From: Bacillota bacterium
Lineage (GTDB): Bacteria > Bacillota > Limnochordia > Limnochordales > ZCTH02-B6
Direction: 5' to 3'
DNA: 39,589 bases
NCBI GenBank assembly: GCA_017656145.1
Contig: JACDOI010000023.1
Coordinates: forward strand, 1-39,589
Positions 1 to 39,589 of the stretch are shown here, one piece after another. Both the position numbers and the translations under genes were made by a program. Under the pieces are notes generated by a model that saw nothing but the letters and a program-made list of their open reading frames with translations, did not search any database and was not told the DNA's origin. How positions within the stretch are numbered: position 1 is the first letter of the stretch; each line of letters starts with the position of its first letter.

Positions 1-59
1 ACTCATCCGGTTCGCCGCCTGCTGACCCGCGCGGTGTCTGAGGGGCCGACGGCGCCGAG

Positions 60-1217
60 CTACGAGGCGGCCCGTTGACTTTGCCGGGCCAACCACTCGT
101 GAATCGACCACGCGGCCAGCGCGGCCCGCGGCACGATGGTGTCGATTTCGAGGTACTCGGCATCGCTGTGGGCGTTGCCGCCGACCGGCCCCATCGAGTC
201 GATGACGGGCACGCCCGCATCGGCAATGAGGTTCGCGTCAGATACCCCGCCCGAGGACGACTCCTGCAGCTCGATCCCGAGCGCGCGCCCCGCTTCTTGC
301 ACGTGCTGGAACAAGGCGACGATGTCGGGGCGCCGCTCCAGAGGCGGCCGGGTGATGTCGCCTACGACCTGGATCTGGTATCCGGGATGCGAGGGAGCGC
401 ACACGTCCCGGACATGCTGCATGAGCCATTCCCCGTCGGCTTTTGTTGCAAAGCGCAGGTCGACCCGGGCCTGGGCGTGTTCGGCGATGACGTTGCGGGC
501 CGTACCGCCGGACACAACCCCCACGTTGACCGAAAGGCCCCGCTCAAGATCCGTGAGGCCATGGAGCGCGACGGCGATCCGCGCCAGCTCCTGGATGGCG
601 CTCAACCCGTCTTCCGGGGCGGCCCCGGCGTGGGCAGCCCGGCCCTTCACTTGGATGGTCAAGTCGCCTACGCCCTTGCGGCGCGTCGTCACCTCGTCCA
701 TGGACCGGGCGGGCTCGAATACGAAGGCGGCCTGGCACCGGCGGCTTTCTTGCTGGATCAAGTCCCGGGAATGAATCGAGCTGATCTCCTCGTCCGCGTT
801 GATGATCACCCGGGCGTTCCGGTGAAGGTCGCCGGACAACGCCAAGGCTTTTAGGACGTATATCATGGTGACGATGCCGGCCTTCATGTCCATCACGCCG
901 GGACCGTACGCCCGGTTGCCATCGATGCGGAACGGGCGCTGGGCTGCGGTTCCCGCGGGAAACACGGTGTCGATGTGTCCCATAAGGAGCACCTGGGGCT
1001 GCTCGGTTCCTTCAGCCACCAGGTGCGGGCCAACCGGGGAGGGGTGGCGGCGGGTTGCAAAACCCAGTTCCTTGAGCTTGGGCTCGAGGATATCCAAGAT
1101 CGCCTCGATGCCGGCCCGTTGCCCCGTTCCGGAATCGATGTTGACCAGCTGTTCCAGCAGGCTGAGCATCTCCCCCTGCCACCGGGAAAACCGGTCCAGG
1201 AGCGCTTTCGGTGCCAC
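60..1217 (-). CDS. M20 family metallopeptidase (glutamate carboxypeptidase-like)
   Basis: Predicted cytoplasmic zinc-dependent exopeptidase or amidohydrolase of 385 residues that would cleave an acyl- or peptidyl-amino acid. The M20 signatures are visible: GHIDTV at about residues 80-85 (metal ligand His81, Asp83), a second metal Asp110 in GPGVMDMK, the acidic pair in ADEE near 143-144, and a C-terminal HSDAEY that supplies a His ligand. The layout fits the carboxypeptidase G2/ArgE-like branch, with a dimerisation lid between the two catalytic halves. The GTG start is chosen because GAGGAAC lies 5-6 bases upstream. It sits 30 bp after the second permease gene of a peptide-type ABC importer, so hydrolysis of an imported substrate is a reasonable inference. 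The substrate cannot be told. A possible ATG of another minus-strand gene lies at 6-4, at the window edge. Confidence 0.9.
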   Translation of the reverse strand: MAPKALLDRFSRWQGEMLSLLEQLVNIDSGTGQRAGIEAILDILEPKLKELGFATRRHPSPVGPHLVAEGTEQPQVLLMGHIDTVFPAGTAAQRPFRIDGNRAYGPGVMDMKAGIVTMIYVLKALALSGDLHRNARVIINADEEISSIHSRDLIQQESRRCQAAFVFEPARSMDEVTTRRKGVGDLTIQVKGRAAHAGAAPEDGLSAIQELARIAVALHGLTDLERGLSVNVGVVSGGTARNVIAEHAQARVDLRFATKADGEWLMQHVRDVCAPSHPGYQIQVVGDITRPPLERRPDIVALFQHVQEAGRALGIELQESSSGGVSDANLIADAGVPVIDSMGPVGGNAHSDAEYLEIDTIVPRAALAAWSIHEWLARQSQRAAS

Positions 1218-1247
1218 AGTGAAGTTCCTCCATTCTTTCCGCCATGT

Positions 1248-2189
1248 TCAAGACCGCTGCTTTGGATCCAGGGCGTCCCGCAATCCGTCGCCGATCACGT
1301 TGAATGCCAGTACTGTGACGGTGATGGCCAGTCCCGAGTACACGGCGAGCCATGGATTGCTCAAGATGTTGTTGACGCCGGAGCGGATCATGTTGCCCCA
1401 GCTCGGCGTGGGCGGCTGCACGCCGAGCCCCAAAAAGCTCAAGCTAGCCTCGGTGCGGATGGCCGTGGCAATCCAAAGGGTGGACATGACGGAAATGGGA
1501 CCCAGGATGTTGGGCAGAATATGGTTCCACACAATGCGGGCCTGGGATGCGCCCAGGGCCCGGCTGGCCAGGACGAATTCCCGCTCCCGCAAGGCCAGGA
1601 CCGGGGCCCGGGCCAGCCGGATGAAGTTCGGAAGCAGCGACAGCGCCACCGCGATGATCACGTTCGTTGTGCCTGGACCAAGGGCCACCACGACCATGAG
1701 GCCCAGCAACAGACTGGGAAACGACATCAAGATGTTGACGACGCTTGAAACGATTTGGTCGAACGTGCCGCCCACGTATCCGGACACCCCGCCGATGATG
1801 GTGCCGGCCACGCCGGCCAACAGGACCGATGCCAGGCCGACGACCAGCGAGGCGCGGCTTCCGTATATGAGCCGGGAAAGCACGTCTCGCCCGAACTCGT
1901 CAGTGCCCAGCTTGAACATGTCGCTCGGACCCCGCAGCCGGTACAGAATATGCTGCTCCGCGGGGTCGTAAGGAGCTAGCCACGGGGCAAACACCGCCAT
2001 CAAGGACAGCAACAGGACGCAGATGATGCCGGCCACGGCCATGCGGTCGCGGCGAAACCGGCGCATCCACCGCGCGTTCCAGAGTGCCTTCAGCCTGCTC
2101 GCGGCCGGCCGTGGGGTTTCCACCGCTGCCAACTCGGATCTCCCTTTCGTCGGTCGTACTTCAAGGCTGTCCGCCTGCCGGTTTTCCAT
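1248..2189 (-). CDS. Peptide/nickel-type ABC transporter permease, DppC family
   Basis: Inner-membrane permease of about 313 residues and second permease of an oligopeptide/nickel-type importer. The N-terminal TM segment (AGIICVLLLSLMAVFAPWLAPYD) followed by the HILYRLRGPS.....GTDEFGRDVLSRLIYG stretch is typical of DppC/OppC. An EAA-type loop (RALGASQARIVWNHILPN) precedes the last TM helices and would contact an ATPase. The ATG start forms a TGATG overlap with the stop of the upstream permease gene, which indicates translational coupling. The open frame continues upstream into that gene, but the added sequence is not permease-like, so the overlapping ATG was chosen. No ATPase gene of the DppD/DppF type is visible; it could lie to the left of the window or be shared. 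Confidence 0.9.
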   Translation of the reverse strand: MENRQADSLEVRPTKGRSELAAVETPRPAASRLKALWNARWMRRFRRDRMAVAGIICVLLLSLMAVFAPWLAPYDPAEQHILYRLRGPSDMFKLGTDEFGRDVLSRLIYGSRASLVVGLASVLLAGVAGTIIGGVSGYVGGTFDQIVSSVVNILMSFPSLLLGLMVVVALGPGTTNVIIAVALSLLPNFIRLARAPVLALREREFVLASRALGASQARIVWNHILPNILGPISVMSTLWIATAIRTEASLSFLGLGVQPPTPSWGNMIRSGVNNILSNPWLAVYSGLAITVTVLAFNVIGDGLRDALDPKQRS

Positions 2190-3127
2190 CAATCGTACCG
2201 GATGGTCGGATCGGCAAGACCGTACAAAATGTCCACGGCCGTGTTGACGACCACGATGACGGCAGCATAGATCATCAAGCCGCCTTGAATGAGCGGGTAG
2301 TCCCGCTGTTGAATGGCGCCGACCAGAAGCCGGCCCATGCCCGGCCGGTTGAAGACGGTTTCGGTCAGCACCGTGCCGGCCAAAAGCGTTCCCAGGTATA
2401 AGCCGAACACGGTGATCACCGGGACCAGGGCATTGCGCAGCGCATGGCGGTAGTGGATCCGGCGGGGCGGCGCACCCTTGGCGTGAGCGGTGCGGATGTA
2501 GTCCTCCTGCAATACCTCCAGGAGCGATGAGCGAATCATGCGCATGATGAATGAAGCTTGAATGAGTCCCAGGCTCAACGCCGGCAAGAAGGTGGCGTGC
2601 AACCGCTCCAAGAATCCGCCCTTGGGCGTGGAAATGACGGGAAACCACCCCAACTCCAGTGAAAACACCAGCAACAGCAGGATGCCCAGGTAAAACGCGG
2701 GCATGGACAAGCCGATCAACGCGACGATGCGGCTGATGTAGTCGAAGATGCTGTTGGGGCGCACGCCGGCGATGATGCCGGTGGGAACCCCGACCAGCGT
2801 CCCGATCAGCATACCCCAAAAGACCAGCTCCACCGTGTCAGGAAACGCCTCGAAGACTTGCTCGGCCACGGGCCGGCCGGTGGCGAAGGACGTGCCGAAA
2901 TCGCCGCGCAGCGCCTGCAGGAGAAAGTCCACATACTGCACGACGAGCGGCCGGTTGAGGCCCATCTGTTCCCGCAGCTCGGCGATGGATTCGGCCGTAG
3001 CCGCGCTGCCCAGCATCGCGACGGCCGGGTCGCCCGAAGCCAGGCGCATCACGAAGAACACGAGGCTGCCGACGATGAGCAACGTCGGAATGATGGACAA
3101 CAGTCGCCTCGCGATGTAGGCTTTCAA
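2189..3127 (-). CDS. Peptide/nickel-type ABC transporter permease, DppB family
   Basis: First permease of the importer, 312 residues. It begins with the characteristic LKAYIARRLLSIIPTLL helix, then the SGDPA motif and the REQMGLNRPLVVQYVDFL segment of DppB/OppB. The C-terminal EAA loop reads RTAHAKGAPPRRIHYRHALRNALVPV. The TTG start at 3127 is preferred over a longer frame because AAGGAGG stands just upstream of it and the family usually begins about here. It follows the binding-protein gene after about 117 bp containing a strong hairpin, and ends in a TGATG overlap with the next permease gene. Confidence 0.91.
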   Translation of the reverse strand: MKAYIARRLLSIIPTLLIVGSLVFFVMRLASGDPAVAMLGSAATAESIAELREQMGLNRPLVVQYVDFLLQALRGDFGTSFATGRPVAEQVFEAFPDTVELVFWGMLIGTLVGVPTGIIAGVRPNSIFDYISRIVALIGLSMPAFYLGILLLLVFSLELGWFPVISTPKGGFLERLHATFLPALSLGLIQASFIMRMIRSSLLEVLQEDYIRTAHAKGAPPRRIHYRHALRNALVPVITVFGLYLGTLLAGTVLTETVFNRPGMGRLLVGAIQQRDYPLIQGGLMIYAAVIVVVNTAVDILYGLADPTIRYD

Positions 3128-3149
3128 CCCTGTTGCCTCCTTGGCCCCG

Positions 3150-3183
3150 GCCGGCGGCGGGCCGCAAGGGCCCGGCCGCCGGC
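3150..3183 (-). terminator. Intercistronic GC-rich hairpin after the binding-protein gene
   Basis: The arms 3150-3163 (GCCGGCGGCGGGCC) and 3169-3183 (GGCCCGGCCGCCGGC) pair with one bulged base around a 5-nt loop. It lies between the binding-protein gene and the first permease gene in the direction of transcription and has no U-tract. It is more likely an RNA-stabilising or attenuating element than a full terminator. Confidence 0.5.
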
Positions 3184-3204
3184 ACAAAGCCATCAGCGGT
3201 TAAT

Positions 3205-3240
3205 GGATGTTGGCATGCAGGCAACGGACGTTGGCATGCA
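3205..3240. repeat. Tandem 15-bp direct repeat (21-bp period)
   Basis: GGATGTTGGCATGCA at 3205-3219 recurs as GGACGTTGGCATGCA at 3226-3240, with one mismatch and a 21-bp spacing, about two helical turns. A shorter third copy (GGATGTTGG) begins near 3253 inside the 3' end of the binding-protein gene. The function is unknown; it lies in the spacer between binding-protein and permease genes. Confidence 0.6.
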
Positions 3241-3244
3241 CACC

Positions 3245-4861
3245 TCAGCGAAGGATGTTGGTCTTCTCATTGTAGATGTAGTGCTCGAACAAATTGTCCA
3301 GCCGGTTGGGCCCGATGAGCTCATAGCCCAAATCGACGTACGGCTGGCGGGCCGTCGCCGAGTAGCGCTGCGCGTACGGCATGGCCGCCGCTACCGCCAT
3401 GATCCGGCGCTGGGCTTCGGCGTACAGCTCCTTTTGCCGCTCCGGGTTCATCTCAAACCGGGCTTCCTCAATGAGGTCGTCGATGTTGTCAACCACATCG
3501 CCCAGGTGCGAGAAATTGGTGATAGCCGTCGGCTTCCCGACAATCGCGTCGCTGTGGTAGAACTGCGAGAGGTAGACGTCCGCGATCGGCAGGCGCGTCG
3601 CGTTGTAGAAGATGACGCTGTTGGCGTCTTCCCGGATGCGGGCATGGTAGCTGGCATGGTCGATGACGTTCAGGCGCATCGTAACGCCGATCCGCCGCCA
3701 GTGCTCCTGCAGGATCTGCGCGAAGGGCAAATAGCTCGTGGCTTCGCTGATGTAAATCTCAAACTCGAAGCCGTTGGGATACCCCGCTTCCGCGAGCAAC
3801 TGCTTCGCCCGCTCGGGGTCGTACTCGTACGTCTCGATTCCATCGGTCGTGTGGCCGAAGTACCCGGCCGGAACGGGGCTTTTGAGCGGGCGGGCCAGCG
3901 CGGGACCGAGGTACTGAACGATCTCGTCCCGGTTGACGGCGTACGCCAGCGCTTGGCGAACCTTAAGGTTGTCAAACGGCGGCTTGGTCATGTTGAACTG
4001 CACGAAGTACCCGTTGCCAGGCCCCACCATGTCCACCACGATGCCCTGGGACCGCATGCGGTCGACCCAAATCTGCTCCGAGTCGCCGTCCGCGGTGTCG
4101 ACCTCCTGGCGGCGCAGGGCCAGCTCCCGGGTGGCCGTGTCGGGCATGAACAGGAACTCGATGCCGGCCAGCTTGGGCTTGCCCTTGAAATACTCGTCGT
4201 TGGCCACCAGCACGACGCTGCGGCGCGGATTGTACTCCGCGATGGCGAACGGGCCGGTGCCGATGGGGCGGAAGCGGTGCTGATCGCCCAGCTCCTCGAC
4301 GGCCTTCTTGCTCACAATGAACCCGGAGTGATACCCGACTAGGCGCAACAGCGCAAAGGGGTCGGGCGCGTGCAACTCGATCTCGACGGTGTAGCGGTCA
4401 ACGGCCCGCACCTCTTTAATGTTGGAAACCTCGCTTCGCCACGGCGATCCGACCTCCGGGTCCGCCACCCGTTGGAAAGAAAAGACAACGTCTTCGGATG
4501 TGAGCTCGCCATAGCCGTGGTGGAACTGGACACCGCGGCGCAGGTGGAACGTCCAGATCCGGCCGTCGTCGCTGACGGACCAGCTTTCGGCCAGATCGGG
4601 CTCGATCCGCTCAAGATCGACCGTGCCGGGCGGCAAGTCCACCAACCCGTTGAACATGGCCTTCACGATAGGATACTCGCCGAAGTTGGTCGCGAAATGG
4701 GGGTCGAGGGTGCCGACGTCGGCGACGCCCGAGCCGACCCGCAGCACGTGGCGGGTGGCGGCCAGCGCCGTCTCGCCGGACCCTGCGATGGCAAGTCCGA
4801 CCAGCAGCGCGGCAGCCAGCAGGACAAAAACTCCACGAATCGCCCGCAGCTTCGTCAACAC
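3245..4861 (-). CDS. Peptide/nickel-type ABC transporter substrate-binding protein (SBP_bac_5)
   Basis: Extracytoplasmic binding protein of about 538 residues. A signal peptide (charged LTKLRAIRG, hydrophobic VFVLLAAALLVGLAIAG, then A-rich cleavage zone) is followed by the family-5 opening TLDPHFATNFGEYPIVKAMFNGLVDLPPGT and the diagnostic LAESWSVSDDGRIWTFHLRRGVQFHHG. No lipobox cysteine is evident, so anchoring is unclear. The GTG at 4861 was chosen because AGAAGGGG lies 8-10 bases upstream. It is the first gene of the importer operon; two permease genes and an M20 peptidase follow. Peptides or modified amino acids are a plausible ligand from context only. A 15-bp sequence about 30 bp upstream of the start (4889-4903) nearly matches part of the operator in front of the neighbouring IclR gene. 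Confidence 0.92.
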   Translation of the reverse strand: MLTKLRAIRGVFVLLAAALLVGLAIAGSGETALAATRHVLRVGSGVADVGTLDPHFATNFGEYPIVKAMFNGLVDLPPGTVDLERIEPDLAESWSVSDDGRIWTFHLRRGVQFHHGYGELTSEDVVFSFQRVADPEVGSPWRSEVSNIKEVRAVDRYTVEIELHAPDPFALLRLVGYHSGFIVSKKAVEELGDQHRFRPIGTGPFAIAEYNPRRSVVLVANDEYFKGKPKLAGIEFLFMPDTATRELALRRQEVDTADGDSEQIWVDRMRSQGIVVDMVGPGNGYFVQFNMTKPPFDNLKVRQALAYAVNRDEIVQYLGPALARPLKSPVPAGYFGHTTDGIETYEYDPERAKQLLAEAGYPNGFEFEIYISEATSYLPFAQILQEHWRRIGVTMRLNVIDHASYHARIREDANSVIFYNATRLPIADVYLSQFYHSDAIVGKPTAITNFSHLGDVVDNIDDLIEEARFEMNPERQKELYAEAQRRIMAVAAAMPYAQRYSATARQPYVDLGYELIGPNRLDNLFEHYIYNEKTNILR

Positions 4862-4954
4862 GGTGTCATCCCCTTCTCGTTGGTGTCGCCTTGTTGTTCC
4901 CATCATCTCGCTTCGCGCCTTGTGGCCCGGGATCAACGACGATCGGCGGCGGCA

Positions 4955-5734
4955 TCACCCTCCTTTCCGAACGAACGCCTCTTCTTTCAATCCGAGTTCC
5001 CGCTCGAGCAAAGCGCGGGCTTGCTGCAAGAGCTCAAGCCACCGGCGGCACCCGCCTTCGGTCACCCGGACGCTTGGGCCGACGATGCTGAGGCTCGCTT
5101 CGACCTCGCCCAAGGGGCCCCGAACGGGCACCGATACGGCGGTGACGCCTTCCTCGACCTCTCCGTGACTTTCGGCGTAGCCTTGGCTGGCGATGGCTTC
5201 GAGCTCTCGTCGCAGCCTGTCGGGTTCCAGCAGCACCGGATGGTCGGCCGGCAGATGGGCCTGCAGCGCATCCAACACCGCCTCCCACTTCATGTAGGCC
5301 GCCAGCACCTTGTTGGACGCGCCCCGGTGGAAATCGTTGCGCTCGCCGACCCGCCCGGTCATCCTCAGTGACTGGGGGCTTTCCACCGCATGGGCGATGA
5401 CCGTTTGGTTGCCGTCGACGACGGTCAGTTTGACGGTTTCCTTGGTGGCTTCCGCCAAGTTTGCCATGTACCGGTGGGCGACCCGGGCGAGCTCGGGCTG
5501 CGCCACTTGGGCAAGCGACAAAAGCCGGGGACCCAGCCGGTATCGCCGGCGAACCGGCTCCTGATAGACGAAACCGTGATGGGCGAACGTGGCCAATGTT
5601 TTCTGCACGACGCTTTTCGGCATCTGCAGGTGATGGGCGAGTTCGGTCACGCCCCACTCGGGATGTTCCCAGTCAAACACGGCAAGCACCCGCAAGGCCC
5701 GATCGAGGGTTTGAAGCAGCGCCGGCTTGGCCAT
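4955..5734 (-). CDS. IclR family transcriptional regulator
   Basis: Predicted DNA-binding regulator of 259 residues. An N-terminal winged helix-turn-helix (TLDRALRVLAVFD...GVTELAHHLQMPKSVVQKTLATFAHHGFV) precedes a C-terminal effector-binding domain with the IclR-like sequence MANLAEATKETVKLTVVDGNQTVIAHAVESPQ and the late ...VTAVSVPVRGPLGEVEASLSIVGPSVR. The ATG at 5734 is preferred over an upstream in-frame start because AAGGAGAT lies just before it. It is encoded upstream of, and on the same strand as, the peptide importer genes, 93 bp away, and probably controls them. A 21-bp inverted repeat directly before its own start suggests autoregulation. The effector is unknown. Confidence 0.92.
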   Translation of the reverse strand: MAKPALLQTLDRALRVLAVFDWEHPEWGVTELAHHLQMPKSVVQKTLATFAHHGFVYQEPVRRRYRLGPRLLSLAQVAQPELARVAHRYMANLAEATKETVKLTVVDGNQTVIAHAVESPQSLRMTGRVGERNDFHRGASNKVLAAYMKWEAVLDALQAHLPADHPVLLEPDRLRRELEAIASQGYAESHGEVEEGVTAVSVPVRGPLGEVEASLSIVGPSVRVTEGGCRRWLELLQQARALLERELGLKEEAFVRKGG

Positions 5735-5746
5735 GACATCTCCTTG

Positions 5747-5767
5747 TTGTTTCCATATTAGAAACAA
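5747..5767. promoter_or_regulatory. Inverted-repeat operator before the IclR gene
   Basis: TTGTTTC (5747-5753), a 7-bp centre, then GAAACAA (5761-5767) form a perfect 7-bp inverted repeat 13 bp from the IclR start codon; a further GAAAC half-site follows at about 5780. The geometry resembles IclR/KdgR-family operators. Binding by the adjacent IclR protein is inferred from position. Confidence 0.6.
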
Positions 5768-5879
5768 TGTATCTCGAAAAGAAACAGTGGAGGGTAATTT
5801 CCGCCTGTACCAGGGAAATCCTGCTGTCTCGCGAGCAATTCAATTCAGGAAACAGGACGTCTGGGATGTTCCGGTAGCG

Positions 5880-5909
5880 GCGGCAGGCGCCCACGGCGAC
5901 GCCTGCCGC
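5880..5909 (-). terminator. Hairpin downstream of the DinB-like gene
   Basis: GCGGCAGGCG (5880-5889) and CGCCTGCCGC (5900-5909) form a perfect 10-bp stem with a 10-nt loop, 21 bp past the stop of the minus-strand DinB-like gene. No T-run follows, so termination is only probable. Confidence 0.4.
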
Positions 5910-5930
5910 TTGGGTGCCGGCTGGCTTTTA

Positions 5931-6389
5931 CTACATCAAGCGAGGCTTGTCGAGCAGCGCCCGCAGCGTCATGATCTTCCCGATGTGATACCACCGGTGC
6001 CGGTTTGCAAACAGCAAAGCCTGCCCGGCTGTGGCGTACAACCTGCCGCCGTCGACGGGCCGTTCCAGGTCGCCGCCGGCCAGTTCCAGCAGGCGCGCTT
6101 GAATCCGGGCGAAAACGTCCTTGACCTCCGCCAGGGGAGGGAACGGCCCGTCGCCCGCGGTGCCCCGGGCGAATAGGCCCTTGTAGCGGTCGGGCACCAG
6201 CCCGTCGTCGCCGCTCAGCGCCTGAGCGATGGCCCCGTCGGCGACGGCCAGATGGCCCAGCTGCCAGACGACGGGGGCAAGACCGCTGGGACGCTTGACG
6301 GCCTCTTCCGGGGTGACGTCCTGCAGGACCAGGTCTACCATCCGGCCGGTGTTTTCGATGTCCCACCGTACCAGCTCGTTCAAACTCAC
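5931..6389 (-). CDS. DinB superfamily protein
   Basis: Protein of about 152 residues with the four-helix DinB fold, a group of metal-binding proteins that includes thiol-dependent transferases and many members of unknown function. The helix with VVWQLGHLAVADGAIA carries the first His, and the C-terminal helix FANRHRWYHIGKIMTLRALL supplies the H-x3-H pair. Together these give the three-histidine metal site expected of the family. The GTG at 6389 (VSLNELVRWD) is favoured over an upstream GTG because GGAGGAGG stands 7-8 bases before it. Its neighbour upstream is a flavin-dependent monooxygenase on the same strand about 90 bp away; a functional link is not apparent. The substrate is unknown. Confidence 0.8.
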   Translation of the reverse strand: MSLNELVRWDIENTGRMVDLVLQDVTPEEAVKRPSGLAPVVWQLGHLAVADGAIAQALSGDDGLVPDRYKGLFARGTAGDGPFPPLAEVKDVFARIQARLLELAGGDLERPVDGGRLYATAGQALLFANRHRWYHIGKIMTLRALLDKPRLM

Positions 6390-6481
6390 CGGCAAACCCT
6401 CCTCCACAGAAAGACCTTGCCAGCCACGAACCCGCTATACGTTCCACCTGCGGCTTTGATATCCTTGCCGCCGTGGGAGCT

Positions 6482-7477
6482 TCAACCCGAGAAGCTCTCC
6501 ATGACCAACCGGTACGAGCGCAACCGGGCGTCGCGGCCGGGGACCATGGACGACACCATGATCTCATTCGCACCCGTCTCCTCCGCCAAGCGTTCGATCC
6601 GGCGGGCGACGGTGGCGGGGCTGCCCCAGATGGTCAGCGACCGGTACTGGCGGACGATTTCCAGCTCCTCCGCGGTAAACTGGTAACGGGCCGCTTCCTC
6701 AGGGGTTGGAAGCCGGTCCAGCTCACCTTTTCGCAGCCGCACCCACGTTACGTCCATAGCTTTGGCCAGATAGTCGGCCTCTTCGTCGGTGGGGGCGCAG
6801 ATGACCGCGGCGCCGACGATGACGTGGGGTTCCGGAAACCGGGTCGACGGGCGAAATGCTTTCCGGTACGCGTCGATGGCCGGGCCGGGGGGCGTAAAGC
6901 TGAAATGGCTGGCAAACCCGTATCCGAGGCCCAAGGAGCCCGCCAGCGACGCGGTGGCCCCGCTGGAGCCCAGCACCCACACGGGCGGCAGGTCCACGTC
7001 ACTGGGCACGACTCGCACCCCGTGGAACGGATGGCCTGGAGGAAACTCCCGCCGGGAGAGGGCCAGAAGTTCCTTGAGCTGGGAGGGGAACTGGGCCGCG
7101 TCAAAGGGCCGCAGCGCGGCCGACGTCACCGGGTCGGTCCCCGGAGCCCGGCCGACTCCCAAATCGATTCGCCCGGGGAACAGCGCTTCCAGCGTATGAA
7201 AGGCTTCCGCGATGCGCAAAGGGGCGTGGTTCGGCAACATGATGCCGCCGGCTCCTACCCGGATGCGCTCGGTGGCCGCGGCGACCCGGGCGATGAGAAT
7301 TTCCGGAGAGGAGCTCGCGATGTTGGGCATCCCGTGATGCTCGGCCAACCAATATCGGACGTATCCCAGCTCTTCGGCGAGGCGAGCCAGTTCTATCATG
7401 CGGGCCAGCGCCTCTCGGCTCGAGGAGCCGGCTTCGATGGGCACCAGGTCGAGAACGGACAAGTTGAACTTCTTCAC
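6482..7477 (-). CDS. LLM class flavin-dependent oxidoreductase
   Basis: Predicted FMN/F420-type luciferase-like monooxygenase of about 331 residues with a TIM-barrel fold. Recognisable family segments in order: [11 protein letters not shown] at the N-terminus, [69 protein letters not shown], and the late segment [24 protein letters not shown]. The sequence matches the MsnO8/YhbW-like single-component group. The GTG at 7477 (VKKFNLSV) was picked because GGAGGG lies about 7 bases upstream; an upstream TTG overlaps that site. The substrate cannot be inferred. It is divergent from a TrpXYZ-like transporter gene across about 440 bp. Confidence 0.9.
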
Positions 7478-7916
7478 CGCGCGACCCTCCAACTTTTAGT
7501 GTACACAACCGGCGGATCCGGGCTAGAGTTCTTCCAGGCATTCGACGGCGGCAGGACCCGAAAGGCGTTGTGCGCAACGGCGGCGCACAGCACGGGCGGC
7601 CGGTTGCCAGGAGGGTTCGAGGGCGAGGCGGTGAACTGAAAAAAGTTACAGAGCGGGGCCAACGAGTGAGCGGCGGGCCGGGCCGAATGTCCCCGTTGCG
7701 GCGGACGGGTTCCGGATTTTCGGCTGCGGCGAGCTGAGTAGCAGGTTTCGCCGGGTTGCGGATGTTCAGCGGAAGGGAGATGAAACCGGAGGGGGGGACC
7801 GCCGAGCAACGGGGGAAAGCTTGACTGGCGCACCGGGAAGTTTGACTTGCGGTTTGGTAAGGGGAAGGAACATTCCAGCGAACACGGTTAACAGGCGCAT
7901 AAGGGGTGACAATCGC
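7478..7916. other. Intergenic region between divergent genes
   Basis: About 440 bp without a convincing gene. Nearest the flavin oxidoreductase is an 8-bp palindrome GTGTACAC (7499-7506). The remainder is GC-rich with several GGGTTGCGG-like blocks and a G-rich stretch at 7788-7804 that loosely resembles a T-box core but lacks its partner strand. No good sigma-A promoter was recognised; TTGACT occurs twice near 7832 and 7852 without a matching -10. Confidence 0.5.
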
Positions 7917-8891
7917 GTGTTGTTGAGGAAAGTCGGACCGATCCTGGCCGCGCTGGCTTTGATGCTGGCGGTGTCGCCGGCCGCGGCCGTGCAGGCGCAA
8001 CCTCTCCGGATTGGAATCACGCAGATCGTGGAGCACCCGGCTCTGGATGCGTCCCGCCAAGGTTTCATCGACCGGTTGGCCGAACTCGGTTACGAGCCCG
8101 GCGTCGACGTTATCTACGACATTCAGAGCGCGCAAGGCGACCTGGGGACCGCGAACACCATTGCGCAAAAGTTCGCTGCCGATCGGGTGGACCTAGTGCT
8201 GGCCATCGCGACGCCGACAGCCCAGGCGGTGGCCAACGTCATTAAAGATATTCCCATTTTGATTACGGCCGTCACGGATCCGGTCGCAGCCGAGCTTGTG
8301 GAGAGCATCGAGCGGCCGGGCACCAACGTGACGGGCACGTCCGACCTGACCCCGGTGCGGATGCAGCTGGAGCTGCTCAAGCGCCTGGTGCCGTCGGCTC
8401 GCCGGGTCGGGATCATTTATAACGCCGGCGAGGTGAACTCGGTGGTTCAGGTGAACCTGGCCAAGGAGGCCGCCCGGGATCTGGGCTTTTCCCTGGTAGA
8501 GGCGACGGCCGCCAACTCCTCGGAGGTGCTTCAGGCGGCGCAGTCGCTGCAAGGGCGGGTGGACGCGATCTATGTGCCCACCGATAACACGGTCGTGTCG
8601 GCCATCGAATCGGTGGTGCTCGTGGCCGAGCGGGCCCGGTTGCCGCTCATCGCCGGCGAGGAGCTGAGCGTGGAAAACGGTGCCCTGGCGACCATCGGGA
8701 TTGACTACTACCAGCTGGGGCGGCAGACCGCCGATATTGCCTACCGGGTCCTGCAAGGCGAAGATCCGGCGGAGATCCCCATTGAATACTTGGACGAGAT
8801 GAGCATCGTGATCAATTTGCGCGCGGCCGAGCGGATGGGCGTGGAAGTTCCCGCGAGCATCGTCGAGCAGGCCGCACGGGTCATCGAGTAA
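7917..8891 (+). CDS. ABC transporter substrate-binding protein (ABC_sub_bind/TrpX family)
   Basis: Secreted binding protein of about 324 residues. The N-terminus has a signal peptide (RKVGPILAALALMLAVSPAAAVQAQ), followed by two Rossmann-like lobes: PLRIGITQIVEHPALDASRQGFIDRLAELGY at the start, then the family-typical ADRVDLVLAIATPTAQAVAN...PILITAVTDPVAAELV and NVTGTSDLTPVRMQLELLKRLVPSARRVGIIYNAGEVNS. This family includes the TrpX component of tryptophan importers in Firmicutes. The ligand here could be tryptophan or another small molecule and is not proven. The GTG at 7917 is used because AAGGGG lies about 10 bases upstream and the signal peptide starts there. It heads a three-gene operon with a permease and an ATPase. 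Confidence 0.9.
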   Translation: MLLRKVGPILAALALMLAVSPAAAVQAQPLRIGITQIVEHPALDASRQGFIDRLAELGYEPGVDVIYDIQSAQGDLGTANTIAQKFAADRVDLVLAIATPTAQAVANVIKDIPILITAVTDPVAAELVESIERPGTNVTGTSDLTPVRMQLELLKRLVPSARRVGIIYNAGEVNSVVQVNLAKEAARDLGFSLVEATAANSSEVLQAAQSLQGRVDAIYVPTDNTVVSAIESVVLVAERARLPLIAGEELSVENGALATIGIDYYQLGRQTADIAYRVLQGEDPAEIPIEYLDEMSIVINLRAAERMGVEVPASIVEQAARVIE

Positions 8892-8898
8892 AGGTCTG

Positions 8899-8951
8899 CG
8901 GGGCGCGGGGGTGAAAGGCGGGGGACCTCTCGCCCTCCGCCCCCGTTTTTT
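8899..8951 (+). terminator. GC-rich imperfect hairpin with T6 tract
   Basis: After the binding-protein stop, G-rich blocks (8899-8924) can pair imperfectly with the C-rich block CCTCCGCCCCCG ending at 8945, directly followed by six T residues (8946-8951). It is located 31 bp before the permease start, so it would act as a partial terminator that sets the ratio of binding protein to membrane subunits. Confidence 0.45.
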
Positions 8952-8981
8952 CTCCTTGGCCTTGGGAAAGGATGGGAGTTC

Positions 8982-9923
8982 TTGAGCTGGTCCGCGCTGG
9001 GCGGGTCCCTGGAGCAGGGGCTCGCGTACGGAGTGCTGGCCCTCGGGGTATATTTGACGTTCCGCGTGTTGAACTTCGCCGACCTGACAGTGGAAGGCAG
9101 CTTCCCGCTGGGGGCCGCGGTCGCGGCGGTACTCATCGTGGGCGGAACACCTCCGGTCGTCGCCACCTTGGCCGCGGTGGCCCTGGGGATGGTGGCCGGC
9201 GCCGTCACCGGCCTGCTGAACACGAAAATGCGGATTAGCGGGCTTTTGGCCAGCATCCTGACGATGACCGCCCTGTACTCGGTCAACTTGAGGATTATGG
9301 GCCGGCCCAACGTCCCGCTGCTCCGGCAGCCGACGGTGTTCACGGAGCTTTCGGCCGCGGGATTCGATCATCCGCTGCAGGCCTTGATGTTGTTCGCCGC
9401 GGTGGCGTTCGGGCTTAAGCTTTTGCTTGACGCCTTTTTGGGAACCCAGCTGGGCCTCGCACTGCGGGCGACCGGTGACAACCCCCAAATGATCCGGAGT
9501 TTCGGCGTCAACACCGATTCCATGACGATTCTCGGTCTTGCCCTCTCCAACGGTCTTGTGTCCCTGGCCGGCGCGCTCATGGCGCAGTACCAGGGGTACG
9601 CCGATGTCGGGATGGGACTGGGAATGATCGTCGTCGGTCTTGCGTCGGTCATTCTCGGCAACGCGCTCGTGCGGCCGTCCACCGTAGCCCGGGGAACACT
9701 GGGGGCGCTTTTGGGATCGGTGCTGTACCGGCTGGCCATCTTTTTCGCCCTGCGGGCCGGGTTCGCCCCGACGGACCTGCGCATCGTGACGGCCGCCATC
9801 GTCATCCTCGCGTTGTCGGCTCCGGCCCTGCGGGAGAGTCTCGGCCGGGGCCGCCGGTTGCCGGCGCCGGCCGCCCGACCGGCACGCGGGTCGGTGTCGG
9901 CCAGCCGTGCGGAGGAGCGGTGA
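8982..9923 (+). CDS. ABC transporter permease (BPD_transp_2 type)
   Basis: Multi-spanning inner-membrane permease of 313 residues. The opening LEQGLAYGVLALGVYLTFRVLNFADLTVEGSFPLGAAVAA is typical of permeases paired with ABC_sub_bind-family binding proteins, as is the central LGLALRATGDNPQMIRSFGVNTDSMTILGLALSNGLVSLAGALMAQYQGYADV. Several further hydrophobic helices follow, and the C-terminus is a basic tail. The TTG start has GGAAAGGATGGGAG upstream and an acceptable spacing. The gene is separated from the binding-protein gene by 90 bp with a hairpin, and from the ATPase gene by only 3 bp. Confidence 0.9.
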   Translation: MSWSALGGSLEQGLAYGVLALGVYLTFRVLNFADLTVEGSFPLGAAVAAVLIVGGTPPVVATLAAVALGMVAGAVTGLLNTKMRISGLLASILTMTALYSVNLRIMGRPNVPLLRQPTVFTELSAAGFDHPLQALMLFAAVAFGLKLLLDAFLGTQLGLALRATGDNPQMIRSFGVNTDSMTILGLALSNGLVSLAGALMAQYQGYADVGMGLGMIVVGLASVILGNALVRPSTVARGTLGALLGSVLYRLAIFFALRAGFAPTDLRIVTAAIVILALSAPALRESLGRGRRLPAPAARPARGSVSASRAEER

Positions 9924-9926
9924 GCG

Positions 9927-10721
9927 ATGCTTGTGCTGAAACAGCTGACCAAGACGTTTCCCGTCGGCGGGGGGAGCGTCAAGACGGCGGTGTCGGATGT
10001 CAACCTGACGATCCCGACGGGGCAGTTTGTGACGGTCATCGGCAGCAACGGCGCCGGGAAGTCCACCCTGCTCAACCTGATCAGCGGCCGCCACTGGCCC
10101 GATTACGGCTCCATCGAATTGAACGGCGTTGATATCACCGCCTGGGGCGAGCACCGCCGCGCCGCCTACATCGGCCGGGTGTTCCAGGATCCGCTGCAAG
10201 GCACGGCGGGGTCCATGACTGTCGAGGAAAATTTGAGCATCGCCGAGTGCCGGGGACGGCGGCGCTCGCTTGGGCGAGGCGTGACCCGGGCCCGCCGGGA
10301 GCGGTACAAGGCGCTCTTGGCCCAGCTGGAGCTCGGGCTGGAACATCGGCTCAAGACCCCGGTCGCGGAGCTTTCCGGCGGCCAGCGCCAGTCCCTGTCG
10401 CTCATCATGGCCACCATGACGCGGCCGTCTCTTTTGCTTTTGGACGAGCACACCGCCGCCCTCGACCCGAAAACCGCGCTGCAAGTGCTCGCGTTAACCC
10501 GGCGGGTTGTGTCCGAGTACGGCTTGACGACGCTGATGGTGACCCACAACCTGGAGCACGCCCTGTTGATGGGCGATCGCACCATTATGATGCACGAGGG
10601 GCAAATCGTGCTCGACGTCGCAGGCGCTGAGCGGGCGGGGATGACGGTTTCCGATCTTTTGGAGCGGTTCACCCGCACCCGAGGTGAACGGATCGTGGAC
10701 GAGCGCCTCCTGCTTGGTTAA
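9927..10721 (+). CDS. ABC transporter ATP-binding protein (TrpZ-like)
   Basis: Cytoplasmic ATPase of 264 residues for the same importer. Walker A reads GSNGAGKST, the signature LSGGQRQ, and Walker B LLLLDEHTAALDPKT. The usual proline after the catalytic Glu is His here, a variant I associate with this transporter family. The switch His lies in MVTHNLEHALLMGD. The start ATG follows GGAGGAGCGG and is 3 bp after the permease stop. Gene order binding protein-permease-ATPase matches TrpXYZ-type systems. The C-terminal 20 residues (RTRGERIVDERLLLG) extend slightly past the usual fold. Confidence 0.93.
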   Translation: MLVLKQLTKTFPVGGGSVKTAVSDVNLTIPTGQFVTVIGSNGAGKSTLLNLISGRHWPDYGSIELNGVDITAWGEHRRAAYIGRVFQDPLQGTAGSMTVEENLSIAECRGRRRSLGRGVTRARRERYKALLAQLELGLEHRLKTPVAELSGGQRQSLSLIMATMTRPSLLLLDEHTAALDPKTALQVLALTRRVVSEYGLTTLMVTHNLEHALLMGDRTIMMHEGQIVLDVAGAERAGMTVSDLLERFTRTRGERIVDERLLLG

Positions 10722-10861
10722 TCCTCGCAAATGTTTTGTGCTGTCACTGAACTCGCTTGAAGAGGACTTTCCCTCGGTAGCGGCGAACGAAACGTGAACA
10801 TTGCGCGTTTGATGGGGTTTTATCGGTATACGAAGGATCAATCAGGCAGGAGGCGAGACTG

Positions 10862-11971
10862 GTGAGCGAGGGGGCCATCACGCGGCGGGCCTTTCTCAAG
10901 AAGACGGGGGCGGCGTTGGCCGGGGCGAGCGTCTTTTCTTCTGTTCCCCACTTTTGGGTGAAGGCTCAGAGCCGGCCGTTGCAGGTGGCGGTCTACGGAG
11001 GCATTTTCAAGGAAGTTTTGGACGACGTCTTGTTCGCGCCGTTCCGGCGGGACACCGGGATTGCCGTGGAGTCGCGGCCGGCGCCTACAGGTCCGGAGAT
11101 GTACGCCCAAATCCGCACCGCGGTGCAGCAGGGACAGGCCCCGGTGGATGTGGCCATTCTCGCTTCCAGCTGGGCCATCCGGGGTGCCCGGGAGCGGATG
11201 TGGTTCCCGCTTCCGGAGCATACCCTTCCCAACATTCAACATGTGCCCGATACGCTACGGCGCTACAGCGACGATGGGCTTGTGTCGGTAGCCGCTTTGG
11301 CGTGGTACATCAACCTCGTGTACAACGAGATGTTCATCCGGGAAGCGCCGACGGGTTGGGCGGACTTGTGGAATCCCGCCTACAGCGGCCAGTTGGGGCT
11401 TTTGGCCCATGCCAACAACAGCTTCCTCCTGGACATTACGGCCCACACGTTCTTTGGCGGGCCGGAAGTGCTGCAGACGCAAGACGGCGTTATGGAGGTC
11501 ATGTCGAAGCTCGCGGAAGTGCGGCCCCACGTCCGCATGTGGTATCTCAACGAGGCCACCTTCCAGGCTGCCCTGGTGAGCGGCGAGGTACCCATGGGCC
11601 AGCTTTACAACGACGTCACCCAGGTGCTGGTGGACGAGGGCGCTCCGGTCGTGTCGGTGTTTCCCAAGGAAGGACCTGTCATGGACCGGGGCGAGTGGGT
11701 CATTCTCAAGACGTCACCGCTTTTGGCAGCCGCGGAGGAATTCGTCAACTACGCCTGCCGCCCGGACGTGCAGGAGCGGATCACGACCAACCTGTACACG
11801 ATCCCGACGGTCCGCGAAGATCTCATCAACGTCAGCGACGACATCCGCCGGCGGGTCATTGGGCCGGGCGCAGAGCGATCCATCGTGCCTCAATACCACA
11901 TTTACATGGACTGGGAAGAGTGGATCAACGAGCGCTGGCAGGAACTGATCGTCACCAGCGCCGTGGATTGA
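10862..11971 (+). CDS. potD: Tat-exported extracellular solute-binding protein, PotD/PotF-like
   Basis: Binding protein of 369 residues related to spermidine/putrescine binding proteins. The N-terminus carries a twin-arginine signal (TRRAFLKK, then GAALAGASVFSSVPHFWVKA), implying export of the folded protein by the Tat system. The mature part has the family-1 pattern LQVAVYGGIFKEVLDDVLFAPFRRDTGIAVE, WYINLVYNEMF, and LWNPAYSGQLGLL. The GTG start has GGCAGGAGG about 8 bases upstream. The genes for a PotA-like ATPase, two permeases and an agmatinase-family enzyme follow, so a polyamine or guanidino compound is the likely ligand, but this is inference from context. Confidence 0.88.
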   Translation: MSEGAITRRAFLKKTGAALAGASVFSSVPHFWVKAQSRPLQVAVYGGIFKEVLDDVLFAPFRRDTGIAVESRPAPTGPEMYAQIRTAVQQGQAPVDVAILASSWAIRGARERMWFPLPEHTLPNIQHVPDTLRRYSDDGLVSVAALAWYINLVYNEMFIREAPTGWADLWNPAYSGQLGLLAHANNSFLLDITAHTFFGGPEVLQTQDGVMEVMSKLAEVRPHVRMWYLNEATFQAALVSGEVPMGQLYNDVTQVLVDEGAPVVSVFPKEGPVMDRGEWVILKTSPLLAAAEEFVNYACRPDVQERITTNLYTIPTVREDLINVSDDIRRRVIGPGAERSIVPQYHIYMDWEEWINERWQELIVTSAVD

Positions 11972-11986
11972 AACCACCGGCCCCAG

Positions 11987-12016
11987 GGGCGGGCGGAATC
12001 CAGGCCCGCCCTTTCT
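11987..12016 (+). terminator. Rho-independent-type hairpin after potD-like gene
   Basis: GGGCGGGC (11987-11994) pairs perfectly with GCCCGCCC (12004-12011) around a 9-nt loop, followed by TTTCT. It sits 16 bp past the binding-protein stop and 41 bp before the ATPase start. Because the T-tract is short, partial read-through into the transporter genes is likely. Confidence 0.65.
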
Positions 12017-12056
12017 ATGCCCGAGATCGGCGCTAGCGAGGGAGGATAAGCCGTTC

Positions 12057-13217
12057 GTGAGCCAGGTCGATCTCGTCGAGGTGACCAAGACGTTTCCTGG
12101 CGGGGTAAAGGCGGTAGACGGGGTGTCGCTGACGGTCCGGCAGGGCGAGTTTTTGACCCTGCTTGGCCCAAGCGGCTGCGGCAAGACGACAAGCCTCCGG
12201 ATGATCGCCGGGTTCGAGCAGCCCGACGCGGGTCGGGTGCTCATCGGAGGCCGCGACGTGACGCGGGTGCCACCCTATGAGCGGGACACGGGGATGGTGT
12301 TCCAGTCGCTGGCCCTGTTTCCGCACATGAGCGTATTGGACAACGTTCTGTACGGATTGCGCATGCGGGGAGTGAGCCGGACGGAGGCCGAGCGGCGAGC
12401 CCGGGAGATGCTGGCACTCGTGCAGCTTTCGGGCTATGAACACCGGCGTCCTCACCAATTGTCCGGGGGACAGCGGCAGCGGGTGGCGTTTGCCCGGGCC
12501 TTAGCCGTCAATCCGTCCATCTTTCTTTTGGATGAGCCGTTCGCGGCGCTGGATGCCAAGATCCGGGACGAATTGCAGGTCGAGCTCCGGCGCCTGCAGC
12601 AGCGGGTCGGCATTACCACGGTGTTCGTCACCCACAATCAGCGGGAAGCCATGACGCTAAGCGATCGCATCGCCGTCATGCGGGACGGCCGGATCGAACA
12701 GATCGGGAGCCCCCAGGAGATCTACGAGGACCCGGCGACGGTGTTCGTAGCCGGGTTTGTCGGGATGACCAACCTGTTCCGCGGCCATGTCGTCGAGCGG
12801 GCCGGACGCCGGGTGAGGGTGAAGACCGAAGAAGGCTTCGTGGTTGAAGCGGAGCTCGGTGCCGGCACCGGAAACGGGGCGAGCAAAGACTCGGCCGCGG
12901 CCGGCGACGTCGCCCCGGGGAAGCCCGTCACCGTGTCGGTGCGGCCGGAATCGGTGCGCCTTGAGCCCCGGGACCAAGACGCTCGGGGCGGGAGTCCGGC
13001 CGGCGTCGATCCCTCCGGCGGCGGGCAGGGCGGCATCCCGGTGACCGTTGACCTCATCCGGTTTGTCGGCGAGCTGATCGAATACCACCTCTACACCCCG
13101 GGAGGCCAAGAAATCATTGGCACGTACCAGCGGGGACAGCGCACGCTCTCCATGGGCCAAGGCGGTGCGGCGATAGTCCGGTTCGATCCCAAGGAGGCCC
13201 GGGTGCTGTGGCGGTAG
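12057..13217 (+). CDS. potA: ABC transporter ATP-binding protein, PotA-like
   Basis: ATPase of 386 residues. Walker A GPSGCGKTT, Q-loop MVFQSLALFPHMSV, signature LSGGQRQRVAFARALA and Walker B IFLLDEPFAALDAKIR are all intact, and the switch is VTHNQREAMTLSDRIAVM. The C-terminal third is a TOBE/MOP-type regulatory domain (VSVRPESVRLEP...). It is interrupted by a low-complexity linker rich in Gly, Ala and Ser (AGTGNGASKDSAAAGD and GSPAGVDPSGGGQGG). The GTG start has GGGAGGATAAG upstream. The stop overlaps the start of the first permease gene by 10 bp, implying coupled translation. Confidence 0.93.
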   Translation: MSQVDLVEVTKTFPGGVKAVDGVSLTVRQGEFLTLLGPSGCGKTTSLRMIAGFEQPDAGRVLIGGRDVTRVPPYERDTGMVFQSLALFPHMSVLDNVLYGLRMRGVSRTEAERRAREMLALVQLSGYEHRRPHQLSGGQRQRVAFARALAVNPSIFLLDEPFAALDAKIRDELQVELRRLQQRVGITTVFVTHNQREAMTLSDRIAVMRDGRIEQIGSPQEIYEDPATVFVAGFVGMTNLFRGHVVERAGRRVRVKTEEGFVVEAELGAGTGNGASKDSAAAGDVAPGKPVTVSVRPESVRLEPRDQDARGGSPAGVDPSGGGQGGIPVTVDLIRFVGELIEYHLYTPGGQEIIGTYQRGQRTLSMGQGGAAIVRFDPKEARVLWR

Positions 13218-14113
13218 CCGGCGGTGGGTCCCGATCTGCAAAGCAGGCCAATCGGCTGGTCTACCTGCTTTTGGCGTATCCCGGCGGGATGCTGGTTGTG
13301 TTTTTCCTGGTGCCGCTCATTATGCTGGTGGTGTTCAGCGTTTACCGCAACATCCCCGGCGGCGGCTGGGAGACCGCATTCACCTGGGACAACTACGTGC
13401 GGGCGTTTGAGCGAGGGCTTTACCGGGACCGGCTCGTGTTCACCTTGCAGCTTTCGGCCCTGACAGCGCTCATCTGCCTTGCGATGGGATATCCGTTCAC
13501 GTATTACCTAGCCCGCCGGGCATCTCCCCTTGTGCGGCGGATAGGGCTTGCAGCTACCATCAGTACGCTGTGGCTCACGTACGTGGTGCGCTCCTACGCC
13601 TGGTCGGTGTTGCTGTCGTCCACCAGCGGCATCGGCCGGCTGCTGTTTTGGCTTGGGCTAACGGAGCGGCCGGTGGGCTACGCCCCGGGATATGTGGCTA
13701 CGCTCATCGGGATGGTCTACGCGTTCTTGCCGTTCATGATCTTGTCGCTGTACGGATCGTTGCGGGCGGTCGACCCGTCGATGGAGGAAGCGTCCATGAA
13801 CTTGGGCGCCCGGCCGTGGCGCACGTTTTGGCACGTGGTGCTCCCCCTCTCGTGGCCTGGGGCAGCGTCAGGGACGCTTCTGGTGTTTTTGTTGGCCATG
13901 GGCAACTACGTGGTGCCGAGCATCCTGGGCCAGCCCGCACAGTGGACGATGCCCGTCATCATCACCAACCAAGTGATGTACGAGTCCAATGTGCCCTTCG
14001 GAGCTGCCATCTCGGTGGTGCTCATGGCCGTGTTGGGACTGGTTCTTTTCGCAGCCGGGAAGCTTCTGGGCGCGGCCCGCATGAATCCGTATCCGGGGCG
14101 CCGGGACAGCTAG
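13208..14113 (+). CDS. potB: ABC transporter permease, PotB-like
   Basis: Inner-membrane permease of 301 residues with six predicted helices; the first is LLLAYPGGMLVVFFLVPLIMLVVFSVY. The PotB/PotH-type segment TLWLTYVVRSYAWSVLLSSTSGIGRLLFWLGL is present, as is the coupling EAA loop EEASMNLGARPWRTFWHVVLPLSWPG. The GTG start overlaps the end of the ATPase gene. It pairs with the next permease as the heterodimeric channel of the polyamine-type importer. Confidence 0.92.
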   Translation: MAVAGGGSRSAKQANRLVYLLLAYPGGMLVVFFLVPLIMLVVFSVYRNIPGGGWETAFTWDNYVRAFERGLYRDRLVFTLQLSALTALICLAMGYPFTYYLARRASPLVRRIGLAATISTLWLTYVVRSYAWSVLLSSTSGIGRLLFWLGLTERPVGYAPGYVATLIGMVYAFLPFMILSLYGSLRAVDPSMEEASMNLGARPWRTFWHVVLPLSWPGAASGTLLVFLLAMGNYVVPSILGQPAQWTMPVIITNQVMYESNVPFGAAISVVLMAVLGLVLFAAGKLLGAARMNPYPGRRDS

Positions 14114-14144
14114 CCCTTTCCGGTGGAGGAGGTCGAAAACCGGT

Positions 14145-15029
14145 ATGGCCAACGCAGGCCCAAGACCCGCGCCATCCCGGCCGGGCAACGGGGAGGACAT
14201 GGGCGCGGGCATCGGCCCGGTCCTTGAGCGACCAAGTCGGCGGCGGTGGCCCGATCCGTCCCTGGCGCTGGTGGGGACAACATTTTGGGTCGTGCTGGCG
14301 TTCATCGTCGTGCCCTTAGGCGTGCTCGCAGCCGTGTCGGTCCATCCGGGCCGGTTCATGACGTTCCCGCCCCAGGGCTTCTCGTTGCGCTGGTACCAGA
14401 CGCTGCTGACGAGCTCCCAGTGGCTCGAAGCCATTCGCAACAGCCTCGTCGTTGCGCTGGGGTCGGCTGTGTTGGCTACGTCCATCGCGCTGGTGCTGGC
14501 GCTGGTGCTCGACCGCTACCCAGTGCGGTTCGGCGAATACATGCGCCGGCTTGGGATGATGCCGCTGTTTTTGCCGCCGGTCATCATGGGCGTGGCATTT
14601 GTGGCCTTCTTTTATGAGATCGGGTTTTCAGGCCGGATAGAAAACCTGATCATCGCCCACGGCATCTTCAACGCGCCGTTTCCGTTGCTTTTGATCTCTT
14701 CCGGGCTCAGCAAAGTGAACCGGGAGCTGGAGGAATCGGCCATGAACCTGGGGGCTCGGCCCGCGACGGTGCTGCGGACGGTGACCTTGCCCCTCATCCG
14801 GGCCGACGTGTTCGCGGGCGTGTTGTTTGCCTTTCTGTTGTCGCTGAATGAGTACATCGTCGCGTTTTTGGTGTCCGGGTTCACGGTGGTGACGCTGCCC
14901 ATCGAAATTTTTTCCTCGCTGCGGTACTCGTTCTCGCCGGTCATCGCGGCCGCGTCGGTGCTGTTCATCGCGGGCACCGGTTTTCTTGTGTGGCTCGCCG
15001 ACCGGCTGGCCGGGGGGCTTTGGGACTAA
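14145..15029 (+). CDS. potC: ABC transporter permease, PotC-like
   Basis: Second permease, 294 residues. A non-conserved, Pro/Arg/Gly-rich N-terminal extension of about 40 residues precedes the first helix (LVGTTFWVVLAFIVVPLGVLAAVSV). PotC/PotI-like features are PQGFSLRWYQTLLTSSQWLEAIRNSLVVALGSAVLATSIALVLAL and the EAA loop EESAMNLGARPATVLRTVTLPLIRADV. A GGAGGAGG element lies about 14 bases before the ATG, rather far, so a slightly later start is possible. It is 31 bp after the PotB-like gene. Confidence 0.9.
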   Translation: MANAGPRPAPSRPGNGEDMGAGIGPVLERPSRRRWPDPSLALVGTTFWVVLAFIVVPLGVLAAVSVHPGRFMTFPPQGFSLRWYQTLLTSSQWLEAIRNSLVVALGSAVLATSIALVLALVLDRYPVRFGEYMRRLGMMPLFLPPVIMGVAFVAFFYEIGFSGRIENLIIAHGIFNAPFPLLLISSGLSKVNRELEESAMNLGARPATVLRTVTLPLIRADVFAGVLFAFLLSLNEYIVAFLVSGFTVVTLPIEIFSSLRYSFSPVIAAASVLFIAGTGFLVWLADRLAGGLWD

Positions 15030-15071
15030 CCGCTTTCCAACCCAGATTTGTCGCAGCAAGGAGGAATCGCA

Positions 15072-16016
15072 ATGTCCAACTATCGCCCGCCGAGCGCGAT
15101 GGAGATTCCCCGGTTTGCAGGGATTCGCACCTTCATGCGCCTTCCGCATGTGACCGGTTTGGCCGGAGTCGATGTGGCGGTGGTGGGCTTGCCGTTTGAC
15201 ACCGGAGCCAGCTACCGGGTGGGAGCCCGCTTCGGCCCCGAGGCCATCCGCCGCGGTTCCGCGCTGTTGCGGCCGTACAATCCGCACCACCGGATCAACT
15301 TGTTTGAGTTCATCTCCGCGGTGGACTACGGCGATTTGCCCGTCGTCCCCGGGTTCATCGAGGACTCGTACCGGCGCATCGAGGAGGGCTTGGCACCGGT
15401 CATCGGGGCGGGTGCGCTGCCCCTTTGCCTCGGGGGCGATCATTCGGTGACCTTGGCCGAGCTGCGAGCGCTTTACCGGCGCTACGGCCGCTTGGGCGTC
15501 ATCCAGGTGGACGCCCACGGCGATACGTGGGACAACTACTGGGGCAAGCAGTACACCCATGGAACCGTCTTCCGGAGGGCCGCGGAGGAAGGGCTGCTCG
15601 ACCCGGACCGGGTGATCCAGATCGGCCTGCGGGGCCCGTTGTACGGTCAGGAAGATTACGAGGAGGGGCGGCGGCTCGGATTTGACCTGGTGCCCATGGA
15701 TGAAGTGCGGCGGCTGGGCTTGTCCGAGGTCATCGACCGGGCCCGCCGGCGGGCGGGTGAGGGGCCGGTGTTTCTCTCCTTCGACATCGACAGCGTGGAC
15801 CCGGCGTTCGCCCCGGGCACGGGCACGCCCGAAGTCGGCGGGTTTGCCAGCCACGAGGCGCTCGCGCTCTTGCGGGGCCTGGCTGGAGTCGACCTCGTCG
15901 GCGCGGATGTGGTCGAGGTGCTTCCTGCCTTCGACGTCGCCGAGATCACCGCGATGCTTGCGGCCAACGTGGCCTACGAGATTCTGTCGCTCATCGCCGT
16001 CAAGCGCCGGGACTGA
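15072..16016 (+). CDS. Agmatinase/arginase family ureohydrolase
   Basis: Predicted binuclear-manganese amidinohydrolase of 314 residues that would remove urea from a guanidino compound. Metal ligands are seen in GGDHS (121-125, His124), VDAHGD (Asp147, His149, Asp151) and SFDIDSVDP (Asp238, Asp240). THGT at about 162-165 is in the substrate-site position. The sequence DTWDNYWGKQYTHGT resembles agmatinase/guanidinobutyrase-like members more than true arginases. The ATG at 15072 follows AAGGAGGAATCGC at ideal spacing; an earlier in-frame TTG lies upstream of that site. It is 42 bp after the polyamine-type permease gene, so import followed by conversion to putrescine or an analogous amine is a sound inference. 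The exact substrate (agmatine, 4-guanidinobutyrate, other) remains open. Confidence 0.88.
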   Translation: MSNYRPPSAMEIPRFAGIRTFMRLPHVTGLAGVDVAVVGLPFDTGASYRVGARFGPEAIRRGSALLRPYNPHHRINLFEFISAVDYGDLPVVPGFIEDSYRRIEEGLAPVIGAGALPLCLGGDHSVTLAELRALYRRYGRLGVIQVDAHGDTWDNYWGKQYTHGTVFRRAAEEGLLDPDRVIQIGLRGPLYGQEDYEEGRRLGFDLVPMDEVRRLGLSEVIDRARRRAGEGPVFLSFDIDSVDPAFAPGTGTPEVGGFASHEALALLRGLAGVDLVGADVVEVLPAFDVAEITAMLAANVAYEILSLIAVKRRD

Positions 16017-16035
16017 GAAGCCCGCCGGCGCCGGG

Positions 16036-17250
16036 TCAGCCGGCTGCGCTCGCACCTTTCGCGGCGGCGAGGCGTTGCAGGCGTTCGCCTACCTCGTCCA
16101 GGGTTTCATCCCGTTTGCAGAACGCAAATCGCAGCACCGGGGCCCGCCCGGCCCGAACCGGATGCCCGGGATCGGGCGCCTGGGTATGGTAAAAACTGGA
16201 TCCAGGCACGGCGGCGATGCCTGCCCGGCGGATGAGCTCCCGGGCGGCCTCGGTGTCGCTCAATCCCGCGAGCATCGGAGCCTCCGCCATGACGTAGTAG
16301 GCCCCTTCCGGCGGCCGGCAACGGAATCCTGCCTCCTGCAGCGCTTTGACAAACCGGTCCCGCTTGGCCTGGAAGGTGACGGCCAGGCCCGCGTAGTAGC
16401 TGGACGGCAACGAGTCCAGAGCCCGGGCCGCCGCGACTTGCAGCGGCGCGGGCGCCCCGACGGTGAGAAAGTCGTGGACTTTGCGCACCGCTTCGGAGAA
16501 GGGAGGCGGGGCCACCACGTAACCGATGCGCCAGCCGGTAATCGAGAGCGTTTTCGATAACCCGCCCACGGAGATGGTCCGTTCGGCCATGCCGGAAAGG
16601 GTGGCCGGCGGGATGTGGCGGCGCCCGTCGTACACGTAGTGTTCGTAAATCTCGTCGGTGATGAGGATGAGGTCGTGATCCAGGCACACCCGGCGAACGG
16701 CCTCAAGCTCCCCGGCGGAAAGGACGCGCCCGGTAGGGTTGGTAGGCGTATTGACGACGAGGGCCCGGGTGCGGGGGCTAACCGCGGCCCGCAGGGCCTC
16801 CTCTTCAATGCGATAGTCCGGCGGCGTGAGCCGGACAAAACGGGTCTTGGCTCCGGCCAGGTGCGAGACGGGCACGTAATTTTCGTAAAACGGTTCAAGA
16901 AGAACGACCTCGTCCCCGGGGTTCAGCACCGCAAGCAGCGATGCGGCCACGCCCTCCGTCGCTCCGCACGTCACGGTGATGTCCCGATCGGGATCGAGCT
17001 CCACGCCCCACGTGTGTCCGATCTTGCGAGCCAGCGCCTGCCTGAGCCGCGGGTCTCCCCAGGTGACCGAATACTGATTTTCGCCGGCCGCGATGGCTTC
17101 CTGGGCCCATTGCAGCACCTTTGCCGGCGGGTCGTAGTCGGGAAACCCTTGGGCCAGGTTGACGGCACCGGTTTCGTCCGCGAGCCGGGTCATCTCCCGG
17201 ATAACCGATTCCGTAAAGCGGCGGACCCGCTGCGCCGGTTGAGCTGCCAT
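16036..17250 (-). CDS. Class I/II pyridoxal-phosphate aminotransferase
   Basis: PLP enzyme of 404 residues, fold type I. Visible signatures: NLAQGFPDYDPP near the start (substrate loop), NTPTNPTGRV (Asn171 on the cofactor), TDEIYEHYVYDG (Asp199, Tyr202), the Schiff-base lysine K233 in SVGGLSKTLSITGWRIGY, and a C-terminal LRFAFCKRDETL carrying the carboxylate-binding Arg. The pattern matches aspartate/kynurenine-type aminotransferases in the broad AAT_I group; the amino donor is not predictable. The ATG at 17250 is preceded by AGGAAGGATTGGGAG; a longer in-frame extension is Pro/Arg-rich and not family-like. It is convergent with the agmatinase-type gene, with only 19 bp between stops. Confidence 0.9.
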   Translation of the reverse strand: MAAQPAQRVRRFTESVIREMTRLADETGAVNLAQGFPDYDPPAKVLQWAQEAIAAGENQYSVTWGDPRLRQALARKIGHTWGVELDPDRDITVTCGATEGVAASLLAVLNPGDEVVLLEPFYENYVPVSHLAGAKTRFVRLTPPDYRIEEEALRAAVSPRTRALVVNTPTNPTGRVLSAGELEAVRRVCLDHDLILITDEIYEHYVYDGRRHIPPATLSGMAERTISVGGLSKTLSITGWRIGYVVAPPPFSEAVRKVHDFLTVGAPAPLQVAAARALDSLPSSYYAGLAVTFQAKRDRFVKALQEAGFRCRPPEGAYYVMAEAPMLAGLSDTEAARELIRRAGIAAVPGSSFYHTQAPDPGHPVRAGRAPVLRFAFCKRDETLDEVGERLQRLAAAKGASAAG

Positions 17251-17271
17251 TCTCCCAATCCTTCCTGCTAG

Positions 17272-17299
17272 CGGGGAAGCCGGAAGGGTGGCCTCCCCG
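17272..17299. other. Hairpin in the leader of the aminotransferase gene
   Basis: CGGGGAAGCC (17272-17281) and GGCCTCCCCG (17290-17299) form a 10-bp stem with one mismatch and an 8-nt loop, about 20 bp upstream of the aminotransferase start. No U-tract follows on either strand. The remaining gap up to 17411 shows nothing else recognisable. Confidence 0.4.
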
Positions 17300-17411
17300 G
17301 TTATATCGGGCGGTAATTCCGTAGGGCGAGGCGGATTTCCTTCCGGCGCAGCGGGGGCCTGCCGGGGCGGTGTACTTGCAACCGCCCGCGGCCGCCGCAC
17401 CGGCGACGCGA

Positions 17412-17828
17412 TCAGGATCCCTCGGCAGCCCGATCGATGGCGGTCCGCAGTCGCTTGCCGGCTTCGTCGGCGACCTCGTCGAGGGCCGGATTGCCCACGA
17501 TGCTCAGCATCGCGCCGGGATCCACCGCGGCGATGACGCAGCCGTCGCCGTCCTCGTACACGATGACGTTGCAGGGCAAAAGCAACCCCAGCTCAAGCTC
17601 GCTATTCAGCGCCCGGTGGGCCAGATGCGGATTGCAGGCGCCGAGGATGACGTAGCGGCGGCCGAAGTCTTTGTCGAGCTTTTGCTTCAGGGTGCCGGTG
17701 ACGTCGATCTCCGTCAACACTCCGAAACCTTGCTCCTTCAACGTCTCCCGCACTTTCTGGATGGCCTCGTCGTACGAAAGCTGGACGCGCCTGCGGTATC
17801 CATAGTCGCGGCCGTTCCCTGCGGCCAT
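17412..17828 (-). CDS. DUF302 domain protein
   Basis: Small soluble protein of 138 residues with a DUF302 fold: YRRRVQLSYDEAIQKVRETLKEQGFGVLTEIDVTGTLKQKLDKDFG, then RRYVILGACNPHLAHRALNSELELGLLLPCNVIVYEDGDGCVIAAVDP. The two cysteines (GACNP and LLPCNV) are at positions often conserved in the family. DUF302 proteins have no firmly assigned function and are often found near sulfur and metal redox genes. The ATG at 17828 follows AAGGAGGAATACT. It starts 24 bp after the stop of a CsoR/CstR-family repressor gene, so the two should be co-transcribed and the DUF302 protein is a probable target of that repressor. Confidence 0.88.
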   Translation of the reverse strand: MAAGNGRDYGYRRRVQLSYDEAIQKVRETLKEQGFGVLTEIDVTGTLKQKLDKDFGRRYVILGACNPHLAHRALNSELELGLLLPCNVIVYEDGDGCVIAAVDPGAMLSIVGNPALDEVADEAGKRLRTAIDRAAEGS

Positions 17829-17852
17829 AGTATTCCTCCTTTGCAATGGCAA

Positions 17853-18128
17853 TTACAATCGCAAGATGAGCCGCTTGGCCTCTTGCAAAGCTTCCCTGGG
17901 ATCCATTTCGGGACTTTCATCCAGGATGCAACGCTCGAGATTCTCAAGAATGACGTGGGTGGCCACCTTGTCGACGGCGTTCTTCAACGCGCTGAGTTGC
18001 GTCACCACCTCCTCGCAAGGCCGGCCCTCCTCGATCATCCGCTGAATTCCCCGGGCCTGACCCTCGATGCGGCGCAGCCGCGCCACCAGGCTCTTGATCG
18101 CCTTCGGATCTCGAATGACCTTCTCCAT
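17853..18128 (-). CDS. CsoR/CstR family repressor, CstR-like ligand set
   Basis: All-helical DNA-binding repressor of 91 residues (DUF156 family). The core LVARLRRIEGQARGIQRMIEEGRPCEEVVTQLSALKNAVDKV is diagnostic. Cys38 and Cys67 are 29 residues apart, as in the family, but the position of the copper-ligand His (25 residues after the first Cys) is Asn63, in ILENLERC. This Cys-Asn-Cys pattern fits CstR-type persulfide/sulfite sensors rather than Cu(I)-sensing CsoR; that assignment is from sequence only. The ATG at 18128 follows GAGGGGAC; an upstream in-frame start would run through the promoter. A recognisable promoter with an operator in its spacer precedes the gene. It is followed by the DUF302 gene. 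Confidence 0.92.
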   Translation of the reverse strand: MEKVIRDPKAIKSLVARLRRIEGQARGIQRMIEEGRPCEEVVTQLSALKNAVDKVATHVILENLERCILDESPEMDPREALQEAKRLILRL

Positions 18129-18171
18129 ACCAGTCCCCTCTTTGCGGCTAAAGCCTGCCGCCTGTGGTTTT

Positions 18172-18200
18172 AATATACCTTCTGGGGTATGCGCGGTCAA
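18172..18200 (-). promoter_or_regulatory. Promoter of the CstR-like/DUF302 operon
   Basis: On the minus strand, TTGACC (18200-18195), a 17-bp spacer, then TATATT (18177-18172) match sigma-A consensus at 5/6 in each hexamer. The repressor ATG lies 44 bp downstream of the -10. The operator overlaps the spacer and -10. Confidence 0.7.
18175..18190. promoter_or_regulatory. Probable CsoR/CstR operator
   Basis: ATACC (18175-18179), a 6-bp centre TTCTGG, then GGTAT (18186-18190) form an inverted repeat with G/C tracts inside A/T ends, the style described for CsoR-family operators. Its position inside the promoter spacer predicts direct repression. Confidence 0.6.
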
Positions 18201-18311
18201 CGGGGCGAGTGCAGCGGCGTTCGCGTCGGCAAACCGGCGCCCGGTCGGCGGGCGGCCGGAGGGTATCGCTGCCAGAGGGGTCGAATACAGTACCGGTCAG
18301 GAGGATTTCCA

Positions 18312-19352
18312 GTGGACGGCGGGTGGCAGGACAAGGCCGGCGTCATACACGTTCACTCCCGCTTCTCTGACGGTGCGGGCATGCCCGCGTCCATTGCACA
18401 GGCGGCCGCTAGGGCCGGGGCGCAGTTTGTCGTCCTGGCCGACCACGATACCCTGGCTCCCTTGCGGGAAGGTCTGGAGGGCTGGCACGGCCCGGTGCTG
18501 CTTCTCATCGGCACCGAGCTGTCGCCCGATTCGGGAAACCATTACCTGGCCGTCGGCATCGACCGCGAGGTGCCGAAGGACGGCCCTCCACAACGGTACA
18601 TCGACGCAGTGGCCAGCCAGGGGGGGCTTGGGTTCATCGCTCATCCCGACTACCCGCCGCCGGGTCAGTACCCTCTGAAACCGTTTCCCTGGACCGACTG
18701 GACCGCCGAAGGCTTTACGGGCATTGAGATCTGGACGTACTCCGTCGATTGGCTCACCGGCGTGACCTCCCCCTGGCGGCTCGTCCAGGCGCTCTTGTTT
18801 CCCGAGCGGTTCGTTGACGGCCCGTTTCCCGAGACGCTGGCCCGCTGGGACGAACTGTGCCGGGCCCAGTGGGCCAAGGGCCGGCGGGTCGTAGGCATCG
18901 GCTCCCAGGATGCGCACGGGATCTTGTACTCTTACCGCCGCATGTTCCGCACCATCCGCACCCACATCCTCATCGCCTGGGACTGGCGGGGCGACGCGAA
19001 AAAGGACAAGGCCCTGGTGCTCGAGGCGCTGGGCGCGGGCCGCGCGTACGTAGCCTACGACGGGTTGCGGGACGCCACGGGCTTCCGGTTTTGGGCGGAG
19101 CAGGGCTCCCGACAAGCCCCCATGGGCGGCATCATCAACAGGAAAGACGGCGCGGGCGTGTGGCTGCGGGTCCGGGCCCCGATCCCGTGCCGCCTGACGT
19201 TGCGCTCTTCCGACGGCGTGCTCATCGAAGCTGAATCCGACGCCTTGGACCACCGGGTCGCCGCGGCCGGGGTGTACCGGGTGGAGGCCCGCCTGGCAAG
19301 CCCGCGCGGCTGGCGCCCGTGGGTGTTTGCCAATCCCATCTACGTCCGATAA
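18312..19352 (+). CDS. PHP domain metal-dependent phosphoesterase (CehA/McbA-like)
   Basis: Protein of 346 residues with a polymerase/histidinol-phosphatase fold. Metal-binding motifs appear in order: VIHVHSRFSDG near residue 10 (HxH), LADHD, a Glu in IGTELSPD, GLGFIAHPD, and GSQDAHG (DxH). The C-terminal approximately 70 residues look like a separate beta-rich domain (LRVRAPIPCRLTLRSSDGVLIEAESD). The family hydrolyses phosphoester or carbamate-type substrates; none can be assigned here. The GTG at 18312 has CAGGAGGA about 7 bases upstream. It diverges from the CstR-like operon; about 110 bp separates it from that operon's promoter. Confidence 0.88.
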   Translation: MDGGWQDKAGVIHVHSRFSDGAGMPASIAQAAARAGAQFVVLADHDTLAPLREGLEGWHGPVLLLIGTELSPDSGNHYLAVGIDREVPKDGPPQRYIDAVASQGGLGFIAHPDYPPPGQYPLKPFPWTDWTAEGFTGIEIWTYSVDWLTGVTSPWRLVQALLFPERFVDGPFPETLARWDELCRAQWAKGRRVVGIGSQDAHGILYSYRRMFRTIRTHILIAWDWRGDAKKDKALVLEALGAGRAYVAYDGLRDATGFRFWAEQGSRQAPMGGIINRKDGAGVWLRVRAPIPCRLTLRSSDGVLIEAESDALDHRVAAAGVYRVEARLASPRGWRPWVFANPIYVR

Positions 19353-19481
19353 TTCGCCGCTGAACGGCCGCCGAATCGCCGACCGGCCGTGCTGTGCCCG
19401 AGAGCGTTGCGACAATGGGCGGCGGCAAGTCCGGTCCGGCCGCAAGCCCGTCCAAGACCCGCAGCGAGCCCGAAACAGTGA

Positions 19482-19841
19482 CTATTCATTGGCCGGTACG
19501 CTGCCCCGCCGCTTTTTCAGATCGTCGCGCTGCGTTTCTTTCGCCAGGGGAATGCCGATCAGGTGCGCCGCTCGGGCCATCATGTGGGTGCCTACCGGCG
19601 AGGACATGTACAGGAAAACGACGATGGCCAGCTGCTTGACGGAGAGGGTCGACTGTTGCGCCCAAAAGTAGACGACCGACGCCAGCAGCGTGCTGACGAC
19701 GCCCAAGGTCGAGGCTTTGCCCACCGAATGCAGGCGGTTGTAAACGTCGGGAAAGCGCAACAGGCCCAACGTCCCCACCAGCAGGAAAAACGCCCCGGTC
19801 AGGATCAAGAGGCTAGTCAGAATCTCGCTCAATGATGACAC
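19482..19841 (-). CDS. mrpG: Na+/H+ antiporter subunit MrpG
   Basis: Last gene of the mrp operon. The 119-residue protein has about three TM helices: SLLILTGAFFLLVGTLGLLRFPDVYNRLHSVGKASTLGVVSTLLASVVYF, then KQLAIVVFLYMSSPVGTHMMARAAHLIG. The LRFPDVYNRLH segment and the SPVGTHMMARAAH motif are diagnostic of MrpG/PhaG. A basic C-terminal tail follows. It begins with GTG inside the 3' end of mrpF (29-bp overlap). No T-rich terminator is evident in the 128-bp convergent gap to the PHP gene. Confidence 0.93.
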   Translation of the reverse strand: MSSLSEILTSLLILTGAFFLLVGTLGLLRFPDVYNRLHSVGKASTLGVVSTLLASVVYFWAQQSTLSVKQLAIVVFLYMSSPVGTHMMARAAHLIGIPLAKETQRDDLKKRRGSVPANE

Positions 19842-20094
19842 CCTTTGCGAGAAACTTCGCTACGGCAACGGTGCCGACGAAGGAAAGCAGCGCGATGACC
19901 AGGGCCGAGTCGATGTAGTCGAGCGTATCGTCCCGGATGGCAAAGACGACAATTCCTGCGATGACGTTGGCGGTGGCGGCGTCCAACGCCGCCATCCGGT
20001 CGGGAACGGAGGGGCCGATCAGGACCCTCCAAAGAGACAAGAGCAGCGACACGCCGATCACGAGCATCGACACGTCCGCAGCCCATTGGATCAC
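19813..20094 (-). CDS. mrpF: Na+/H+ antiporter subunit MrpF
   Basis: Small membrane protein of 93 residues with three TM helices. The family motif is clear in SLWRVLIGPSVPDRMAALDAATANVIAGIVVFAIRDD, and the third helix is DSALVIALLSFVGTVAVAKFL. The GTG start overlaps the mrpE stop by 4 bp (GTGA), indicating coupled translation. Confidence 0.93.
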   Translation of the reverse strand: MIQWAADVSMLVIGVSLLLSLWRVLIGPSVPDRMAALDAATANVIAGIVVFAIRDDTLDYIDSALVIALLSFVGTVAVAKFLAKGVIIERDSD

Positions 20095-20567
20095 GACCCC
20101 GTCACCCCTTTCACCAGCGCTTCAAACCGCCTGACCGAGTCGACAATGGCCTGTGGGTCTTGAACGTCGATGGTGTGGACATAGAGCACCCGGCCGTCAT
20201 CCGACACGTCGATGGAAATGGAGCCAGGGGTCAAGGTGACCATGTTGGCGACCGTCGTGATCTCCCCGTCCCGGGTCACCGTCAACGGAACCGCGACGAT
20301 GCCGGGCCGAATCGTACCCCGCGGGGACAATACGAGCCGGGCCACCTGGAGGCTCGACAACAATTGTTCCCAGAGCAGCACGAGGCACAACTTGACACCG
20401 GCCAAAAGCCGGCTGAAATACGCTTGGGAACCGCGAGCCCGCTGGTAGTACCAAAGAATCACCCCGCCGACGAACAGGCCGATGACGAGGTTTTTGAGGT
20501 TCACATCATCCGTGAGCAACACCCAGACAAGGCCGAGCAGCAGGTGCAGGGCGATTTGCTTCGTCAC
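20091..20567 (-). CDS. mrpE: Na+/H+ antiporter subunit MrpE
   Basis: Membrane protein of 158 residues. Two N-terminal TM helices (IALHLLLGLVWVLLTDD and LVIGLFVGGVILWYYQRARG) precede the soluble domain VPLTVTRDGEITTVANMVTLTPGSISIDVSDDGRVLYVHTID, which is diagnostic of MrpE/PhaE. The GTG at 20567 is chosen because AGGAGAGA lies just upstream; a longer in-frame extension is out-of-frame mrpD sequence. It starts 28 bp after the mrpD stop. Confidence 0.92.
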   Translation of the reverse strand: MTKQIALHLLLGLVWVLLTDDVNLKNLVIGLFVGGVILWYYQRARGSQAYFSRLLAGVKLCLVLLWEQLLSSLQVARLVLSPRGTIRPGIVAVPLTVTRDGEITTVANMVTLTPGSISIDVSDDGRVLYVHTIDVQDPQAIVDSVRRFEALVKGVTGS

Positions 20568-20595
20568 GGAGATCTCTCCTGTTCGAACGGGAGAT

Positions 20596-22104
20596 TTAGC
20601 TTCCCAACCCGGAACCGAGCACCGCCTGAATGTACAGGGACGGCTGCAAGAGCTGGTGGGCCGACTCCAGCACGTAGCCGACCGTGAACTGGGCGCCCAA
20701 GCCCATGCCGACCGACACCGCGACGAGCAGGGCCAGGGGGCCGAGCAACGCCCCATAAGTGCGCAAGTCGACGGCGCGATCCGCGGCGGCCTTGTGGCGA
20801 ACCTCCCCCCAGAAGCTCGTCCGGAAGATCTTGATCATGGAAAAGAGCGTAAAAAGGCTTACGCCGACGGCTGTCGCGACAATGCCGTACCGGCCCTCGG
20901 CAAGCCCCGCTTGGATCAGCGTAAACTTGCCGAAAAAGCCGCTCAACGGGGGAACGCCGGCCAAAGACAGCCCGCCCACGAAAAACAGCGCCCCCAGGGC
21001 CGGATGGGTCGTCAAAAGGCCGCTCATCTTTTTGAGGTTCGTCGTTCCCGTCAATTTTTCCGTGACGCCGCTGGCTAAAAACAGGGCGGTCTTGACCACC
21101 ATGATGTGGGCCACGTAATAGATGGCGCCGGCAAGGGCCAGCGGGGTGAAAATGGCCAGCCCCATGACCATGTAGCCGATCTGGCTGATGATGTGCCAGG
21201 TGAGAATTCGCTTGAAGTCCATCTGGGCCAGCGTGCCCAGGATGCCGACGACCATCGAGAGTCCGGCAATCCAGACGAGGAGGGTGTAGGTGAAGCCGTC
21301 GTCAACCCCGAACAGGAGGGTGTAGACCCGCACCATCGCGTACACGCCCACCTTGGTCATGACGCCGCCGAAAAACGCGGTGACCGCTCCCGGTGGCGCC
21401 ACATACGAGCGGGGCAACCAAAAGTACAGCGGGAAGATGGCCGCCTTGATCCCGAACACGATCAACAGCAGAACGGAAGCGATGGCTACGACAGGGCTGT
21501 CCTTTACCTCGGCGATCTTCACGGCCATATCGGCCATGTTCAGCGTGCCGAGCGTGCCGTACAGGACCGACACGGAAACCAGGAAGAGGGTCGAAGCCAG
21601 CATATTGATCATGACGTACTTGAAGCCTTCCTGGAGCTGGTACGGCTCTCCGCCCAAGGTGAGCAAGATGTACGACGCGATGAGCAGCACTTCAAACCAG
21701 ACAAAGAGGTTGAAGATGTCTCCCGTGAGAAAGGCGCCGTTGATCCCCATCAACAAAAACTGGAAGAGGGGATAGAAGAAAAACCGCTCCCGCTCGGGGT
21801 CCATCGTCAAAAATGCGTACCACAAAACCGCCGCTGCCACCAACATGTTGAGCGCGACCAAAAGCGTGCTGAGAAGATCCCCCACGAAGACGATGCCGAA
21901 CGGTGCGGGGAAATCACCCACATACAGCACTTGGATGCCCTCGGCCCTCACTTGCCGGATGAGTGCCACTGCGATCAGAAATCCGACCGCGGTCGACACC
22001 GCGGAAATGCGCCGCTGCCATTCCGCCCGCCGCGGCAAGAGAATCAGGGCGATGCCCGTGAGCATCGGCAAAACGACGGGGAGCGCAAGCCCGTTAGGAC
22101 TCAT
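20596..22104 (-). CDS. mrpD: Na+/H+ antiporter subunit MrpD
   Basis: Proton-pumping-type membrane subunit of 502 residues homologous to complex I NuoN/NuoM. It has about 14 TM helices. The essential Glu of the trans-membrane proton path is in FNLFVWFEVLL (about Glu138). The Lys-containing helices are seen in FGIKAAIFPLYFWLPRSYVAPPGAVTAFFGGVMTKVGVYAMVR. The ATG start has AGGGGGCTC upstream and overlaps the end of mrpC by 11 bp. Confidence 0.95.
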   Translation of the reverse strand: MSPNGLALPVVLPMLTGIALILLPRRAEWQRRISAVSTAVGFLIAVALIRQVRAEGIQVLYVGDFPAPFGIVFVGDLLSTLLVALNMLVAAAVLWYAFLTMDPERERFFFYPLFQFLLMGINGAFLTGDIFNLFVWFEVLLIASYILLTLGGEPYQLQEGFKYVMINMLASTLFLVSVSVLYGTLGTLNMADMAVKIAEVKDSPVVAIASVLLLIVFGIKAAIFPLYFWLPRSYVAPPGAVTAFFGGVMTKVGVYAMVRVYTLLFGVDDGFTYTLLVWIAGLSMVVGILGTLAQMDFKRILTWHIISQIGYMVMGLAIFTPLALAGAIYYVAHIMVVKTALFLASGVTEKLTGTTNLKKMSGLLTTHPALGALFFVGGLSLAGVPPLSGFFGKFTLIQAGLAEGRYGIVATAVGVSLFTLFSMIKIFRTSFWGEVRHKAAADRAVDLRTYGALLGPLALLVAVSVGMGLGAQFTVGYVLESAHQLLQPSLYIQAVLGSGLGS

Positions 22105-22435
22105 CTTCGAGCCCCCTAAGCTGCCTGAGATCGTCAGTGCCTTTCTCCTGGTAGATCCGGTAAGCCAACACGAGGATGAGGGCCGTCGTTCCCAAGCCGA
22201 TGACGATGGCCGTAAGAATCAAGGCCTGCGGCAACGGATCCGTGACCGGCGCCGGAACGTCGCCCACCAAAGGAGCTCCGCCCCGCTTGAGACGTCCGGA
22301 GGTCAAAAGCAGGAGATTGACCGCGTGAGAGATGAGCGCCGACCCGAAGACGACTCGAAGGAGCCGCGGCTTGAGCAAGAGGTAAATCCCGGAGCCAAAG
22401 AGAACGCCGATTGCGATGATCGCTGCAAGTTCCAT
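22094..22435 (-). CDS. mrpC: Na+/H+ antiporter subunit MrpC
   Basis: NuoK-like subunit of 113 residues with three TM helices. Family segments are AIIAIGVLFGSGIYLLLKPRLLRVVFGSALISHAVNLLLLTSG and DPLPQALILTAIVIGLGTTALILVLAYRIYQE. The ATG start is preceded by GGGAGAAAGGA. It begins 30 bp after mrpB. Confidence 0.95.
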   Translation of the reverse strand: MELAAIIAIGVLFGSGIYLLLKPRLLRVVFGSALISHAVNLLLLTSGRLKRGGAPLVGDVPAPVTDPLPQALILTAIVIGLGTTALILVLAYRIYQEKGTDDLRQLRGLEDES

Positions 22436-22465
22436 GCCGTGTCCTTTCTCCCTGGTTTCACGCCC

Positions 22466-22906
22466 TTATGACCCGGGCCCGCTTTGACCTGCCCTTCCGG
22501 TCGCGACGGTCAGGATCGTCCACTTGGCCACACCCACCACGACCAGATACACGCCGATGTCAAACACAACGGCGGAGGCCAATTCTACCTCTCCGAGAAA
22601 CGGCAAGAAGGTATGGTGAAAAACGTGGTCCAAAAACGGCCTGCCAAACAGCATCGAAGCGACGCCGGTTCCGACGGCCAGCAGAAGCCCCAGGCCGATG
22701 AGGGTCTGCTCCCGCACCGGCACCAGGCTGCTGGCGTAGCGCGCATCGAACGCCAACGCCTGCAGCACCATCGCGGACGCCGTGAGCAAGCCCGCAATAA
22801 ACCCACCCCCGGGCTCATTATGGCCCCGGATCAGGAGGTAAAACGAAAACAGGGTGAGCAGATACAAGTGAATCCGCACAGACGTCCGCAGGATGAGCGG
22901 GTTCAC
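22466..22906 (-). CDS. mrpB: Na+/H+ antiporter subunit MrpB
   Basis: Membrane protein of 146 residues with about four TM helices. The segment LFSFYLLIRGHNEPGGGFIAGLLTASAMVLQALAFD is diagnostic of the MnhB domain, and GEVELASAVVFDIGVYLVVVGVAKWTIL forms the last helix. It is a separate gene rather than fused to mrpA, as in group 1 operons. The start overlaps the mrpA stop by 4 bp. Confidence 0.94.
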   Translation of the reverse strand: MNPLILRTSVRIHLYLLTLFSFYLLIRGHNEPGGGFIAGLLTASAMVLQALAFDARYASSLVPVREQTLIGLGLLLAVGTGVASMLFGRPFLDHVFHHTFLPFLGEVELASAVVFDIGVYLVVVGVAKWTILTVATGRAGQSGPGS

Positions 22907-25308
22907 GGCATCTCCCCCTCCCGGGCGTCGCGGGCGGCTGATCGCGGATCGTCGAAGGCGACCGGCGGGTCGTCGACCGGCCGTTCCGCCCGGCCCCGGG
23001 TCCGCTGGCGCAAGGTAACGAGGGCGTACACGCTGAGCGCGGCGATGCCGAGCACTGTAATTTCTCCCATCGTATCAACGCCGCGGAAGTCGACGAGGAT
23101 CACGTTGACGATGTTCGAGCCGCCTCCCAGCGGCTTGCTGTTTTCCACAAAGTACTGGGAGATGCTGGGAAACAACCGGTTAGCGTTGGTCATGAGCGCC
23201 AAGAACGCCACGAGCGCCCCCGCCCCGGCCGCCAGGGCGATGTCCGCGGCCTTGCGGCGGGCGGTGTCCTGCTCCTTCGGCAACGGGGGCAAGTACCGAA
23301 CGGCGAGCAAGATGAGCACAGTGCTGATGGATTCCACCATCAGCTGTGTCAGCGCGAGATCCGGGGCCCGCAGCTGGACGTACAAGAACGAAACCATTAA
23401 CCCGACGATCGAAAGGGCGACGATCGCGGCCAGCCTGTGCCGGAACGCGGCCACCGCGATGGCCCCCGCGATGATGAGCGCGATGACGACGGCTTCCACG
23501 AACGTCATCGGAGCCAAATCCAGTCGGAGATCAAAGGCGGCGCCGCTGGCCGCGGCGGCCAGTCCGATCCCGAGAAATACCACAAGCAGGATGTAGGCGA
23601 TATAATCCCGGAGCAGCCCGGTCATATGCACCCGCACCATCCAGCGGGAAAGCCGGTCAAGGCCCGCAAGGATGCCGTCGTACACCGCATTGGCGTGAAC
23701 GCGAGGCCTGACCTGGTCAAAAGCCCGGCGCACCGATTCGAGGTGCCGGTAGCCCCACAGGCCCAGCCCCAGCGCGATCAGGCTCATGGCCAGCGGCATA
23801 CCGGGTACGGGCACGTTGTGCACATGCCCATGAACCTCCTCGCGCATATGGCCGCTGGCAGCAGCGTTGAAGATCGGGCCCTCGGCGATGTAGGGGTACA
23901 CACCGAGCAGCACGACAAGCCCTACCAGGAGCACCGGCCCCAAAAGCATCCCCGCCGGCGGGTCGTGGGGATGCTCGGCGTCGCCGTACCGCGGCTTGCC
24001 AAAGTTGATCCGGTGGGCGAGGATCAGGCAATAGATGGTCGTCATCGCACTGCCCAGCACCGCCAGGACGGCAAACGCCTGGGTCCAAACGTCAGGACCG
24101 AAGGGCGGATGCAGCATCGCTTCAAAAATGAGTTCCTTGCTTACAAACCCGTTCAGGGGCCATACGCCGGCCATGGACAAGGCGGCGATTCCCGTCAGGA
24201 CGGCGGTGACCGGCATCGCCTTGTAGAGGCCGCCCAGCCGCCTCAGATCCCTCGTGTGGGTTTCATGGTCGATGATGCCCACGAGCATGAACAAGGCGCC
24301 CTTGAACGTCGCGTGGTTCAAGATGTGCGCTGCCCCCGCGAGAGCCGCCACTTCCGTCCCTGCGGCGAACATCGGCATGATGAGGCCCAGCTGGCTCACG
24401 GTGGAATAGGCCAACAGCGCCTTGAGATCCGTTTGCCGGATGGCAAGGAACGCTCCCAAAAACACCGTGACGGCTCCCACAGCCGAGACGGTGTAGTACC
24501 AAAGGGGTGTTCCGCCCAGGAGGGGGGCCATCCTCCCCACCAAAAAGATGCCGGCCTTCACCATCGTGGCCGAGTGGAGATACGCGCTGACCGGCGTCGG
24601 GGCTGCCATCGCTCCGGGCAACCAGATGTGGAACGGGGCCTGGGCCGATTTGGTAAAGGCACCGAGAAGCAGCAAAAGCACGATGGGAACGTAAAGCGGC
24701 GAGGCGAGGACGGCCTCCCGGTTTTCCATGAGCGCTGACAGCTCAAACGAGCCCCCCACCACATACAACAGGACCGCGGCGGTGAGGATCCCGAACCCGC
24801 CCAGCACCGTGATCATCATGGCTTTGAGAGCGCCCCAGCGGGACTCCTCCCGGGTGTGCCAAAAGCCGATCAGCAAAAACGACGCCACGCTGGTGATCTC
24901 CCAGAAGATGTAAAGCAGGACGATGTTGTCCGCTGTGACGACGCCCAGCATGGCGCCCATAAAGATGAGAATGTAAAGATAGAACTTGCCCAGGTCTTCC
25001 CTGGGCCCCAGGTAATACGTGGAATAGATGACGACCAACGAGCCGATGCCCGTGATGAGCAGGGCGAAAAGAAGGCCGAAGCCGTCCAATGCAAAGGAGA
25101 GGTCTACGCCCAAAAGCGGAATCCAGGGAAGCCGGAAGCCGACCGGCTCACTGCCGAGCTCTCCCAGAAAGCCCAAGTAATACACGAAAAGGGAAACCGG
25201 CACAACAGCGACGAGAAACCCAACGCGCCGGCCTGCCTTGCGGTAGAGGGCCGGTACCCAAGGCGCCAGGATGAATGGGAGCATCACGCTGGCAAAAAGG
25301 CTCGACAC
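22903..25308 (-). CDS. mrpA: Na+/H+ antiporter subunit MrpA
   Basis: Large NuoL-like subunit of 801 residues with about 20 TM helices; it couples proton and sodium movement with the other six subunits. The conserved Glu137 lies in VLLYIFWEITSVASFLLIGFWH. The Lys/His helices are in GAFTKSAQAPFHIWLPGAMAAPTPVSAYLHSATMVKAGIFLVGRM, and the C-terminal part (residues about 590-790) carries the MrpA_C/MbhD-E-like domains. The GTG at 25308 lacks a strong ribosome binding site. A start a few codons later (ATG in ASVMLPF) is possible. The promoter about 45 bp upstream agrees with a start in this area. Confidence 0.93.
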   Translation of the reverse strand: MSSLFASVMLPFILAPWVPALYRKAGRRVGFLVAVVPVSLFVYYLGFLGELGSEPVGFRLPWIPLLGVDLSFALDGFGLLFALLITGIGSLVVIYSTYYLGPREDLGKFYLYILIFMGAMLGVVTADNIVLLYIFWEITSVASFLLIGFWHTREESRWGALKAMMITVLGGFGILTAAVLLYVVGGSFELSALMENREAVLASPLYVPIVLLLLLGAFTKSAQAPFHIWLPGAMAAPTPVSAYLHSATMVKAGIFLVGRMAPLLGGTPLWYYTVSAVGAVTVFLGAFLAIRQTDLKALLAYSTVSQLGLIMPMFAAGTEVAALAGAAHILNHATFKGALFMLVGIIDHETHTRDLRRLGGLYKAMPVTAVLTGIAALSMAGVWPLNGFVSKELIFEAMLHPPFGPDVWTQAFAVLAVLGSAMTTIYCLILAHRINFGKPRYGDAEHPHDPPAGMLLGPVLLVGLVVLLGVYPYIAEGPIFNAAASGHMREEVHGHVHNVPVPGMPLAMSLIALGLGLWGYRHLESVRRAFDQVRPRVHANAVYDGILAGLDRLSRWMVRVHMTGLLRDYIAYILLVVFLGIGLAAAASGAAFDLRLDLAPMTFVEAVVIALIIAGAIAVAAFRHRLAAIVALSIVGLMVSFLYVQLRAPDLALTQLMVESISTVLILLAVRYLPPLPKEQDTARRKAADIALAAGAGALVAFLALMTNANRLFPSISQYFVENSKPLGGGSNIVNVILVDFRGVDTMGEITVLGIAALSVYALVTLRQRTRGRAERPVDDPPVAFDDPRSAARDAREGEMP

Positions 25309-25353
25309 CGTCTACATCGCTCACAATGACGATTTGCTACAGCAGCTCCTGAT

Positions 25354-25383
25354 ATTGTATCTACCACAGGTGTTCGTTGTCAA
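25354..25383 (-). promoter_or_regulatory. Sigma-A promoter of the mrp operon
   Basis: On the minus strand, a perfect -35 TTGACA (25383-25378) is followed by an 18-bp spacer and TACAAT (25359-25354). Transcription would begin near 25347, giving a leader of about 40 nt before mrpA. It is one of the strongest promoter matches in the window. Confidence 0.75.
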
Positions 25384-25488
25384 TTTCGGCGCGTGGGAAC
25401 AGGGTCCCTACGGGGGACTGGGCTCGCCGGCTGAGCGTGCTAGCCCCCGCCCGTTCAGTTGAAGAACGAATCGACTCTCGATTGGGAC

Positions 25489-25518
25489 TTGACCAGATTA
25501 CCGAAAACCCTCTATGGA
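25489..25518 (+). promoter_or_regulatory. Possible promoter of pyruvate carboxylase
   Basis: TTGACC (25489-25494), an 18-bp spacer, and TATGGA (25513-25518) stand 33 bp upstream of the pyc start codon. The -10 is a weak match, so this is tentative. Confidence 0.4.
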
Positions 25519-25551
25519 TGATATACGGATGCACTTTCGGATGCGTGGTGA

Positions 25552-28500
25552 ATGAGATTGCCGGCGATCAACAAGGTCCTAGTCGCCAACCGCAGCGAGA
25601 TCGCGATCCGGGTCTTTCGCGCGTGCACCGAGCTTCACAAACAGACGGTCGCCATCTACTCGGAGGAGGACAGCCTCTCCTTGCACCGCTACAAGGCGGA
25701 CGAGGCTTACCTCGTCGGCAAGGGCAAGGGGCCTGTCGAAGCCTACCTCGACATCGAAGGCATCCTCGAGATCGCGAAACGGACCGGGGCGGACGCGATC
25801 CACCCCGGATACGGCTTTCTGGCGGAAAATGCCGAGTTTGCCCGAAGGTGCGAGGAGGAGGGCATCATCTTTATCGGCCCCACCCCCCGGCACCTGAGTC
25901 TCTTCGGCGACAAGGTCGCCGCGCGGGCCCTCGCTCAAGAAGCGGGACTGCCCCTCGTTCCGGCGACGCCCGAGCCTGTCCACACCTTGGAGGAGGCCTT
26001 GCGCTTTGCCAAGACCCACGGCTACCCGCTCATCGTCAAGGCGGTGGCCGGCGGCGGCGGGCGGGGAATGCGGGTGGTTCGCAATCGCGCGGAGCTGGAA
26101 GGCGCTCTTGAGCGGGCCCGCTCCGAAGCGGCGAAGTCTTTCGGCAATCCGGCCGTGTTTCTTGAGCGCTACATCGAACACCCCAAGCATATCGAGGTGC
26201 AGATCCTGGCCGACCAGCACGGGAATATGGTGCACCTGTTTGAGCGCGACTGTTCTGTCCAGCGGCGCCACCAGAAGGTGGTCGAGATCGCACCGGCCAT
26301 CGCGTTGAGCGAGGAGAAGCGGCAGGAGATCTGCGAAGCGGCGCTGCGCTTGATGCGCCGCGCCGGATACGTCAACGCCGCGACGGTGGAGTTTCTTTAC
26401 GATGCCGGGGGCAATTTCTACTTCCTCGAGGTGAACCCGCGGATCCAGGTGGAGCACACTATCACCGAACTCATCACCGGCATCGACATCGTGCAGGCCC
26501 AGATCCGCATCAGTGAGGGGCAGACCCTCGCGGAGATCGGCATCCCGGGCCAGGAAGCCATCACCCGGCGGGGCTATGCCATCCAGTGCCGGATTACGAC
26601 CGAGGATCCGACCAACAATTTCGTGCCCGACCGCGGCCGGATAACGGCCTACCGGAGCGCGGCCGGCTTCGGCGTGCGGCTTGATACCGGCAACGGCCAC
26701 ACCGGGGCGGTGATCACACCGTATTACGACTCCCTTCTGGTCAAAGTGAGCACGTGGGCGCTGACCTTTGAGAGCGCGGCCTTCAAAATGCTCCGATCCC
26801 TGCGGGAGTTCCGCATCCGGGGCATCAAGACCAACATCCCCTTCCTCGAAAACGTCGTGCAGCACCCGACGTTTCTCAAAGGGGAGTGCACGACCACGTT
26901 CATCGACACCACCCCCGAGCTCTTTGAGTTTCACAGCCGGCGCGATCGGGGGACCAAGCTTCTCACCTTCATCGCCAACCGGACGGTCAATCTGCCGCCG
27001 GAGTTTAAGAAGGTGGACAAAAAGGCTTTCCGCAAGCCGGTCGTTCCCGAAGTCTCGGTCAAGACTCCCTACCCCCCGGGGACCAAGGACATCCTCGACA
27101 AGGAGGGCCCCAAGGGCCTGGCCGAATGGGTAAAGGCGCAAAAGCGGGTGCTTTTGACGGACACGACCTTGCGCGACGCGCACCAGTCGCTTCTGGCCAC
27201 CCGGATGCGCACCTACGACATGCTCCGCATCGCCGAGGCCACGGCCAAACTTGTGCCGCAGCTGTTTTCCCTGGAGACGTGGGGCGGCGCCACCTTTGAC
27301 ACGTGCCTTCGCTTCAACTTTGAATGCCCGTGGGAGCGGCTTGAGCGGCTGCGGGCGCTCATCCCCAACATTTGCTTCCAGATGCTTTTGCGCGCCTCCA
27401 ATGCCGTCGGGTATGCCAACTACCCCGACAACGTCGTGCGGGAATTTGTGAAAGAGGCGGCGGCGGCGGGCGTCGACATTTTTCGCATCTTTGACAGCCT
27501 GAACTGGGCTGAAGGCATGCGCGTCGCCATGGAGGCGGCCTTGGAGGCGGGCAAGGTGGTTGAGGCCGCCATCTGCTACACCGGCGACATTCTCGACGAA
27601 AGCCGCACGAAATACAGCCTGAAGTACTACGTCGAGCTGGCCAAGGTGCTCGAGTCGTACGGAGCCCACATCCTGGGCATCAAAGACATGGCCGGCCTGC
27701 TCAAACCGTATGCAGCGGAAAAGCTCATCCGCACCCTGAAAGAGGAGATCGGCATCCCGATCCACCTGCACACCCACGACACGAGCGGCAATGGGATCGC
27801 CACGCTCATCAAGGCGGTCGAAGCGGGCGTTGACATCGTCGATGCCGCGACGAGTTCCATGTCCGGCCTGACCAGCCAGCCGAGCCTCGGGGCGCTGGTG
27901 GCGGCCCTTGAGCGGACGGAGCGGGATACGGGCCTCGATCTCGAGGCGCTCGTGCAGCTTGACGAGTACTGGGAGGTTGTCAGGCAGTACTACGCGCCGT
28001 TCGAATCGGGACTTAAGACGGGCACGCCCGAAGTGTACGTCCACGAGATGCCGGGAGGCCAATACTCCAACCTGTGGGAGCAGGCCAAGGCGCTGGGGCT
28101 TGAGGACCGCTGGAAGGAGATCAAGCGGGCGTATGTGGCCGCCAACAAGCTGATGGGCGACATCGTCAAGGTGACGCCGTCGTCCAAGGCCGTGGGCGAC
28201 CTTGCCCTCTTTATGGTCCAAAACAACCTGGATGCAGAGTCGCTGTTGGCTCGGGCGGAAGAACTGGATTTCCCGGAGTCGGTCGTCGCGTTTTTCCAGG
28301 GACTCATGGGACAGCCGATGGGGGGATTCCCCAAGGAGCTGCAGCGCAAGGTGCTCAAAGGGCGAGAGCCCATCACCTGCCGCCCGGGCGAGCTGCTGGA
28401 GCCGGTGGATTTCGATGCCGTCCGCAAGGATCTGGAGGAGGAGTACGGCAGCGTTATCACGCACCGGGACGTGCTCAGCGCCGTCCTTTACCCGTCCGTC

Positions 28501-29001
28501 TTCAAAAGCTACATGGAGCACCGCACGGCCTACAGCGACACGTCGGTGATCGACACGCCCACGTTCTTTTACGGGCTGTGGGTGGGCGAGGAAACCCGCA
28601 TCGAGATAGAGCCCGGAAAGACGCTGGTGATCAAGCTCACGGCCGTCGGCGAGCTCCTCGAGGATGGGACCCGCATCGTCTACTTTGAGCTCAACGGCCA
28701 GCCCCGCGAGGTGCGGGTGCCGGATGAGAGCGCCAAGGTCAAAAAGGTGGAACGGCCCAAGGCGGACCGGCGCAACCCGGGTCACATCGGCGCCTCGATG
28801 CCGGGCAACGTCGTCAACGTTCTCGTCAAAGAGGGCGAGGCCGTCGCCAAGGGCCAAGTCCTCGTCGTTACCGAAGCGATGAAGGTCGAACAGACGATCC
28901 AGGCGCCACGAGCGGGCACCGTGACCGAGGTGCTCGTCAAAGCGGGCGACTCCATCCAGGCGGGCGATCTTTTGCTCGTCGTGGAACCCGGCGAGAGCTG
29001 A
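25552..29001 (+). CDS. pyc: Pyruvate carboxylase
   Basis: Single-chain anaplerotic enzyme of 1149 residues that carboxylates pyruvate to oxaloacetate using ATP and bicarbonate. Domain order: biotin carboxylase (about 1-455) with LVANRSEIAIRVFRA and the ATP-grasp loop KAVAGGGGRGMRVV; the carboxyltransferase TIM barrel (about 530-800) starting LLTDTTLRDAHQSLLATRMRT; a linking PC domain; and a C-terminal biotinyl domain with the acceptor lysine K1111 in VTEAMKVEQ. Length and order match canonical alpha4 pyruvate carboxylases. The ATG has only a weak ribosome binding site (GGTG). It is divergent from the mrp operon; no operon partner is evident downstream. Confidence 0.97.
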   Translation: MRLPAINKVLVANRSEIAIRVFRACTELHKQTVAIYSEEDSLSLHRYKADEAYLVGKGKGPVEAYLDIEGILEIAKRTGADAIHPGYGFLAENAEFARRCEEEGIIFIGPTPRHLSLFGDKVAARALAQEAGLPLVPATPEPVHTLEEALRFAKTHGYPLIVKAVAGGGGRGMRVVRNRAELEGALERARSEAAKSFGNPAVFLERYIEHPKHIEVQILADQHGNMVHLFERDCSVQRRHQKVVEIAPAIALSEEKRQEICEAALRLMRRAGYVNAATVEFLYDAGGNFYFLEVNPRIQVEHTITELITGIDIVQAQIRISEGQTLAEIGIPGQEAITRRGYAIQCRITTEDPTNNFVPDRGRITAYRSAAGFGVRLDTGNGHTGAVITPYYDSLLVKVSTWALTFESAAFKMLRSLREFRIRGIKTNIPFLENVVQHPTFLKGECTTTFIDTTPELFEFHSRRDRGTKLLTFIANRTVNLPPEFKKVDKKAFRKPVVPEVSVKTPYPPGTKDILDKEGPKGLAEWVKAQKRVLLTDTTLRDAHQSLLATRMRTYDMLRIAEATAKLVPQLFSLETWGGATFDTCLRFNFECPWERLERLRALIPNICFQMLLRASNAVGYANYPDNVVREFVKEAAAAGVDIFRIFDSLNWAEGMRVAMEAALEAGKVVEAAICYTGDILDESRTKYSLKYYVELAKVLESYGAHILGIKDMAGLLKPYAAEKLIRTLKEEIGIPIHLHTHDTSGNGIATLIKAVEAGVDIVDAATSSMSGLTSQPSLGALVAALERTERDTGLDLEALVQLDEYWEVVRQYYAPFESGLKTGTPEVYVHEMPGGQYSNLWEQAKALGLEDRWKEIKRAYVAANKLMGDIVKVTPSSKAVGDLALFMVQNNLDAESLLARAEELDFPESVVAFFQGLMGQPMGGFPKELQRKVLKGREPITCRPGELLEPVDFDAVRKDLEEEYGSVITHRDVLSAVLYPSVFKSYMEHRTAYSDTSVIDTPTFFYGLWVGEETRIEIEPGKTLVIKLTAVGELLEDGTRIVYFELNGQPREVRVPDESAKVKKVERPKADRRNPGHIGASMPGNVVNVLVKEGEAVAKGQVLVVTEAMKVEQTIQAPRAGTVTEVLVKAGDSIQAGDLLLVVEPGES

Positions 29002-29708
29002 GCCCACAGCCGGCCGGCTTGTTCAGAATTCAGTATCGACGCGCAGAGTGCGCCCATCGGTGATTCGCCGTTTCCAGGACGCCCTGGATGCAAGCGCGAA
29101 CGACCTGAAGGTTCGCTTCGCCCACCGGATTCCCTGACGTGGAGCGAGCCTGCTGGAGCGGGGATTCGGGAAAGTGCGTCGGAGGAACAATCGAAGGACG
29201 TCGGGGCATCCTCCGGTTTTCGCATTTTACGCCAGCGAGAAGGTTTGGTTCTCCGGAAAACCGGCTACCCATGTTCGACTGCCAGTTGGGGATGCAGGTC
29301 ATTTGGAGTTTACTCCCGCACCTTGATTGGGTTATCGACCTGTAAGAATTCGCATGCAACGAAAACTCCATTGTGTCTGGCGGTGTGAGGGTAGGGATGC
29401 CTTGTACCCGATGCCGCACCGTCCGTCCAGATGTCGCCGCCCTCTTGTTGTAATGGATGGCGCCTTCCTCGATATGCCCTTAGAGCCGGCGGTATAGTGA
29501 AGGGCCGCGGAAAGGACGCCAGGCGATTAGTATTCGCGTTAGGAAAAACTGCAGAAAAACATTTTCGCGAAATTCATTTGATGTTAGCAGGAATTATAGT
29601 GTCTGACATGTAATCAATCATATGGTGTTGAGACGCCGTTCTATTTAGAACAGGATTTTATTATTGTTGCTGTGTATGTCATTGCAGCACCTGTTGAGGT
29701 GAGCCATC
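29002..29708. other. Long intergenic region before the sugar-acid cluster
   Basis: About 700 bp without a gene I can support. Short open frames exist on both strands (for example 29030-29419 minus, 29139-29345 plus), but none is recognisable, and the first half reads as degraded coding sequence of unknown origin. From about 29520 the DNA becomes A/T-rich and contains a perfect 10-bp palindrome TTTCGCGAAA (29563-29572), the IclR-type operator at 29638-29651, and a -10-like TATTAT at 29659-29664. Confidence 0.5.
29638..29651. promoter_or_regulatory. IclR-type operator before kdgK
   Basis: GTTCTA-TT-TAGAAC, a 6-bp inverted repeat with a 2-bp centre, lies 57 bp upstream of the kinase start. It sits where the -35/spacer would be if TATTAT at 29659-29664 is the -10. 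The same motif (GTTCTA-AT-TAGAAC) lies before the IclR gene at 33407-33420. Confidence 0.65.
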
Positions 29709-30650
29709 TTGCCTAGATTTGTGACACTCGGAGAAACGCTTATCCGGCTATCAGTTCCATCCGGATATTCGCTTGAAGCACCGCCTTACTTGAATATCCA
29801 GGCGGCAGGAGCTGAGTCCAACGTGGCTATCGGTCTTGCCAGGTTCGGTCATAGCGCGTCCTACCTAAGTGTGCTGCCGGACAATGACTTGGGTCGATTC
29901 ATAGCCGGAGAACTGCGCCGGCAGGGAGTGGATCTTGACGGTTTGGCGTTTGTGCCTGGTGGCCGGGCAGGTCTTTATTTTCTGGAATTGGGTGTGGCGC
30001 CGCGGGTCGGTAAGGTGATTTACGACCGGGCGGGCTCTGCCTTTGCGAATGCAGACCCTGAAACGCTCAAATGGTCGGTAATGGACGGAGCGACGCTGCT
30101 ACACCTGACGGGCATTACGCTGGCAGTCAACGCCTCGGTAGCACTTCGAGGGTTGGACGAGGCACGCCGTCGCGGGCTCAAGGTTAGTTTTGACCTCAAC
30201 TACCGCCACAAGTTATGGTCCCCAGAACGGGCGCGCGATGCGTTGGCGGCCGTGCTCGGGCGCGTGGATGTGCTCATCACCACGCTCGAAGACGCCCAGG
30301 CAGTCCTTAACGTGGAGGGGACGGCTGAGCAGGTCGCCCACGCACTTTTTGAAACATACGCTCCTGAGGTGGCGGTAGTTACCAACGGCGCTCAGGGTGC
30401 GAGTGCTTCTGGGAAGGAGGGGGCATTCAGCGTAGCTGGTTACGAGCTGCATGTTCTGGATCGCATCGGCGCTGGGGATGCGTTTGTCGCAGGATTCCTC
30501 AGCGGGTGGTTATCTAAGGGTAGTTCGTACGGTCTCCAACTCGGCCTCGCTATGGCAGCTCTCAAGCACACCTATTACGGGGACGTAGCTTGGGTAAACC
30601 GCGAGACCGTACAGGCACTAATAGACCGTCGACACAGCGGATGGCGTTGA
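29709..30650 (+). CDS. kdgK: PfkB family sugar kinase, 2-keto-3-deoxygluconate kinase-like
   Basis: Ribokinase-fold kinase of 313 residues that probably phosphorylates 2-keto-3-deoxygluconate (KDG) to KDPG. The N-terminal LGETLIRLSVPSG and QAAGAESNVAIGLARFG segments, the sugar-site motif IYDRAGSA at 104-111 (KDG kinases have a Tyr-Arg pair here), and the catalytic GAGD at 254-257 (Asp257 general base) are all present. The TTG start at 29709 has GAGGTGA upstream. It is the first gene of the sugar-acid cluster, and the KDPG aldolase gene 2 kb downstream completes the KDG to pyruvate plus glyceraldehyde-3-phosphate route. This supports the substrate assignment. Confidence 0.88.
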   Translation: MPRFVTLGETLIRLSVPSGYSLEAPPYLNIQAAGAESNVAIGLARFGHSASYLSVLPDNDLGRFIAGELRRQGVDLDGLAFVPGGRAGLYFLELGVAPRVGKVIYDRAGSAFANADPETLKWSVMDGATLLHLTGITLAVNASVALRGLDEARRRGLKVSFDLNYRHKLWSPERARDALAAVLGRVDVLITTLEDAQAVLNVEGTAEQVAHALFETYAPEVAVVTNGAQGASASGKEGAFSVAGYELHVLDRIGAGDAFVAGFLSGWLSKGSSYGLQLGLAMAALKHTYYGDVAWVNRETVQALIDRRHSGWR

Positions 30651-30709
30651 GCCGGTGGACTGTGTACGAAGCCACGTTTTGAGAAGACAGTAAAAGGAGG
30701 AACGAGCGA

Positions 30710-31486
30710 GTGCCGCGACTTGCGGGAAAAGTTGCAATCGTTACAGGTAGTGGGATGGGCATTGGCCAGGGAATCGCCCGGGTCTTCGCCCGGGAAGGAG
30801 CTCGGGTAGTTGTCGCCGACATCGATGAAGATGCTGCGAACTCGACGGCCGCTGAGCTCTGTTCCGAGGGTGGGACGGCGATAGCCTTTCCTGTGGACGT
30901 GGCGGATGAGCGCCAGGTGCAGCGGCTCATCGACTTCACGATTGAGCGTTTTCACCGGCTGGACGTTCTGGTAAACAACGCCGGTGTGGGAGTTTACAAG
31001 CCCCTGCTCGAAACTTCCCGGGAGGAGTGGGAGCGAGCGCTGAAGGTCAATCTAACAGGTGTCTTTCTTTGCTCGAAATACGCCCTGCCGCACATGCGCC
31101 GTGCAGGAGCGGGCTCGATTGTTAACATTGCCTCCGTTCACTCCGTGCAAAATGTCCCTGGAACCGCGCCGTACGCCGCTTCAAAGGGCGGAGTGGCCGC
31201 ACTCACCCGTCAGATGGCCCTTGATTATGGTAAGGACGGAATTCGTGTTAATGCCATTTGCCCGGGTTGGATTCTTACCCCCTTGACTGAAGGCATCTTT
31301 CGAAATTCCGGTGATTATGAGGGCATGAAGCGAGCCGTGGCCGAGCGCCAGGTAGTGGGCCGTATCGGTCTTCCCGAGGACGTGGGTTACGGCGCCCTCT
31401 ATTTGGCCAGTGATGAGTCGACTTTTGTCACCGGTATACTGTTGTTCATTGACGGCGGTCTGACTGCTCAACTTGAAACGTGGTGA
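30710..31486 (+). CDS. SDR family NAD(P)-dependent oxidoreductase
   Basis: Classical short-chain dehydrogenase of 258 residues. The cofactor motif TGSGMGIG is at 12-19; Asp37 at the end of strand beta2 suggests NAD preference. NNAG is at 89-92, and the catalytic Ser142, Tyr155 and Lys159 (YAASK) are in place. The C-terminal segment TGILLFIDGGLTAQ is typical. The GTG start has AAAGGAGG 9 bases upstream. In this cluster it would be expected to oxidise a sugar acid or deoxy-ketogluconate, comparable in role to KduD or a sugar-acid dehydrogenase, but substrate specificity cannot be read from the sequence. Confidence 0.9.
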   Translation: MPRLAGKVAIVTGSGMGIGQGIARVFAREGARVVVADIDEDAANSTAAELCSEGGTAIAFPVDVADERQVQRLIDFTIERFHRLDVLVNNAGVGVYKPLLETSREEWERALKVNLTGVFLCSKYALPHMRRAGAGSIVNIASVHSVQNVPGTAPYAASKGGVAALTRQMALDYGKDGIRVNAICPGWILTPLTEGIFRNSGDYEGMKRAVAERQVVGRIGLPEDVGYGALYLASDESTFVTGILLFIDGGLTAQLETW

Positions 31487-31499
31487 GGTGGGACTCTGT

Positions 31500-32693
31500 A
31501 TGCCCATGACCTACGATGAGAAACGTGCAGGCTGCATCCGGCAGATGCTGGTCAACACTCGGCTGGACGGACTGATTTGCCTATTGCCAGAGAACCTTGT
31601 GCTCCTGGCCGGCTATTGGCCGGTTATCGGTCACGCAGCGGTAATATATCCGCGCGAGGGTGACCCGGTAATTGTCGCGCCTGTGCTTGACGAGCGGGCT
31701 CTCGAGCGAGCAACAGTGCGGGACGTCCGTACATTTCCGGTGTTCAAATTGGATGCTCCTCCACCGCCTGAGAGCCTCGCTAGGATGGTGGCTGACGTTT
31801 TGCAGGAGAAGGGATTGGCCGGGCGTCGCCTGGGGTTTGACGGAACGTTTGGGGACATTTCGCCGACCCAAAAAGTGCTGGAACCTTGGGTTCCCTCAGG
31901 CGAGACGTGGGCTTTATTGCGGCGTGCAAGCGGTGGAGCCGAGTGGATTGACATCTCCCCGCATTTGGCCGAACAGCGTATCTGCAAGACGGAATTCGAG
32001 ATCGAACGCATTCGAATCGCTTGTGAAATTGCTGACTTCGGTCTGCGGGCTTTCCGGGAGGGCGTGGAAGAGGGCAAGCGCGAAACGGACCTCGCCGCTG
32101 ATATCGAAGCGGCCATTATGCGGGAAGGCACCGGATACAAGGGTACCCTACACGCCCGTGGACAAGCCTTCGTGTTCTCTGGTGTGGAGCGTCTGTACCG
32201 CCACGGCTGGGGCGTGGCGCCCAATACCGATCGCAGATTGCAACCGGGCGATTTGGTCATGGTTGAGTTGTCAGTGGTTGCCGATGGGTACTTCGCCGAT
32301 CTGGCACGCATGCGTGTCGTCGGAAAGGCTACTGAAGCGCAGCGGGAAGCTTATGAGGCATGCGTTGCAGCACAAGAAGCGGCCCTTGCGGTGATACGTC
32401 GCGGAGTAGCTGCCGGGGAGGTTGACCGGGCTGCACGAGATGTGTTCAGGCGGCGCGGGTTGGGCCAAGCGTTTGTTCATCTGACCGGTCACGGCGTCGG
32501 CTTTCGATACCACGACGGCCCGCCCTTTCTTTTGCCCGGGGTAGAAACGCCCCTTGACATAGGAATGGTACACAGCGTTGAGCCGGGGATCTACACCCCT
32601 GACCTGGGCGGACTGCGTCTGGAAGATGATGTCGTCGTCACCGAGACCGGACACGAGGTGCTCTCTAAGGCGCCTCGCGACTTGGAAGGCTGA
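31500..32693 (+). CDS. M24 family protein (Xaa-Pro peptidase/creatinase fold) with altered first metal ligand
   Basis: Pita-bread-fold protein of 397 residues with a creatinase-type N-terminal domain (1-150) and a C-terminal M24 domain. The five metal-ligand positions read Glu256 (normally Asp; LVMVELSVVADGYFADLARM), Asp267, His331 (TGHGVGF), Glu361 (HSVEPGIY) and Glu375 (RLEDD). The Asp-to-Glu change at the first position is noted, and I cannot say whether it abolishes peptidase chemistry. The ATG at 31500 has GAGGTGG about 8 bases upstream; a TTG 27 bp earlier overlaps the SDR gene. Location between an SDR and a KDPG aldolase gene is unexpected for a peptidase and suggests a role on an amide or amino-sugar-acid substrate, which is speculative. 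Confidence 0.85.
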   Translation: MPMTYDEKRAGCIRQMLVNTRLDGLICLLPENLVLLAGYWPVIGHAAVIYPREGDPVIVAPVLDERALERATVRDVRTFPVFKLDAPPPPESLARMVADVLQEKGLAGRRLGFDGTFGDISPTQKVLEPWVPSGETWALLRRASGGAEWIDISPHLAEQRICKTEFEIERIRIACEIADFGLRAFREGVEEGKRETDLAADIEAAIMREGTGYKGTLHARGQAFVFSGVERLYRHGWGVAPNTDRRLQPGDLVMVELSVVADGYFADLARMRVVGKATEAQREAYEACVAAQEAALAVIRRGVAAGEVDRAARDVFRRRGLGQAFVHLTGHGVGFRYHDGPPFLLPGVETPLDIGMVHSVEPGIYTPDLGGLRLEDDVVVTETGHEVLSKAPRDLEG

Positions 32694-32728
32694 GTTGCCC
32701 GGTCAGACCACAGGCAAGGGGATAGCCG

Positions 32729-33397
32729 ATGGTCGATTGCGTGACAGGCCTGGTTCGCCGCCATCGCCTGGTGGCCATCCTTCGGGGCGTGCCGGCAGAC
32801 AGGATTGTAGAGATGGGCGAGGCGTTGTTGGAGGGGGGGATTCGCGTTATGGAGGTAGCACTCAGTACTCCGGACGCGCTCGTGGCCCTGGAACGACTCC
32901 GTCTCACTATGGAAGATCGTGCAGCGGTCGGTGCAGGGACAGTCGTCGACGCCGAGCAGGGGCGGCGGGCACTGGGAGCAGGTGCACAGTTCTTCGTGAC
33001 GCCGCACGTGGCGGAGCCTGTGTGCGAACTGGCAGCACGAGAGCGGATCCCAGTGATCGCCGGGGCTCTAACCCCCACCGAGATCGCCCGCGCGGTGGAT
33101 TTGGGAGCTGCGTTCGTCAAATTGTTCCCGGCTGCTGCAGTTGGCTCCGAATACATTCGTGCTCTGTTGGGTCCGTACCCAAAACTAGAAATTTTGGCGG
33201 TGGGAGGAGTGGGGATAACCAACCTCGCTGATTTTCTGCGGGCGGGAGCGGTCGGCGCAGGAATCGGCGGGGCCCTGACTCAAGCCGCAGATGGAGTACT
33301 CGATCCGAGCCGTGTCCAATCTGTTGCAACTCGGTTGGTTTCCGTGGTCAAAGAGGAAGTGAAACGCATTGTGTCGAATTCGGATACTAAGACATAA
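32729..33397 (+). CDS. kdgA: 2-keto-3-deoxy-6-phosphogluconate aldolase
   Basis: Class I aldolase of 222 residues that cleaves KDPG to pyruvate and glyceraldehyde 3-phosphate (bifunctional forms also cleave 4-hydroxy-2-oxoglutarate). LVAILRG places Arg19, the general base Glu42 is in MEVALSTP, and the Schiff-base Lys131 is in AFVKLFPAA. The phosphate-binding glycine stretch is AVGGVG. The usual SPG motif is replaced by TPH at 91-93. The ATG at 32729 follows AAGGGGATAG. The stop is only 1 bp from the IclR operator. It completes the pathway begun by the KDG kinase gene. Confidence 0.91.
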   Translation: MVDCVTGLVRRHRLVAILRGVPADRIVEMGEALLEGGIRVMEVALSTPDALVALERLRLTMEDRAAVGAGTVVDAEQGRRALGAGAQFFVTPHVAEPVCELAARERIPVIAGALTPTEIARAVDLGAAFVKLFPAAAVGSEYIRALLGPYPKLEILAVGGVGITNLADFLRAGAVGAGIGGALTQAADGVLDPSRVQSVATRLVSVVKEEVKRIVSNSDTKT

Positions 33398-33398
33398 T

Positions 33399-33420
33399 AG
33401 AACATTGTTCTAATTAGAAC
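33399..33420. promoter_or_regulatory. Overlapping palindromes, probable IclR autoregulatory operator
   Basis: AGAACA-T-TGTTCT (33399-33411) overlaps the perfect 14-bp palindrome GTTCTAATTAGAAC (33407-33420), giving three alternating half-sites. A weak promoter TTGTGT-18 bp-CATAAT (33369-33398) ends just before it, so a repressor bound here would cover the transcription start. The IclR start codon is 39 bp downstream. Confidence 0.65.
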
Positions 33421-33458
33421 GCAACTTCGCTTCGGTAGGGTCTGGTGGTGTCGATGAT

Positions 33459-34283
33459 ATGACAGAAACAAAGATGCCCCTGGTAAACACGCTTATCAAC
33501 GGGCTCCGCATTCTCGAGACACTGGCGTTTGCCGAGAGACCGAGCCTGGGCGTTACCGAGATAGCAAACCGGCTGCGGCTTCATAAAAGCACGGTCCTTC
33601 GGCTTCTAGCCACTCTGGAGCATGAGAGATACGTGGAGCAAGATCCGGAGACCCGCGAGTTTCGCTTGCGTATGAAATTGTTTGAAATCGGAAGCTCTTT
33701 GCTGGCCCGCGTCAGTCTGACGAGTGTTGCACGGCCCTTTCTCGAGGAGTTGGGGCGGCTTGCCGGAGAGGTCATCCATCTGGCCATTCTCGATGAAGGT
33801 ACCGTGATTTATATAGACAAGGTCGAAAGCAAGCACACGATTCAAATGTACTCTCGCATTGGACGGCGTTCGCCCGTTCATTGCACGGGGGTCGGCAAGG
33901 CGCTTATTGCCTACCTGTCCGACGAGGAGCTGGACCGGATCATAGAACAGCATGGATTGAAGCGATACACACAAAACACCATTACAGACAAAGAGGCGCT
34001 CAAGCGACACCTGGCCCAAATTCGCAGCCAGGAGGTTGCTTTCGATAACGAAGAGCACGAGCCCGGGATTCGCTGTGTGGCTGCGCCGGTGCGAGACTAC
34101 ACGGGTAAGGTGATCGCGTCCATCAGCGTGGCGGGTCCCACTTTGCGCATGACGCCGGAACGTGCCCAAGCGCTGGTCGAGCCTGTTCAGCACGCAGCTC
34201 GACGCGTTTCTGAGGAGCTGGGATACCGCGCCCAACTTGTTGCTCGTGCACAAGGGGCACCCATTAAGGAGGGACTTTCTTGA
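33459..34283 (+). CDS. IclR family transcriptional regulator (KdgR-like by context)
   Basis: Regulator of 274 residues. The winged helix (LINGLRILETLAFAERPSLGVTEIANRLRLHKSTVLRLLATLEHERYV) is followed by the effector-binding GAF-like domain: VIHLAILDEGTVIYIDKVESKHTIQMYSRIGRRSPVHCTGVGKALIAYLSDEELD, then HEPGIRCVAAPVRDYTGKVIASISVAGPTLRM. The sequence is a strong match to the KdgR/IclR group. The ATG has no strong Shine-Dalgarno; GGTGGTG is nearby. The gene lies within the sugar-acid cluster and its stop overlaps the next start (TGATG), so it is co-expressed with an RraA-like enzyme. KDG or a related keto-acid is the natural guess for effector. Confidence 0.92.
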   Translation: MTETKMPLVNTLINGLRILETLAFAERPSLGVTEIANRLRLHKSTVLRLLATLEHERYVEQDPETREFRLRMKLFEIGSSLLARVSLTSVARPFLEELGRLAGEVIHLAILDEGTVIYIDKVESKHTIQMYSRIGRRSPVHCTGVGKALIAYLSDEELDRIIEQHGLKRYTQNTITDKEALKRHLAQIRSQEVAFDNEEHEPGIRCVAAPVRDYTGKVIASISVAGPTLRMTPERAQALVEPVQHAARRVSEELGYRAQLVARAQGAPIKEGLS

Positions 34284-34957
34284 TGAAGATTATTCACCCT
34301 AAAACGCCCGGTGTTCCGGAGTCGGTTGTTAGTGGATACCGGGAGTTGCTCAAAATTTACAGCCCTTCATGTGTTGTCGCGGACTCTCTGGAGCGCCAAG
34401 GGGTCATGCACAGCGCGATCAAGCCTGCTGCTCCCGGACGGTTTGTCGGTCCAGCCGTGACCGTGAAGCTTGACCCGGGCGACCTCGTAGATTGCCTTGA
34501 GGCTCTGAAAGTCGCCGGGCCGGGCGATGTGATTGTCGTAGACGCGTGTGGGGAAACTGAGACGTCCGTGTGGGGCGGTTTGATGGCCGGTCTATGCAAA
34601 CACAAGGGGGTGGTGGGAGCTGTCGTTGACGGTGCGGTGCGGGATATCGACGAAGTCAAGGATCTCGGTTTTCCTCTTTACAGCCGGGCGGTCGTTCCTC
34701 GTTCCACGCACTCGCCCTACTCGGGTAGGCTAGACCCCATTGAAGTGAACGGGCCGGTTACATGCGGCGGTGTTATTGTCAACCCCGGCGATGTGGTCCT
34801 GTCCGATGAGATCGGTGTTGTGGTCGTGCCGCAAGACAAAGCGGCAGAGGTCCTAGAAAGGGCGCGCGAGCAGGCGCGTAAGGAGGAAGAAACGCGTCAG
34901 CGCATTCGGGAGGGGAAGTCGGTAGACGAGTTGCTGGCCGAATTCGGCCGGCTCTAA
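34283..34957 (+). CDS. RraA/HMG aldolase family protein
   Basis: Protein of 224 residues of the RraA-like family, which includes 4-hydroxy-4-methyl-2-oxoglutarate and oxaloacetate-cleaving aldolases/decarboxylases (class II, divalent metal). The GGLMAGLCKHKGVVGAVVDGAVRDIDEVKDLGFPLYSR stretch contains the phosphate/pyruvate-binding glycines and the catalytic Arg120-Asp121 pair. A C-terminal charged helix (ERAREQARKEEETRQRIREG) is common in the family. The ATG overlaps the IclR stop (TGATG) and AAGGAGG lies 9 bases upstream. In this cluster it could cleave a branched or hydroxylated 2-keto acid to pyruvate; the substrate is unknown. Confidence 0.88.
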   Translation: MKIIHPKTPGVPESVVSGYRELLKIYSPSCVVADSLERQGVMHSAIKPAAPGRFVGPAVTVKLDPGDLVDCLEALKVAGPGDVIVVDACGETETSVWGGLMAGLCKHKGVVGAVVDGAVRDIDEVKDLGFPLYSRAVVPRSTHSPYSGRLDPIEVNGPVTCGGVIVNPGDVVLSDEIGVVVVPQDKAAEVLERAREQARKEEETRQRIREGKSVDELLAEFGRL

Positions 34958-35015
34958 TGTCAGACAAGATTTGTTGAATTAAATCAATTTCCTAAGTAAA
35001 GGAGGTCGGTAAATT

Positions 35016-36110
35016 ATGGCTTATGTACGGTTGTTCCCCGGTTTCACGGCGCTGGTGGTCGGTTTGCTGATAAGTGTGGGCGTGGGGGCGTTCGCAGGGA
35101 TCGCGCATGGTCAGGAGAGGGAGTATGAATTCAAGGGTCAAATCCTGACCGTCCACGAACTCGAAGAGGGAGCCCAGGCTCAATTTGACAACCTGGCGTA
35201 CACGCCTGGACGCACGCCGCGCGTTGCTTATATGCCGCCTGCCACGGAATTCAACTACTATATGGCAATTGGCGAGGGGATCAAGGCTGTGGCGGCGGAA
35301 ACCGGGGTCGATACGTTCACGTTGGCCCCGCTGAGCGGTTCGGACATCCTCACCCAGATGGGAATGCTGCAGGATGTCATCAGCCAACAAGTCGACGCGA
35401 TCATTCTGTCGACTCATGACGAGTTTGCTGCAGCGCCTCTCGTGAGAAGGGCCGTGGACCAGGGAATCGTCGTGGTCATTGTCAACTCCGATATTCCCAA
35501 TTTCCCCTCCCCGGTCCACGCAGTTGTAGGTTATCATCAGCGGGCCGGAACACGCAAGATCGGCGAGTATGCGCTAAACCTGGTGGGCGATAAACCGATC
35601 AAGGTCGGCATCATTGAAGGCCTTCCGGGATACCACTCCACGGAGCGGGTCGGCGGATTCCTCGATGCGATTGCGGGCAGCTCCTTTCAGGTCGTGTCCA
35701 GCCTCGACGGGAAATGGAACGTTGAAGGTGGGAACGCGGCAGCCATGGACATGTTGCAGGCTCATCCGGATATAGACCTGATATTCGCGGCCAACGACTA
35801 CATGATCATGGGTGCTGCCCGCGCCGCCCAGACGCTCGGTAAGCACGGGCTGATCCTGCTCGGCAATGACGGCGACACGGCGGCGCTCGAAGAGATTGCG
35901 GCTGGAACCATCACGGCCACCGTCAATACCACTCCGTTCGTCATGGGCCAGATAACCTTGCACGTGGTGCTGGACATCCTGAACGGCAAATTTGCCGGCG
36001 GTTATGTGGAGACGCCTACTGTGATCGTGGACCAATCCAACGTCATGGAATACCTGTGCCGGCCTGAAGAGCTTGATCCCAAACCGGCGCAAACCTACGA
36101 ATGTGGTTGA
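35016..36110 (+). CDS. Sugar ABC transporter substrate-binding protein (Peripla_BP_4)
   Basis: Secreted binding protein of 364 residues of the ribose/xylose-binding type. A signal peptide (LFPGFTALVVGLLISVGVGAFAGIAHG) is followed by PRVAYMPPATEFNYYMAIGEGIKAVAAETGVDTFTLAPLSGSDILTQMGMLQDVISQQVDAIILSTHDEFAAAPLVRRAVDQGIVVVIVN. The hinge pattern LIFAANDYMIMGAARAAQTLG is typical of this class. The ATG is preceded by AAAGGAGGTCGG. It should feed the RbsA-type ATPase encoded next, but the permease of that importer is missing (see the junction near 37.2 kb). The 58 bp before it are A/T-rich. Confidence 0.92.
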   Translation: MAYVRLFPGFTALVVGLLISVGVGAFAGIAHGQEREYEFKGQILTVHELEEGAQAQFDNLAYTPGRTPRVAYMPPATEFNYYMAIGEGIKAVAAETGVDTFTLAPLSGSDILTQMGMLQDVISQQVDAIILSTHDEFAAAPLVRRAVDQGIVVVIVNSDIPNFPSPVHAVVGYHQRAGTRKIGEYALNLVGDKPIKVGIIEGLPGYHSTERVGGFLDAIAGSSFQVVSSLDGKWNVEGGNAAAMDMLQAHPDIDLIFAANDYMIMGAARAAQTLGKHGLILLGNDGDTAALEEIAAGTITATVNTTPFVMGQITLHVVLDILNGKFAGGYVETPTVIVDQSNVMEYLCRPEELDPKPAQTYECG

Positions 36111-36132
36111 ACGTAATACGAGCGCGGCTATA

Positions 36133-36165
36133 GTCCCTGGCCCACAACCTAAGTGGGCCAGGGAC
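36133..36165 (+). terminator. Strong stem-loop after the sugar-binding protein gene
   Basis: GTCCCTGGCCCAC (36133-36145) pairs perfectly with GTGGGCCAGGGAC (36153-36165), a 13-bp stem with a 7-nt loop. It lies between binding-protein and ATPase genes without a U-tract, so it probably protects the upstream message or attenuates transcription rather than ending it. Confidence 0.6.
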
Positions 36166-36187
36166 GACCGCTCCGCCGGGAGGCCTG

Positions 36188-37246
36188 GTGGTAGTGGCAT
36201 GGGCGGGTAACACACAGCCCCTTTGGGAATTGCGCAGGGTTTCTAAGCACTTTCCGGGTGTTAAAGCACTAGACGACGTATCCGTGACGATCCGCCCAGG
36301 GGAGATCCATGGTCTGGTAGGGGAAAACGGCAGCGGTAAATCCACTCTGATCAAGTGCCTTTCAGGAGTGCACCAGCCAGACGAGGGTATCCTTCTCCAT
36401 CGGGGCAGGAGCGTTGTGCTGCCCAACCCCCACGCGGCACAGCTGATGGGCGTAGCGACCATCTATCAGGAATTTTCGCTAGTCCCATCTCTTACGGTCG
36501 CCGAGAATCTTTACCTTGGGCGTTTGCCGCAGACGAGGGGACGGTTGGTCGATTGGGGTGCGATGCGTGAGGGAGCCCACAGGATCCTGGAAACGCTGGG
36601 ACTCGAGATCGATCCGAATTCCGTGGTGGGCAATCTCTCCGTTGCTGAACAGCAGCTGGTGGAGATAGCCAAGTCGGTTTCCACTGACGCGACTCTTCTG
36701 ATCATGGACGAACCGACCACGGCCCTTGGTCTTCCGGAAACGAAACGGCTGCACAAGCTAATACGCACGCTGGCCAGTCATGGGCGTGCCGTGTTGTACG
36801 TTTCGCATCGGCTGGACGATGTGTTGGAGGTATCACATCGTATTACCGTTCTCAAGGACGGACGAGTGGTTGCTACCCGGCCAAATTCGGGCATGACCCA
36901 TCGTGATGTCATACGACTCATGGTGGGCAGCGAGATCGAAGAGTACTACCCCAAAGAACACCATGCCAGTGATACACCCCTCTTGACAGTTCGTGGACTA
37001 CGTACCGCGGCTGGGGTGACGGACGCCACGTTCACGGTTCACCGAGGCGAGGTCTTGGGCCTGGCAGGAATGCTTGGCTCCGGACGCACCGCGATCGCGC
37101 GAGCCATTTTTGGACTGGAGCCTCTCGTGGACGGAGTGATTGAATTCAAAGGACGTCGGCTGCGGTTGCGGTCCCCTAGAGAGGCAATCGCTGCCGGGTT
37201 GGGCAGCGGAACCGTACCTCGGTGCTTACCAGGGGCTGCACGGTGA
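36188..37246 (+). pseudogene. Sugar ABC transporter ATP-binding protein (RbsA/MglA-type), truncated
   Basis: Members of this class are about 500 residues with two tandem ATPase domains; this frame ends at 352. Domain 1 is complete (Walker A GENGSGKST at 45-53, signature LSVAEQQ, Walker B LLIMDEPTTALG). Domain 2 starts near residue 265 with LTVRGLRTAAGVTDATFTVHRGEVLGLAGMLGSGRTAIARAIFGLEP. It runs to IAAGLG and then loses homology (SGTVPRCLPGAAR, stop) where 'YVPEDRK' is normally found. The downstream sequence in another frame is the body of an aldose-epimerase-like gene. The second domain therefore lacks its signature and Walker B. The GTG start at 36188 (or 36194) follows GGGAGG. Confidence 0.85.
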
Positions 37247-37985
37247 GGTTTCCCTACTGCCTTTCGAGGTGCGCGTCGTCGATGATACGCCAGATGAAGT
37301 TTTCATTACCGCGTCGACCCGTTGTTATCGATCGCCGCTGAGGCTGGAGAGGACTATGGGGTTGCGGAAGGAGCGGGCGATCCTCCACATCAAGGAACGG
37401 TTGATCAACGAGGCGCCCCGAGAATTCGCCGTCATGTGGGGCCATCATCCCGCAATCGGCGAGCCGTTCCTGGACGATTCGTGCATCGTTCAAACAACCG
37501 CTGGACGAGTGAAAGTCATGGAGTTTCACCGCAACGGATTGTGGGAGCGCGGTGAGTTCGAGTTTCCCCTTGTTCCCAATCGCCGAACGGGACAGTTGGA
37601 GGATATTACCCGGATCCGGCCGCGCGAGACGGGTTCCGTGGATGTCGTTTCATTCTGGGATTTGAAAGAAGGCTGGTACGGTCTGACAAACCAGCGTCGT
37701 CGGGTTGGATTCGGCATGGCATGGGATAAGCGACTGTTCCAGTGCCTATGGATGTGGCAAGTTTACGGAGGACACGACGATTATCCCTGGTACGGGCGGA
37801 CGTATAATGTGGCGTTAGAACCTTTCACGAGTTGGCCGCCCGCGGGCGTCGCGAATGCGGTGAATAACGGCACGGCCTTGGTCCTGAAACCGAATGAGGT
37901 AGTCGAAACCGACCTTGTCGCAGTGGCCTACGAGGCCGAGGGTATTCAGGGCATCGAACGAGACGGTACGGTGAGGCTGGCTTGA
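37200..37985 (+). pseudogene. Aldose 1-epimerase-like protein, 5'-truncated
   Basis: The frame from about 37200 onward encodes the C-terminal approximately 260 residues of a galactose-mutarotase-fold protein (aldose 1-epimerase/DUF4432-like): YQGLHGEVSLLPFEV, then a beta-rich body with AVMWGHHPAIGEP, and near the C-terminus QVYGGHDDYPWYGRTYNVALEPFTSWP. The N-terminal strands are missing. An ATG at 37140 in this frame reads through the ATPase gene's sequence in the wrong frame and encodes no family-like residues. No ribosome binding site is seen for an internal start. It is interpreted as the right-hand partner of a deletion; the family label is from overall resemblance. Confidence 0.7.
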
Positions 37986-38533
37986 TCGGAACGCTGCGAA
38001 AGCCCGTGGATTGTCGATATATCGTGATTCAGCTGATTCGGGGCGTAGAAAGAGATGGCGTATCCACCTGCTTAAGAGAAAAATAAGTCCCCAACGAGAT
38101 AGAACGAGCGTATCAACGACGTAGTACCGCATGGCGAGGGCAGGAGCCGATCGCCCCACTAGTCGCGGCTGGGAGCAACTGGCCTGCGAAGCGGCACGTG
38201 GTATGCCGGTGCCAGCGTTGGAGGCAACGCTAACCGAGCTCTTGGGGGGGCGGCCGGCATGCATAAGAAGGCAATGACAGCGTGGTGGCTAACGCGACGG
38301 TTACCATGGGAATAGCTGGGTGAATCGGCGCCACCCTCGTCCGGTTTTTCGCGTTCCGAAACGCACAGCGGAAACCGGAGCGCGCCGTCCGGGCGAGACG
38401 GACATGGTCAGCCGGCGGGTTTGGCGCGAACGGATGTGCTGGAACTTGTTGGACGGGTTCAGTTTGATTCGGCGGTTCGTCTCCTACCATTACGAGCAAG
38501 GGTTTTCCGTTGCCGGGCCGAAGATGGAACTTT
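37986..38533. other. Gap with fragments and hairpins
   Basis: About 550 bp without a convincing gene. It contains a perfect 10-bp palindrome CGATATATCG (38015-38024). A 48-codon open frame (38131-38277) reads plausibly as the C-terminal end of a protein (AARGMPVPALEATLTELLGG) but is unrecognised. A nested stem-loop at 38341-38378 has outer arms CCGGTTT/AAACCGG and inner arms GCGTT/AACGC. A further small hairpin GTCCG-7 nt-CGGAC follows near 38388-38404. It looks like debris between the broken cluster and the next intact gene. Confidence 0.45.
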
Positions 38534-39217
38534 ATGTTGCAAACTACGGCCTCCGGTTTACGACGGCGTGTGCACCGCAAGGTGTTCGCCCGCACCAGCG
38601 GGCTAATCGGCGGTTGCATGTTGCTTGGTCTCGGCATCGTCCTGACGGTGCAGGTTGGTTTCGGTGCCGCGCCGTGGGATGTATTTCATCTTTCCGTGGC
38701 CCATCGAACGGGCCTCTCCCTGGGTCAAGCGAGCATTGCAACGAGCCTGGCGATCATAAGCGTCACCTTGTTGCTCGGGGGCGCCTGGGCCGTGCGCTGG
38801 GGAACGCTGGTCAACACGGTCCTTGTCGGGCTCGCCATCGACTTCTTCGTGAGGCTTGGCATCGGTGAGGTCCGCCCCCTCGCGTTGAGGCTGCTGCTTC
38901 TCGCGTTGGGCGTATTCTTGATCGCCTGCGGGACGGTTGTCTACACCCGCGCCGGGCTGGGGGCTGGAGCGCGGGACGGCCTCATTCTCGTTCTCAGCCA
39001 GCGACTGCCTCTGACGGTCGGGCGCGTGCGGCTCGCCCTCGAACTGTGCGTCGCCCTGATCGGGTGGGCTCTGGGAGGACCGGTGGGCATCGGCACGGCC
39101 GCCGTCGCCCTGGGGACGGGTCCTACCGCCGACTGGCTGTTCAAGCTGATGGGGCGGGGGGCATTACCCGATACGGTGCGAATCCCGGAAAAGTCGTCGC
39201 GGGGCGGAGCTGGATAG
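38534..39217 (+). CDS. YczE/YitT-type integral membrane protein
   Basis: Polytopic membrane protein of about 227 residues with five or six hydrophobic helices. It resembles the YczE/YyaS/YitT group: RTSGLIGGCMLLGLGIVLTVQVGFGAAPWDVFHLSVAHRTGLSLGQASIATSLAIISVTLLLGG, then TVVYTRAGLGAGARDGLILVLSQRLPLTVGRVRLALELCVALIGWALGGPVGIGTAAVALGTGP. The 'GxGAAPWDVF' and 'GxGAGARDGL' internal repeats are characteristic. Transport function in this family is unassigned. The start is uncertain: ATG at 38534 is used, and GTG at 38570 would give a more typical N-terminus; neither has a strong ribosome binding site. It ends just before the CRISPR trailer. Confidence 0.8.
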   Translation: MLQTTASGLRRRVHRKVFARTSGLIGGCMLLGLGIVLTVQVGFGAAPWDVFHLSVAHRTGLSLGQASIATSLAIISVTLLLGGAWAVRWGTLVNTVLVGLAIDFFVRLGIGEVRPLALRLLLLALGVFLIACGTVVYTRAGLGAGARDGLILVLSQRLPLTVGRVRLALELCVALIGWALGGPVGIGTAAVALGTGPTADWLFKLMGRGALPDTVRIPEKSSRGGAG

Positions 39218-39233
39218 GACAATTGCCGCCATT

Positions 39234-39589
39234 TATTTGACCCCTCATAGGTAGAGCCGAAACCCGCTTGACGATGTCGCTCCACGCAGGTGTCTCTGGT
39301 TTCAATCCCTCATAGGTAGAGCCGAAACGGTGTGCGGGAGGTAGTCGTGACTCATGCGCACTGAGTTTCAATCCCTCATAGGTAGAGCCGAAACCACGGA
39401 GGCGATATGGTGAGGCTGCATAACCGTCAGGTGTTTCAATCCCTCATAGGTAGAGCCGAAACGTTCGTCGTCCCCTCCTCCACCGCCACCGCGCCACGTT
39501 TCAATCCCTCATAGGTAGAGCCGAAACAGCGCCCGCTCGGCCAGTTCGTTGTCGATGCGCTGGGTTTCAATCCCTCATAGGTAGAGCCG
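39234..39589 (-). CRISPR. CRISPR array, trailer end, six repeats in view
   Basis: Repeats of 30 nt on the plus strand start GTTTCAATCCC and end GAGCCGAAAC. Copies: 39234-39263 (5' part degenerate on plus strand), 39299-39328, 39365-39394, 39433-39462, 39498-39527 and 39564-39589 (cut by the window edge). The five spacers are 35, 36, 38, 35 and 36 nt. Read on the minus strand the repeat ends in ATTGAAAC, the usual 5'-handle of type I-B/III crRNAs. The degenerate copy lies at the left and is altered at what would be its 3' end. Transcription is therefore right to left, and the leader and cas genes are outside the window to the right. Subtype cannot be fixed without cas genes. Confidence 0.97.

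Follow-up and report, generated by a model that had tools for sequence, protein, structure and literature searches.

How did a sugar ABC-transporter ATPase gene come to run directly into an aldose-epimerase-like gene read in another frame? The two meet at the end of a single-strand operon (29.7-38.0 kb) in the last quarter of the window, by which we mean the whole 39,589-nucleotide stretch analyzed, equal to contig C23 of a draft genome (2,571,400 bases; 116 contigs; completeness 98.95%). Judged from the sequence, a sugar or sugar-acid uptake operon very probably lost approximately 1.9 kb in a single recent deletion with its ends inside the ATPase and epimerase genes, as the earlier note had proposed. 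The features concerned are the following.

29709-30650, + strand: PfkB-family 2-keto-3-deoxy-sugar kinase-like gene, first of the operon, intact (Pfam PF00294; NCBIfam KDG/KDGal kinase models below cut-off)
30710-31486, + strand: SDR oxidoreductase, intact (Pfam PF13561/PF00106; 55-59% identity in related loci)
31473-32693, + strand: M24 peptidase/creatinase-like gene, intact (Pfam PF00557; also in L031, L033, and L087)
32729-33397, + strand: KDPG/KHG aldolase, intact (TIGR01182, above curated cut-off)
33459-34283, + strand: IclR-family regulator, intact (Pfam PF01614, PF09339)
34280-34957, + strand: RraA-like aldolase, intact (Pfam PF03737; 65-68% identity to L036 and L087)
35016-36110, + strand: sugar-binding protein (Peripla_BP_4), intact, without its permease (Pfam PF13407; 58-65% identity to relatives)
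36188-37246, + strand: RbsA-type ATPase, truncated, with the first nucleotide-binding domain (NBD) complete and the second cut past the Walker-A-like loop (profiles, alignment)
37197-37204, no strand: putative deletion junction GGTTGGGC, a sequence that either parental gene could supply (apparent microhomology, 2 to 8 bp)
37197-37985, + strand: DUF4432 aldose-epimerase-like fragment, with approximately 100 N-terminal residues and its own start absent (profile, alignment)

All genes upstream through the binding protein have open frames and family matches over most of their length. A Peripla_BP_4 binding protein, a tandem-domain ATPase, and adjoining catabolic genes with a regulator are features common to RbsABC-type (CUT2) monosaccharide ABC importer operons. 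The RbsC-like permease of such importers, present in the relatives' loci, is absent here, and the ATPase, although nearest to the AraG, XylG, and RbsA models, is unlike CUT2 ATPases in being cut in its second domain. The picture of an orphan binding protein and a half-broken ATPase in an otherwise intact operon was in substance correct.

The ATPase open reading frame (36188-37246, frame 2) encodes 352 aa and ends at a TGA at 37244-37246. Matches to sugar-ATPase profiles, which are 492-513 positions long, end at its residues 331-340, and AraG, XylG, RbsA, and related models are covered only to positions 329-342 of approximately 500. Homology to intact relatives runs through AIAAGLG, with G339 (37204) the last family residue, so that profiles and alignment agree with the earlier placement of the break right after IAAGLG. 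The continuation expected there, YVPEDRK, needs amending: the closest relatives have (L/M)(V/I/L)PENRK, followed to a total of approximately 170 residues. The first NBD is complete, with Walker A (GENGSGKST), LSVAEQQ, and LLIMDEPT; the second keeps its Walker-A-like loop and is missing the LSGGNQQK signature and Walker B. In tandem ABC ATPases, the first domain's ATP site needs the LSGGNQQK signature of the second domain to be complete, and for this reason the truncated protein should not work.

The epimerase reading frame (37140-37985, frame 3, 281 aa) opens at a TTG at 37140 that falls in ATPase DNA in the wrong frame, leaving the epimerase part without a start of its own. Its match to DUF4432 (PF14486) covers only profile positions 86-300 of 304, short of the full profile. 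Homology to intact relatives begins at GWAAEPY, with the G-W at 37197, and starts with GWAAEPYLGAYQGLHGE where the relatives have PSAGWASEPYLGTYQGLHGE or near it; the 97 residues (approximately 100) that precede this point in their epimerases are absent from the window. The fragment shares GWAxEPY, YQGLHGE, GHHPAxGEPFLD, and WMWQVYGGHxDYPWYGR with DUF4432 galactose-mutarotase-like proteins and, unlike them, has neither profile positions 1-85 nor a proper start. By sequence no relative of solved structure was found for this family, and literature searches on DUF4432 epimerases turned up nothing; those on microhomology deletions and on RbsA structures contributed nothing to the present analysis.

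The two zones of homology overlap by up to 8 bp (37197-37204, GGTTGGGC), a stretch read as GLG codons in the ATPase frame and as GWA codons in the epimerase frame. The change of frame described previously is therefore upheld, and the spacing of 10-20 bp given for it is replaced by this overlap. How much of the overlap was shared by the parental genes can be bracketed from the amino-acid constraints of the relatives, which give the apparent microhomology at the junction as a range, 2 to 8 bp, with 2 bp at the strictest reading of Leu338. Random joins of the relatives' parental genes overlap by at least 8 bp in 0.3 to 0.4% of trials, a measure that favors the window in that the six closest relatives have Val or Ile where it has Leu338; leucine at this one permissive position does occur in another relative, L016. 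The junction 24-mer is unique genome-wide, even at three mismatches, and by blastn the junction region is not repeated anywhere in the genome. An inverted repeat lying on the junction (36413-36429 and 37196-37212) was dropped as a hairpin or chimera signal because 12-base inverted pairs occur in half of equal-length shuffles and because its other arm is off the left breakpoint.

What once lay between the two fragments can be read from related loci. Querying genome contigs with the epimerase fragment returned six loci at 62-70% identity, mostly from Chloroflexi or Anaerolineales MAGs. Further loci came from a search of the class to which one such relative belongs (396 genomes), and their neighborhoods were compared; it is on the Chloroflexi MAG loci and the genomes of that class that the comparison rests. 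Six loci from other genomes (L031, L033, L034, L036, L086, and L087) hold, on one strand, the binding protein, a two-domain ATPase, a permease, and the epimerase in that order; everything the window lacks is found there between the two portions that it retains, in matching order and orientation. L035 and L088 have the same parts as far as their contigs extend. The permease is present in all eight loci and absent from the window operon. A conserved chimeric ATPase-epimerase order, which would have counted against a scar, was sought in the related loci and found in none.

Alignment of the fragments to these intact homologues identifies the missing genes as the C-terminal half of the ATPase, a permease, and the epimerase N-terminus; the earlier list of losses holds except that one permease, not several, is gone. 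From ATPase G339 to the epimerase GW, the distance is 1878 bp in L036, 1883 bp in L034, and 1896 bp in L031, compared with minus 8 in the window, which is shorter by 1886, 1891, and 1904 bp, respectively, between the same residues. This estimate uses the three compact loci; the greater distances in L033, L086, and L087 are due to an additional IclR gene or a lengthy spacer. The DNA lost would comprise approximately 170 ATPase codons, the whole permease, and approximately 100 epimerase codons.

The related loci vary in other respects. In L033 (6030-6557) and L086 (3811-4269) the ATPase and permease genes are separated by an IclR gene; in the window and L087 the IclR gene is upstream, in the window 5' of the RraA-like gene. 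The L031 epimerase has an in-frame TGA (8652-8654) with homology for approximately 34 residues beyond it, in an otherwise intact operon. Near epimerase homologues in Chloroflexi-class genomes suggest horizontal sharing of the operon (29709-37985); among 60 relatives of the window's own genome the best epimerase match has 27% identity. Probing these 60 relatives at the DNA level with the chimera yielded no more than short matches to ATPase motifs, and the epimerase, sought in the 60 relatives and in 398 genomes of the phylum, had only distant matches.

Nor were the missing pieces found elsewhere in the genome. A full-length epimerase query has a single match, the junction fragment itself, and the epimerase N-terminus is nowhere in the 98.95%-complete assembly. 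Searches of the genome for the permease and the ATPase C-terminal half give only paralogues of at most 45% identity. Other RbsA-type operons occur on contigs C2, C3, C7, and C31, where the permeases, 30-40% identical to that of L036, adjoin ATPases of their own.

Both fragments are free of stops across approximately 600 codons. Under a simple substitution scheme, at least one stop would be 50% likely at approximately 1.1% neutral divergence and 95% likely at approximately 4.9%. Positions invariant in the relatives are changed at 14.9% in the ATPase and 11.8% in the epimerase, compared with 18.1% in the intact binding protein and 18.0% in the RraA-like aldolase, the last figure coming from three sequences only. 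The ATPase and epimerase fragments thus have no excess decay relative to their intact neighbors. The lack of both stops and excess divergence points to a loss that would be recent by the lineage's own time scale, with loose dating. Stops that seemed to interrupt other ABC genes of this genome were set aside as gene boundaries (L008; one contig checked).

The join is a genuine feature of the assembly and most likely of the cells too. An intact operon from which the contig skips 1.9 kb, through an assembly or library artifact, is unlikely, even though the genome is a draft in 116 contigs, the case is judged from the assembled sequence, and undecayed fragments would be expected under an artifact too. 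A graph misjoin requires shared sequence of assembler length, and the stretch shared here, at most 8 bp, is far under assembler overlaps. Such a join is improbable because of this shortness, because the genome has no repeat of the junction, and because the fragments are colinear, with order and orientation kept across the join as in a deletion; moreover, the skipped part is on no other contig. That the genome retains the missing functions at other loci and the transporter works in trans is extremely improbable: other RbsA-type operons are available, but their permeases are only distantly similar and sit beside their own ATPases, and no epimerase N-terminus was found anywhere in the genome.

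A useful product of the junction itself, either the truncated ATPase or an ATPase-epimerase fusion, is scarcely credible. Both frames are open over 37140-37243, where a frameshift could join them, but the arrangement has no counterpart in the related loci, the epimerase part has lost its first residues and start, and the ATPase part its second-domain signature and Walker B. A translated ATPase-epimerase fusion was considered and no support for it was found. Only slightly less remote is adaptive rewiring rather than loss, in which the truncated ATPase, left with one whole domain and a stub of the other and retained next to an intact binding protein, would be a working part that pairs with another transporter.

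In the favored reading, a single deletion, the two ends would have had a short stretch in common (GGTTGGGC at most), at which slippage or end-joining may have joined the ATPase gene to the epimerase gene. The product would be an ATPase without most of its second NBD, no permease, and an epimerase out of frame without its N-terminus and start. The binding protein would be orphaned and the uptake route most likely dead, while the enzymes of the operon could still act on substrate entering by other routes. Bacterial deletion pseudogenes with junction microhomology offer the same combination of a single deletion, a short sequence apparently shared by its ends, and undecayed fragments, with no notable difference. 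This would be ordinary gene loss in kind and poses no new biological question. Its value is as a well-bounded case in which an uptake operon would have lost its transporter core in one step with the enzymes left intact, and as a caution for annotation, since the 352-aa ATPase and the 281-aa epimerase would be called as ordinary open reading frames, both being broken.

Elsewhere in the window, a row of proton-antiporter or Mbh-type subunits (MbhD, MbhE, Proton_antipo_M) occupies 20596-25308 on the - strand. A pyruvate-carboxylase-like gene follows on the + strand (25552-29007, 1149 aa); antisense to nearly all of it, on the - strand, runs an open frame of 1142 aa without any Pfam match. At 39234-39589 is a CRISPR array with repeat GTTTCAATCCCTCATAGGTAGAGCCGAAAC and a 65-68 bp period, in six copies of which the first is degenerate, cut by the contig end.
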